64,000 nucleotides of DNA from Phylloscopus collybita (Eukaryota > Chordata > Aves > Passeriformes > Phylloscopidae). The stretch lies in assembly GCA_027886175.1 (NCBI GenBank), contig JAJNNQ010000077.1:4092001-4156000 (forward strand), in the 5' to 3' direction. Under the pieces are notes generated by a model. The model saw only the letters and a list, made by a program, of their open reading frames with translations, was not told the origin of the DNA and ran no database searches. The position numbers were made by a program, and so were the translations under genes. Below are positions 1 to 64,000 of this stretch, piece after piece; within the stretch, counting starts at the first letter, position 1, and each line of letters begins with the position of its first letter.

Positions 1-430
1 GGTTATGGTCAGTTGGGTGGTCAGTGGTGTCTGGTCAGTGGGAAGTGGTCAGTGGGGTGAGTGTGGTCAGTGTGGTCATTAGGTGAGGTCATTGGAGGGT
101 GGGTGTGGTCATTGGGATGGGTGTGGTCACTGCAGTTTGTGTGGTCAGTGTGGATGTGTGGTCATTGGGATAGGAGTGGTCAGTGTCAGGGATGTGATCA
201 ATGGAGCAGGTGTGGCCATTTTAGGATGTTGTCAAAGGGGTGGGTGTGGCCATTTTGATGGGTCTGGTCCATTGGGTATGGTCAGTGGGGTAGGTGTGGT
301 CAGTGGGGGAGTGGTCAATCAGGGGGATGTGGTCACTGAGGTGGGTGTGATCAATGCAGTGGTCAGTGGATGGGTGTGGTCACTGCAGGGGGTGCATTCC
401 ATCAGAATCCATTGGGACACAGTTTCCTCC
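1..430. repeat. GTGGTCA minisatellite
   Basis: Irregular tandem array of 10-14 bp units built on GTGGTCA followed by T/G-TGGG, starting at the window edge. An inverted, longer version lies at 47780-48465. Open frames across it are a by-product of the repeat and are not taken as genes. Confidence 0.85.
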
Positions 431-650
431 CAGGCCCCGTCAGGCCGTGCTGTGCAATGATGGAGCCTTGTTTCTACAAGGCCTGGCCATGGCCCAGGGG
501 CACCTGTGTCCCAAGAGGCCCCACTTGGTGAAAGTGGAGCCTTGCTCCCATGGGATTCCAGGGTGTTCCAGTGGTGTCCTGGGTTCCATGAGGCCCCACT
601 TTGTAACAATTGAGGCTTGCTTCCTGATGCCTGACAAATGAACGTAAAAG
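431..650 (-). repeat. D minisatellite, short block D0
   Basis: A few degenerate units resembling the D family, here with the GTTCCATGAGGCCCC orientation, meaning the reverse of the GAACCAAGG/CATTGTGACAC form. The same block is present inverted at 47550-47770. Confidence 0.5.
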
Positions 651-734
651 CAGCTCCTTTTGGACCCATGGGGATCTTTCCACACCAAACAAAACTGTAA
701 GAGATCTCCTAACATCTAACCCAGGTGCTAAAAC

Positions 735-1090
735 AAACAAAATGCCACCTTTATTCAGTTAGTCATGTGCCTCTGTGTCAGATCCGAGGATTCCTGGGCT
801 CTGATACAGTGTGATTGCCTGTCTTTTTCGTGCTCTCAGGTCAGGGGAATTAAACTCAGGAGACATTGTTTTTGAGGTCTCACTCTGAAGTTTATTATCT
901 TCATCTATTACAAACTCATGAGATGTGAGCTGTCTCTAACAGGTTGAGAAAGTGAGCTAAAATGGTGTCTATTCAAGGCTATTTTAGTCCAAATTATCCA
1001 ATAATCAGTTGACATCTGTTTGGGAGGTGAATTCGGTAAATCCTTGTTTACTGCTGCTATTTTGGTGAGCCGCCTTTTTCTGCATCTCGA

Positions 1091-1123
<33 letters not shown>

Positions 1124-1530
1124 GTGAGCTGTGGTCTTTCTACAAGTTTTGCCGATTATTGTGTATTTTTGAGGCAGCACTACCATCTTGTGTTAAAAGT
1201 TACAATTGCAACAGATTTATAGCGCTCCAGTTCATTTATGATGTAACACTGGCATCTTGTGTCAGAAGTTATAATTGCAGTAAGCTGGGAATTTTTGTTT
1301 TAAAATGAGCTTAGTGAATTGTTAAAGGCGGCCAGCAAAGCTCAAGCTCAAGCCACAAGAGCCTGGCCATCCAGGGAAGCACTCTCTAGGTCATTTGAAC
1401 TGGAAACAAATGTATTTTTGAATTTAGAAGGGGACTGGGTTAATAGTGAACCAAAGAACGGAAGAACAGAGAGGGTGCTTTTAGGAGGATTGTGTTTGAG
1501 TTGAATGAATACTCATTTGGTTTTTGACTG
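735..1530 (-). mobile_element. LTR-like segment in arm A
   Basis: Read on the minus strand this AT-richer stretch ends with an AATAAA signal just before about 735, as retroviral R/U5 regions do, and it carries a TG/CA microsatellite. It is present three times in the window (here, 45640-46200 direct, 46680-47470 inverted). No paired LTR ends or target duplication could be fixed, so the LTR call is tentative. Confidence 0.4.
1092..1121. repeat. (TG)n microsatellite
   Basis: Fifteen uninterrupted TG dinucleotides. Shorter versions sit at the equivalent place in the other two copies, near 45778-45802 and as CA near 47074-47096. Confidence 0.95.
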
Positions 1531-1539
1531 GAAACTGCC

Positions 1540-2600
1540 CCCAGTTGAGGATAATCTCAGAAACCCACGGCAGTGGGGATGAATAAGGGTGACCCCTTGC
1601 ATTGTGTGTGGGCTGACAATTTTTCATTGGGAACCAGGATGGCATCCAGGTTGGGTCCTTCTCTGCTGTAGAGGGTGCAAAAGGTGATGGTCTTGTATAT
1701 CCCACAGAAGAAGACCAAGATGCCCCAAGTGCATCCCAGAGCTCCTGAGATACTATAATTGGGAAGTAGCACATGATCAGTGTGAGATAGTGAGTCTAGT
1801 CTGTGGGAAAAATTTGGAGCCCGAGAATTTGGATATCTTTGGAAAAGACTGGGAATGGTGCCAGCTGGGTAAAAAGAATTAGAAGATTCCCCCTTGTGCT
1901 TTATTTAACTTTTGATATTTGAGAAGCAGCTGGTCGCTTGAGCTAGTGGGGAAGGGGAGTTTTTAAATAGCTTAGAGGAAAAGGTAGAGATAATCAGAAC
2001 TGAGTGTGCCCAGTGTATTTTCATAGCCTGCGATTGCTAGGTCAAGACGAAGGGCTGAGATAAAATAAAGAGACGCCAGGGAAGAAAAAGACAATGGGTA
2101 CTGGCCAGAGCAACGACATTTCTAGAGTCAGCCCTTTGGGCTGTATTTTGGCACACTGGAGAGAGCTAGTGGGATGTGGGGGGATTGAGAATAAAAGAAA
2201 TCTTGTGAAATTTTGTACACAGTGATGGCCATTTTATAAATTGGGAGAAGGCTGTCAGTGGCCACCCGCTGGCTCTTTGGATTATGATACCTTATTGCAG
2301 CTGATGTTATTTTTAAGAAGGGAGGAAAAATGGGAGGAAGTGACCTATGCTGATATGTCCTTCTCTCTCTGAAACCATACAGAATGGCAGAGAAATTGTG
2401 GGATTAGCCCTCCCTCTGACCCCTTTGTACTAGCTTTGGAAAAAGACAACAAGGCTAACAGAGGGAAACCCAGGCAATGCTGTGATGCCTGCTCTATAAA
2501 TCAGAGGTGCACACAGCCTGATAAAGTCCATCATGCAGAAAAGCAAGAACAGGAGTTAGCAGATCTGTTCAGACCAGTTCCTGAAAGGCAGGGTAGATGA
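1540..2600 (+). pseudogene. Degenerate retroviral gag N-terminal region
   Basis: Fragmentary plus-strand frames lead into the capsid fragment at 2809-3299. A cysteine-rich stretch (visible pieces include CGLTIFHWEPGWHPGW and RRPRCPKC) and a downstream piece (LLQLMLFLRREEKWEEVTYA) suggest the matrix end of an old gag. The frame is broken by stops and shifts. The copy at 46200-46606 is cleaner but lacks about 450 bases present here (about 1820-2290). The family assignment comes mainly from what follows it. Confidence 0.4.
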
Positions 2601-2808
2601 AGGGAAGAAATGGGTTTATGAGAATTGTCACACTTAACCCCCACCTCAATTCCCCTAGGAAAAGGAAAAGACTGAGCAGCCTATTCCCTCACCTGCCAAA
2701 CCACCACACCCATGTAGTAGTGATGGTGATGATGAGTTGTGTTTCCCCCACAGCCCACCTCCCCAAAGTAGTCCCAGAGCAACCTGAACTAGAAGCTGAA
2801 CAAAAGGG

Positions 2809-3299
2809 GTGATACAAGCATCCTTACGAGAGGCAGTGGGATCAGAGGGAACGAGGATGTCAGTTAAAGTGCCCTTTTCTACAGTCCATTTAGAGGCACG
2901 GGAGAAAGTTGCTAAGAACTATCAGGGTGATCTGATAGGTACGGCCAAGAAATTCAGGTTTAGGATTAAACAGCATAACCCAGACTGGGCAGATATCCAG
3001 TTAATGCTGGAAGCTTTAACTGAAACAGAAAAACAATTAATTTTGAAAAAAGCAGGGGATTTAGCAGAGGATGCTTTTAGAGGAACAAATCCAATTATTA
3101 AAGAATTTTTCCCCCTCCAGGATACAAATTGGGATCTGAACAATTGACTCCATAAAGACATATTAGAGAATTATCAAGGATTTATAATAAAAAGAATGGA
3201 GAAGGCAATACCTAAAACCATAAATTGCTTAGCTCTTTCCGCAGTTACGCAAGGTCCTTCAGAAAGCCCTTCTGAATTTTTAGATAAATTACAAGATGT
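2809..3299 (+). pseudogene. Gammaretrovirus-like (class I) ERV gag capsid fragment
   Basis: Partial capsid of an endogenous retrovirus. The frame opens without an ATG, runs through a helical capsid-like stretch (PFSTVHLEAREKV, then WADIQLMLEALTETEKQLIL), meets one TGA at 3145-3147, and resumes into a clear major homology region, QGPSESPSEFLDKL. That motif and the preceding proline-rich region (about 2655-2790) fit class I (gamma-like) Gag. Capsid sequence stops exactly where inverted-repeat arm B begins at 3299, so the rest of gag was lost at that rearrangement breakpoint. No pol follows. It cannot encode a functional Gag. Confidence 0.78.
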
Positions 3300-3708
3300 G
3301 GCATGGAATGTGAGTGTTGGAACTGGAGACTGAGGTCTGGAATGGACACTCTGGTGGGGAACATTTGCCCACCCCAAACACACCCTGTGCTGTGCTGTGT
3401 CTGATGGGTGGGATGTGGGGCCTGTGCTGGGCAGGGGGGCTGTGCTGCCTCAGGGACAAATGACAGGGATGAGCCACAGCACAACGACCAGGAGATGGAA
3501 GTGAGGAAAAGCTATGGAGGAGGAATTCAGAAATCTTACCTGAGTGTGTGTTCATGTGTTTAGGAAAGCCAAAGCTCAGCTGGAGCTGATGGAGGCTGCA
3601 GGCAACATTCAGGGCAAAGTGAATTCAGTGGCTGTGTTTGCAGTAAATGGCTGCAAAAGGAACATGTCAACCTGCTGCTAAATGAAGGCAGGAGAGGCAA
3701 ATCTAGGG

Positions 3709-4104
3709 TCATAGAATGGCTTGGGTTGGAATTCTAAAGATCATCCAGTTCCAGTCTCCTGCATGGGCAGGGACACCTTCCACTGGACCAGATTGCTCCA
3801 TCCAACCTGGCCTTGAACGCCTCCAGAGGTGGGGAGCCTGCAGCCTCTCTGGGTACCCTGTGCCAGGGCCTCATCACCTCACTGGGAAGATTTCTTCCCA
3901 ATATTCCATCTAAACCTGCCCTCCTTCACCTCATGGCCATTCCCCCTTGTCCTGTCACTCCAGGCCTTTGTCCAAAGTCCCTCTCCAGCTCTCTCCAAGC
4001 CCATTTAGGTGCTGGAATGGGCTCTAATGTCTCCCTGGAGCCCTCTCGCACCCAGGCTGAACAGCTCCAGCTCTCTCAGCCTGGCTCCAGAGCAGAGGTG
4101 TTCC
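3709..4104 (-). mobile_element. CR1 LINE 3' fragment
   Basis: Read on the minus strand it is the familiar CR1 3' region ending in a CCATTCTATGA-type terminus at 3709. Its 5' truncation point (4104) abuts the D1 minisatellite directly. The inverted copy is 34401-34810. Confidence 0.88.
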
Positions 4105-5268
4105 AGCCCTGCAAATGTCCATTGTGACACTGCAGGGCTTCCTGGAACCAAGGGTGCATTGGCACACTGTGGAACCAAGGAGACCCTTGTGACACTGGGG
4201 TGCCCCATGGGAACAAGGGGCCATTGGGACACAGCAGAGCCCCATGGAAGCAAGGAGATCCTTGTGACACTGTGAAAACAAGGAGAGCACTGTGACACAG
4301 GGCACCTCAGAGAACCAAATGTCCTTGGTGATAGTGCAGATCCCATTGGAACCAAGGAGACCACTGTTATACAGTGGGGCCTCATGGAACCAAGTGGACA
4401 TTTTGATGTTGTGGGGCCCCATGGAACCAGGGAGACCATTGTGACACTTTGGGGCCTCAAGGAACCAAGGAACCATTTGAACACTGCAGAACCAAGAAGA
4501 CCATTGTTACACTGAGGGGCCTGATGGAACCATGGAATCCACTGTACCACTAAGGGGCCTGATGGAACCAAGTGTCCTTTGTGATCCTGGGGAACCAAGG
4601 GGTCATTGTGACACTCTGGGGCCCCATAGAACCAAGGGGTCATTGTGACACTTCAGGGCCCCATGGAACCAAGGAGTCATTGTGACACTTCAGGGCCCCA
4701 TGGAACCAAGGAGAGCATTGTGGCACTGCAAGGGCTCATGGAATCAAGGAACCATTGTGACACAGGGGAGGCCAATGGAACCAAGTGGTCCATTGTGACA
4801 TTGAGAGGTAAAAGGAACCAAGGGGCCATTATGACACATCAAGGCCTCCTGAAAACAAGGGGATCCTTTTAGCACTGTGGGGTCTTGTATAACCAAGGGC
4901 CAGTGTAGCACTGCAGTGCCTCATGGAACCAAGGGCCATTTTAAAACTGCAGGGCCAAGTAGAGCATTGAGACACTGTGGGGCCGGATTGAACTGAGGAG
5001 AATATGGTGACACAGTGAGACCTTATGGAAACAAGGATCCATTGTGGCACTTTGGGGTCTCATGCAACCAGGAATCCAACAGTGACAATGCAGAGCCAAG
5101 GAGATCATGATGACACTACAGGGTCTCATGGAACCAAGGGGCCATTGTGTCACTTTGGGGCCCCATGGAACCAAGGCGACCATTGTGACACGATGGGGCA
5201 TCATGGAACCAAGGCGATCATTGTGACACTACTGGACTTCATGGAAGAGAGGGTCCATTTTGACACTG
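4105..5268 (+). repeat. D minisatellite array D1
   Basis: About thirty degenerate units of roughly 25-41 bp carrying GAACCAAGG and CATTGTGACAC(T), alternating longer and shorter spacings. The inverted copy is 33287-34400. The array is bordered by a CR1 end on the left and an LTR-like segment on the right. Frames of up to about 210 codons on the minus strand come from the repeat. Confidence 0.9.
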
Positions 5269-5269
5269 C

Positions 5270-5640
5270 TACCAAAAATGGGGAAAGATAAAAGAAACTG
5301 CTTATACCAGGAGAGAAGTAAGAAGCAGCATTCTTTATTCAGCCCAATGCACAAGGGGGAATAACTCCTCCCAAAGCTGTGCATGCTGAATACAGGGAAG
5401 TTCCTGCTTACAGACTGTATTTTACATTCATATTCAGTGACTGACACAAAATAAACATACATAAAATAATAATTTTCCTGAAATCATTAAAATATTTTCT
5501 TTCCCCTTCACAGATGTGTTCTTCTGTCATGGGGGTCTCTTTGGTAGTCTCTGGTAGCTGGTGATGCCAGAGTCACACCTGACTGCCTGCTGGACTGCTA
5601 AAAGTTGGCACAACTGGAGCTGGTAACTTTCAAATTGTCC
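5270..5640 (-). mobile_element. LTR-like segment
   Basis: On the minus strand a U3-like AT-rich stretch leads to GGCTGAATAAAGAATGC, a good polyadenylation context, then a short tail ending at the D1 array. This looks like a solo LTR placed in or next to the minisatellite, but exact ends and a target duplication were not recognised. The inverted copy is 32915-33285. Confidence 0.5.
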
Positions 5641-6360
5641 TTCTTACACAATGGGCATTGTGCAGTTCCATGGGCCAGTGGGATTTGAAAAACAAGCTCT
5701 GTGTGTGCTCACCAGGTGGAGATGGTGTTTCATCTGGTAACATCCCCCACTTTGAGGCTTGTGAAGCTTCTCTTCTCTCCAGCCCTTCCTAAGCCTCACA
5801 TCAGAGTAAGCTGGTATTCGCTCCCCTCCCCATCCCACAGCAGCCCTGCCTTTCCCTCCTCCAGCCTTAGTCTCCAGCACAGCCAGGGAGGCTCTCGGGG
5901 CTCTGCACTTTTCCTGCAGCCCCCAAGGGCAGCTGAGCTGTGCCTTTGGCACAGGCAGCCCTGCCCAGGCCAGGCCATGGGCAGCAATTCCTTGTGTGTG
6001 CCTGGCCTTGCTGTCAGCCCCGGCAGCGGCTGCGTGGCCCCTTTGTGCGGCGCTGGCCCAGCCATGGTGCCACAGGGCCTGTGCAGGCCCAGGGCAGGAC
6101 AGGAGCATTGCGGGGGGAAGGGCCCCTCTGCCGTGGGGCCCACAGCAGCCTTGGGGCTCTGTGCCCCATGGCCTCCCTGCTGGGCAGCCTCTGCCAGCTC
6201 CTGCACAGCCCCTGGCACCTGTGGGCCTGCACAGACAGCCCTGCCCCGGGCTCTGCCGGGCTCTGGGCCAGCAGAGAGGCTGCGCAGGGCTGGCCATGGC
6301 CGGGAACAGGCCCTGAGCCCCGCAGGAGGATGGAGCTGGGCCACAGCCAAAGTGCCCCAC
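5641..6360. other. GC-rich spacer, no supported gene
   Basis: Strongly GC-rich stretch with open frames over 140 codons on both strands, rich in Ala, Gly, Pro, Cys and Trp. Overlapping frames on both strands, no recognised domain and frame changes in the inverted copy at 32195-32914 argue for composition rather than coding. Confidence 0.6.
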
Positions 6361-6485
6361 TGTGGGAAATGGATTTGTAGAGAATTCTCAAAGCCTGACT
6401 GAAGGCTCACATAATGTGCATCTGTAGGCAAACCTTGAGATAAGAAATGCTGACTTAGAAATGCCATGGAATAGGATGGGCATTT
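6361..6485 (+). mobile_element. Truncated LTR fragment (same family as 6785-7215)
   Basis: Starts TGTGGGAAATGG like the LTR at 6785, follows it for about 120 bases, then diverges into env-derived sequence. It is the 5' part of a deleted provirus. The inverted copy is 32070-32194. Confidence 0.75.
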
Positions 6486-6531
6486 TTGAGAGAGTCCTCA
6501 ATGACTGTCTTTTTTGAATTTGTCTGACTAT

Positions 6532-6640
6532 TCAGAATCCATCCCCAAACAACTTCAAAAACTGAGAGTTTGGGCTAATCAAATTAAAGCAGAGGATAGA
6601 TCATGGTTGGATGACTTGTTTGAAGCTTTGCACCTTGGCT
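6532..6640 (+). pseudogene. Retroviral env TM remnant
   Basis: An open stretch of about 36 codons (visible: SIPKQLQKLRVWANQIK, then SWLDDLFEAL) looks like the membrane-proximal end of a retroviral transmembrane envelope subunit. Stops follow immediately, and a purine-rich tract with AGAGAGAGGGGGAAA precedes the LTR at 6785. This is the relic 3' end of an internally deleted provirus, not a working gene. The inverted copy is 31915-32023. Confidence 0.55.
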
Positions 6641-6784
6641 AGACGAGCTTTGCAAAACAGGTTTATATGCATTGATTGTTATAGTGACAATGTTGGTGAC
6701 AGTGCCTTGTGCACTTCATTGTGCATGGCAAACGATGAATAGGGCCATCAAAGAAGTCTTTTCCACTCAAGAGAGAGGGGGAAA

Positions 6785-7215
6785 TGTGGGAAATGGATTT
6801 GTAGAGAGTTCTCAAAGCCTGACAGAAGGCTCACATAATGTGCATCTGTAGGCAAACCTTGAGAGAAGAAATGCTGACTTAGAAATGCCATGGAATAGGA
6901 CAGACATTGTTGAGAGGGAAACAGAACAAGAAACAAGTTTCAAGGGATGGCTTGCAAATAAGATGAGATACTTTGGAGAAATAGAACCATGCAAGGTACA
7001 TTGTAGCAGGGCCCATGAGGGGTGATTTTAGATGATTTGCTTTAGGGCATTGTGTGGCAAAAGCTGATAGGCCAAGAAACACTTATAATGTTATTAGGAA
7101 ATAGTTGGCTTCTGATTATGATGGCATGGATTGTAACATCTGTACTGTCTCACCCTTAACACGAGACTGAAAACGGAATAAAAGTTTTTAAAACACCTCT
7201 CAGTTGCTCCATCTC
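6785..7215 (+). mobile_element. LTR of deleted provirus
   Basis: Begins TGTGGGAAATGG directly after a polypurine tract and contains AATAAA at 7177-7182 with a short R/U5-like tail. The 3' end is approximate. The same LTR start is duplicated as a fragment at 6361. The inverted copy is 31340-31770. Confidence 0.75.
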
Positions 7216-8974
7216 TGGGTCACAAAAGGGTATAATCTGACAAAAAAGGACAAAAAATGCCCCTGCATTTTTAAAAAATATAGTATATTCTCTTTGAATC
7301 CACTGCTGACATCTGTACAATTCTCCACAGAAGAATTGAAGACTTGAAATGAAATTACTCTCAGGGGCTTTTCTTGTTAGAGTGCTTTGGAATGTTAATG
7401 AGCCTTTGGCACTGAATTCCTTAACTGCAGAGCTGAAGACTGAACAAGCCTCTGGAGAGCTAAAATTCATCAGGGAATCTCCAAGTTGCTGAGGATCCAT
7501 CCTCAGCAGAGCAGATTGAAGAGATTCCAGGGGTTTCCAGCTGCTCAAGAGCTGTGAGCTCATGTACAGGCACAGGGGCTCCATGGTGGCATCTGATGTG
7601 TCTCTGGGCTCCTGAAGATCTCTTTGGTCACATTCAGTCACAGGGGCTTTGTGGTGATATCCCAGGGCTCCTTCATCTTCCTAAGGGTCATGAGGTGACA
7701 GTCCCAGGGCTGCAGAGTGACAACAGAGGTGTCTGTACCCTGCCAAGGAGCCAATTTGTCCAAGGCAGTGGCAGGAGTCCACTGGTGACATCCCTGTGCT
7801 CCTAAAGAGCAGCGAGGTCACAGACACTCACAAGGGCTCCATGGGGACATTCCAGGAGTGTCGAGGCTGCCAAAGAGCTGGGATGTCACAGACACTCACA
7901 GGGGCTCCATGGGGACATCCCAGGAGTGTCCAGGCTGCCAAAGAGCTGGGATGTCACAGACACTCACAGGGTTCCTGTCATGGGCACAGTGGCAGCTTCA
8001 GGCAAAGTTTATTAGAGAAGCTCCTGTTGGGTCACGAGGTTCACAAGGGACACAAACCAGGAGCCCCAGGCTTTCTAAACTCCTTCTGGGAGAGGATCTT
8101 GGGAGTGTCTGCACCCAATTCCAGCCCCAGACAGGGTCAAGGATTTTTCCTAAAGTATTATACAGGTGGAATTGAAACTTTGTACAACTTTGTCCCACAA
8201 CATTAAGGATGACAAATCACAAGTATTTATGTACATATAGATATGACTGATTATGATCATGATTAGACAAAAAAGTCTGAATCAGAATGATTTTCACCAC
8301 AATACAGCAGATGTAACATCTGTTTTAAGATAGTGCTCTAGGAAGCAATTTTGAAGCAATTGTATTAAAGCAAAAGCAGTTATTAACCAGAGATGGGTGT
8401 CACTCCCCCAGCCCAAGGACCGTGGGCAAATCTCTTGAGCTCAGCCTCAGGCAGTGACCTGGAGGGGTGTCCCCACTCCAGGGAGGAATCTCCACACCCC
8501 CCCAAGAAGGGAAATGTCAGGAGATGCTGCAGTTAAAATTTGGGATGGGGCTTTTCTAGTCTGAAGTGTTGCCCTGTCAGTCAGATGTGCCCAGGCTGGG
8601 CCACCTCAGCAGCTCTGCAGAAGCTCTCAGTGGTGCCACTGGGTTGTTGATTTCTCTGGGGATTTTAGCAGCTCTGCCACAGCTTCAGCTCCCTCTCAGC
8701 ATGTGGAACTTTGGGATGGAGGTGCCAGGCTGCTTTCAGCATTCTTCACCCCCAAAGCAGCATGATCCCCTTCTTCATTTCCCACTGGGGGCTTTGCAAA
8801 CAGGGCCTTGTTGGAGCTGTTTGAGCCCATTGCAGGCAGAGCCTCCTGCTCCAGCAGGAACTGCCTTTCCTGTGCCAGGAGCAGGGCAGGTCCTGCTGCA
8901 GGAAAAGCCCCAGGCCAGCCCCAGCAGAGGGAAGGGCTCGGGCACAAGTGCAGAGTGCCGTGCTGGGAGCTGTG
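7216..8974. other. Unassigned sequence of arm B
   Basis: No domain or paired element ends recognised. It includes the 68-bp tandem repeat at 7810-7975, an AT-rich part (8200-8400) and a GC-rich part after about 8560. Apart from the LTR and env pieces before it, nothing here supports a gene. Confidence 0.5.
7810..7975. repeat. 68-bp tandem repeat, about 2.4 copies
   Basis: Units beginning GTCACAGACACTCACA start at 7817, 7885 and 7953, giving a 68-bp period with few mismatches. The inverted copy lies at about 30560-30730. Confidence 0.88.
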
Positions 8975-11300
8975 CCAGGGAGAGTCTGAGGCACCAAAGG
9001 CCCCTGGGCAGCAGCAGCTGCTTCCAGGCCATGGCCAGAAGCCTCCCTTGGCCACCGGGCCTGGTGGCCACCAGTGCAGAGCTGCTGGCTCAGGGCTCAT
9101 TTCTGCCTGGGCTCTGCCCCAGCCCACAGAGTGTCAGCTCAGCCCTGACTCTGGCACAGCCCCTGCGCCTGAGCCCTGCAGAGCCTCAAGGTCACCTGTG
9201 CCAGCCTGGTGCCCATCCCTGGCTCTGTCACTGTCACTTCTGTGCTGGCTGCTGCCTCCAACACTGAACCCCCTCATCTCCAGCCTGTGAGAAATTAAGC
9301 TGGATTCCTGTCGATCAAATAGCATGTGTGTCTGCAGGCAATGTGGACAAAGACCATGAGATTATTAGAAAGAAAAGTTTTGCAGCTAATTTAGGCATGG
9401 AAGTGGGGCTTAACAAGACAGCTAGGAGTAGGCTTTTAAAAACAGTAGGCTTTTAACAAATAATTTGTTGAAACAACATAATTGTAATTGTTTGCAAGGA
9501 ATTAAACTACTTTGTAGTGTAACTTTTAAACTATTCTTTGTACAAATATAAATTGGTTTTGTGTGTGTTTTTTTTTAATAGAAGAATTTGTTATCTTTTA
9601 GTAAGGGGAAGTAAGACTAACAAACCAAAAGGCTTTACAAAAATATCTTTAACATGCTCACTTTAAAGGTTTTGTAATAAGTGAGAGAGGGGTCCCATGC
9701 AGACAGGTTGGGGCACTGGGTTAAGTTGTGTAATAACCGAGAAAAAGCTTGCAAAATGAATGCTGCCTAACAGAATATATAAGTTTGCTTAAGCAAACTC
9801 CGTAACCAAAAATCATTCTAGTGGAATAAGATATTTTGAAAGTAGAAGGAGAGACTGGAGAAATATCACAAGCCCATCTCAGACCACCTCCCTGACAAAT
9901 TTTAAAAACCACAACTGCTGATTATGAAGAAAAGCAAGCAGAACATAACTGAAAACTTGGGGAAGTGAAGTGCCTAAAATGGTGCAAGAAGACCTCCACA
10001 TGAGAGCAGATTCCTGTGTTGCATGGGGTGGAGTTCCCAAGCACCCTGTACTGTCATTGCTCACCGTTTTTTTAACAAATTCAAATAAATTGGCTATATT
10101 GCTTAATGTATTGGCAAGTCTAGCCTTTTCACTTATTACAAACCTAAGGAACCAGGAGCTGGAGGATGCCCTGAGGAATATGACCACTCTGTGCTTTTCA
10201 GAAACAAAGAGGTGCCTATTTGTTTCTGCACAGCATTCAGAATGGAACTCATTCCAGGCCCAGACTGCTTGGTGCCTTGTGTGTCTTGTTTGTTTTTCTA
10301 TTTGGTGTATTCCATTTTCCCTCTTCTTTTCTTTATTTTTGATATAATTTCCATTAAGGGATGCCATTAGTCCCAGTATTGCTACATCAGTATCTACCGT
10401 GCCTGAGTTAAGCACAGACAGTCAGGAGCCCTGATCACTGTGCATTTCTGTCAAATAAAGTGTCCTGCTCTGCCCTGGGTGCCCAAGATGTTCCCTCAGC
10501 CCCTCTCTGTCTCTGCAGGGCCAGTGCCTGTGAGCAGAGGTGCAGGGCAGAGACTCCCAGCCCAGCAGCACAGCCAGGGACAATGGCCCTGGCTCTTCCC
10601 ACAGCTGCTCTTCCCAGCTCCAGCCTCTCCTTCCCAGCCCTTCTGTGGCTGTCAGGCCGCAGGGCTGTGGCAGCTTGGTCACTGTCCTGCTGCGTGTGCG
10701 TGCTGTGAGCACAGGCAGGGCCAGGCCATGGGCACTGCTGGGACACAGCTGGGCTCCAGCACAGCAGCTCCAGCAGCAAAGGGCATCATCTCCTGAGGGC
10801 AGCCCACGAAGGCTTTGCTCTCCCTGCACAGCTGCTCTCAGCAATGTGCTCCAGGAATGCCCTGGCAAAGCAAAGCCCAGTGCCCAGGGGCAGAGGGGCA
10901 GTGTGCAGGGGGGCACCCAGCAGTGTCCTGGCACAGCCAGAGCTCCCTGCATGGACCTGAGGGAGCAGCAGAGCAGGGCCTGGGCTGTGTCTCTCTTCTG
11001 GGGACAGCCTGGCAAGGTGCCCCAGGGCAATTGTCCCACACCAGCCCCTGCAACCACCATGGCAAGCACAGGCCTCTCCCCACACCTGCAGGAGGTTGTT
11101 TGTCCCTGCATGGAAGGACACCAAGGGACCAGGCCAGCAGTGCCTGTTTGCTCTGTACTGAGGAGATTTCTGCAGTGCATCCTGTGTGTGTGTGTGTGGG
11201 GAGATGAAGCAGAGTGAGCACAAACACCATCAGCAGCACTCGGGGCTGGCACAATTCCAGAGGCACAAACAGGGCCTTGAGGCCACTTCACTCTGAGCGT
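8975..11300. other. Segment present only in the left arm
   Basis: Absent from B', where 8975 and 11300 are joined through an A-rich linker. It holds a GC-rich part (8975-9290), an AT-rich part (9300-10430) with a TATAAAT-like stretch and an AATAAA at about 10455 that could be an old LTR or 3' UTR, and a second GC-rich part (10460-11220). No frame begins convincingly with ATG and shows a known domain. Confidence 0.55.
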
Positions 11301-11529
11301 GAAATCCTCTGGGAAACCACCTGAATTCTTGACTGGGCTGTGCTTAGGACTGCAGAGAGAAACATCCAGGGCAGGGAGGCTCCAGGGAAACTGCTCAGCA
11401 CAGCCAAGGACTGCCCAGAGAGACCATTGGGTTGGGGGGATGTGGGGAGAAATCACAGCTGCCTCCCTTCTGAACCACCTCCAGGACCTGGACAGGGCTG
11501 TGCTGTGTTCTGGGCACTGACCTGGAACT

Positions 11530-12115
11530 GAGGGATGTTGAAAAGGCCTTTGGTGTCAGGGCTGTTGAGAAGGCTGGGCAGTGTTGTTGTGAGAGCTCTC
11601 TCAAACCCCTTGGGAAGGGCAGAGCCATCCCAGAGGGTCCTGGGAACCTGGGAAAGGCAGACATGGAGCCAGTCTGCAACCAGGGCAGGGAGGGGATCTG
11701 GGAGAGTCCCAGCCTGGTCAGGCTCAGCAGGGAAGGGGATGTGGCAAATCCTCCTGCAGCCATTCCAGGCACTGGCAGGACAAGGCAGGGATTGCAGAAC
11801 CCAGGTGGGAGGGAAAAGAAGGGGATGTTGTGTGCCCAGACTTCAGCCAGGCCTGTGACACGGTCTGCTGTGGTCTCCTCAGAGCCAGACTGGAGAGAGC
11901 TGGGCTGAAGAAATGGAACATGGGCTGGGTGGGAATTTGGCTGAACAATGAGGGTCAAATATCATCCATGGTACAGAGTCCTCTTGGCAGCCACTGCCTG
12001 GTGACATCCTTCAGTGACCAGCCCTTGCCCACCACTGGGGAACATTTCTATTATCTCTACAATGGCATGAAATGCACTTTCAATTCTTTTGTGGATAATG
12101 CCAAATTGTAAGGAG
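11530..12115 (+). pseudogene. CR1 ORF2 reverse-transcriptase fragment
   Basis: The frame around 11835-11955 reads like the CR1 reverse transcriptase block DFSKAFDTV (here DFSQACDTV) followed by a WVGIWLNNEGQ-like stretch. After a frame change, a CTFNSFVDNAKL-like stretch matches the CR1 ADDTKL region. It is degraded, lacks the catalytic block and is inactive. The inverted copy is 28690-29275. Confidence 0.78.
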
Positions 12116-12217
12116 TCTGTGACCAAACTCATCCAGGTGATGGTTACTGAAAAACATAATTGGACATAATTGTGCTTTTCTTTCCTATGGGCAAGATGGC
12201 TGAGTTGAGACAGTTTG

Positions 12218-12930
12218 TGTCCTGGGTTGTGGAGCCGGGTTTTGTGTATTCTTTTTCCATTTGTTTGAAGGCCTGAGGCCTCATCTTAATAGGCCATTAG
12301 CACCTTCCCAGCCTGTACCTTCCCCTCCAGAGCGGTGCATCTGCATTTCTATTACCCTATTGTGAGATACATCTCATCCCCTGGCAGTGGGGTGGGGGGA
12401 GCAGGCAGTTTCTCTGGATAAACGGAGACTCACAGACACAAGAGCTGCTGGTTTTTCACCTGATTTTTCCCGGGACGAAGACCGGACTTCATCTCACCAG
12501 ACTCCATCTCACCATTCCTGGACCCACTCCTCATCATCACCAGACCCTCTCCTCACCACCACTGGATCTGCTTTTCCACAGAATCGTCTCTGCTCCAGCA
12601 GAATCACGTCTGCTACTTCAGAAGCACTCACTTTTGGACTGCTCTCAACATCCTGAATCACAGGGTCAGGTTCTGGCTCTGACTCTGTCAGGGTTTTCCA
12701 AAATTGTTGTTTATTTGTTTGTTTGCTTGTTTGGGTCAGTGGTTTTGTTTCCTATTACATTTGTATTGTTGATATTCTTAGTAAAGGACTGTTATTCCTA
12801 TCCCCAAAATCTTTGCCTGAGAGCCCTTGATTGCAAAATTATAATTTGGAGGGGTGTGAGGTGTTTGCATTCTCCATTCTAGGGGAACCCCAGTTTCCCT
12901 GGCAGAAACCTGTCTTTCCAAACCAAGACA
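12218..12930 (+). repeat. 5' LTR of ERVL provirus (713 bp)
   Basis: Begins TGTCCTGGGTTGTGGAG and ends CCAAACCAAGACA. The first ~190 and last ~350 bases match the 3' LTR, but the centre (about 12400-12580) is unrelated to it. It does match the centre of the LTR at 59433-60149, so it belongs to a different LTR subtype from its partner. Confidence 0.93.
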
Positions 12931-12935
12931 GATTT

Positions 12936-12954
12936 TGGCGCCCAAGGGTGGGGC
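12936..12954 (+). promoter_or_regulatory. Primer-binding site, tRNA-Lys1,2-like
   Basis: TGGCGCCCAAGGGTGGGGC lies five bases after the 5' LTR. It matches the PBS used with tRNA-Lys1,2 except that one base (C) is replaced by GG in the middle. Confidence 0.7.
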
Positions 12955-13020
12955 ACGAGGGCATTGAGAGAGAGGAATAACAGTTCTTGGGTATTAGATA
13001 AAAGCCCACTGGCCAGAATA

Positions 13021-14511
13021 ATGTGGTCTAGCTTTCCCTGGTTTGGGTGGCACGTGGTGGTGGCTGTATTTCTGCCATTTGCTACTCCTTATGTAAATAT
13101 GGGTCCTATGACTAAGGCTACTGTGGCTGGCATCCAGTTTATTTTGTGGATTAATAAGGTGAGAAATTCATGGATTTTTAACTTCCTCTGGAAAGCAAGC
13201 ACATGGATTCATAGCTATCATAGGCTAACTCTGTGCTTCTGGGGTTACATTAACAATGGTACCTATTGTAAGGAAATGGCACCGGGGGAAATTTTCTCCC
13301 AGCCCTTCACACAGTTTTTTGGGTCCACCCCACCAGTTTTTGAAGGGTTGAAATCTCTGAGTGCTAATGATATCATACAGTGGCTTGTGTTGCTGGTATG
13401 CCTGTTCTGTTTGGCATTCAGAGATAAGGGGAAATTGGCCTGGGTAAGCACCTTAATAAGTACCCCAGAGAATAAGAATGCAGCCCAAGAGCCCGCTCCT
13501 GCCCCACAGCCTGCCTCAGAGATAAACCACCCGGTTTGGGTGGGGGCTCTGATGAAGGAGATGCAGGAGAAGATGGGCCAGATGCTGAGGGAGTACATTT
13601 CCCCAGCTAGTGGGAAATCCTTCCCCTGCCCTGACAAAAGAGAGTCTGATGGTGCAGCAATGAAACCCACAGAGATTACAACTGCTCAGGTCCCAGCTGA
13701 ACCACAGGGGCAGTCACAGCCAGCGGCAGTTGCCCCTGTGGAAACAAAGAAATCTAAGGTGAAAACAGCAAACCCAGACAATAAGAAAGGAGGGCCCTCT
13801 CAATCTGCAGGGGAATCACATGTTCAGATCATCACCGAGTCCCTGTCGTATGAAAGTCTCCGTAACCTGCAAAAAGATATTGTACGGTGGGGGCGTGAGG
13901 CTTACACAGCCTGGCTACTTCAGGTTTGGGACCTCATGGGTACTGGTGTGCAATTGGACAGTGGTGAGGCAAGGAATTTGGGACCCTTGACCCAGGACTC
14001 AGGTATAAATCAGGTATTTGTAAGAGAGCCAGGACCCCTTTCCCTTTGGGAGCGGCTTTTAATGAGTGTGAGAGAGAGATTTATCCACAAAGAAAGAATG
14101 CAGGAGCACCACCATAGAATGCGCTGGAAAACTCTGGAGGAAGGGATCCAACAGCTGAGGGAAGTGGCGGTGCTGGAGGTACTTTTTGGGAGGAGTGGAC
14201 AGCATGATAATGACCCTGACAAGGTTAAATGCACAGGGCAGATGTTGTGGAATCTGGCAAATCTGGGGCCATCTCAGTACACCACCTTTATTGCAACAAT
14301 TAATGCTGAGGACAATCGAGAGACAGTGGGGTCTGTTGCCAATAAGCTTAGGAATTATGAAAGTATGATCAATGGCCCGATGCAGGCTCATATCTCTGCC
14401 GTGGTTAAAGAACTCAAAGAAGAGATAAGGGGGGTGAGGGAGGAGATGAGGACAAACAGTTCCAATGTGGCACCAGTGCGAGTCACAGGCCCCAGAGTTA
14501 GAGCCCAATGA
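13021..14511 (+). CDS. gag: ERVL gag
   Basis: Structural polyprotein of the provirus, about 496 residues from the first ATG at 13021; the frame is open further upstream but without ATG. Hydrophobic stretches lie near residues 12-26 and 119-133, then a Pro/Lys-rich linker (about 150-275), a helical capsid-like part and a charged coiled-coil-like end (VKELKEEIRGVREEM). No CCHC knuckle is visible. TGA at 14509-14511 ends it, but the same frame is open again to TAG at 14779-14781 (pieces ADLWFYLRDHGEDM, SVLAARVCELKERNN), so the stop may be premature and the native protein about 90 residues longer. Pol starts in the -1 frame relative to that extension. Confidence 0.75.
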   Translation: MWSSFPWFGWHVVVAVFLPFATPYVNMGPMTKATVAGIQFILWINKVRNSWIFNFLWKASTWIHSYHRLTLCFWGYINNGTYCKEMAPGEIFSQPFTQFFGSTPPVFEGLKSLSANDIIQWLVLLVCLFCLAFRDKGKLAWVSTLISTPENKNAAQEPAPAPQPASEINHPVWVGALMKEMQEKMGQMLREYISPASGKSFPCPDKRESDGAAMKPTEITTAQVPAEPQGQSQPAAVAPVETKKSKVKTANPDNKKGGPSQSAGESHVQIITESLSYESLRNLQKDIVRWGREAYTAWLLQVWDLMGTGVQLDSGEARNLGPLTQDSGINQVFVREPGPLSLWERLLMSVRERFIHKERMQEHHHRMRWKTLEEGIQQLREVAVLEVLFGRSGQHDNDPDKVKCTGQMLWNLANLGPSQYTTFIATINAEDNRETVGSVANKLRNYESMINGPMQAHISAVVKELKEEIRGVREEMRTNSSNVAPVRVTGPRVRAQ

Positions 14512-14774
14512 CCCCCAGCTCGAGAGAGAGGGTACACCCCAAGAGCTGACCTGTGGTTTTATCTGCGTGACCATGGGGAAGACATGGGAATGTGGGATGG
14601 GAAACCCACTTCTGTCCTGGCAGCACGGGTGTGTGAGCTCAAGGAGAGGAACAATCGCCAAGGGGGATCTACGAAAATGAAAGTAGCCTCAGCCTCCTAT
14701 AACCAAGCTGCCAATGCTGTGTTGAATCCCCTTGAAGGAACCTCTAGTATGTATGCTCAGGAAGGGGATAACCA

Positions 14775-17700
14775 GTGCTAGAGGACCCTGCCTCTAGCCA
14801 GGTAGAGGAAAGGGATAATCGGATCTATTGGACTGTGTGGATCCGATGGCCTGGCACATCCGACCCACAAAAATACACGGCTTTGGTTGACACTGGTGCC
14901 CAATGTACCCTGATGCCATCAGGGTATGTAGGAACAGAACCCATTTCTATTTCTGGGGTGACAGGAGGGTCCCAGCAGCTGACTGTAGTGGAAGCCGAAG
15001 TGAGTTTAACTGGGAATGGGTGGCAGAAACACCCCATTGTGACTGGCCCAGAGGCCCCGTGCATCCTCGGCATAGACTATCTCAGAAATGGATATTTCAA
15101 AGACCCAAAAGGATATCGTTGGGCTTTTGGAGTAGCTGCTGTAGAGACGGAAGAGATCAAACAACTGAATACCTTGCCTGGTCTCTCAGATGACCCTTCT
15201 GCTGTGGGACTGCTAAGAGTTGAAGAACAACAGGTACCAATTGCCACAGCAACAGTGCACCGTCGGCAATACCTCACTGACAGAGACTCTGTGACCCCGA
15301 TCCATGAGATGATTCGTAAACTGGAGAGCCAAGGGGTGGTCAGTAAGGCTCATTCACCTTTTAACAGCCCCATCTGGCCTGTGCGTAAGCCCAGTGGGGA
15401 ATGGAGACTGACAGTGGATTACCGTGGCCTGAATGAGGTCACACCACCACTGAGCGCTGCTGTGCCAGACATGTTGGAGTTGCAGTATGAGCTGGAGTCC
15501 AAGGCAGGAAAGTGGTACGCGACCATTGACATTGCCAATGCCTTCTTCTCCATTCCTGTGGCAGCAGAGTGCAGACCCCAGTTTCCTTTCACCTGGAGGG
15601 GTGTGCAGTACACCTGGAATCAGTTGCCCCAGGGGTGGAAGCACAGTCCCACCATCTGCCATGGACTGATCCAGGATGCACTGGAAAAGGGTGAGGCTCC
15701 GGACCATCTACAGTACATAGATGACATCATTGTGTGGGGGAACACGGCAATGGAAGTCTTTGAGAAAGGAGAGAAGATCATCCAAATTCTCCTGGAAGCC
15801 GGTTTCGCCATCAAGAAGAGCAAAGTCAAGGGACCTGCCCAAGAGATCCAGTTCCTGGGAGTGAAGTGGCAAGATGGACGGCGTCAGATTCCCACTGAGG
15901 TCATCAATAAGATCACCGCCATGTCCCCACCGACCAACAAGAAGGAAACACAAGCTTTCCTAGGGGCCATTGGCTTTTGGAGGATGCACATCCCTGAGTA
16001 CAGTCAGATTGTGAGCCCTCTCTACCTGGTTACCCGCAAGAAGAACGATTTCCACTGGGGCCCAGAACAGCAACACGCCTTTGCCCAGATCAAGCAGGAA
16101 ATCGCACATGCAGTAGCCCTTGGCCCAGTCAGGACAGGACCAGAGGTAAAGAATGTGCTCTACTCTGCAGCCGGGAGCCATGGTCCGTCCTGGAGTCTGT
16201 GGCAGAAGGTGCCAGGTGAGACTCGAGGCCGGCCACTGGGATTCTGGAGCCGAAGCTACAGAGGGTCTGAAGCCAATTACACTCCCACAGAGAAGGAGAT
16301 CTTGGCCGCCTACGAAGGAGTTCAAGCTGCCTCAGAGGTGATTGGCACTGAAGCACAACTCCTCCTGGCACCCCGACTACCGCTGCTGGGGTGGATGTTT
16401 AAATGAAAGGTTCCCTCCACCCACCATGCTACCGATGCCACATGGAGCAAATGGATCGCCCTCATCACTCAGCGCGCCCGTATTGGTAACCCGAATCGCC
16501 CTGGGATTTTGGAAGTAATCACCAACTGGCCAGAAGCTGAGAACTTCAGTCTCACTGACGAAGAAGAACAAGTAACCCGGGCTGAAGAAGCTCCACCATA
16601 CAACCAACTGCCAGCAGAAGAAACACGCTACGCTCTTTTCACTGACGGTTCCTGTCGCATCGTAGGGATGAACCGGAAGTGGAAAGCAGCCGTATGGAGC
16701 CCCACACGACAGGTTGCACACGCCACTGAAGGAGAAGGTGGGTCAAGCCAGCTTGCTGAACTCAAAGCTGTTCAATTGGCCCTGGACATTGCTGAAAGAG
16801 AGAAGTGGCCGAAGCTCTACCTCTACACTGATTCGTGGATGGTGGCTAATGCTCTGTGGGGCTGGCTGGAAAGGTGGAAAAAAGCCAACTGGCAGCGTAG
16901 GGGAAAACCAATCTGGGCTGCTGATGAGTGGAAGGACATTGCCATCAGGGTAGGGAAAATACCTGTGAAAGTCCGTCATGTGGATGCCCATGTCCCCAAG
17001 AGTCGGGCTAATGAGGAGCACCGGAACAACGAGCAAGTAGATCAAGCTGCGAGGATAAAGGTATCCAAGGTAGACTTGGATTGGCAACACAAGGGAGAGT
17101 TGTTCCTAGCTCGGTGGGCCCATGATGCTTCAGGTCATCAGGGCAGAGATGCCACCTATAAGTGGGCACGAGACCGAGGGGTGGATCTAACCATGAACAG
17201 TATTTCACAGGTTATCCACGACTGTGAGACGTGTGCTGCCATCAAGCAGGCCAAGCGGGTGAAGCCCCTCTGGTACGGTGGACGGTGGTCCAAGTACAAG
17301 TATGGGGAGGCCTGGCAGATTGATTACATCACTCTGCCCCAAACCCGCCAAGGCAAGCGCTACGTGCTGACCATGGTGGAAGCCACCACTGGGTGGCTGG
17401 AGACCTATCCTGTGCCTCATGCCACCGCCCGGAACACCATCCTGGGCCTGGAAAAACAAGTCCTGTGGAGACATGGCACCCCTGAGAGGATTGAGTCGGA
17501 CAACGGGACTCATTTCAAGAACAGCCTCATAAACACCTGGGCTAAGGAACACGGCATTGAATGGATATATCACATCCCTTATCATGCACCAGCTGCCGGG
17601 AAAGTTGAACGGTGCAATGGACTGCTTAAGACCACCCTGAAAGCACTTGGCGGGGGGACCTTCAGAAATTGGGAAGTGAACTTAGCAAAGGCCACCTGGA

Positions 17701-17963
17701 TGGTCAACACCCGAGGGTCTATTAATCGAGCTGGTCCTGCCCAGTCTACCCCTTTGCACACAGTGGATGGAGACAAAGTCCCTGTAGTACATATGAGAGG
17801 TATCTTAGGAAAGACTGTTTGGGTAAACCCCACCTTGGGCAAAGGTGAACCCACCCGTGGGATTGTTTTTGCTCAAGGACCTGGTAACACTTGGTGGGTG
17901 ATGCAGAAAGATGGGAAAACCAGTTGTGTACCACAGGAAAACCTAATCCTGAGTGAGAACTGA
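14775..17963 (+). pseudogene. pol: ERVL pol with one in-frame stop
   Basis: Protease, reverse transcriptase, RNase H and integrase in one frame. Protease motif DTGA is near residues 39-42. Reverse transcriptase shows TVDYRGLNE, LPQGWKHSP and YIDD near 314-317. TGA at 16404-16406 interrupts the frame before RNase H, which resumes with TDGS near 624 and acidic partners. Integrase has an HHCC-type finger (HDASGH, CETC) and the D,D,E core (QIDYITLP, ESDNGTHFKN, GKVERCNG). The start is in the -1 frame just before the gag-frame TAG, with no ATG, as expected for frameshift expression. Apart from the stop the frame is intact, which suggests a fairly young element. No env follows. Confidence 0.92.
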
Positions 17964-18026
17964 GTGTGAGGGTTCATTCTGTATAGTGGAGTTTATTAAT
18001 TTAGGTATGATACAGATGGTAATAGA

Positions 18027-18042
18027 ATAAGGGGTGGAACGT
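18027..18042 (+). promoter_or_regulatory. Polypurine tract of ERVL provirus
   Basis: Purine-rich AATAAGGGGTGGAA immediately before the 3' LTR. The matching tract next to the ERVL fragment LTR (minus strand, about 60150-60165) supports the LTR boundary. Confidence 0.75.
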
Positions 18043-18709
18043 TGTCTTGGGTTGTGGAGCTGGGTTTTGTGTATTCTATTTACATCTGTTTTGGGGCCTG
18101 ATGACCCACCTTGATAGGCCATTGTTACCTTCCCCAGCCTGTGCGGTGCATTTGCATTTCTATACATCTCATGCCCTGGCGGTGGGGGGTGGGGGGGAGG
18201 GGAGGTGGCCGGGTGGGGTCGGTGCTGCTCCGTTGCAGGAGCGGGGTGCGCGGCGCTTCCTTCGCGGCGGTGTGGGAAGAGCTTCTTTGTCTCCGGTGCT
18301 CGTCATCTGGTCTCCCTCCTGGCCGTCCCTGAACCGGTTTCGTCGCAGAATCATCTCTGCTCCAACAGGATCACGTCTGCCACTCCAGAAGTGTTTGGAC
18401 TGTTTACGTTTGGACTGTTATCAACATCCTGAATCACAGGGTCAGATTGAAACTCTGACTTTGTCAGGGTTTTCTTCTAAAATTATTGTTTATTTGTTTA
18501 TTTGTTTGTTCGGTTGGGTGGTTTTGTTTCCTATCATATTTGTATTGTTAAACCTCCTAGTAAAGAACTGTTATTCCTATTCCCAACATCTTCGCCTGAG
18601 AGCCCTTGATTGCAAAATTATAATTCGTCGGGGTGCGAGGGGTTGGTATTCTCCATCCTAGGGGAACCTCAGTTTCCCTGGCAGATACCTGTCTTTCCAA
18701 ACCAAGACA
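18043..18709 (+). repeat. 3' LTR of ERVL provirus (667 bp)
   Basis: Begins TGTCTTGGGTTGTGGAG and ends CCAAACCAAGACA. The central GC-rich part (about 18180-18340) has no counterpart in the 5' LTR. Since both LTRs of one provirus are copied from one template, this mismatch marks recombination. Confidence 0.93.
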
Positions 18710-20239
18710 ATCATCAAAGGAATCTTTGTACATCTACAGAGACTCCAGAATTGTAACTTTGGGTGGTCAGTCTCTCTGCTGGGAGGCTCCTCAAGGGCCT
18801 TCAGCCCCTCCTCAGCCCTGGACAGCAGCAGCAGCAGCATCACCTTTGCAGGGCCCAGCAGGGCTCTCCTGAACTGCCCTTGCCCAGCTGCAGACAGAGC
18901 CTGCCCCAGCCAGGGCCCTGCAGACAGGCAGGTTTCTGTAGGGCCGGGCCCAGGGCACAGAGGCTGGGATGGGCTCTGTCAGCGCTGGCAGGGACAAGGC
19001 TCCTCTCAGGAGGGAAATGTCCAGGCCCAGGGAGATGCTGAGGGAAGGAGAGGGGGCTGAAGAGAGCAGTGCTGGGGGCAGGAGGGCACTGTGGGTGTGT
19101 GGGAGGTGCCGTGCACAGCTGGGCACGGGAACACTGTCCTGAGTGCCCGGCTGTCTCTGCCCTGCCCTCCCAGGCACAGCCCCACCACATCTTCTCTTGG
19201 TTCTGCACTGCCCTGAGATTGTCCCTGTCATCTGGTGCTCTCAGGGAGGCTCTGGCATTGGCAGCAGCTGAGTCAGGCACTGCCCTTGGGATTGCTGCCA
19301 GGCAGCTGTGGCCATGGCCATGGGGTGTCCAAGCTTCCCTGGGAGCTGTGGGGCTGTGGGCAGAGCAGTCCATGGGAAAGGGGAATGGGCTGAGCCCCCT
19401 CCCTGAGATCCCATCATGGGCACACCCAGGGATCTCCTGGCTGTGTCCTTGCAAGCTCTGAGCTGCCCTCCTGGCTGCAAATCTGTGCCAGAGCCCCTTG
19501 GAGTTCCCTGAATGTGCCCCGGGGAAGTGCAGAGATGCCAGAGCTGAGGAAATGCTGCTGGGTTTGCCAAGGGAGCCGTGGGTGTCCTTGGCAGAAGGGG
19601 GTGCTGAGACCTTGCCCAGAGCCCTTTGGAGAGGGTGAGACATTGAGGGATCCCTCTGCTCTGGGCAGGGTCTGGTTTATCCCAGGGTGACCCAGGAGTG
19701 TGACTGTGCTCTGACTGCAGCCAAAGCTGCAACCCCAGGGCAGGTGGGAACAAGCCCATCCAGCCCCTCACCTTGCCCAAGGCACAGGGAATCCTTTGCC
19801 TCTCACATCTCTCAGTGGCAAATTCTGAGGGCAGCAGAAATGCTGGGGATTTCTGACCTCAGAGAACCAGGAATGATTTTGGGAAGGAAAAAATCCTAAA
19901 ACCAACTCCAGCCTTTTTTTTATTTAAGACTAGGGTTTTCAGATGCTACTGAGAATTTCTGCATTAGGAGTGATTCCCCTGAAAAATCCTGAATATCCAG
20001 CCTGTCCCTGGGCCACAAGGCCACAAACCCAGGGCAGCAGGGCAGGGATGGCTCCTGGAGAGCCCCCACACACAGGCCTGGTTGCTCCTGGTGCACTCAG
20101 AGAGCACAGCTGGAGCTCAGGCAGGGACCTGGGTGAAGCTTTTCCCAGAGCAGGAACAAGGGTGGGTGAGGCACAGTGGGACAGTGGACAGGGAATGTCC
20201 CATTTTTGGCCAAAAGCAGCCTCTGCTGACTTGTCCCTG

Positions 20240-20258
20240 TCCTTTCTCCATGAACAGG
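20240..20258 (+). promoter_or_regulatory. Likely splice acceptor of receptor coding exon
   Basis: A pyrimidine-rich run ends TCCATGAACAG at 20257, 23 bases before the receptor ATG. Olfactory receptor coding exons are usually preceded by an intron and a noncoding 5' exon. The same acceptor is conserved in C'. Confidence 0.6.
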
Positions 20259-20280
20259 TGCCCATGGGTAGCCAGAGCAT

Positions 20281-21213
20281 ATGTCCAACAGCAGCTCCAT
20301 CAGCCACTTCCTCCTGCTGGCATTGGCAGACAGGCGGCAGCTGCAGCTCCTGCACTTCTGCCTCTTCCTGGGCATCTCCCTGGCTGCCCTCCTGGGCAAC
20401 GGCCTCATCATCAGCGCCGTAGCCTGCGGCCACCACCTGCACAGCCCCATGTTCTTCTTCCTGCTCAACCTGGCCCTCACTGACCTGGGCTCCATCCTAA
20501 CCACTGTCCCCAAAGCCATGCACAATTCCCTCTGGGACACCAGGAACATCTCCTACACAGGATGTGCTGCTCAGGTCTTTATGTTTTTGTTTTTCATCTC
20601 AGCAGAGTTTTCCCTGCTGACCATCATGTGCTACGACCGCTACGTGTCCATCTGCAAACCCCTGCACTACGGGACCCTCCTGGGCAGCAGAGCTTGTGCC
20701 CACATGGCAGCAGCTGCCTGGGCCAGTGCCTTTCTCTATTCACTGCTGCACACAGCTAATACATTTTCCCTGCCCCTGTGCCATGGCAATGCCCTGGGCC
20801 AGTTCTTCTGTGAAATCCCACACATCCTCAAGCTCTCCTGCTCACACTCCAACTTCAGGGAACTTTGGCTTCTTGCTGTTAGTGCCTGTTTGGCACTTGG
20901 CTGTTTTGTGTTCATAGTTTTCTCCTATGTGCAGATCTTCAGGGCTGTGCTGAGGATTCCCTCTGAGCAGGGACGGTACAAAGCCTTTTCCACCTGCCTC
21001 CCTCACCTGGCCGTGCTCTCCCTGCTTGTCAGCACCTCATTTTTTGTCTACCTGAAGCCTCCCTCCATGTCCTCCCCATCCCTGGATCTGGCCCTGTCAG
21101 TTCTGTACTCGGTGGTGCCTCCAGCCCTGAACGCCCTCATCTACAGCCTGAGGAACCAGCATCTGAAGGCTGAAGTGTGGAGACTGATCACTGGACAATT
21201 TCAGAAACATTAA
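20281..21213 (+). CDS. Olfactory receptor, family 14 (avian gamma-c) type
   Basis: Intact single-exon class A GPCR of 310 residues, the usual length for the family. Visible hallmarks are an N-glycosylation site at the N-terminus (NSS), GN in TM1 (LLGNGLI), PMFFFLLNLALTDL in TM2, Cys at the TM3 start, MCYDRYVSICKPLHY in place of the usual MAYDRYVAIC, KAFSTCLPHL in TM6 and LNALIYSLRN in TM7. It would act in olfactory neuron cilia through G-olf. The start ATG lies 23 bases after a splice acceptor, and a polyadenylation signal lies 31 bases after the stop. The paralogue at 51879-52814 differs at about 33 positions, mostly after residue 100. Family 14 assignment is by overall resemblance and not by tree. 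Confidence 0.93.
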   Translation: MSNSSSISHFLLLALADRRQLQLLHFCLFLGISLAALLGNGLIISAVACGHHLHSPMFFFLLNLALTDLGSILTTVPKAMHNSLWDTRNISYTGCAAQVFMFLFFISAEFSLLTIMCYDRYVSICKPLHYGTLLGSRACAHMAAAAWASAFLYSLLHTANTFSLPLCHGNALGQFFCEIPHILKLSCSHSNFRELWLLAVSACLALGCFVFIVFSYVQIFRAVLRIPSEQGRYKAFSTCLPHLAVLSLLVSTSFFVYLKPPSMSSPSLDLALSVLYSVVPPALNALIYSLRNQHLKAEVWRLITGQFQKH

Positions 21214-21243
21214 ACTGCTGGCCAGATTGTGTAAATCACTTGC

Positions 21244-21249
21244 AATAAA
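21244..21249 (+). terminator. Polyadenylation signal of olfactory receptor
   Basis: AATAAA 31 bases after the receptor stop codon, conserved in the paralogous copy. Confidence 0.6.
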
Positions 21250-21529
21250 AGTCATCTTTTATAGCACTTGTTGGTTGGTTGTGGGTTTTTCCCGCTGTTA
21301 GGTTTTCAACATTGTCCACAAAGCAAGCCATTGTTTGCGCCATTTCTCATTTTGATTTTCTCAACCTTCGCTGTTGCCCCACATTGTGTCAAGGAGGAGC
21401 TGTGCTCTCAGTGTGTCTAAATGAACTAAAGCATCTACCAGCAATGTTTTTACCAGAGACCCCCCCTTTGGTTCCCTTCTCTAGAGCTGGAGCAGTAATG
21501 TCTGTGTGCAGAGGTGGGGGCAGGGCAGG

Positions 21530-22990
21530 GGAGGCACAGAAGCTCTGCTCCTGCTGGCCACACTGTTCCTGATCCAGGCCAGGAGCCATTGGCTTTCTTG
21601 GCCTCCTGGGAAGGCTGCTGCCTCATGTCCAGCCTGCTGTCCATTAGTGCCCCAGGTCCCTTTCTGCCTGGCTGCTGTCCAGCCACTCTGTCCCCAGCCT
21701 GTAGCACTGCAGGGGTTGTTGTGGCCAAAGTGCAGGACCCGGCCCTTGGTCTTGTTCAACCTTGACATTGTTGGATTTGTTCCCTGGATCCAGCCTGTCC
21801 AGGGCCCTGTGCAGAGCCCTCCTGCCCTCCAGGAGATTCACACTCACACCCAGCTTGGTGTCATCTGCCAATTTGCTGATGCTGGACTCAATCCTCTCAT
21901 CCAGGCCATCAATGCAGACCTTGAAATCCAAGCAGGCTGGGTCTGATCCCTCGGCCATCCTGTGGGTGCCCTGTGATGGCACTCAAGGTGATCTGTTCCA
22001 TCACCTGGCCAGGCACCGAGGTCAGGCTGACACGCCTGGAGTTGTCCAGATCCTCCTTCCAGCCCTTCTTGGGGATGGGCTCACATTGGCACCTCCAGTC
22101 CTCTGGGGCCTCCCTGATGAGCCAGGACTGATGAGAAATGATGGAGAGCAGCTTGGGGAGCTCAGCCAGCAGCTCCCTCATGCCCCTGAGATGGATCCCA
22201 TCAGGTCCCAGAGACATCTGTGAGCATCTGAGTGGCTCAGCATGTCAGCAGCTGCTTCCTCCTGGATGACAGGGGGGCACTTCTGCTTCCTGTCCCCATC
22301 TACCAGCTTAGGAGAACACTTGTCCTAAGGCCACCCTGGGTCGTCAGGAAGGGGTAACTCAGTCTTTTCCTCATATTTGATACCCATATCCCCTCCAATG
22401 AGGAATGGAGGTTGTCCTTCTCTCCCTCCTTTTGCCATTAATGTGTTGACTAAATCATTTTTATTATCCTTCAGAGAAGCAGCCAGGTTAAGTCCTAACA
22501 GAGCTTTCACCTCTCTAATTTTCTTTGTGCGTGACTGAACAGCATACTTAAACATTTCCTGAGTTGCCTGCTCGTCTGTCCAAAGTGGAAGAACCATCTT
22601 TTTTTCCCCTGAGTTCCTGCAAAAGCTCAATGACAAGCCAGGCCAGTTGTTTTTCTCTCTGGGTCACCTTTCAGCACACAGAGGCAGCATGCTCTTTCTC
22701 CTTCAAGATTTTTTTCTTGAGGTGTGTCCATACTTCATGGACACCCTTGTTTTTAAGGGCTGTTTCCCTTAAAAAAATCAGTACCTGTTTCAATACTCCC
22801 CAAACCTGCAACCTGAAAAGGCCAAAGTCTGCTCTCTGTAAGTCCACTGTAGAAGTTTTGTTGATGCCTCTCCTTCTTTCACACAATATTTAAAAACCCT
22901 ATCATTTCATGGTCACTGTACCCCAAACAGCCTCTGACCACCACGCATCTCCCACCAGCCCTTCTGTGTTTGTGACCAGCAGGAGACAGA
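21530..22990 (-). pseudogene. CR1 ORF2 fragment (endonuclease end to RT and 3' part)
   Basis: A single 5'-truncated CR1 LINE read on the minus strand. Order of recognisable pieces: the endonuclease C-terminal part (NTEGLVGDAWWSE near 22960), the linker region (STVDLQRADFGLFRL near 22850; ATQEMFKYAVQSRTKKI near 22560), the start of the reverse transcriptase (GPDGIHLRGMRELL, then SLTSVPGQVMEQ near 22200-22010), and a late part (ADDTKLGVSVNLLEGR near 21860). It is broken by stops and shifts and lacks the catalytic block, so it is dead. It follows the receptor block C directly. Confidence 0.9.
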
Positions 22991-24599
22991 GCTTTCCTTG
23001 GCAGTGGGAAGAGAAGGAAACCTCCCCAAAGTGCAGCTTGGAAGGTTCAGCCTGGAGCTGAGGAAGAAGAAAAGTCCCTGCCAGGGTAGAATTTTGGTGC
23101 AGGAGGTGTCCCAGCGTGAGCCTGGGCCCTGCCCTGGCTCTGTGTGCCAGGAGCCGGCAGCGCTGGGTGCAGGGAGCCCAGGGAGGGCAGAGAAATGCTG
23201 GGCTGAGAAATGCTGGGGGGACAGCGAGATGGGCGTGTGCAGCCGGCCAGGGCACAGCAGCAGCAGCAGGCACAGGGGGCACAGGCTGCAGGAGAGATGG
23301 CCAAGGGCTGGGCAGGGCTGGCAGGGCCACAGGCACCCAGGCCTTTGTCCCCTGGGCTCTGCCAGCGCCTCTGCAGGCCCCACAGAAGGAACTTTCCTTG
23401 CAGGAAAGCCTGCACTTGCCTTCTGCCTGGCCCCTCCCTCAGCAGCCTGGCACGCCTTGCAGCTTTAGGACATTTGTCCTTGCTGCCCCTGCCATCCCCC
23501 TGCCCCACCAACAGCCCCCAGCCAGCCGCGAGGGACAGGCCCTGCTGTGCCAGGCCTGGGCTCAGGCCTTGGCCTTTCTGCTCCCTCCAGCCAGCCCAGG
23601 CCTTGCTCAGCATTGCAGTCCCTGCTCACAGCCTTGGGCTCCCTGCAATCCTGGCCTCAAGGAGCTGCTCTCACCAGTGCCTGGGCAGCCTTTGGCACTC
23701 CCTGCCCTCAGTGGGGCCCAGGGATGCTCCAAGGGACTTGGGGTTTTGCTTCTGACTCCTTCAGCAGCTTCTTCAACCTTCCCTCAGTGCCTGGGGGTCC
23801 TGGACTCAGCCCCAAATCCATTGTGGGGCTGATGAAAATACACAATACTTGAGCTCTTTGTCTTCCTTAAATTGTCTTTCAGTCTCCTGGGCTTATGCAG
23901 CTGACTGGAGTCAGTTTGGTGTTGTGTTAAGGAGGGAGACTTCAAAGTGACTCTCATGACTTTTTTGTTTTTTTTAAACAGGAGTATTTTTAAAATTTTC
24001 AGTTCATTGAAGAGGTGACTGAAGAATTCTCCAAGTGATCTTGATGCTGAAGGTTTCTTTAGAAGGTCTGGGCATGGAGAAGAATGAGCCCCTTGCAGGC
24101 TGACCCTGTTTGGACAACCTGCTCCTCACCCCAAGCTCACCATGTCTGACATTGCCCACCTGGCACTGACATCCCTGTGCCCTGCAGCACAACCTTGTCC
24201 CCTGAGCTCTGCAGCTGCCTGTCCCAGCCCATTGCACCATGTCCCATCTGCTCTCCTCAGGCCTCTGCCTGCACACAGGCCCAGGAGAAGTTTTCCTCTT
24301 GGTGAGGAAAGAATGGAAAAGCCTGAGCAGGTTTCCTAAACAACAAAGCCCACTCAGGAACCACATGCTCAGGACAGGCTGCCTGGAATGATGTCACCTT
24401 TCTACAAGGGACAGTGCCACCAGAAATGAGCTCTGGAAGCAGAATCCTCTGAGTCTCTGAGCTGAATTCTCTGTCCCCGACCTGGATCTCTGTTGCAGAT
24501 GGAAGCTGCTGATGCCATCCTCAGCTTGAACCCTTCTTTGGAATGCAGTCAGAGGTTCCCAGGTGTGTAAAGTAAGCGTTGCTCAATGTTGATGCAAAG
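22991..24599. other. GC-rich spacer, no supported gene
   Basis: Open frames on both strands up to about 240 codons without domains. A stretch near 23690-23850 (GTGGGGCTGATGAA and surrounding) resembles one unit of the 150-bp repeat at 56010-56740. The remainder is unassigned. Confidence 0.5.
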
Positions 24600-26840
24600 C
24601 TTTTGTGTTCCTCCTGGGACCAAAGAGACTCTTGAGACACTGCAAGGCCTTGTTTAACCAAGGGTCCATTGTGACACAGCGGGGCTCATGGAATCAAGGA
24701 GACAATTGGGACAGTAGGGAACCTCCTAGAAACAAGTCTCTGTTGTGGCAGTCATGGAATCAAAGAGACATTTGTGACACAGCCAGGCCGTGTGGAACCA
24801 ATGGTCCATTGTTACACTGCAGATTCAAGAAGAACATGGTGACACCACAGAACCTCATGGAACCAAGGGTCCTTTGTGGCACAGCAGGGCCTCCTTGGAA
24901 CCCAGGGGACCATTGTGACAAGGCAGGGCCTGATGGAACCATGGAGACCACTGTGACACTAAGGAAACTCATGGAACCACGGTACCATTGGGATGCTATG
25001 GAACCTCAGAGAACCAAGGGTCTGTTGTGACATTGTCGTGCCTCCTGGAATCAAACATTGTGGAACTTGGAGGCCTAATGGAACAAGGGTTTCTATTGTG
25101 ACACTGCAGAACCTCATGGAATCAAGGTGACCATGTTACACTAGAGAAGCCCATGGAACCAAGGGGCCATTGTGACACTGCAGAACCAAGGAAACTGTTG
25201 TTGACAGTATCAAAACTCATGGAATGAAAAGTCCAGTGTGACATGATGGATCCCCATGGAATCAAGGGTCCATTGTGACACAGCAGGGCCTCATGGAACC
25301 AAGGGTGCATTGAGGCACAGCCGGGCCTTGCTGGAACCGAAGGAACCACTGCTCAAAGCAGGGTAACACCTAGAACCAAGGAGTCCATTGGTGCAGCATA
25401 AAACCTATGGAACCAAGGGGCCATTGGGACAAAGCAGGGCCTCATGGAACTAAGGGGACATTCTGACACATTGAGACTGCATGGAAGGAATTGTCCATTA
25501 TGACAATGGGGATCCAAGGAGACCATGGAGACACTATGGAACCTCATGGATCCAAGGGTCCACTGTGACACCGAAGAACCTCATGGAACCCAGGGTCCAC
25601 TGTGACATAGCAAGGCCTCATTGGAACAAAGGAACCATTGTTGACAGTACAGAAACTCATGGAACCAAGGGGCTGTGGTGACACAGCACGGACACATGGA
25701 AGCAAGGAGACCAGTGACATTTAGGAACCTCATGGAAACAAGGGTTCATTAGAACACTGCAGAAACAAGGAGGCCATTGTTGACACTATGGAAGCTCATG
25801 GAACTGAGAGGCCATTGTTACACTCCAAAGTGTCTTTGAACCGAAGACACCATTGTCCAACTCCAGAACCTCATGGCACTAAGGTTTCACTGTGACACAG
25901 CAGGGTTCCATGAAACCAATTGTCCATGGTGACAAGGCAGATCCAAGGAGGCCATGGTGACACAAGGGAAGCTCATGGAACCAAGCGGCCATTGTGACGC
26001 ATCAAGGCCTCGTGGAACCAAGGGTCCATTGTTCCAGTCCAGAACCAAGGAGACCATTTTGACAGTACAGAACCTCATGGAATCAAGGGTCACTTGTTAA
26101 ACAGCTGGGCTTCATGGAACCAAGAAGCCATTGTGACACAGCAGGGCCACATGGAACCAATGGTCCATAGTGATATTGTGGATCCAAGGAGGCCATGCCG
26201 ATACTATGGAACTTCATGGAACCAAGCAGCCATTGTGACACAGTTGGGCCCCAAGGAACCAATTGTCCATTGTGACAATGTGGATCCAAGGAGATCATGG
26301 TGACACTACAGAATCTCATGGATCCAAGGAGCCATTGTCACACTGTGGGGCCTCCTTGGAACAAAGGGCATTGTTGATAGTATGGAAGATGCTCATGGAA
26401 ACTTGTGTAGTCATTGTGGCACTGCAGAGCCTCATGGAACAAAGGAGACCACTGTGACACAGAGGAATTTTATGGAACCAAGCAACCGTTTGCACACGAC
26501 AGAACCAAGGAGACCCTTGTTGGCACTACAAAACCTCATGGAACTGAGGGGCCATTGTTAAACAGCAAGGCCTGGTGGAACCAAGGGGCCAGTGTGACAC
26601 CGTAGGGCCCCATGGAATCAAATATTCCTTGTGACACAGTGAGGCTGCTTGTCACCAATTCTCCATTGTGATACTGCAGATCCCAGAGATCGTGGTGACA
26701 CTATGGCAGGTCATGGAACCAAGGGGCTGTTGTGGCACACCAAGGCCTTGTGGAACCAAGGAGAGCATTGTGGCAGTGCAGAACCAAGGAGGCCATTTTG
26801 ACAAGACAGACCCTAATTGAATCAAGGGTTTAGAAGAATC
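24600..26840 (+). repeat. D minisatellite array D2 (largest)
   Basis: About 2.2 kb of degenerate units with GAACCAAGG and CATTGTGACAC cores, spacing about 25-41 bp, separated from the flanking spacer without a transition. No inverted partner was seen in the window. Confidence 0.92.
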
Positions 26841-27487
26841 CAAACAGTTAATAGTTCAGCTGAAGGGATCAAAGCAAGAAGCAATGGATATTAATGAAGA
26901 GTTTAGAGTAGAAGCAATGTAGGAGAGTTGATCACTGCCAGATGAAGCTAGTTTGAGAAGACAATATATCATTTGCCTGACTTTGCTGTGTTTGTAGAAG
27001 TTCTGAGGGGAGGATGGAGTATTGTAAAGATGAAGAAACTGCAGCTGCACCTGGGCCCCAAAACCAGTCAGAACCAGACAGGAGAGCTTGAACTATGCCC
27101 AAGGGGTCAGAGAGCCTGCCAACAAGGCAAAGGTGAGAAGTTTACCTTGAGGAAGACGTTCCTGACTTCATCCTAAGGCACCACTGACCCATTTCAAAAC
27201 CCACCAACCCAATTTGAGCGCAGGACTGCATAAGTGTGAAAGGACTTTGAGCTCATTTTATGATGAAGGGGAGAGAAGGCAGGATTAAGTAATAAGTATG
27301 TTTAGGTGTGTTGAATGATTACATGAATATGTAATATTTTGTAGATAAAGAGAGAGCCGGACCTCTGTGATTTTTGCACCCGTCTTTGGGAGGTTACTCC
27401 CCGTGTTGCCTGGCACTGAATTAAACATACCACTTTCTAACTTTAATTAGCTGGAATGTCTTTGTCCATGCTTTATTTACTTGAAAA
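26841..27487 (+). mobile_element. LTR-like segment
   Basis: AT-rich segment inserted between D2 and D3. It includes AGGTGAGAAGTTTACCTTG and GACCCATTTCAAAACCCACC, recognisably similar to the segment at 61030-61625, and an ATTAAA signal near 27420. A shared structure at two unrelated sites supports an LTR family. Ends were not defined. Confidence 0.5.
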
Positions 27488-27590
27488 TAGAACCAAGGAT
27501 CCATTGTTTTACATCAGGGCCTCATGGAACCAAGGGGCCATTGTGACACTGTGGGGCATATTGGAGTCAAGGACACCACTGATACTGAAA
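27488..27590 (+). repeat. D minisatellite block D3
   Basis: Two to three units with GAACCAAGG and CATTGTGACACTG between two LTR-like segments. It is likely the continuation of D2, split by the element at 26841-27487. Confidence 0.8.
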
Positions 27591-28140
27591 TCCACTGGAC
27601 AGAAACTTTTGAACACACTTTTGAGTATTTGAGACCAGATATTCTTTATTACAGCATGCTGGTCACTTGGGCAATCCTTCCTCCATGTGAGTGCACTGAG
27701 CATCAAATCAACAGAGTTTTGATCACACACACTGATTATGGATTCATTACCTAACCCCCCTTCCTTTGAATTTACTTGACATAATTGCACCCCTTCTCAC
27801 AAGTTCCTATCTGGTTCTTTGGGGTCTGTCTTCCACATCCAGTGTCATTTTTAGGTGGCTGTTCCTCGACCTCCATTTCTGAGTGTGGGCAATATTATTG
27901 TTTTGCAAACCTTCTGTTTTGTCAGCCTTGTTGAGCTGAGCTGACATTGTTCTTGCATTTTGAATGACTTCTGTTTGCTGGAGTTACATCCTTGATCCAT
28001 TTCTCCAAGGCTGTGCTGTTCTGTTCTACTGTCCTTGATAAGAGTAAATGTTGTTCTGTTCTCCTGTCCTTGTCACAGCGCTCACCCCGCCTGAGGTGTG
28101 TCTGCAACCCCCCAACCTATGGGTTTGGGGTGGGCAAGTG
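27591..28140 (-). mobile_element. LTR-like segment
   Basis: On the minus strand it ends with CATGCTGTAATAAAGAATATC, a polyadenylation context followed by a short tail into D3. It looks like a solo LTR at the minisatellite edge, with ends approximate. Confidence 0.4.
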
Positions 28141-28583
28141 TTCCTGAGGGAACAGGGATGGGACAGCTGGCCTGGACTGACCCAAGGGATGTTCCATTGC
28201 ATGTCACACCATGATCAGCAATAAACTGCAGGAAGCAGGGAGGGCAAGGGGGGTAGCGGATTAATTACTTTTTGGAGATATTTTTCTTTGAAAACATCAC
28301 AGATACATAAAGAACCCTCTCCTGGAATAAGGTGATTAAACATTTTCTGCTGATAGGAGATTTCCTGTGGATTTGCTTTTCTTCTGTTTGTGGCCTTTGC
28401 TTTTTGTTTTTCGTTTCTTTGTGGAGAGTTTGTCTTTTTGTGGGGAGTTCTAGCTTTGGGGTTTTTTTTGTTTTGTTTTGTTTTGTTGTTGCTTTTGGGT
28501 TTTCCCTTTTGAACTACCTTTCTTCTGATGCATAAGACTTTTCTTCCTTTTCCCATGGCTTGGTTTGGCACCTGATGGCAAGA
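28141..28583. other. Unassigned, T/G-rich low-complexity sequence
   Basis: Contains a TTTTG-rich run at about 28450-28500 and no recognisable gene or element. It ends at the start of arm B'. Confidence 0.5.
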
Positions 28584-28689
28584 CAAACTGCCTCAACTCA
28601 GTCATCCTGCCCGTAGGAAAGAAAAGCACAATCATGCCCAGTTATGTTTTGCAGTCACCATCAACTGGAGGAGTTTGGTCACAGACTCC

Positions 28690-29275
28690 CTACATTTTGG
28701 CAGTATCCACAAAGGAATTGCAAGTGCATTTCATTCCATTGTAGAGATAATAGAAATGTTCCCCAGTGGTGGTCAAGGGCTGGTCACTGAGGCATGTCAC
28801 CAGGCAGTGGCTGCCAAGAGTTCTCTGTACCATGGATTTGACATTTGACCCTCATTGTTCAGCCAAATTCCTACCCAGCCCATGTTCCATTTCCTCAGCC
28901 CAGCTCTCTCCAGTCTGGCTCTGAGGAGACCACAGCAGACCATGTCACAGGCCTGGCTAAAGTCTGGGCACACAACATCCCCTTCTTTTCCCTCCCACCT
29001 GGGTTCTGCAATCCCTGCCTTGTCTGCCACTACCTGGAATGGCTGCAGGAGGATTTGCCACATCCCCTTCCCTGCTGAGCCTGACCAGGCTGGGACTCTC
29101 CCAGATCCCCTCCCTGCCCTGTTTCCAGACTGGCTCCATGTCTGCCTTTCCCAGGTTCCCAGGACCCTCTGGGATGGCTCTGCCCTTCCCAAGGGGTTTG
29201 AGAGAGCTCTCACAACAACACTGCCCAGCCTTCTCAACAGCCCTGACACCAAAGGCCTTTTCCATATCCCTCAGT
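28690..29275 (-). pseudogene. CR1 ORF2 reverse-transcriptase fragment (copy)
   Basis: Inverted copy of 11530-12115 with the same degraded DFSQACD block. It is inactive. Confidence 0.75.
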
Positions 29276-29512
29276 TCCAGGTCAGTGCCCAGAACACAGC
29301 ACAGCCCTGTCCAGGTCCTGGGGGTGGTTCAGAAGGGAGGCAGATGGGATTTCTCCCCACACACCCCCACCCCAATGGTCTCTCTGTGCAGTCCTTGGCT
29401 GTGCTGAGCAGTTTCCCTGGAGCCTGTCTGCCCTGGATGTTTCTCTCTGCAGTCCTAAGCACAGCCCAGTAAAGAATTCAGGTGGTTTCCCAGAGGATTT
29501 CACTCTCAGAGT

Positions 29513-29573
29513 GAAAAATATAGCAAAAAAAAAAAAAAAAATAGAACTCACCAAATAGAATACCAAAGCTCCC
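29513..29573. other. A-rich junction replacing 2.3 kb of the left arm
   Basis: Here AAAAATATAGC followed by a run of about 17 A and a short unique stretch joins sequence corresponding to 11300 and to 8975 of the left arm. Either a deletion with filler DNA or a small A-tailed insertion accompanied the loss. Confidence 0.75.
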
Positions 29574-30559
29574 AGCACGGCACTCTGCACTTGTGCCCGA
29601 GCCCTTCCCTCTGCTGGGGCTGGCCTGGGGCTTTTCCTGCAGCAGGATCTGCCCTGGTCCTGGCACAGGAAAGGCAGTTCCTGCTGGAGCAGAAGGCTCT
29701 GCCTGCAATGGGCTCAAACAGCTCCAACAAGGCCCTGTTTGCAAAGCCCCCAGTGGGAAATGAAGAAGGGGATCATGCTGCTTTGGGGATGAAGAATGCT
29801 GAAAGCAGCCTGACTCCTCCATGCCAAAATTCCACATGCTGAGAGGGAGCTGAAGCTGTGGCAGAGCTGCTAAAACCCCCAGAGAAAGCAACAACCCAGT
29901 GACACCACTGAGAGCTTCTGCAGAGCTGCTGAGCTGGCCCAGCCTGGGCACATCTGACTGACAGGGCAGCACTTCAGACTAGAAAAGCCCCATCCCAAAT
30001 TTTAACTGCAGCATCTCCTGACATTTCTCTTCTACGGGGGGTGTGGAGATTCCTCCCTGGAGTGGGGACACCCCTCCAGGTCACTGCCTGAGGCTGAGCT
30101 AAAGAGATTTACCCATGGTCGCTGGTCTGGAGGAGTGACACCCATCTCTGGTTAATAACTGTTTTTGCTTTAATACAATTGCTTCAAAACTGCTTCCTAG
30201 AGCACTATCTTCAAATAGATGTTACAGCTCCTCTACAGTGGAGTAAATCATTCTGATTAAGACCTTTTTGTCTAATCATGAGCATAATCAGTCGTATCTA
30301 TATGTATATAAATACTTCTACTTTGCATCCTTAGTGTTGTGGGACAAAGTTGTACAAAGGTTCAACTCCACCTGTATAATCCTTTAGGCATAAATCCTTG
30401 AGAAAGTCTGGGGCTGGGATTGGATCCAGGCACTGCCAGGATCTACTCCCAGAAGGAGTTTAGAAAGCCTGGGGGTCCTGGTTTGGGTCCTTTGTGAACC
30501 TTGTGACCCAACAGGAGCTTCTCTAATAAACTTTGCCTGAAGCTGCCACTGTGCCCATG

Positions 30560-30730
30560 ACAGGAACCCCTGTGAGTGTCTGTGACATCCCAGCTCTTTG
30601 GCAGCCTGGACACTCCTGGGATGTCTCCATGGAGCCCCTGTGAGTGTCTGTGACATCTCAGCTCTTTGGCAGCCTGGACACTCCTGGGATGTCCCCATGG
30701 AGCCCCTGGGAGTGTCGCTGACCTCGCTGT
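30560..30730. repeat. 68-bp tandem repeat (inverted copy)
   Basis: Counterpart of 7810-7975 in arm B', with the same period. Confidence 0.82.
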
Positions 30731-31339
30731 TCTTTAGGAGCACAGGGATGGATTGTCAGGAGTCACCACTGGACTCCTGCCACTGCCTGGGACAAATTGG
30801 CTCCTTGCCAGGGTACAGACACCTCTGCTGTCACTCTGCAGCCCTGGGACTGTCTGTCACCTCATGACCCTGAGGAAGATGAAGGAGCCCTGGGATGTCA
30901 CCACAAAGCCCCTGTGACTGAGTGTGACCAAAGAGATCTTCAGGAGCCCAGAGACCCCTCAGATGCCACCATGGAGCCCCTGTGCCTGCACGTGAGCTCA
31001 CAGCTCTTGAGCAGCTGGAAACCCCTGGAATCTCTTCAATCTGCTCTGCTGAGGATGGATCCTCAGTAACTTGGAGGTTCCCTGATGAATTTTCGCTCTC
31101 CAGAGGCTTGTTCAGTCTTCAGCTCTGCAGTTAAGGAAGTCAGTGCCAAAGGCTCATTAACATTGCAAAGCACTGTAACAAGAAAAGCCCCTGAGAGTAA
31201 TTTCATTTCAAGTCTTCAATTCTTCTGTGGAGAATTGTACAGATGTCAGCAGTGGATTCAAAGGGAATATACTATATTTTTTAAAAATGCAGGGGCATTT
31301 TTGGTCCTTTTTTGTCAGATTATACTCTTTTGTGACCCA

Positions 31340-31770
31340 GAGATGGGGCAACTGAGAGGCGTTTTAAAAACTTTTATTCCCTTTTCAGTCTCGTGTTAAG
31401 GGTGAGACCATACAGATGTTACAATCCATGCCATCATAATCAGAAGCCAACTATTTCCTAATAACATTATAAGTGTTTCTTGGCCTATCAGCTTTTGCCA
31501 CACAATGCCCTAAAGCAAATCATCTAAAATCACCCCTCATGGGCCCTGCTACAATGTACCTTGCATGGTTCTATTTCTCCAAAGTATCTCATCTTATTTG
31601 CAAGCCATTCCTTGAAACTTGTTTCTTGTTCCGTTTCCCTCTCAACAATGTCTGTCCTATTCCATGGCATTTCTAAGTCAGCATTTCTTCTCTCAAGGTT
31701 TGCCTACAGATGCACATTATGTGAGCCTTCTGTCAGGCTTTGAGAACTCTCTACAAATCCATTTCCCACA
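31340..31770 (-). mobile_element. LTR (inverted copy of 6785-7215)
   Basis: Its U3 start, TGTGGGAAATGG on the minus strand, is at 31770, preceded by the polypurine tract. The far end is approximate. Confidence 0.75.
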
Positions 31771-31914
31771 TTTCCCCCTCTCTCCTGAACAGAAAAGCCT
31801 TCTTTGATGGCCCTATTCATCGTTTGCCATGCACAATGAAGTACACAAGGCACTGTCACCAACATTGTCACTATAACAATCAATGCATATAAACCTGTTT
31901 TGCAAAGCTCGTCT

Positions 31915-32023
31915 AGCCAAGGTGCAAAGCTTCAAACAAGTCATCCAACCATGATCTATCCTCTGCTTTAATTTGATTAGCCCAAACTCTCAGTTTTTGA
32001 AGTTGTTTGGGGATGGATTCTGA
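31915..32023 (-). pseudogene. Retroviral env TM remnant (copy)
   Basis: Inverted copy of 6532-6640, equally short and broken. Confidence 0.5.
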
Positions 32024-32069
32024 ATAGTCAGACAAATTAAAAAAAGACAATCATTGAGGACTCTCTCAA

Positions 32070-32194
32070 ACATGCCCACCCTATTCCATGGCATTTCTAA
32101 GACAGCATTTCTTATCTCAAGGTTTTCCTACAGATGCCCATTATGAGAGCCTTCAGTCAGGCTTTGAGAATTCTCTACAATCCATTTCCCACAG
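32070..32194 (-). mobile_element. Truncated LTR fragment (copy)
   Basis: Inverted copy of 6361-6485. Confidence 0.72.
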
Positions 32195-32914
32195 TGGGGC
32201 ACTTTGGCTGTGGCCCGGCTCCATCCTCCTGCGGGGCTCAGGGCCTGTTCCCGGCCATGGCCAGCCCTGCGCAGCCTCTCTGCTGGCCCAGAGCCAGGCA
32301 GAGCCCGGGGCAGGGCTGTCTGTGCAGGCCCACAGGTGCCAGGGGCTGTGCAGGAGCTGGCAGAGGCTGCCCAGCAGGGAGGCCATGGGGCACAGAGCCC
32401 CAAGGCTGCTGTGGGCCCCACGGCAGAGGGGCCCTTCCCCCCGCAATGCTCCTGTCCTGCCCTGGGCCTGCACAGGCCCTGTGGCACCATGGCTGGGCCA
32501 GCGCCGCACAAAGGGGCCACGCAGCCGCTGCCGGGGCTGACAGCAAGGCCAGGCACACACAAGGAATTGCTGCCCATGGCCTGGCCTGGGCAGGGCTGCC
32601 TGTGCCAAAGGAACAGCTCAGCTGCCCTTGGGGGCTGCAGGAAAAGTGCAGAGCCCCAAGAGCCTCCCTGGCTGTGCTGGAGACCAAGGCTGGAGGAGGG
32701 AAAGGCAGGGCTGCTGTGGGATGGGGAGGGGAGCGAATTCCAGCTTACTCTGATGTGAGGCTTAGGAAGGGCTGGAGAGAAGAGAAGCTTCACAAGCCTC
32801 AAAGTGGGGGATGTTACCAGATGAAACACCATCTCCACCTGGTGAGCACACACAGAGCTTGTTTTTCAAATCCCACTGGCCCATGGAACTGCACAATGCC
32901 CATTGTGTAAGAAG
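32195..32914. other. GC-rich spacer (copy of 5641-6360)
   Basis: Open frames on both strands, differing in start and end from those in the left copy, which argues against selection for a protein. Confidence 0.55.
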
Positions 32915-33285
32915 GACAATTTGAAAGTTACCAGCTCCAGTTGTGCCAACTTTCAACAGTCCAGCAGGCAGTCAGGTGTGACTCTGGCATCACCAACTAC
33001 CAGAGACTACCAAAGAGACCCCCATGACAGAAGAACACATCTATGAAGGGGAAAGAAAATATTTTAATGATTTCAGGAAAATTATTATTTTATGTATGTT
33101 TATTTTGTGTCAGTCACTGAATATGAATGTAAAATACAGTCTGTAAGCAGGACCTTCCCTGTATTCAGCATGCACAGCTTTGGGAGGAGTTATTCCCCCT
33201 TGTGCATCGGGCTGAATAAAGAATGCTGCTTCTTACTTCTCTCCTGGTATAAGCAGTTTCTTTTATCTTTCCCCATTTTTGGTAG
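32915..33285 (+). mobile_element. LTR-like segment (copy of 5270-5640)
   Basis: Same U3-like stretch and GGCTGAATAAAGAATGC polyadenylation context, now on the plus strand, ending at the D array. Confidence 0.5.
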
Positions 33286-33286
33286 C

Positions 33287-34400
33287 AGTGTCAAAATGGA
33301 CCTTCTCTTCCATGAAGTCCAGCAGTGTCACAATGATCGCCTTGGTTCCATGATGCCCCATCGTGTCACAATGGTAGCCTTGGTTCCATGGGGCCCCAAA
33401 GTGACACAATGGCCCCTTGGTTCCATGAGACCCTGTAGTGTCATCATGATCTCCTTGGCTCTGCAGTGTCACTGTTGGACTCCTGGTTGCATGAGACCCC
33501 AAAGTGCCACAATGGATTCTTGTTTCCATAAGGTCTCACTGTGTCACCATATTCTCCTCAGTTCAATCCGGCCCCACAGTGTCTCAATGCTCTACTTGGC
33601 CCTGCAGTTTTAAAATGGCCCTTGGTTCCATGAGGCCCTGCAGTGCTACACTGGCCCTTGGTTATACAAGACCCCACAGTGCTAAAAGGATCCCCTTGTT
33701 TTCAGGAGGCCTTGATGTGTCATAATGGCCCCTTGGTTCCTTTTGCCTCTCAATGTCACAATGGACCACTTGGTTCCATTGGCCTCCCCTGTGTCACAAT
33801 GGTTCCTTGATTCCATGAGCCCTTGCAGTGCCACAATGCTCTCCTTGGTTCCATGGGGCTCTGAAGTGTCACAATGACCCCTTGGTTCTATGGGGCCCCA
33901 GAGTGTCACAATGACCCCTTGGTTCCCCAGGATCACAAAGGACACTTGGTTCCATCAGGCCCCTTAGTGGTACAGTGGATTCCACGGTTCCATGAGGCCC
34001 CTCAGTGTAACAATGGTCTCCTTGGTTCTGCAGTGTTCAAATGGTTCCTTGGTTCCTTGAGGCCCCAAAGTGTCACAATGGTCTCCCTGGTTCCATGGGG
34101 CCCCACAACATCAAAATGTCCACTTGGTTCCATGAGGCCCCACAGTGTAACAATGGTCTCCTTGGTTCCAAGGGGATCTGCACTATCACCAAGGACATTT
34201 GGTTCTCTGAGGTGCCCTGTGTCACAGTGCTCTCCTTTTTTCACAGTGTCACAAGGATCTCCTTGCTTCCATGGGGCTCTGCTGTGTCCCAATGGCCCCT
34301 TGTTCCCATGGGGCACCCCAGTGTCACAAGGGTCTCCTTGGCTCCACAGTGTGCCAATGCACCCTTGGTTCCAGGAAGCCCTGCAGTGTCACAATGGACA
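33287..34400 (-). repeat. D minisatellite array D1' (copy)
   Basis: Inverted copy of D1 with nearly the same unit order, so it was duplicated with the arm and did not expand independently. Confidence 0.9.
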
Positions 34401-34810
34401 TTTGCAGGGCTGGAACACCTCTGCTCTGGAGCCAGGCTGAGAGAGCTGGAGCTGTTCAGCCTGGGTGTGAGAGGGCTCCAGGGAGACATTAGAGCCCATT
34501 CCAGCACCTAAATGGGCTTGGAGAGAGCTGGAGAGGGACTTTGGACAAAGGCCTGGAGTGACAGGACAAGGGGGAATGGCCATGAGGTGAAGGAGGGCAG
34601 GTTTAGATGGAATATTGGGAAGAAATCTTCCCAGTGAGGGTGCTGAGGCCCCGGCACAGGGTACCCAGAGAGGCTGCAGGCTCCCCACCTCTGGAGGTGT
34701 TCAAGGCCAGATTGGATGGAGCAATCTGGTCCAGTGGAAAATGTCCCTGCCCATGGCAGGAGACTGAAACTGGATAATCTTTAGGATTCCAACCCAATGC
34801 CATTCCATGA
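34401..34810 (+). mobile_element. CR1 LINE 3' fragment (copy)
   Basis: Inverted copy of 3709-4104, ending in a CATTCCATGA-type terminus. Confidence 0.88.
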
Positions 34811-35220
34811 CCCTCAATTTGCCCCTGCCTGCCTTCCTTAGCAGCAGGCTGACATGTTCCTTTTGCAGCCATTTACTGCAAACACAGCCACTGAATTCAC
34901 TTTGCCCTGGATGTTGCCTGTGGCCTCTATCAGCTCAGGCTGAGCTTTGGCTTTCCTAAACACATGAACACACACTCAGGTCAGGTTTCTGAATTCCTCC
35001 TCCATAGCTTCTCGTCACTTCCATCTCCTGGTCATTGTGCTGTGGCTCATCCCTGCCATTTGTCCCTGAGGCAGCACAGCCCCCCTGCCCAGCACAGGCC
35101 CCACATCCCCCCCATCAGACACAGCACAGCACAGGGTGTGTTTGGGGTGGGCAAATGTTCCCCACCAGAGTGTCCATTCCAGACCTCAGTGTCCAGTTCC
35201 AACACCCACATCCCATGCCA

Positions 35221-36899
35221 GGGTTCCCAGAGAGCCCTGCCCTGGGCTCTGCCAAGGGCTGGGTGAGGAGGGAGCCTGGGCAGGGCTGATGCTGCCCCTA
35301 CACTGGTGCTGAAAATGGCAGGAGGAAGGAGATAACCACAGAACAAACAGATCAATAAACTGGGGTGAGGGCCCAGGTCTGGAAGTGGGTGATGGAAGAG
35401 GCTGGAGGGATGGTCAAAGCCCTGGGCACCTTCTCACACTGGCCATGCCACCAAGGCCACAGACCAACCCCCTCAGTGCTGGACCTGCCTGTCTGAGATC
35501 CCTGCCAGGGGACTGGCACAGCACCACACACCTGCTGGAACCTGCAGAGCCACACAGCTCAACTGACATGGGTGGGTTTTACCTCCTGGGCACTTCCCAG
35601 TCCAGCCCAGCTTCTGCCCAGCTCTGCCCAATTCTCCTGGCCTCACCCCACCCCAGCCCAGCCCAGCAGCCCATTCTGGGGGAGCCCCATGGCAGTGCCT
35701 GCTCTGGGTGCTCCAGCACTGGGTGCACTCACCCCACAGCCCTGGCCCCCTTGAAGGGCTCAGCAGCTGCTGAGGGGCAGAGAGGGAGGTCAGCCTCCAC
35801 ATCAGCCCTGGGGCTGGAGCTCCCCATGGCAGGGGAAATGGAGCTCAGTGACAGTGCAGAGCTCCTGCTCCTGGCTCCAGGAGATGCCCAGCACGGGCTG
35901 TCTCTGCCCACTCTCTCTTGCCAGCCCCTCTCCCTAGGCCAGCACAGCAGCCCTGGGCAGGGGAGAGAGGGGCCTGGCCAGAGTTGGTGCCTGCAGCAGC
36001 AGCTTCCTCTGCATTCCTCCCTGCAGGCACAGAAACGCTCCCTTGCTCTTCTCCCTGGACATCCCTTTCCCCAGCTGAGCATGTCCTGGCTGGCCAGGCT
36101 GGCTTGTCCTGCTGCCCCAGGCCCTGCTCCCCACAGGGCCCTGAGCTGGCACTGCTGCTTGGGACACTCCAGGTTCTGCTGCTGTCCATGGCTGGGGCTG
36201 CAGGGAAGCAGCAGCTCCAGGGGAAGGTTGCAGAAAGGCTTTGGCCAGTGAGGCTGAAAGGGGCACCCCAGGGTCTGCAAGTTGTCTGTGTGGGAGCTGA
36301 GCTTATGACCCCTGGAGCCCTCCCAAGTGCTGGGGCTGCACCTTCAGCTCCAGAGGAGATGGGACAGATGGGAGCAGAGACAAAGAATTCCTGCTGGATT
36401 CTTCATTGTGTTTGCTTATAAAGGTGACCTGGATCCATCTGTAGGGGAGGTGTTTTGTGTCAGATAACACTGGAAGAGTGATAAGAATAATACTTTTTTA
36501 GCTGAAAATAATATTTCATGCATAACAGATAATGAGAAAAAAAAGACATATATGATCAGAAGAGCATCTGAGTTTTTCAGAGGATGAGAGACTCATTGAT
36601 GTTGCAGTAGTCAAACCTGTTCAAATCCTTTCCTCAGGGCTTCCTTGAGATGAGAGGTGACCAGCAGAGGCCAAGGCCAGCCAGAGCTCTCTGTCCCGGC
36701 AGCTTTTCTCTGGGAGAACCCTTGCACAGAGGGAATTTTTCAGGGAGAGTATCAACTTTGGCCATGGACACCTGGAAAAACAGATAGTTTTCCATATGAA
36801 GGAAAGCACATAGTCCCTCATTTCTCCAGGGGCTGATGAGAGGCAGCCCTCAGCATTCCAAGATCAGCAAGACCTGTCAGGTGGCCCCTGAGAGGCCAA
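35221..36899. other. GC-rich spacer, no supported gene
   Basis: Sequence right of arm B', with no counterpart in the left arm. Frames up to 288 codons are open on both strands without domains. The part from about 36430 is AT-rich and featureless. Confidence 0.5.
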
Positions 36900-37321
36900 A
36901 CCGGCCAGACCAGTTCCATCTCCTCTTGGTTCCATGAGGACCAGCAGGGTGACAGGGGTCCTTGGCTTCTGTGGAGCCCCACAGTGTCCCATGCTCTCCA
37001 TGATTCCATGGAGAATCATCCCCATCTCCTCATGATTCCATGAGGCCTTGCAATGTCACGGTGGTCCCCATGGATCCACGGTGCCCTGCAGGGTCACAAT
37101 GGCCCTGTGCTTCCACGATGCCACAGAGTGTCACAGTGGCCCCTTGATTCTATTTGGCTCCTCAGGATCACAATGGCCCTTTGGCTGCATGAGACCCAGC
37201 TCTGTCACACTGGCGCCTTGGTTCCACTGGGCCCTGTAGCATCCCAGTTGTCCCCTCTTGCTTCCACGGGGCCTTGCCATGTCACAGGTGTCTCCTTGAT
37301 ACCACAGTATCACAATGGACC
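36900..37321 (-). repeat. D minisatellite block D4
   Basis: About ten degenerate units in the GTTCCATG/GTCACAATGG orientation, cut off inside a unit at 37321 by the betaretrovirus-like LTR. Confidence 0.85.
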
Positions 37322-37621
37322 TGATGGCGATGACAAAGAGACGTGGACTCCATAGATTGCCCACATGAAGCCGTTTATTGATCCACCTAGCTGTGCTTTT
37401 ATACCCACGCATTATATAACAAGTAATACATGCCAAGTGATATTGCTTAACATATGCCTCGTACTAACTAACACAGGTATGCCTAAAATGCACTAACACA
37501 GCAAGTTTCTCAAAATCCCGCTTTGCCGTGCCAAGGCTTGAGGCCTAGCTCTTCTGCTCTTGACATGAGTGCAGCCATACTTCCAGTTCGGCTCTCTAGC
37601 TCCAGGCCCTGCAGGGCCACA
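37322..37621 (-). repeat. 3' LTR of betaretrovirus-like provirus
   Basis: TG...CA element of 300 bp on the minus strand, with a TATAAAA box at 37397-37403 and AATAAA at 37374-37379 (both minus strand). The env frame runs into its U3 as far as 37510. Confidence 0.95.
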
Positions 37622-38906
37622 TCTCCCCCTTTCTGTTCTACCAAGAGGATCTTCTTGGTGGTCTTGTCAATCAGTCTCTGCACACATTGCAAGATACATG
37701 GCAAGCAAATCATCATCAGCAACAATATGGCTAAAATATAAATTCCTATTTTAGCTAAATGTTTAAGCCAGCCAGTAAGTCCCCATCTGCCAAGCAAGTG
37801 TCCAAGCCAGTCACTATCATCTACTACTCTTAATTTGGTCACACTGTCCCGAAGAGCCTGTATGCCAGCATGAATAGACAAGGAGTTGTCTGACAGATTC
37901 ATACAGCATAAGCCTTCAAAATCTTCGCAACCGTGTCCATGGGCTAAAAGCAAAAAATCAATCGCAGCCCTGTTCTGAAGGGTTGCATGCCTAATACTGT
38001 CAACATCTGTTAGCAAGCCTGTTAAAGCAGAGCTAGTAGCATTAGTTTGTTTTGCAAGCCAGCAGCCAAGATTATTCAAAGTCTTCAATGCATGTGCTGT
38101 ACCTATAGCCGGAATGATAGAGGCAAAGATTCGGGCTCCAAGGTTCCAGGACTCCACATTATCATTACAGTCAGGGCTGTATGTGTGTGTGCTGCGTTTT
38201 GCTCTCACTAAGCTGCGCAGCATTGGCAAGTTATCCCGAAAAGAGTGAAACATGGTTAGCCTTCCAAAGGTACAAGGTCCTCCTACGGACCTTCCTGGTA
38301 TTCCCTTCCAAGCTCTGTTTCCACATATCATAAATATATTATCCATCAAGCCAATAGAAGCAGTCCCAGGTGTAATGGGCTGTGGCAGGGTATGATTACA
38401 CCAAGCAGAGGCATTGGCATAAATCCCCGTGCCTGAAACTTCCTGAAAAGGCCCAGCGGTGTAGTTTAAGTAAAAACATGCAAAAGCTTGCATGGATCCA
38501 AAAATGTCCAATTCCTGGGGTGGCAAGGAAAAGGGGGAAAAATCAGAAACCTTGTTCACCCCAACCCTTTATCATTAACAAAGTACCACCCAGCATTTCT
38601 ATTATTTTGTTTTCGATATCTATCATAACACCACCACAGCGGCTCAATTCGGCCTGGGGCAGTACAATCCCTGTGCATTGTTTCATTGTATAGGGTATCC
38701 CATTCAGTTTTCCCCAAAGGAATAGCTATCAGGCAAGTCTGGAAAGGATCACCAGGAGAGGTCATGGACAGGCACAGTGTAGACTCATTCAAAGCTTCAG
38801 CAAGCGTAAGCCATACATTGCGTTCAGGAAGGGGTGGCATGGCAGTCACTTCCTCTATATAAAGAATCCTTAAGTACAAAAGAGTTAATATATGAATTTT
38901 CCACAT
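37510..38906 (-). pseudogene. env: env, broken by a frame change
   Basis: Envelope surface and transmembrane subunits. The first frame starts at ATG 38906 (signal-peptide-like MWKIHILTLLYL) and stops at 38556-38558. The rest continues in another frame from about 38559 without ATG. That part has glycosylation sites, a furin-type RAKR site (residues 119-122 of the second frame), a disulfide motif CX6CC at 211-219, a membrane helix near 270-295 and a tail encoded across the polypurine tract into U3. The TM resembles those of alpharetroviruses, unlike the beta-type gag and pol. The surface part is about 235 residues, short for the group. A single indel near 38556 would explain the break. In this copy Env cannot be made as one chain. 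Confidence 0.88.
37622..37634 (-). promoter_or_regulatory. Polypurine tract
   Basis: AGAAAGGGGGAGA on the minus strand directly before the 3' LTR. It also encodes part of the env tail. Confidence 0.9.
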
Positions 38907-39367
38907 TTTGTTTTGATTATAGTTTGCTTATCCCACAACTTAACAATCAGGTTATCTCTTGTTTGATTATACACAGTAATAGCTAAAGCACGTTGATCTA
39001 ACAATTCTATTCTCTGCAAAAATCTCTGTAAATTAAAGCGTGAAAAATGTCTAGGACCAGGGAGGTGCTGCCGAAGCACTTCAGGCCCTAATTGATCCTT
39101 AATAAATGCAAGTGGAGTAAATGTTGTATTAATATCACGAAAGCAAAAGAAACATAAAATGCTAGCAATATATGAAATTCTACGAGTAGTTCGTACACCA
39201 CACTGTAGACAAACAGCAGTCACAACAGGGTAACAGCTAAAATTATGTGACCGACACTGTGCTTCCCTTTCTACACGTCTTTCTGCACAAACTTGAGCAT
39301 AAAGCAATTCATGTATTATATCATCAACATTACCATCACTATGTTTCTGCAATAGCGAACTAAGCAC
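38885..39367 (-). CDS. Accessory cysteine-rich ORF 2 between pol and env
   Basis: 160-codon open frame with no ATG; it begins at a GTG, and the frame is open about 70 bases further upstream inside ORF 1. Cysteines sit at 27, 38, 45, 53, 56, 72, 75 and 155, with two CxxC pairs (CLQC, CFFC), suggesting a small zinc-binding domain. There is no signal peptide or membrane helix. It overlaps ORF 1 by 8 bases in the +1 frame and overlaps the env ATG. Its F-x-C ... CLxCGxR ... LCxxCF layout repeats that of ORF 1. It may be a separate spliced or frameshifted product, or the second half of one longer protein split by an indel. I recognise no family. Confidence 0.6.
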   Translation of the reverse strand: MLSSLLQKHSDGNVDDIIHELLYAQVCAERRVEREAQCRSHNFSCYPVVTAVCLQCGVRTTRRISYIASILCFFCFRDINTTFTPLAFIKDQLGPEVLRQHLPGPRHFSRFNLQRFLQRIELLDQRALAITVYNQTRDNLIVKLWDKQTIIKTKCGKFIY

Positions 39368-39995
39368 TCTGCGAGTTCTTTGAATGTGTCTTTCGACTGC
39401 TTCTGGGTCTTCCAGTTTGCAAATCAGCAGGTATCACAGCATGCCTGCGGCATGTAGCTTCCCACTCACTATCCTCTATCTGCCAAATTTGTGGAATCTT
39501 TAAGCCTACCTTACACCTATGTTCTAATATTTGAGTATTCTTTTCTGCTGTTAACCGATTCACAAGGCGATCCAGGCGCCAAGCCAAATGCAATCTCTCT
39601 CGGGCCGCTAGGTCTTCAATCAAGCTTAACCCTTTATACCAAGGCAATCCAGTGTACTTACTTATAGCATTGTACCAAGTATCTCGGCTCCAATTATGAA
39701 AACAAGTCCCACAAAGGAGGTAATTTCTCCAATGGTTCTGAAACACCCACACCTTATGGCCACAACCCCCGCAATAGATTTTTATCCAAGCAGCACAATC
39801 ACGTTTTCCGCAATGCAAACAGGTGTGATATGGGATAGGATTATCACCACAAGTAAATACAGTAATTATCTGTCCCAAATCTTCCTCATTTGTCCAACGC
39901 AAGCGTCGTTGCAAAAGCTGTTCGAGTTGTTGTAGGGGTTTCTGTGTCAGCAGTCGAAGACGATGTAGGTGCCTTCGTCGTTCTTCGCTTGGCAT
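39360..39995 (-). CDS. Accessory arginine- and cysteine-rich ORF 1 between pol and env
   Basis: 211 residues from ATG at 39995, 32 bases after the pol stop. The N-terminus is arginine-rich (EERRRHLHRLRLL, then QRRLRW), as in nuclear or RNA-binding signals. Cysteines at 49, 59, 62, 67, 75, 78, 95 and 98 form three CxxC pairs (CLHC, CGGC, CGTC), a zinc-ribbon-like cluster. The C-terminus is basic and Ser-rich. Simple alpha- and betaretroviruses have no gene here, although several betaretroviruses make arginine-rich RNA-export proteins (Rem, Rec, Rej) from the 5' end of env. A comparable role is possible but unproven. The open frame in an element with about 2% LTR divergence supports a real gene. 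Confidence 0.68.
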   Translation of the reverse strand: MPSEERRRHLHRLRLLTQKPLQQLEQLLQRRLRWTNEEDLGQIITVFTCGDNPIPYHTCLHCGKRDCAAWIKIYCGGCGHKVWVFQNHWRNYLLCGTCFHNWSRDTWYNAISKYTGLPWYKGLSLIEDLAARERLHLAWRLDRLVNRLTAEKNTQILEHRCKVGLKIPQIWQIEDSEWEATCRRHAVIPADLQTGRPRSSRKTHSKNSQSA

Positions 39996-40027
39996 AGGTG
40001 GGTGATGGTTCTCAGCAGTCTCTGGAT

Positions 40028-42748
40028 TCAGCTGTCTGAGAGGGGAGAAGGCGAGGGTGGAGCAGGCGAAACTGCAGGCGGAGTGCCAGGTTGATTAGGA
40101 TCCTCAGGGGAGGTCTGCAGAGGTTCTCTGAAAGGTCTCACATTCTTGGCTGGAAGCCATCTGGGGCCGATCTCTGTGGAGACACAAGCAAAACCTCTTC
40201 CCCATGTGACAAGGGGATAGGGTCCCATAATTTTACCCGTCTCAGGATCCTTAATTAAAACCGGGGCTTTCTGCTTTACTTCCAGCTTGGGGCTACTGCC
40301 AAAATGCCTTACAATCGGTGGGTTCGGATCCATGAGTGAGCAATTTAAAAAGTTAAACACATACAATGCTTTCTGCAATCGTTCTGCCGGGGTGGAATTC
40401 CCCATTCCCCCTTTCTGTTGCAACAAAAGGCGTTTAAGGGAAGCATGAGCCCTTTCAATAATAGCTTGTCCTGTGGGAGAGTGAGGAATCCCCGTCTTGT
40501 GTGTTATTCCCCAGAGAGCAAAAAAGTTCGCAACTCTCTGGGAAATGTATGCTGGCCCATTATCAGTTTTAACCTGTAAGGGAACACCAAGAACTGCAAA
40601 GGCATTTGAAAAGTGACGGCACACGTCCTTTGCTGATTCTCCTGTGTGGCATGAGGCAAGTAAAGCACATGAAAAGGTATCAATAGAGGAGTGAATGTAC
40701 TTGAGTCTCCCAAACTCAGGGAAGTGAGTTACATCTGTTTGCCAAATCTGGAGGCTTTCGAGTCCTCTAGGGTTAACACCTCCAGCAACGGCAGGGGAGG
40801 AGTGCCTCTGGCAATCTGGGCACACAGCCACAATACTAGCAGCTTGGCGTGTAGTCAAATCAAAGGTGCGAGCAAGTGCAGCAGCATTCTGATGGAAGAA
40901 AGCGTGGCTGAGTTTAGCCTGAGAAAAGCGATCTGGTAAATGAACAGTTAAAGTAAGCAAGTCTGCCTGGCGGTTTCCCTCTGCAATAAAACCAGGCAAA
41001 GTAGTGTGAGACCTAACATGCATGACAAAATAGGGGTGCTGTCTGTTATCTAGAAGGTAAACAAGTTGTTGCAACCAGTAAAACAGATCCTTGTTAGGCA
41101 CATCTTTCAAGACAGCAGCTTCAGCTCTCTCCACAAGGCCTGCAACATAAGCAGAATCTGTTATTAAGTTTAAAGGAGCAACAAAACGTTGAAAGGCTCA
41201 AACAACAGCTGCTAATTCAGCAATCTGGGGGGAACCCGAAACTGTAGCGACATCTGAGTCCCACCGGGCGAGATCGGTGTTCCACCACAGCAGTACTGAC
41301 TTCTGAGTGCGTCCAGAACCATCTGTAAAAACAGTTAAAGCTTGTAAAGGGATCTCACTTCTTTTAGGACGCATCAGGAGGTTAAAACTGGTGGCTACAA
41401 GTCTGTGCTTTGGGGGATGTGTAGAAAGCTGTCCAGAAAAGTCTGCAAGGGCAATTTGAAAAACTTCAGATTGTTGCAACAGCCACTGTAAATAGAAAGT
41501 AGTAACAGGCAAACAAATATAACAGAAATCCACACCTGCAAGTGTGGTAAGTCTCTGTCTTGCTTTAACAATAAGCATAGCGAACATTTCATGTTGTGTA
41601 GTTACAGTTTTAGACATCTGATGTGGCAAAAAAATCCATTCAATAATCAGCAAGGGGTCGGGCGCTTTAGGATCCCACTGAAAAATTAAAGCATGAGGTT
41701 GTTTACCTGGATTCAGAATTATCAGTGAAAAAGGCAACTCAGGAGCCCATCGGGCTGCTTGCTGACTGGAAATAGCATCAGCTACCAGTTGCAGTGCTTG
41801 GCAGGCCTCTGGTGAGAGGTGCCGGGGTGAAAGGAGATCAGACTCCCCCTTCAGCAACTCAAACAGAGGGGCTAATTCAGTGTTTGAAATTCCCAATAAG
41901 GAACGAACCCAATTTATCTTTCCCAGAAGTTTCTGGGCATCATGCAAAGTACGAATGTCAGCATGAATTTGCAAAGGCTGAGGAGAAATACTCTGGGTCC
42001 TAATGCGCCATCCTAAATATGTCCGGGGGGGCTGACGCTGAATCTTTTCAGGAGAAATACAAAGTCCTGCTTGGGTTACAGCAGCAGTGACAAGGGCTAG
42101 GGCTTCCTCCATGATTTCCTGTTGTTCTGCTGCAACAAGAATGTCATCCATATAATGATATATCAAAGCAGCGGGCATTTGCTTACGAATGGGGGCTAGG
42201 ACCCCCGCAACAAACCACATACATATTGTAGGAGAGTTTTTCATTCCTTGGGGAAGAAAACGCCAATGGTACCTTTGCAAGGGGGCTTGCAAATTAAGGC
42301 TAGGAACAGAAAAGGCAAATTTAGGAGCATCATCAGGGTGCAAAGGAATATCGAAGAAGCAGTCCTTTAAATCTATTACTGTGAGATGCCAATCACGGGG
42401 AATCATGGTAGGGGAAGGTAAACCAGGCTGAAGGGTCCCCATGTCCTCAATAACATCATTAACTTTACGGAGATCTTGGAGCAAGCGCCACTTGCCACTT
42501 TGTTTTTTAACAACAAACACAGGTGAGTTCCAGGGACTGGTAGAGGGGACTATACGTCCCTTCTCCAGCTGCTCCTGGACAAGGTCAGTGAGTGCGCGTA
42601 ATTTGGGAAAGGGAAGGGGCCATTGATCCACCCAGACAGGTGTCTCAGTTTTCCAGGTTAATTTCAGGGTGCTACGCGCCGCAATGGCCCCAATTAAAAA
42701 TCTGACTGCATTTTTATTCCCCATTGAGAGAGCACATCCCGTCCCCAC
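40028..42748 (-). pseudogene. pol: Betaretrovirus-like pol with one in-frame stop
   Basis: Reverse transcriptase, RNase H and integrase. The frame is -1 relative to gag-pro and overlaps its end by 55 bases, as expected for a pro/pol frameshift. T5 and A5 runs lie in the overlap but no canonical slippery heptamer was identified. Landmarks: LPQGMKNSP, YMDD at residues 199-202, TDGSG of RNase H near 475. TGA at 41195-41197 interrupts RNase H after its second acidic residue, and the same frame then continues. Integrase shows the HHCC finger (HAFFHQ, CPDC) and D,D,E core (QTDVTHFP, KTDNGPAY, AIIERAH), ending in a proline-rich tail. The defect is one stop codon. Confidence 0.93.
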
Positions 42749-45171
42749 AGCACCATAGGCACAGGTAACACAAATGGCCTAACAGAGGCTATGCGACCAT
42801 CAGGTCCTGTCACCTGTATGGGACAGAGACTTTGATGACTGTTGCTATGTCCCCCAATCCCAGTGAGGGTTTGTGATACCTCAGTGAGGGGCCAAGTGGG
42901 GGGCCACTTGGCCTGAGAGACTATACTCACGTCCGCACCCGTATCCAGAATCCCGGTGACTGTCACCTGCTGTCCCCGCAGTGTCAAGGTACATGTATAT
43001 ACAGGGCGTTTATTGGAAATCTCCTGCACCCACAATATTTCCGGGGTACCTGTGGAACCAAACCCTCCCTCTCTTGTGTTACACTCTGGTACAGGGGGTG
43101 TTAAACTGTGTGTAAAGGGGATCAATTGTGCAATGCATGCCCCTCGTGGAACAGTACAAGGTGGAAAAGGAGTCCAAGCCATTATTTTTATTTCCCCTAC
43201 AGAGTCCGAGTCTATGACTCCTGGCAAAACAAAAAGTCCTTGGATGGTAGTTGAGGACCTGCCCACCAGCAAGGCACTCGTCTGGGGTCCCGGTGGACCA
43301 AAAATTCCTGTAGGGAGTAAATGAACAGTAGAATCAAGCAACGTTACTGTGTCTGAGGTTGCCAGGTCCATGGCGAAGCTGCCTGGGGTTGCTGGACGTA
43401 GGCTTGAGATGGTCCTTGGCTGGGCTGTGGCTGTGGGGCTGGCGGAGCTGGCGCTGGCGTCTGTGGTCGGACGTACTGTGCCGGGGGCCGGGGGGGGGAT
43501 TTGTATCGTCACGCGTCTCCGGCCATCCGCGCTCCTGTTCCAGTTTCCCTGGACCGGGCGACCTTCAGAATCATACTTAGAATGACATTCATTAGGAAAA
43601 TTACGACCCTTACGACACCGAGGGCATATATCAGGGATCTTAGATTTGGCTCCTTCCCGAGCAACGCAGTGTTTTTTCAGGTGACCGGGCTTATGACATT
43701 TATAGCAAACAGGTGACGTACCCTTAGCTGCTGCGAAAGCTGCAGCCATAGCCTCATACTGATGTTCCAGAGTCCCAATACGATTACACGCCTCAACCAT
43801 TTCGACAATGGTCGGTTCCTGGTTCGGCAGGGACTTTAGGAGTTTTTTACAGTCAGCATTTGCATTTTCAACAGCAAGTTTTAAAAGCAAGATTTCACGA
43901 GCATCTGCATTATCAATCTGACGTTCCAGTGCCTGCTTGAGGCGATCAATAAATTGCATATATGGCTCCTGGGGTCCCTGGACAATAGTTGTAAATGCCT
44001 TCAGGGGTGTTTTTGCATCAGGGACCTTAAGGAAAGCCTGGCGCGCCGCATCACGAGCCCCATCTAGAGCCTCCCGCGGGCATTCACGCGCCTGGGTAGC
44101 AGGGTCAGAAAATGGACCTGTTCCCATTAGCTGCCTGATAGTAAGAGCAGCCAGGGCTGGATTTGCATGGCCCATATAAGTTAACAGCAGGCTTTGCAAG
44201 CCCTTTTCCCACTCCTTTTCCCATAAGCTGTATTGTACGGGAGTTAACAGTATTCTGGAGAGGGTTTTTAAATCATACGGGGTCATAGTGTGGGCAGCAA
44301 ATACGGAATCAAGCAAACTTGTAAAATGCGGTGACCCAATACCATGATCTGTAGCCGCTCGCTGCAACTCTTTAATCTCAGAGAAAGAAAGCTGTTCCCA
44401 GTGCGCTGAACGTTTCCTAGTACCAGTATAAATCACCGGAGCCACAATCCTCCCAGCAACCTCAAAATCCCCCTCTCTTAATGCCTGTTGTTTTAAGCGG
44501 AGCCAGTAGTCATGGGGGTCAGGGGGAAACAAATTAGGCTCCTTGTCAGGGTCTATGAGTCCAGGGTCGAAGGGATCCTCCTCCGGACCACTGTCTTCAT
44601 CGTCATAGTTAGCAGCAAAAGCCTTTACAGGTCGATGCGAGGGACCCCCCTCCCTTTTTCCCTCAACACACAACGCAGAAGCAGCAGGGGATTTGTGCGG
44701 CGGGAGGGGGGGTGAGGTAGACAAGCACTGGGATGCAGTTTCCTCGGAATTCAAGGAATTCGGGGAGTCTTCCGAGATAGCAGCAGTTTTAGAGATAGCA
44801 GCGTTCTGGTTTTTAGCAGCAGTCTCTTCGAGTTTTAAGGTAGACTGAGAATCAGCATTAGCAGTACAAGGTTTCTCTGCCTTTTGGGAATTTCTCTGAG
44901 CCTTCAAGGCTTCAAAAATCACCCTCCAAGAGGGCAGCATTTGTGCAACGGCTTTGTTTCCTTTCATGGCAGAGTCCCATAACTTAACTCCCGCCTCATC
45001 CCACAGATCTAAGGTAAAGATCGTGGATTCCGTTACTCCCGGGACTTCTGCCGCTACCCAGCGTAATAAAAGTTTTAAATCATGCGAAGGCAGAGTTTTA
45101 TCATGTTGCTGTAAGAGATTAAGCATACGTTCATAAACGTCTCTTTCCGGACCAGAAATTCCCTGACCCAT
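42694..45171 (-). CDS. gag-pro: Gag-dUTPase-protease fusion frame
   Basis: 825 codons open from ATG 45171. MGQG at the start is a myristoylation-type matrix N-terminus. An acidic, Ser/Pro-rich linker precedes capsid. The major homology region (QGPQEPYMQFIDRL) lies near 398-411. Nucleocapsid has a normal CX2CX4HX4C knuckle at 489-502 and a second, CPRC...C at 516-529, with Asn where His is expected. A dUTPase follows (about 596-710; motifs GVIDSD, VGRSS, PRGACIAQL, GGFGSTG), then protease with DTGAD at 743-747. In most betaretroviruses protease needs a -1 frameshift from gag; here gag, dut and pro share one frame. It is either a lineage trait or a fixed indel. Confidence 0.93.
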   Translation of the reverse strand: MGQGISGPERDVYERMLNLLQQHDKTLPSHDLKLLLRWVAAEVPGVTESTIFTLDLWDEAGVKLWDSAMKGNKAVAQMLPSWRVIFEALKAQRNSQKAEKPCTANADSQSTLKLEETAAKNQNAAISKTAAISEDSPNSLNSEETASQCLSTSPPLPPHKSPAASALCVEGKREGGPSHRPVKAFAANYDDEDSGPEEDPFDPGLIDPDKEPNLFPPDPHDYWLRLKQQALREGDFEVAGRIVAPVIYTGTRKRSAHWEQLSFSEIKELQRAATDHGIGSPHFTSLLDSVFAAHTMTPYDLKTLSRILLTPVQYSLWEKEWEKGLQSLLLTYMGHANPALAALTIRQLMGTGPFSDPATQARECPREALDGARDAARQAFLKVPDAKTPLKAFTTIVQGPQEPYMQFIDRLKQALERQIDNADAREILLLKLAVENANADCKKLLKSLPNQEPTIVEMVEACNRIGTLEHQYEAMAAAFAAAKGTSPVCYKCHKPGHLKKHCVAREGAKSKIPDICPRCRKGRNFPNECHSKYDSEGRPVQGNWNRSADGRRRVTIQIPPPAPGTVRPTTDASASSASPTATAQPRTISSLRPATPGSFAMDLATSDTVTLLDSTVHLLPTGIFGPPGPQTSALLVGRSSTTIQGLFVLPGVIDSDSVGEIKIMAWTPFPPCTVPRGACIAQLIPFTHSLTPPVPECNTREGGFGSTGTPEILWVQEISNKRPVYTCTLTLRGQQVTVTGILDTGADVSIVSQAKWPPTWPLTEVSQTLTGIGGHSNSHQSLCPIQVTGPDGRIASVRPFVLPVPMVLWGRDVLSQWGIKMQSDF

Positions 45172-45209
45172 CGTTCCCTGCAGCGCTATCCCAACCCAGC
45201 AGGGGTTAG

Positions 45210-45216
45210 CTCACCT
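45210..45216 (-). promoter_or_regulatory. Putative major splice donor in leader
   Basis: On the minus strand GGAG|GTGAGCT lies between the PBS and the gag ATG, close to the consensus donor. It would supply the 5' exon for subgenomic env and accessory messages. Confidence 0.6.
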
Positions 45217-45319
45217 CCTTTTCCCGGAGGAATTGATTGCCGGCCGGCCTCCGCTTCCTTTCAGTGGTCTCGTCCTGCAGGGCGTCGCCACCCGGTCGCA
45301 CAGCTAGGCGATTATCGCT

Positions 45320-45337
45320 CCTCACACGAGGGCACCA
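45320..45337 (-). promoter_or_regulatory. Primer-binding site, elongator tRNA-Met-like
   Basis: TGGTGCCCTCGTGTGAGG on the minus strand, two bases after the 5' LTR. It matches the complement of the elongator tRNA-Met 3' end except that TC replaces one C. Alpharetroviruses use tRNA-Trp and many betaretroviruses use tRNA-Lys, so this choice is unusual. Confidence 0.55.
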
Positions 45338-45339
45338 TT

Positions 45340-45639
45340 TGATGGCGATGACAAAGAGACGTGGACTCCATACATTGCCCATATGAAGCCGTTTATTGAT
45401 CCACCTAGCTGTGCTTTTATACCCACGCATTATATAACAAGTAATACATGCCAAGTAATATTGCTTAACATATGCCTCGTACTAACTAACACAGGTATGC
45501 CTAAAATGCACTAACACAGCAACTTTCTCAAAATCCCGCTTTGCCTTGCCAAGGCTTGAGGCCTAGCTCTTCTGCTCTTGACATGAGTGCAGCCATACTT
45601 CCAGTTCTGCTCTCTAGCTCCAGGCCCTGCAGGCCCACA
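45340..45639 (-). repeat. 5' LTR of betaretrovirus-like provirus
   Basis: 300 bp, about seven differences from the 3' LTR, with the same TATAAAA and AATAAA elements on the minus strand. Confidence 0.95.
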
Positions 45640-46668
45640 AGCTAAAACGGTGTCTATTCAAGGTTATTTTAGTCCCAATTATCCAATAATCAGTTGACAT
45701 CTCTTCGGGGGGTGAATTGGGTAAATCCTTGTTTATTGCTGCTCTTTTGGTGAGCCGCCTTTTTCTGTGTCTCGAATGTGTGTGTGTGTGTGTGTGTGTG
45801 TACAGTGAGCTTTGGTCTTTCTACAACAGTTTTGCCGGTTATTGTGTATTTTTGAGGCAAGGCTACCATCTTGTGTTAAAAGTTACAATTGCAAAAGGTT
45901 TATAGCGCTCTAGTTCATTTAATGTAACATGGCCCTCATGTGTTAAAAGTTATAATTTCAGTAAATTTTTGGATTAAAACGAACTGTTTGTCCTTAGTGA
46001 ATTGTTAAAAGTGGCCAGAGAAGCTCAGGCTCGAGGCACAAGAGCCTGGCAATCCGGGGAAGCACTCTCTTGGTAGTTTGGACTTGAACCGAATGTATTT
46101 TTGAATTTAGGAGAGGATTAGGTTAATGTTGAGTGAAAGAACAGGACAGCAAAGGTGCTTTTAAAAGGATTGTATTCAAGTCAAAGGAATACTCATTTGG
46201 CTTTTGACTGGGAACTACCCCCAGCTGAGGATAATCTCAGAAACCCACGGCAGTGGGGATGAATGAGGTGACCCCTTGCACTGTGTGTGGGCTGACAATT
46301 TTCCATTGGGAACCAGGATGGCATCCAGGTTGGGTCCTTCTCCACTGGAGAGGGTGCAAAAAGAGATGGTCTTGTATATCCCACAGAAGAAGACCTAGAT
46401 GCCCCAAGTGTATCCCAGAGCTCCCGAGATACTTTAATTGGGAAGTAGCACATGATCAGTGTGAGATAGTGAGTCCAGTCTGTGGGAAAAATTTGAGCCC
46501 AAGGATTTGGATATCTTTGGGTACCTTATTACAGCTGATGTTATTTTTAAGAAGAGAGGACAAATGGGAGGAGGTGACCTATGCTGATATGTTATTCTCT
46601 CTCTGAAACTATCCAGAATGGCAGAGAAGTTGTGGGATTAGACTTCCCTCTGACCTTTGAATCCGAGT
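45640..46668. repeat. Direct copy of arm A (953-2425)
   Basis: Begins exactly at the provirus edge with AGCTAAAACGGTG, matching AGCTAAAATGGTG at about 953. Offset is about 44680, changing to 44230 after a 450-base deletion near 46520. It ends head-to-head with the inverted copy at 46672. Confidence 0.9.
46200..46606 (+). pseudogene. Degenerate retroviral gag N-terminal fragment (copy)
   Basis: Copy of the 1540-2400 region with a longer uninterrupted frame (117 codons from about 46253; visible CGLTIFHWEPGWHPGW, RRPRCPKC). It is a relic of the same class I-like gag, with an internal deletion relative to the left copy. Confidence 0.4.
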
Positions 46669-46679
46669 TCCCAGTCAAA

Positions 46680-47074
46680 AGCTAAATGAGTATTCGTTCA
46701 ACTCAAACACAATCCTCCTAAAAGCACCTTCTCTGTCTTTCTCTTCTTTCGATCAGCATTAACCCAGTTCCCTCCTAAATTCAAAAATTTATTAGGTTCA
46801 AGCACAAATCACTTAGACAATGCTTCCCATGATGGCCAGGCTCTTGTGGCTCGAGCCCGAGTTTCGCTGGCCACCTTTAACAATTCACTGAAGACAAACA
46901 GCTCGGTTTAATACAAAAATTCCCAATTTACTGCAATTATAACTTTTGACACAAGATGCCCGTGTTACATCATAAATGAACCTGTTGCAATTATAACTTT
47001 TAACACAAGATGGTAGTGTTGCCTCAAAAATACACAATAATGGGCAAAACTGCTGTGGGAGACCAAAGCTCACT

Positions 47075-47105
<31 letters not shown>

Positions 47106-47470
47106 TTCAAGATGCAGAAAAAGGCAGCTCACCAAAATAACAGCAAGAAACAAGGATTTACCCAGTTCACCCTCCCGGTCAGATGTCAACTGTTTATTGG
47201 ATAATTGGGACTTAAATAGCCTTGAAGAGACACCATTTTAGCTCACTTTCTCAACTTGTTAGAGAGCTCACATCTCGTGAGTTTCTAATAGAAAAGGATA
47301 ATAAATTTCAGAGTGAGATTTCAAAAGCAATGTCTCCTGAGTTTAATTCCCCTGACCTGAGAGCAGGAAAGAGACAGGCAATCCCACTGTATCAGAGCCC
47401 AGGAATCCTCAGTTCTGACACAGAGGCATGTGACTAACTGAATAAAGGTGGTATTTTGTATGTTGTAGCA
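46680..47470 (+). mobile_element. LTR-like segment (inverted copy of 735-1530)
   Basis: Plus-strand version with ACTGAATAAAGGTGG near 47440 and a CA-rich microsatellite at about 47074-47096. Confidence 0.4.
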
Positions 47471-47549
47471 CCTGAGTTAGGTGTTAGGAGATCTCTTCTA
47501 GTTTTGTTTGGTGTGGAAAGATCCCCAAGGGTCCAAAAGGAGCTGCTTT

Positions 47550-47770
47550 CGTGTTCATTTGTCAGGCATCAGGAAGCAAGCCTCAGTTGTTACAAAGAGA
47601 GGCCTCATGGAACCCAGGACACCACTGGAACACCCTGGAATCCCAAGGGAGCAAGGCTCCACTTTCACCAAGTGGGGCCTCTTGGGACACAGGTGCCCCT
47701 GGGCCATGGCCAGGCCTTGTAGAAACAAGGCTCCATCATTGCACAGCACGGCCTGACGGGGCCTGGGAGG
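47550..47770 (+). repeat. D minisatellite block D0' (copy)
   Basis: Inverted counterpart of 431-650. Confidence 0.5.
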
Positions 47771-47779
47771 AAACTGTGT

Positions 47780-48465
47780 CCCAATGGATTCTGATGGAAT
47801 GCACCCCCTGCAGTGACCACACCCATCCACTGACCACTGCATTGATCACACCCAGCTCAGTGACCACATCCCCCTGATTGACCACTACCCCACTGACCAC
47901 ACCTACCCCATTGACCACACCCAATGGACCAGACCCATCAAAATGGCCTCACCCACCCCTTTGACAACACCCTAAAATGGCCACAGCTGCTCCATTGATC
48001 ACATCCCTCACACTGACCACTCTTATCCCAATGACCACACACCCATATCGACCGCACAAACTGCAGCAACCACACCCTTCCAATGACCACACCCACCCTC
48101 CAGTGACAACACCCTAATGACCACACTGACCACACTCACCTGACTGACCACTCCCCACTGACCACAGCCACTGACCATGCCACTGCCCACACGCCAGTGA
48201 CCACCCCACTGATCATACCCACTGACCAAACCCACTGCCCACCACAAGGACAACCCAATGACCACACCCATTGAGCACACCCACTGGCTATGCAGACTGA
48301 CCATCCCCCACTGACCACACCCTTTGACCACACCCACTGACCACACCCGCTGTGCACACCCACTGACAATGACTCCCCACTGACCACCCCACTGACCACT
48401 CGACACTGTCCAACTCAATGAACAACCCCACTCACAACCCCAATGACTACACCCCAGTGACCACC
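47780..48465. repeat. GACCACACCC minisatellite (inverted copy of 1-430)
   Basis: Units of 10-14 bp with TGACCACA cores. Longer than the visible left array because that one is cut by the window edge. Confidence 0.88.
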
Positions 48466-49152
48466 TGTAAGAGATGGTCCCAAAGTCCCTCATCTACCTC
48501 ACGATCATCACCAAGGATGAACACTGAAGACCCCAAAAAGGACTGGGACAAAAACCTAAAACCACAGCACAGGAGTTCTGGCCTGGCTGAGGTGGGATGT
48601 CTGCCAACCATTGTCTGCAGATGCGCTCGTTGGACCAATGCATCCCCATGGGAACCCACGTAGAAACAATGGGCACACCACGGCAGACTGGTTTTGGGCT
48701 GGTTTGTCCTGTACTTGCCCTGTAGCTGTTCCCTGAGTGGACATTTGCTCTACACATGCACAAGTGTCAGAGCACTTTGTCCTGTCTTAATGCACCTGCT
48801 GATGGTCTCCCCACCTTCTGGCCAGCTGCCTGTCGCTTTGGAAAGGCCTATAAAAAGACCACCAAGATAACCTGAACTGGAGATCTCCCCATGGAAGAAG
48901 ATGCATCTATTGGTCAGCGTGCACCACGAGGACTTTGTCTCTCTGTCAGTTGCTATACCCCTTCTTTTCTCTCTCTTTATCTCTCTCACTCTCTCTCTCC
49001 TCCCACTCCCTTTCCCTCTGTCACATACAGTGTTGTGTGCACATAATAAAGTGCACTGCTGTTGAGAGCAAAATGTTGTCCCCTGCTGTGTCTTTTGTGC
49101 TGTGAGACCACTTCAACCATCATGACCCCCCTTGCATTAGCGGGTTGTGACA
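48466..49152 (+). mobile_element. Probable solo LTR
   Basis: A 687-bp unit starting TGTAAGAGATGG and ending GTTGTGACA, lying between two unrelated minisatellites. TATAAAA is at 48849-48855, a pyrimidine-rich tract at 48960-49020, and AATAAA at 49045-49050, the order expected of U3-R-U5. The bases outside (CCACC and AGGGT) are not a target duplication, so the ends or the history are uncertain. Confidence 0.65.
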
Positions 49153-49660
49153 AGGGTCCCTGGTGACACTACAGGATCTTGTGTGACCAGCCCTCCTCTG
49201 TGACCCTGCAGCTCCAAGGAATTCATGGTGGCCCTCTGAGGCCTCATAGAACCAAGAGGCCACTGTGACACTGCAGGGCCTTGTGGAACCATGCAGAGCA
49301 TTGCGACAGAGCAGGACCTGGTGTCATGATGGGGCCATTGTGACACTGCAGGGCCCCATGGAACCAAGGGGCCAGGTTGCTCCTCAGGGACTCCTGGAAT
49401 GAAGGAAACATGTTTGACACCGTGGTGCCCCTTGGGAGCAAGAGACCATTGTGACCCTGTGGAACCAAGGAGAGACCATTGCTGCACTGCCAGACCTCCT
49501 GGAACCAAGGATCCATTGTGACACTGCAGGGACCAAGGATCCAAAGGACTTTGTGAAACCAAGGAGTGCCATGGAACCCATGGGACATTGTGACACTGGG
49601 AGGCCTCATGGAATTATAGAGACCATGATGACACTCTAGGGCCTCATGGAACCATGGTAA
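49153..49660 (+). repeat. D minisatellite block D5
   Basis: About 13 degenerate units with GAACCAAGG and CATTGTGACAC between the solo LTR and a CR1. Confidence 0.88.
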
Positions 49661-50273
49661 TACCAATTGACTGGGAGTGTGGATCTGCTGGAGGGTAGGA
49701 GGGCTCTGCACAGGGCCCTGGATAGGCTGGATCCAGGGCCCAAATCCAACAAGGTCAGGTTGAACAAGACCAAGGGCCAGGTCCTGCACTTTGGCCACAA
49801 CAACCCCTGCAGTGCTACAGGCTGGGGACAGAGTGGCTGGACAGCAGCCAGGCAGAAAGGGACCTGCAGGGACTGATGGACAGCAGGCTGGACATGAGCC
49901 AGCAGTGTGCCCAGGTGGCCAAGAAAGCCAATGGCTCCTGGCCTGGATCAGGAATGGTGTGGCCAGCAGGAGCAGGGCAGGGATTCTTCCCCTGTGCTTG
50001 GCACTGGTTGGGAAGAACCTCAAGTGCTGTGTCCAGTTCTGGGCCACCCAATTTAGGAAGGATGTGGAGGGGCTGGAGTGTGTCCAGAGAAGGGCAACAA
50101 GGCTGATGAGGGGTCTGGAGCACAAGTGCTGTGAGGAGTGGCTGAGGGAGCTGGGGTTGTTTATCCTGGAGAAGAGGAGGCTCAGGGGAGACAAGGCAGT
50201 GTCAGGGCACAGGTTGGACTTGATGGTGTCCAAGGTCTTCTCCAGCCTTGCTGATTCTGTCATTCTCTGAAAC
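49661..50273 (+). mobile_element. CR1 LINE 3' fragment
   Basis: 5'-truncated CR1 beginning in the late ORF2 region ([18 protein letters not shown]) and ending in GATTCTGTCATTCTCTGA, the CR1-type 3' terminus. The truncation point abuts D5. Confidence 0.9.
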
Positions 50274-51804
50274 CACCCTTGCAGCAGTTGCAGGATGAGC
50301 CCTGGGCCTCCTCTTCAGAAGGTGCAGCAGCCCAGGTGCCTCAGCAGCTTCTCCTCACAGCCCCAAAGCCCATCCTGTAAGTCCTGCAGAGCCTCTGCAG
50401 CTCCTCCTCATTGCCCACAACAGGGAGCCCCACAGGCAGACACAGCAGCCCAGATGTGCCCCCCTGGCCTGGGGTGCCTCTGGCAAGGGAGCAGCAGCAG
50501 GCACTGCAGGAGCCTGCAGACAATTCCTGAAGCACTTGGAGGATGATCCTGCTCCCCAAGGGACGTTCCCATGGTGCCAAGTGAGGAACTGAACTGGGGA
50601 GTGGGGCCAGAGAGGAAAAGGGCAACCAGGGATGGGCTGTTTGCAGGGGAGGGAACAGGGGTGGGACACAGGAAGAAATTTACAGCAGGAAGAGTAAAGC
50701 AGGCCAATGTGAAGCAAAGGAAATGCTCAGGGCAGTTTGGGGGTGGCTGCCAGGCAGCCCTGGCTCTGAGCAACAACATCTGCAGTGCCACAGCAAACTC
50801 CCAGCTGATGGGAAAAAACTTTCTGGCTGACTTCAGAGGCCACCACAAACCTGAGGGTTTTCCCTGTGTGGCCCAGCCCTTCCTGGCCCCAGGGGCTGCT
50901 GGCATTTGTGCTCCCTCAGCTTCATCTCCCCACACCAACCCCATGGGGGTGCTCAGGCCTGCTCTGGGCAGGGCAAACAGGGGCTCCTGAGGCAGTGCTG
51001 CCGTGGCTGTGCCTGCAAGGCTGCGGCAGCTGTGTGAGCTGGGGGAGAGGCCAGGGCTGCAGAGGGGGGATGTTGTTGGCAGGTGCATGAGGAGGCTGTG
51101 GGCCGCTGGCCTGGGGTGTCCAGCGCAGTGGGGATGGATCAGGCCCTGCTCTGCTGCTCCTTGCCGTGTGCTTGCCCAGGGCCCTTGCAGAGCCCCAGCC
51201 GTGCTGTTTGCCCCCAGCCTGCCCACGGCCAGCCTGGGGCTGCTGCCGGGGCTTTTCTCTGCTCAGCCTTGGCCTGGGCAATGTGTTCTGGAGAGAGCCT
51301 GGGCAAGGAGCCTGCAGCCCCCAGGCCCTGGGCTGAGGCCTCAGCACTGCTGCTGTGCCAGCAGTGCCCATGGCCTGTCCCTGCTGCAGCCCCGGCACTG
51401 CCACCCCCAGCCCTGTGCCCGGCCCCGAGAGCACTCAGGCCCTACAGCAACAGCAGGGCCAGGAGGGCAGCGGGGCAGGGCCACGGCAGCAGCACTGGCA
51501 GCACCAAGTGCTGCTGCTGCTGCTGGCCACAGCTGCTGTGCCAGCACTGATCTGCCCCCAGCTCTGCACACAGACATTGCTGCTGCAGCTGCAGAGAAGG
51601 GAAGAGAGAGGGGATATCTGCTGAAAACTTGGTTGGGAGATCCATTATTTGTTTTAGAGTCACCAAGAGAACAGCCTCTAATTGACACAGTCTGTGGCCA
51701 CAGGGTAGGTGGAGAGAAACAAAAGGTGAAATGGCACAGACAATAACATTTAAATGTTTACAAGATTAAAAATAAGACCAATAGAAAAGAAACCCCGAAA
51801 TGAA
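50274..51804. other. GC-rich spacer, no supported gene
   Basis: Open frames on both strands up to about 270 codons with Ala/Gly/Pro/Cys bias, and CAG/CTG-rich runs near 51480-51600. No domain recognised. Confidence 0.5.
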
Positions 51805-51830
51805 ACCAACAAGTGCTATCAAAGATGACT

Positions 51831-51836
51831 TTTATT
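51831..51836 (-). terminator. Polyadenylation signal of second olfactory receptor
   Basis: AATAAA on the minus strand, 43 bases after the stop codon. Confidence 0.6.
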
Positions 51837-51878
51837 TCAAGTGATTTGCATAAATTAGCCAGTAGTTTAATGTTCCTG

Positions 51879-52814
51879 TCACCATCCAGTCATCAGTCTC
51901 CACACTGCAGCCTTGAGCTCGTGGTTCCTCAGGCTGTAGATGAGGGGGTTCAGGACTGGAGGCACCACCGAGTACAGAACTGACAGGGACAGATCCAGGG
52001 ATGGGGAGGACATGGAGGGGGGCTTCAAGTATGAAAATGTGCCAGTGCTGAGGAACAGGGAGACCACAGCCAGGTGAGGGAGGCAGGTGGAAAAAGCTTT
52101 GTGCCGTCCCTGCTCAGAGGGGATCCTCAGCACAGCCCTGAAGATCTGCACATAGGAGAAAACAATGAACACAAAACAACCAAGTGCTAAACAGGCACTA
52201 CCTGCAAGAAGCCCAAGTTCCCTGAGGAAGGAATTGGAGCAGGAGAGCTTGAGGATGTGTGGGATTTCACAGAAGAACTGGCCCAGGGCATTGCCATGGC
52301 ACAGGCGCAGGGAAAATGTATTGGCTGTGTTGATGAGAGCGTTGAGAAAGGCACTGGCCCAGGCAGCTGCTGCCATGTGGGCACAAGCTCTGCTGCCCAG
52401 GAGGGTCCCGTAGTGCAGGGGTTTGCAGATGGACACGTAGCGGTCGTAGCACATGACGGTCAGGAGATAGTACTCTGCTGACATGAAAAACAGAAAGAAA
52501 AACACCTGTGCAGCACATCCTGTGTAGGAGATGTTCCTGGTGTCCCAGAGGGAATTGTGCATGGCTTTGGGGACAGTGGTTAGGATGGAGCCCAGGTCGG
52601 TGAGGGCCAGGTTGAGCAGGAAGAAGAACATGGGGCTGTGCAGGTGGTGGCCGCAGGCTACGGCGCTGATGATGAGGCCGTTGCCCAGGAGGGCAGCCAG
52701 GGAGATGCCCAGGAAGAGGCAGAAGTGCAGGAGCTGCAGCTGCCGCCTGTCTGTCAGTGTCAGCAGGAGGAAGTGGCGGATGGAGCTGCTGTTGGACATT
52801 TGCTCTGACTGCAT
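51879..52814 (-). CDS. Olfactory receptor, family 14 type (second copy)
   Basis: Intact GPCR of 311 residues from ATG 52814, which adds five residues (MQSEQ) before the MSNSSS start used by the left copy; an in-frame ATG for the shorter form is at 52799. Hallmarks include LLGNGLI, PMFFFLLNLALTDL, MCYDRYVSIC, KAFSTCLPHL and LNPLIYSLRN with the standard Pro that the left copy lacks. It ends shortly after TM7 (MTGW), six residues earlier than its paralogue's tail. Differences from the left gene cluster in TM3, TM4-5 and TM6 and the extracellular loops, the odorant-contact part. Both genes keep splice acceptor and polyadenylation signal and look functional. Confidence 0.93.
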   Translation of the reverse strand: MQSEQMSNSSSIRHFLLLTLTDRRQLQLLHFCLFLGISLAALLGNGLIISAVACGHHLHSPMFFFLLNLALTDLGSILTTVPKAMHNSLWDTRNISYTGCAAQVFFFLFFMSAEYYLLTVMCYDRYVSICKPLHYGTLLGSRACAHMAAAAWASAFLNALINTANTFSLRLCHGNALGQFFCEIPHILKLSCSNSFLRELGLLAGSACLALGCFVFIVFSYVQIFRAVLRIPSEQGRHKAFSTCLPHLAVVSLFLSTGTFSYLKPPSMSSPSLDLSLSVLYSVVPPVLNPLIYSLRNHELKAAVWRLMTGW

Positions 52815-52820
52815 ATGGGC

Positions 52821-52835
52821 ACCTGTTCATGGAGA
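52821..52835 (-). promoter_or_regulatory. Likely splice acceptor of second receptor exon
   Basis: On the minus strand TCCATGAACAG precedes GTGCCCATATG, as in the left copy, giving a coding exon that starts eight bases before the ATG. Confidence 0.6.
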
Positions 52836-54344
52836 AAGGACAGGGACAAGTCAGCAGAGGCTGCTTTGAGTCAAACCTGGGCCATTCCCTGTAGACTGTC
52901 CTGCTGTGACTCCCCCACCCTTGTTCCTGCTCCGGGAAAACCTTCACCCAGGTCCCTGCCTGACCGCAGCAGCCAGGCCTGTGTGTGGGGGCTCTCCAGG
53001 AACCATCCCTGCCCTGCTGCCCTTGGTTTGTGGCCATGTGGCAGAGGGACAAGGCTGGATATTCAGAATTTGTCAGGGAAATCACTCTGAATGCAGAAAG
53101 GCTTGTTGCCATCTGCACTCCCAGTTCTAAAGGACACAAAGAGAAGGAAGGAATTTTAGCCTGTATTTTCCTGCCCACACATCATTGCTGGTTCTGTGAG
53201 GTCAGAAATCCCCAGCATCTCTGCTGCACTCAGAGTTTTCCACTGAGAGATGTGAGAGGCAAAGGATTCCCTGTGCCTTGGGCAAGGTGAGGGGCTGGAT
53301 GGGCTTGTTCCCAACTGCCCTGGGTTTGCAGCTTTGGCTGCAGTCAGAGCACAGTCACACTCCTGGGTCACCCTGGGATAAACCAGACCCTGCCCAGAGC
53401 AGAGGGATCCTTGAATGTCTCCCCCTCTCCAAAGGGCTCTGGGCAAGGTCTCAGCACCCCCTTCTGCCAAGGACACTCACGGTTCCCTCGGCAAACCCAG
53501 CAGCATTTCCTCAGCTCTGGCATCTCTGCACTTCCCCGGGGCACATTCAGGGAACTGCAAGGGGCTCTGGCACAGATTTGCAGCCAGGAGGGCAGCTCAG
53601 AGCTTGCAAGGACACAGCAAGGAGATCCCTGGGTGTGCCCATGATGGGATCTCAGGGAGGGGGCTCAGCCCATTCCCCTTTCCCATGGACTGCTCTGCCC
53701 ACAGCCCCACAGGTCCCAGTGAAGCTTGGATACCCCATGGCCATGGCCACAGCTGCCTGGCAGCAATCCCAAGGGCAGTGCCTGACTCAGCTGCTGCCAA
53801 TGCCAGAGCCTCCCTGAGAGCACCAGATGACAGGGACAATATCAGGGCAGTGCAGAACCAAGAGAAGATGTGGTGGGGCTGTGCCTGGGAGGGCAGGGCA
53901 GAGACAGCCGGGCACTCAGGACAGTGTTCCCGTGCCCAGCTGTGCATGGCACCTCCCACACACCCACAGTGCCCTCCTGCCCCCAGCACTGCTCTCTTCA
54001 GCCCCCTCTCCTTCCCTCAGCATCTCCCTGGGCCTGGACATTTCCCTCCTGAGAGGAGCCTTGTCCCTGCCAGCGCTGACAGAGCCCATCCCAGCCTCTG
54101 TGCCCTGGGCCCGGCCCTACAGAAACCTGCCTGTCTGCAGGGCCCTGGCTGGGGCAGGCTCTGTCTGCAGCTGGGCAAGGGCAGTTCAGGAGAGCCCTGC
54201 TGGGCCCTGCAAAGGTGATGCTGCTGCTGCTGCTGTCCAGGGCTGAGGAGGGGCTGAAGGCCCTTGAGGAGCCTCCCAGCAGAGAGACTGACCACCCAAA
54301 GTTACAATTCTGGAGTCTCTGTAGATGTACAAAGATTCCTTTGA

Positions 54345-54400
54345 TGATCCTGAGTGTCCCTTTCAACTCAGAATGTTCTGTGGTTCTGTGATTACAATTC
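54345..54400 (+). mobile_element. CR1 3' tail fragment
   Basis: GTGTCCCTTTCAACTCAGAA followed by GGTTCTGTGATT is the typical CR1 3' terminus. The left block C lost it at the ERVL junction. Confidence 0.7.
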
Positions 54401-55110
54401 CTGTTCTGCTTCTCTCATCCTCCTGTTGCCTATAATGAAAAGAGAAAAAAAAATAACACTTGTAACAGCATTAGAAGAGAAAAGTAAAAACCAGAGCTTT
54501 ATTGGAAGCTTCCAGGTGTCCCAATAGGGATGGGGCACACCCAGCCCCTGATTTCAACAATTTATTGAAGTTGATTAATTAGGATATTTAACAAGAACAT
54601 CCAGTAGGAGATTCAGTTGCTCCTGTTACACATCTCTGGGTCAACCCATTGGAGTTGGTCCAAGAGCTTCTTTGCCTCACTTTTTTTTATGACTGCTCAC
54701 ACTCTGGTTTAAAAACCAAAATGTTCTTTTTGTAGAATCTTCCTGATAATAAGTCTCTGCAGTAGTTCAGCAATGTAATTAGAAGGTCAGCTTATTGTTC
54801 TAAAACTTAATAGAAAGAGTAGGAAACGTGATAGAATTAAATAAGAATTATATTTAAATAAGTATATGTATACTATAGGTATGTAAGTATATATAACTAT
54901 ATGTATACTATACATTTTTTACTATAGTATATAAGCATATGTACATATATGTATATATACTAGAGTATATGAGTATATGTACACTATAATAAGTATATGC
55001 AATAGTAGTTGAATAGAGTAAATTAAAGATTATAGTTTTATAAGTACAAAATAGTAGTTAACAGAGCTATGAATATATAAAAAATGCATAAAACGCAGAA
55101 CTCTTTTTTT
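54401..55110. repeat. AT-rich low-complexity region
   Basis: No gene seen. From about 54840 to 55010 the sequence is dominated by TATAGTATAT/ATGTATACTATA-type repeats. Confidence 0.8.
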
Positions 55111-56009
55111 CATCACCCCAACTCTCCCATGCTGCTCCAAGCAGGAAATTGAAAACACTCTCAATAAAGCTCCTGATCTTTACAGCAATCTTAGGCTCAC
55201 CTTCTTTTGGCAAATATCCTCCAGAGCTGTGGGATGTGGCAGCTTCAGGAGATCCCTGCAGGAACTGCAGCTTATCTTCCCCCAGCCAGAGAGTGACTGT
55301 TCCCAAGGCTGTGAGGATTTCATCTCCAGTGAGCCCTGAGTGAGCTCTGCTCTGTGCTGCCAGCCCAGGCTGAGCTGAACCCCTCTGTGCCTGTGTGCTG
55401 TGCCTGGGGTGGCTGCAGGCAGTGCCCCAGCCCTGCTGGGCTGAGAGAAAAGCTGCTCAGCAAGAGAAATGTGGTTTTAAGGTTCCTCTTGGTTGCCAGG
55501 AGCTGCCTCTCTGCCTGGCCCAGCGAAGCTCAGCAGCATAGACACAGCACAAGGACTTTAATGACCCTCTTGGGGCTGGTGCTGAGGCCCTGAACATCAG
55601 TCCCTGAGAGGGAGATGACGAAACTTCTCAAGAACTCCAAGTCAGAATCCAACTCCAAAGTTTCTGGAAGCTTTAATGGGTCCCAGTGAGGCACACAACA
55701 GAGAAAGTGTCCCCAGTCCCCATGCAGAGCAGAGAACTGCAGGCAGTGATGCCAGGAGGGGACAAAGAGAAGCCAAGTCTTGGTGCCCTGGGGCACAGCA
55801 GGGTCTGTGCCACCAAGGGCTGTCAGGAGACACCTTGTCCTGAGGCCCTGGGGCCTCCTGGCACAGCCCCAGCAAGGCTGGGCACTCTCAGCCCCTTGTC
55901 CTGCCCTCAGCATCCCCCTGACAGCCCAGTGGCCTCAAGGATGTGCTGGAAGGAGTCCCTGGGGAGCCCTGGTGAGGAATGGCCCTGGGGGGCTCCTGCA
56001 TGCTCTCAG
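55111..56009. other. Unassigned, moderately GC-rich
   Basis: Open frames on both strands without domains. The stretch near 55640-55690 resembles part of the following 150-bp repeat in inverted orientation. Confidence 0.45.
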
Positions 56010-56740
56010 GCACTGCAGGTTCTTCAAAGGACTTTGGGTTTGGCTTTTGCCTTGGAGTTTCTGAGAAGTTTCTGCAATCCTGGCCTCCAATTATCTGCTT
56101 TAATTAGTCCCTTGAGAGGCTTTGTCAGTAACAACACTCAGTGGGGCTCATTAATACTTCAAGGTACTTCAGTTATTTGAAGGTACTTGGTGTTTCCCTT
56201 TTAAATCTGTTTCTGTGAGAAAGATTGTGCAATCATGGCCCCAATTATCTACTTTAACAAGTCCCTTGGGATTCTTAGTCCGTAAAAACACTCAGTGGGG
56301 CTCATTAATACTTCAAGGTACTCAAAGTTTCTTAAAGAACTTTTTTTTTGGCACTGAGTTTTTGAGAAGTTTTTGTGCAATCCTGGCCTCCAATTATCTG
56401 CTTTAATGAGTCCCTTGAGAGCTTTGCACTGACACCTTGTGGGGCTCATTAATGCTTTGAGATACTCAAGGTTTTTAAGGTACTTTTGGAATTTCCTGCC
56501 CACACTGTGTCTCTGAGAGGTTTTTGTGCAATCCTGGCCTCCAGATCTCCCTTCCAAGGAATCCATGAGGAGCCTCTGTCAGGGATGGACCTCAGTGGGA
56601 CCCATTAATGCCTGGAGACACTTTGGGTTTTTCTTCTGACTTGGACTCCTGGAAAGGTTTGTGCAATCTCCTCTCAGGCCCTGAGGTTCCAGGGCTCAGT
56701 ACCAAATGCACCATGGGGCTCATTAGGATCAAGCAAGTCC
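56010..56740. repeat. ~150-bp tandem repeat, five degenerate units
   Basis: GCAATCCTGGCC-type landmarks at 56073, 56229, 56377, 56528 and 56663 give spacings of 156, 148, 151 and 135. Each unit also carries GTGGGGCTCATTAATGC-like sequence. Confidence 0.85.
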
Positions 56741-57589
56741 TGACAAACCATGGCTCTGCCTTGATTTCCCTCTGGTCTGGTGCAGTTCATTAGGAAAGTT
56801 TCCTGCTACAGTTGTGGAGAAATATTTCAAAGAGTTTCTAAGAAATACACATTCCTTTTATAAAGGGTTCTTTTATTACTGCTCTGTTTAGAGCAGAGGT
56901 GACTGCAGCATCCAGTGATTGATATTGATCCAGGGTCCTTCCTCAGGAGGTCTGGGCTTCTCAGAGCAGCTGTGCCTTGAGGTCTGACCCAGTGTGGACA
57001 ACCTTGTTCCACATTCTCCAACCCCATCCTGTCTCTCCTCACTCACCTGGGACCTGCTTTGCTTGGAGAGCTGCCCACACTCAGGCAAACAGGGCCTTCC
57101 TGCATTTTTTAGCAATGTAAAACTCCTGAGTTTCCCCACTGAGAACAGACACCCTCCTCAGGTGTGTGCCAAGTCCAAGGTGCCACCAAGGCCACTGCAG
57201 CCCTTCCCTGGGCCAGGAATGAGAGTGGATCATCATCCCACCCTGCACTGGGCCATTGCAAGGGGCTGTGGCCATGGACACTGCACTCACCCCACTGCTG
57301 GGTTTGGGTGCCACAGCAACCCCCATCAGTTCAATTTTCCTTGGAAAGCAGCCCAAGGAGTCATTTCTGCAGCCAGGTTCCATGGCCAGGGGGATGTGGG
57401 AGACTGCAGGTGGTCAATGCCCCGTCCCTGGAAACATTCCAGTCCAGCTGGGACAGGGCTCTGAACAGCCTGATCTGGTGAAAGATGTCCCTGCTCATCC
57501 CAGGCCTGGACAAGAGGCCTGAGTGAGGCCTGAACAACAGGCCCTGAGACAAAGGTGACCTCTGGCTGAACCTTCCAACTCAAGGTTAT
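56741..57589. other. Unassigned sequence
   Basis: No recognisable gene, RNA or mobile-element landmark; several short frames on both strands. Confidence 0.4.
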
Positions 57590-59324
57590 CTTTGTATCTG
57601 CTCATTGGTGAAAGATGCATGGTCATTAGTACTGTGATAGACGTATCCACTCATTAGTGAAACATGGTTTGACCTTTCTGTGTTTGGAAGCTGGACAAGG
57701 CCATGAAATCTGACATCTGGCCTTGTTTGGGGCTGTATGGTCAGAGTCACCTCCCTTGGTTCCTCCTTGAAACCTGGCCAGGCTTTGGGAGGGACCCAAG
57801 AAGAGGATGAATCCAGATGTTCCCACACTAGAAGTGCTGTCAGTTTGTTTATTCAGCACTATCAAAGCTGGGCCCTCTCCCAGCAAGGCTGGAGCCTCAC
57901 CTGTGGCTGGAGGCACCTGCAGGAATTCCCAGTGTCCGGGAGTGGCTCTGCAGTCCTTGGCTGTGACAGCTTCCCCCAGCTGATGTGTGGGTGTGGGTGA
58001 TGGGAAAGTCTGAGGGTCACTGCTGATGGATCTTCCTTACTCACTGCGGGCAATCTTTGGTAATGATGGTTGGGTGCATTGCTGAGCTGCTCCTTTTGTG
58101 CTCCTTTGCGTCTTTGAACTACAGTAAATGACCCTTATTCCTTCAGGTGGTGTTTGTGTCTTTGGTGCTGACCCTGCCCACTGGTAAAACAACATTGGTG
58201 AAGTCTGGCCAGATCACACCAGAATGCCACTTTTAAAATGTAAATGTAAGGAATCAGTCCCATCAGAAATTCCTGAATGGGAAGCCTTTCCCTGGAGCTC
58301 GCTGGCTCTGGAGGGGCCTGAGGTCAGAGCACCGTGCGAGCAGTGGGGCAGTCAGTTAAAACAGGCTGAACTGCTGGATGTTTTAAAATGCATCCAAAAA
58401 TTGCATATGGAAAAAGAACTTGTGGGTTTGGGAAGGTGAGGATGGATTTTGGTCACAGCACATTGGAAACAGCACCACCAGGAGGAACAGAAGCACTGTG
58501 AAACCCCCTGTCCCAAAGGCACCGGGGACACAACTGCAGCACAGGGAGGAGCCCTGGATCCATCAAAAGCCCACAGAGGGAAATTGGAAATCAGACCTTT
58601 GGTACTGGGAATGGGAGCTGCTGGGTGTGTGGAGACTGCGCATAAACGGCTTCCTAAAGGATGGTTTGGGTCCTGTGTCCAGGCAATCTTGGTGCCTCCC
58701 TTGAGGGTACTTCAGCAACAGCCACAAGGAAGAGTTGGGGCTGAAAAATATAAAGACCCAATAATTGATTGCCAATTAGATAAACCTCTATTAAAGCGAG
58801 AAGTTGAAGCAAGCAGCATGCTGGGAAAGCCAGAGAGCACAAGTCTCAACTCGTGCTCCACACACAGCTTCCAAAGATTTTCCTGTAGCTTCCCATTTTA
58901 TAATCTTTTGGTTTACACACTCCCCTTGGTCCCTGTTTTTCCATGTTTGGTCATAGTTGAGTCTTCTAACTCCGGGAGTCTGGGGTCTTCTGCCCTCTCA
59001 TGGTGGTCGGTGGATGAAGTCTCTCCTCTTCCTTGCAGCACGTCCATGGTGACTTTCTACTGTGGACACCATGGTTTCACCATATCTCCTGTTTTCTCTC
59101 TTCCTTCATGTCTTATGATACAAAATTACATTACTTTATCCTGCACCAAGGCCGGGCTCTTTCTAACTTCTTTACTTCTGTGGTTTCTGCAACTAGCCAT
59201 TATTGCTTAATAGCTTCTACATATTTGCAATTTCTGCAGTTTGCTTAATAGCCCTTACATATTTATAATTATTAACTATAACATTTAACCCAAATTACCT
59301 AAATCATTATTTTCATCTATAACA
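57590..59324. other. Possible old LTR and gag relic, unassigned
   Basis: 57590-58190 has an LTR-like composition, with CAGTAAATGACC and GGTGTTTGTGTC just before a candidate internal start. 58224-58430 contains a short open frame (SEIPEWEAFPWSSLAL) that could be gag-derived. 58810-59324 is T-rich and LTR-like in reverse. None of these has paired ends, so the call is only a suggestion. Confidence 0.25.
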
Positions 59325-59432
59325 GGTCCAAGGACACCACGGTGACACTACAGAACCTCATGGAACCAAGGGGCTATTGTGACATTGTGGGGCCCAATGA
59401 AGTCAAGGAGACCATTGTGAAACTTGGGAGCC
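59325..59432 (+). repeat. D minisatellite block D6
   Basis: About three units with GAACCAAGG and CATTGTGA cores, cut inside a unit by the ERVL LTR at 59433. Confidence 0.82.
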
Positions 59433-60404
59433 TGTCTTGATTTGAAAAGACAGGTATCTGCCAGGGAAACTGGAGTTTCCCTTAGAATGGAGAATGTAAA
59501 CCCCTCACACCCACCAAATTATAATTTTTCAAACAAGGGCTTTCAGGCAAAAATATTTGGAATAGGAATAACAATTCTTTACTAGGAATATTAACAATAC
59601 AAATGTAGTAGAAAAACAAAACCACCTAACCAAGCCAGCAAACAAGCAAACAACAATTTTGGAAAACACTGACAGAGTCAGAGCTACAACCTGACCCCCT
59701 GTTAGTCAGGGTGTTGAAAGCAGTCCAAAAGTGAGTCCTTCTGGAGTGGCAGATGTGGTTCTGTTGAAGTAGAGATGATCCTGTAGCAAAAGGGTCCAGG
59801 GGTGGTGAGGAGGGGTCTGGTGATGGTGAGATGGGCTGTGGGGATGGTGAGATGACATCCGGTCTTCCTCCCAGAAAATCAGGTGAAAGCTGGATGTTTT
59901 TGTGTTCCTGCGTCTCAGTTTTATCCAGACAGAAAACTGCCTGCCCCCCCACTGCCAGGGGGGATGTGGTGCATCTCACAATAGGATGATGGAATGTGGG
60001 GTATAGCCTGGGGAGGTGTTAATACCCCATTGTCAGAACGCGTCCGGCCTCTCCCCCCTTGAGTTACAAGAGATAAAGAAAACCATCTCCTCAATTGCTT
60101 TTAACAGATGAAAATAGAATATACACCCCTGGCTCCACAACCCAAGACATTATTCACCCCTTATTCTATTATCATCTGCATCATACCTAAATCAATAAAC
60201 TCTGCTATACGGAATGAACCTTTACACTCAGTTCTCACTTAGGGTTAGGTTTTCCTGAGGTACACAACTGGTTTTTCCATCTTTCTGCATTACCCACCAA
60301 TTGTAACCAGGTCCTTGAGCAAAGACAATCCCGCGGGTGGGTTAACCCTTCCCTGAGGTGGGGTTAATCCAAACAGTATTTCCTAAAATACCTTTAACCC
60401 AATA
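59433..60404 (-). mobile_element. Truncated ERVL: 3' LTR plus pol end
   Basis: The minus-strand LTR occupies 59433-60149 (717 bp, TGTC...GACA). It is preceded by the purine tract and the last ~230 bases of ERVL pol, homologous to about 17790-17963 and beyond, and cut at 60404 by a CR1 fragment. Its LTR centre matches the 5' LTR of the main provirus and not the 3' LTR. Confidence 0.9.
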
Positions 60405-60790
60405 CACCAGGTGGCCAAGACAGCCAAAGGCTCCTGGCCTGGATCAGGAATGGTGTGGCCAGCAAGAGCAGGGAGGTCATTCTTCCCCAGTGGTCAGCAC
60501 TGGTGAGGCTGCACCTCGAGTGCTGTGTCCAGCTCTGGCCCCTCAGCTCAGGAAGGACATTGACTGCTGTGTCCAGCTCTGGCCCCTCAGCTCAGGATGG
60601 ACATTGAGTGCAGTGTCCAGCTCTGGCCCCTCAGCTCAGGAAGGACAGTGAGACTCTTGAGTGCGTCCAGAGGAGGCACCGAGGCTGCTGAGGGGCTTGG
60701 AACACAACTCCTGTGAGGAACAGCTGAGGGAGCTGGGGTTTTTTTTGCTGGTGGAGACTCAGAGGTGACCTTATCACTCTCTACAACTTT
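60405..60790 (+). mobile_element. CR1 LINE fragment with internal 44-bp triplication
   Basis: CR1 late ORF2/3' region (GTGTCCAGCTCTGG, then GAGGGAGCTGGGG). The segment with GTGTCCAGCTCTGG occurs at 60525, 60569 and 60613, an exact 44-bp period. Confidence 0.85.
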
Positions 60791-61029
60791 AATCTGCTGG
60801 GGGCATGTCACATTGCCCCCATCCCCTCAAAAAACACTAAAATCTCAATCAGCCATCACACATCCCACCCCCACTCCCCCACCAAAAAATAAAATTCCAA
60901 AGGCAAACCCACAAACCAACCACTTCCACCCTGTCCTCATGCACCTTCCCAGGGACCCCAACCCTGGGGGAATGCCCCTGGATTGGGACAAAAAGCTGCT
61001 GAACTGTAAATCATGGTATTCTGTTTAGC

Positions 61030-61625
61030 TTAAAGAAACAGATACTTAGAAAATAAACTATGGGCTTAGAAGCTAGAAGTTAGCAATGTAGAAGAATTGA
61101 AAGTTGACCAAGATTGATGGTTTACATATGATAATATTCAGAGCCAGCCAAAGTGGGGCCAATGCACATATGGAAACATTTAGGCGATATTGATATATAT
61201 TGGATAACACTCAAAGTCGACTGAGAGAGACCCATACATCATGCATGTTGACACTAAAGCTAATAAAGACCAGAATGGAGGGAGCAGCAGGTCAAGTTGT
61301 CGTAGCAATGGGTCAAAGGTGAAAAGTTTAGTAAATGAGGGAGACATTCCTTACTTCCTCCCGTCACCTTCCGACTCATTTTAACAACCACCGACGCAAA
61401 AACGAGGAGGACTATTGCAGCTGCAATAAGTATGCAATTAATTTTAATACCAAGCGGGAATGGGCAGATAGGTGATGAATATGTAGAGGCGGTTTTGGAA
61501 TATGCGTGACTTTTGTGAATCAATAGAAGGCTGAAGCTGTAGAGGGGTGCTCATGACTTTGGGAGCTATCCTGCCTGAACCCATCTCTGAAATAAACATC
61601 CTCTTTTAACTAAATCTGTTGAAAG
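61030..61625 (+). mobile_element. LTR-like segment related to 26841-27487
   Basis: Contains AAAGGTGAAAAGTTTAG, then CCGACTCATTTTAACAACC, then AATAAACATCC near 61590. These match in order with the segment at 26841-27487. Ends undefined. Confidence 0.5.
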
Positions 61626-61951
61626 GCATTTTGTTCTTGCTGTTTGTGCTTCACTGTGCCCCAAGCAGCCTGCAACCACCACATCCCACCAGCCCATCTC
61701 TATTTGTAAACAGATCTAACATAGTCCCTCCCCTGCTGGACTCACTCATCAGCTGTGACAACAGCTGTCCTCCACACACTCTAAGAACTTCCTGCACTGC
61801 CTGTTTTCTGCTGTTTTCAGTTCCCAGCAGATGGCTAGGAGGTTGAAGTCGCCTACAAGAACAAGGGCTGGTGGTCCTGAAACATTCCCCAGCTGCTCAC
61901 AGAATAAGTTGTCCACCTCTTCTTCCTGCTTGGGTGAACAATAACAGACTC
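61626..61951 (-). pseudogene. CR1 ORF2 endonuclease fragment, proximal part
   Basis: On the minus strand the frame reads through a CR1 endonuclease block, VLVGDFNLLAICWELKTAEN, where GDFN is the conserved catalytic-region motif, then FLECVED. Further on, in another frame, it reads DVVVAGCLGHSEA. It is the continuation of 63443-64000, separated by the solo LTR at 61952. Confidence 0.9.
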
Positions 61952-62990
61952 TGTTAGAAATGCACATTTTGGAGTTGGCTTCTCGCAGATATTGAGACGA
62001 CTGTCACACATATATAGTGTAAGAAGGTCGTGCTGTATTTCCTTTTATTTGTGAAATTAAAAATGTAATTAAGGTGTTATTTCCTAATGGTAACATCTAA
62101 ATAAACCAAGCCAAAATACAGGAGGAAACCATCCTGCATTCCTGTGAGAGAAGATCGCTGATAAGGAACAATTGAACCTTTTTTATGGCCAAGAAGGATT
62201 TGGGACACCTAGCCCGGCTAGAAGGCGCCGTGCACAGATAGAGGAACTGCAATTCTTGGGGACCCTTGAAACAGATAAAGCAACTGCAATTCTTGTCCTC
62301 CACAGGCTCCAGAAACCTTCCTGCACTGCCTCTTTCCTGCTGTTTTCGGTTATAAATGCACTTTTTGGAGTTGACTTCTTGCAGATATTGAAATGACTGT
62401 TATATAGCGTAAGAAGGTTGTACTGTATTTCCTTTTATTTGTGGAATTTAAAAATGTAATGAAGGTATATTTCCTAATTGTAACGTCTAAATAGACCAAG
62501 CCAAAGCGCAGGAGGAAACCATCCTGCATTCCTGTGAGAGAAGATCGCTGATAAGGAACAATTGAACCTTTTTATGGTCAAGAAGGGTTTGGGACACCTA
62601 GCTGGCTAGAAGGCGCCGTGCACAGATAAAGGAACTGCAATTCTTGTCCTCCACAGGCTCCAGAAACCTTCCTGCACTGTCTCTTTCCTGCTGTTTTCAG
62701 TTATAAATGCACATTTTGGAGTTGACTTCTTGCAGATATTGAAACGACTGTTATACATACATAGTGTAAGAAGGTTGTACTGTAATTCCTTTTATTTGTG
62801 GAATTTAAAAATGTAATTAAGGTATTATTTCCTAATTGTAACAAAGTAGAGACGGGGTATGTTGTTGTTGTTGTTTTTTTAACTCCTCAACTAGATGGAA
62901 GAAAGAAGGGACGTCCGAAATTCCTGAAATGAAGATTTCTGATAAGGAACAATTGAGCCTTTTTTGAGGAAGACAGATTTACAACATCCA
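61952..62990 (+). repeat. Three tandem units of 350-400 bp inside the LTR
   Basis: GCACATTTTGGAGTTG-like landmarks recur at about 61961, 62357 and 62708. Units two and three are preceded by a ~58-base piece resembling the CR1 host sequence at 61766-61824. The third unit decays after about 62850. Confidence 0.85.
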
Positions 62991-63019
62991 TCCAGACTGC
63001 GTGGAGCCCTGTGATTAAT

Positions 63020-63210
63020 CAATAAATTTTAATACAATCTTATATAATTTATATAATTTTATTAATTAATTTTTATATATAATTTATATATATTTTTATT
63101 AATTTTTATTAATTAATTTTATAAAATTTATATAATTTATATGATTTCTATACTTAATTATTTTGTTATTTATTTTAATAAATAAATAAATATTAATATT
63201 ATGATTATAC
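63020..63210. repeat. AT-rich low-complexity tract
   Basis: TTAATTAATTTTTATATATAA-type sequence within the LTR, almost free of G and C. Confidence 0.9.
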
Positions 63211-63442
63211 TTAAAGGGGGAAGTCTTGAAACCAAAATGAATATTTGAATCGTGCATGAGCTCGTTTAAATACGTAACACCAAGGCTTATAAATACCAAA
63301 GAATTTAGAACGAGCGGGGTGTTGCTTTGCACCCTCAGCTGAGAAGCGACCTCTTTTTGTCTCCTTAATTGTCTGTTTTTATTCTATTTTATTTTTATTA
63401 AACTTATAAATTAATATAAAGAAGTGAAATGTCATTTTTCAC

Positions 63443-64000
63443 AGACTCCCAGCAGAATGTCAGCCTTGTTGGCCTTCCCCTTAACTCTTACCCACAGGCA
63501 TTGAATTCCATCATCATTAGTTTCAATACCTGTGGCATCAAAAGCCTCCCCAATGTAAAGGGTCACCCCTCCACCTCTTCTCCCTCTCCTGTCTCTTCTG
63601 AAGAGCTTGTAGGCATCCAGCTCCAGCTGTGTGAGTCACCCCACCACGTTTCTGTGATGGTGACTACATCACAGCTTTGCTGTTGCACCATGGCCTCCAG
63701 CAGCTCTTGTCTGTTCCCCACGCTGCCTGCATTGGTGTACCTGCACCTCAGCTGGGCATGTTCACCATTTCACCCCTAACTCGTCCTTACCACCCTCGGG
63801 CCAGCTCCCAGACAGCCCAGCTGCAGCCCCTTCTCCCTTCAATACCTAGTTTAAAGCCCTCTCAATGAGTTCTTAACAGAGAGATGTAGCCCATCCATTT
63901 CCAGCAGGCCAGGTGCTGTAAAAGTTGCCCCATGATCAAAGAACTTCAAATTCTGCTGATGACACCAACCCTTGAGCCACTTGCTGATAATGTGGGCTCT
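63443..64000 (-). pseudogene. CR1 ORF2 endonuclease N-terminal part
   Basis: On the minus strand the sequence encodes a degraded CR1 endonuclease start (LLEAMVQQQSCDVVTITETW, where ITETW is the catalytic Glu block, then a GWGDSHSW-like stretch and KANKADILLGV near the LTR). It runs off the window edge at 64000 and continues past the solo LTR into 61951. It is 5' incomplete here and has stops. Confidence 0.85.

Follow-up and report, generated by a model that had tools for sequence, protein, structure and literature searches.

The window (the whole stretch of 64,000 nucleotides analysed here) contains a provirus on the reverse strand, the features of which are collected in Table 1. Its frames lie in the order gag-pro with dUTPase, RT, RNase H-integrase, ORF A, ORF B and env. 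The element belongs to class II (alpha/beta-like), as determined by a class II RT and integrase and by a dUTPase encoded with the protease, and carries an alpha-type env with Avian_gp85 and an ASLV-like TM. The top PDB matches of the RT and integrase, 7sr6 and 7usf, are class II, betaretrovirus-type proteins. In this copy, an in-frame stop splits RT from RNase H-integrase in pol and env changes frame between its two pieces, while A and B stay open. The two LTRs are unlike at 7 of approximately 299 sites (2.3%), in agreement with the divergence of about 2% given in a first-pass annotation of this DNA.

Table 1. Features of the provirus and of the two ORFs between pol and env
Feature	Position	Strand	Details
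Provirus, class II	~45638-37322	(-)	LTRs ~300 bases
5' LTR	45340..45638	(-)	direct repeat with 37322-37621
Predicted leader splice donor, last exon base	45215	(-)	GAG|GTGAGC; score 9.88, top GT site in provirus
gag-pro frame, dUTPase and protease	42694..45210	(-)	gag ATG 45171; Pfam Gag_p24, zf-CCHC_5, dUTPase, RVP
RT frame of pol	41198..42778	(-)	Pfam RVT_1, RVT_thumb; top PDB sequence match 7sr6
RNase H-integrase frame of pol	40028..41197	(-)	Pfam rve, Integrase_Zn; top PDB match 7usf integrase
Predicted acceptors upstream of A	40031..40035	(-)	first exon bases 40035, 40031
ORF A, accessory protein, 211 aa	39360..39995	(-)	ATG 39995; open in 27/33 copies; pooled omega 0.40
Predicted zinc ribbon of A	39702..39797	(-)	C67, C75xxC78, C95xxC98
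ORF B, 182 open codons without AUG	38885..39433	(-)	putative distant paralogue of A; profile matches
Predicted acceptor in phase 0 with B	39346	(-)	modest score 3.24; AG kept in 33/33
Predicted zinc ribbon of B	39143..39235	(-)	C67, C75xxC78, C94xxC97
Predicted env acceptor	39025	(-)	score 5.25; AG kept in 32/33; next ATG is env 38906
env piece 1	38556..38906	(-)	start ATG 38906, overlaps end of B
env piece 2, SU end and TM	37510..38568	(-)	Pfam Avian_gp85, TLV_coat; PDB gp95 5h9c, ASLV fusion TM 4jpr
3' LTR	37322..37621	(-)	direct repeat with 5' LTR

The first-pass annotation described two long ORFs between pol and env, of 211 and 160 codons. The first of these is A; the second is longer than was stated, as B has 182 open codons and the 160 correspond approximately to the part past the stop of A. 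The frame of A already begins to be open at 40094 and overlaps pol at its end, and B overlaps env by 22 bases; A and B are otherwise upstream of the env ATG. In a Markov simulation of a 1.14-kb stretch, a longest frame of at least 211 codons had P 5e-5, and a second frame of at least 160 codons was obtained 0/20000 times. Three-base periodicity is present in both A and B (P 0.002 for each, the floor with 500 shuffles) and absent from two flank controls. The five CxxC pairs reported earlier are all present (three in A, two in B), and both proteins have a zinc-ribbon-like CxxC-x(15/16)-CxxC pattern; on the basis of this arrangement of cysteines, A and B are predicted to bind zinc. The net charge is +13 for A and +9 for B, and ten Trp residues are found in A. 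AlphaFold models of A and B have mean pLDDT values of 40 and 36, respectively, and are uninformative.

A search of the host genome (1.247 Gb in 517 contigs) identified at least 42 matches to the element, with 40 of 75 candidates scored. Thirty-three full-length copies were compared, 31 of them distinct and the window copy included; seven partial or interrupted copies (L035 and L043-L048) were left out. Read as they stand, 27 of the 33 have an open A and 25 an open B (counted from 39415 on). The first-pass annotation had proposed a real accessory gene and had set the other copies beforehand as its refutation test; the ORFs are kept in them, and the proposal is supported by these counts together with the selection on A described below. 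Six indel entries occur in A and B over the 33 copies: four are of 3 nt and two are frame-shifting, the latter being deletions inside A of L026 and L042, with none in B (0/33). As 31/33 copies have no frame-shifting indel in either ORF, we rejected the idea that B is the end of A severed by a frameshift in the window copy. The ribbon cysteines of A (67, 75, 78, 95 and 98) are conserved in 33/33 copies, as are C67, C75, C78 and C97 of B; C94 of B is conserved in 32/33 and Cys 49 of B is found in just 4/33.

L010 and L011 are nearly identical to the window copy, and L010 is likely a duplicate of the same insertion because of its identical 5' LTR and the same 7/299 LTR differences. The LTR pairs of L040 and L041 differ at 6/300 and 6/295 sites (~2.0%), and both copies are 12% from the window over the A-B region with flanks. 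Most of the divergence therefore arose before insertion, at a time when the element was still multiplying. The LTR pair of L034 (55/276) was dropped, its 5' piece being apparently off target, and a second LTR of L026 was looked for and not found. A common deletion has removed a large part of A from L046-L048, which retain B; a database protein, P0001, belongs to this A-deleted sublineage because its nearest copy is L048 (91%).

Omega was calculated with transition bias allowed for, using the window as reference against seven divergent copies; these comparisons have branches in common and hence are not independent. The dN/dS check, also named in the first-pass annotation, gave pooled values of 0.40 for A and 0.67 for B, with 0.21 for TM. 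Omega for integrase is 0.20-0.25 in 5/7 distant copies, a range leaving out L034 (1.05) and L039 (1.21, with 11 stop codons), which are apparently misaligned; pooled over all seven, it is 0.61. For the near copy L030, omega is 0.44 (integrase), 0.26 (A) and 0.44 (B); for L012, the other near copy, it is 0.74 (integrase), 0.09 (A) and 1.33 (B). For A, neutrality was rejected in 5/5 distant comparisons (P 0.0025 each, the floor with 400 simulations), and the synonymous fraction is 0.49-0.56 in distant copies versus a neutral 0.30-0.31. A is under purifying selection. For B, neutrality was rejected in two of the five distant comparisons (P 0.03) and stood in the other three (P 0.19-0.35), and it was also unrejected in the A-deleted L046-L048 (P 0.20-0.75). 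Constraint on B is lower than that on A, and selection on B alone is weakly indicated.

Relatives of the two ORFs are encoded by other ERV families. A protein search of the host genome with A gave 41 places, 40 of which belong to this family (some being two pieces of one copy); the remaining weak match (E 0.076) is L083, a further provirus. L083 represents a second class II family, with an integrase 44% identical to that of the window provirus, followed by a 182-aa ORF (C47) and then env. A search with the C47 ORF gave 47 places, 23 of which are A copies (best E 0.006). Five of the other 24 were examined (L083, L084, L085, L086 and L087), and all are ERVs or ERV copies, L086 being a 68% copy with two stops; among the remaining 19 places are a copy of 67% on C54 and, on contig C20, eight short matches. 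L084 is a gamma-type provirus with a 940-codon open pol stretch, an RT piece of which is nearest to MLV-type RT (E 3e-100); downstream of pol are a 241-aa ORF (C65) and a 741-codon env frame with TLV_coat. In L085, also gamma-type, a 145-aa ORF (C7) overlaps a 280-codon frame at the start of the latter; this longer frame has no Pfam match and is followed by a gamma-type Gag_p30 frame. The ORF thus lies between integrase/pol and env in L083 and L084 and upstream of gag in L085.

Profile comparisons were made in a set of 2566 sequences that included decoys and shuffles. The A profile matched C47 (E 1e-5) and C65 (E 3.5e-4; best shuffle 0.0042), and the B profile matched C65 (E 7.8e-11; best shuffle 0.12). 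C65 in turn matched B (E 3e-10) and P0001 (E 2.6e-7), and the C47 and C7 profiles matched one another (C47 to C7, E 2e-6; C7 to C47, E 1.9e-7; best shuffles 0.27 and 0.14, respectively). A family profile built without B but with the C65 ORF matched B with E 8e-11 (best shuffle 0.017). Within the same set, the matches of the A profile to B (E 1.2), of C65 to A (E 0.68) and of C7 to A (E 7.1) were insignificant, and A was absent from the matches of the B profile. These matches indicate that A, B, C47, C65 and C7 are homologous beyond shuffles and decoys, joined pair by pair: A meets B via C65 and the family profile alone, and A meets C7 via C47 alone.

When A and B are compared directly, their cysteine spacing (leaving out Cys 49 of B) is similar with a tolerance of +-1 (P 0.0005 under a uniform and 0.0025 under a clustered model); with exact spacing, P is 0.0085 (uniform) and 0.59 (clustered). 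In direct A-B alignment against shuffles, P was 0.023 for the local and 0.013 for the semi-global mode, and the C-terminal parts compared in this way were insignificant (P 0.88 and 0.71). Six aligned sequences have C67, C78, C97, I172 and C177 (B numbering) in common. Both CxxC pairs of a ribbon CxxC-x(15-20)-CxxC are present in A, B, C65 and C7, and half of the cysteines are gone in C47. The ORFs of L083, L084 and L085 have a C-terminal C-G-x-x-I-x-V-P, and B stops right after C-G-x-x-I-Y. Basic ends are seen in A, C65, C47 and C7.

These results bear on the origin of the ORFs. The window copy is young, judging from its LTR difference, and open frames might persist in such an element by chance; the probability of this is negligible given how long and periodic the frames are, their retention in other copies, the selection on A and the existence of relatives, and the idea is refuted for A through the copies and for B through homology to C65. 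Capture of non-coding sequence is argued against by the related ORFs that other ERV families carry in equivalent positions. Capture of a host gene, like the KIT-ligand of CrocERV29, would find some support in the GC3 of B (0.25, versus 0.39-0.45 in the other frames) and is nonetheless improbable: A, B, C47, C65 and C7 are without a Pfam family above the cut-off, and both genome searches lead back to copies of A or, in the single remaining place of the A search and the five examined places of the C47 search, to ERVs or their copies.

The status of B requires separate consideration. B's open frame has no ATG in 31/33 copies, and B is thus not a conventional stand-alone ORF. This feature, together with the higher omega of B and the failure to reject neutrality in three of five comparisons and in the A-deleted lineage, is compatible with A being the sole gene and B a decaying relative, open through the youth of the copies; also in line with decay, the positive-change counts (P 0.051) and kept cysteines (P 0.126) between B and P0001 are insignificant. 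We regard this as doubtful, since B shares 32% identity with the C65 protein and matches it strongly by profile, has accumulated no frameshifts over the 33 full-length copies while keeping its ribbon cysteines in 32-33 of them, and differs from P0001 by changes whose summed score has P 0.013. In addition, the AUG-less state is common to C47 and C65: B and the L083 and L084 ORFs are Met-free over 605 residues together, and for this reason B likely starts in an upstream exon or at a non-AUG codon.

Splice sites in the provirus were scored with a matrix. The 9-mer of the predicted leader donor is identical in 8/8 copies read (the window and its duplicate included). Acceptor 40035 ranks second of 529 AG sites and the next ATG is that of A; its AG (40037-36) is kept in 18/33 copies, and the AG of 40031, four bases on, is kept in 32/33. 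Two donors within A, at 39510 and 39753, share the phase of B. A leader frame beginning at ATG 45382 could supply an AUG, as its phase fits both 40031 (A) and 39346 (B); it is open and in phase in 5/8 copies read (one of which duplicates the window); it is out of phase in L012 and has stops in L040 and L041. A scan of RNA structure in 89 windows (best z -3.2) did not reveal a clear response element. In env there is no sign of a Rej/Rem-type regulator, as the env signal region is without an arginine-rich stretch.

The best explanation available to us, to which we give about equal measures of belief and doubt, is that A and B are accessory genes, distantly related to each other, of a protein family carried by at least four ERV families of this genome, with predicted zinc ribbons and basic ends, and that they are likely RNA-binding regulators produced via spliced mRNAs. 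The leader exon would be joined at donor 45215 to acceptor 40035 or 40031 for A and to acceptor 39025 for env. B may be read as a downstream exon (through acceptor 39346 or the in-phase donors 39510 and 39753) or may start at a non-AUG codon. Viral RNA could then be bound by the N-terminal segment, rich in arginine and leucine, together with the ribbon and the basic tail, in a job akin to that of Tat/Rev or Tax/Rex that would have arisen through convergence rather than descent. It is the combination of basic ends, ribbon, placement and splice signals that points to an RNA-binding regulator.

The main rival to an RNA-binding regulator is an antagonist of host restriction. Vif, Vpx and Vpr bring host antiviral proteins to degradation, and the family, while real, might serve in the same way as a zinc-ribbon adaptor sending a host antiviral protein to degradation. 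The evolutionary rate of A is approximately double that of integrase and TM (omega 0.40 versus ~0.2), as can be the case for interaction proteins, and its abundance of Trp would also suit this role; two diverged relatives within a single element and the presence of the family in unrelated retroviral carriers would fit an arms race. We consider this role rather unlikely, given that the basic ends recurring in A, C65, C47 and C7 suit nucleic-acid binding better.

Accessory genes make the lentiviruses, deltaretroviruses and spumaviruses complex, and the alpha- and gammaretroviruses are textbook simple viruses. With respect to the family as a whole, we think it probable that birds harbour an undescribed zinc-ribbon accessory family that has moved between class I (gamma-like) and class II (alpha/beta-like) elements, occupies two genome positions and occurs twice in one lineage, such that 'simple' lineages are complex and AUG-less genes are read by way of splicing. 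If class I and class II elements do share this family, bird retroviruses would be another group in which complex regulation arose or spread. One of the element families provides dozens of recent and older copies. The idea is testable with existing bird RNA data, and the family profile can be used to find such genes in other vertebrates.

The accessory-gene family is likely new: no description of it was found in a literature search that had few subscription papers within reach, and such a family is not described in the accessible portions of PMC4299795, PMC2717909, PMC3621094, PMC1224870, PMC3185594, PMC9967133 and PMC10536682. Sequence searches of the PDB with A, B and profiles A1, A2 and A4 gave insignificant matches only. 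Even at E values up to 10, A and B had no Pfam match to the lentiviral Tat/Rev/Vif or deltaretroviral Tax/Rex families. No relative was found in PHROGs, nor among viral contigs searched with A, B, A2, TM, RT and the C65 ORF (the integrase piece gave one match there, of ~31 residues). The protein database gave nothing useful with A and P0001 only with profile A2, and genome contigs searched with profile A2 gave nothing useful.

The lentiviral Tat/Rev/Vif/Vpr and deltaretroviral Tax/Rex genes are expressed from spliced mRNAs, some are Cys- or Arg-rich, and several lie between pol and env. A and B are similar to them in being extra Cys-/Arg-rich genes placed between pol and env, with splicing that is predicted; in contrast to them, A and B are carried by beta/alpha-like and gamma-like elements and have no Pfam match of that kind. 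Accessory functions are also known from class II retroviruses, among them the betaretroviral Rec, encoded within env. In the available text of PMC3185594 and PMC3621094, Rej and Rem are likewise located within env and JSRV orf-x overlaps pol. A and B resemble all of these as accessory genes of class II retroviruses and differ from Rej, Rem and orf-x in lying between pol and env (PMC3185594, PMC3621094, as far as available).

Among bird elements, the chicken alphabeta ERVs are intermediate between alpha and beta and have a dUTPase before the protease, according to the portion of PMC1224870 that was accessible; the window provirus is similar in both respects. In that same portion no accessory gene is reported for them, and unknown accessory genes are called hard to recognise (PMC1224870). 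TgERV-F, a recombinant songbird ERV grouped with the alpharetroviruses, has mixed features and a gamma-type env of the mammalian kind, as described in the accessible part of PMC10536682, whereas the env of the window provirus is of the Avian_gp85 type. The closest parallel in layout is CrocERV29, a crocodilian ERV with a KIT-ligand ORF between pol and env for which tests suggest purifying selection (PMC4299795, accessible sections). Both elements have an extra ORF in this position and tests of purifying selection to support it. However, on the evidence of those sections the CrocERV29 ORF is a recognisable host cytokine found in one lineage (PMC4299795), whereas A and B match nothing in Pfam and their relatives occur in three further ERV families, which span two classes.

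In the host genome a single 18 Mb contig, C59, which may be a W chromosome, holds 20 of the at least 42 matches to the accessory region (ORF A and ORF B, between pol and env), with many of the divergent matches among them. Three loci (L046, L047 and L048) form one sublineage that has kept ORF B and lost most of ORF A; P0001, a protein whose nearest copy is L048, is a member of this sublineage. The gamma-type provirus piece at locus L084 has open frames, and its accessory ORF is present in a second copy on the same contig (C65), approximately 90 kb away and different at two residues. Eight short matches (E 0.03–0.33) to residues ~105–153 of the accessory ORF of the second class II provirus are found on contig C20, in open frames of 56–132 codons: these could be chance matches in a basic stretch, or could represent another gene family.

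The provirus locus has likely been rearranged, as no target-site duplication is evident at the provirus. The window contains segmental duplications (87–95% identity, partly inverted); the outer edge of the provirus's 5' LTR coincides with the start of one block, and its opposite flank is similar to the 37–38-bp minisatellite. The candidate primer binding site is presumably of the elongator tRNA-Met type, judging by its appearance, with one base extra. Among 89 RNA windows along the provirus, the one with the strongest structure signal (z -3.2) lies within env, a value that is not significant alone.

Features of the window and of locus L084 (L084 positions are those of the locus)
Feature	Position	Strand	Remarks
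Candidate primer binding site	45319-45337	-	adjudged by appearance
Most structured RNA window	38301-38480	-	within env
Segmental duplications	1-1842, 3299-4000 versus 46666-48189, 45640-46520, 34516-35220		
Second ERV-like stretch	12883-17963	+	long open frames resembling gag, pro-RT and RNase H-IN, from sequence
Long frame pair	20272-21213 and 51879-52826	+ and -	mutually inverted
Gamma-type provirus piece	L084 2883-6030		open frames: pol, accessory, env (741 codons)

Non-coding pieces that resemble each other, near 12.3 and 18.0 kb, accompany the second ERV-like stretch. The two members of the long frame pair have the appearance of bird olfactory receptors.
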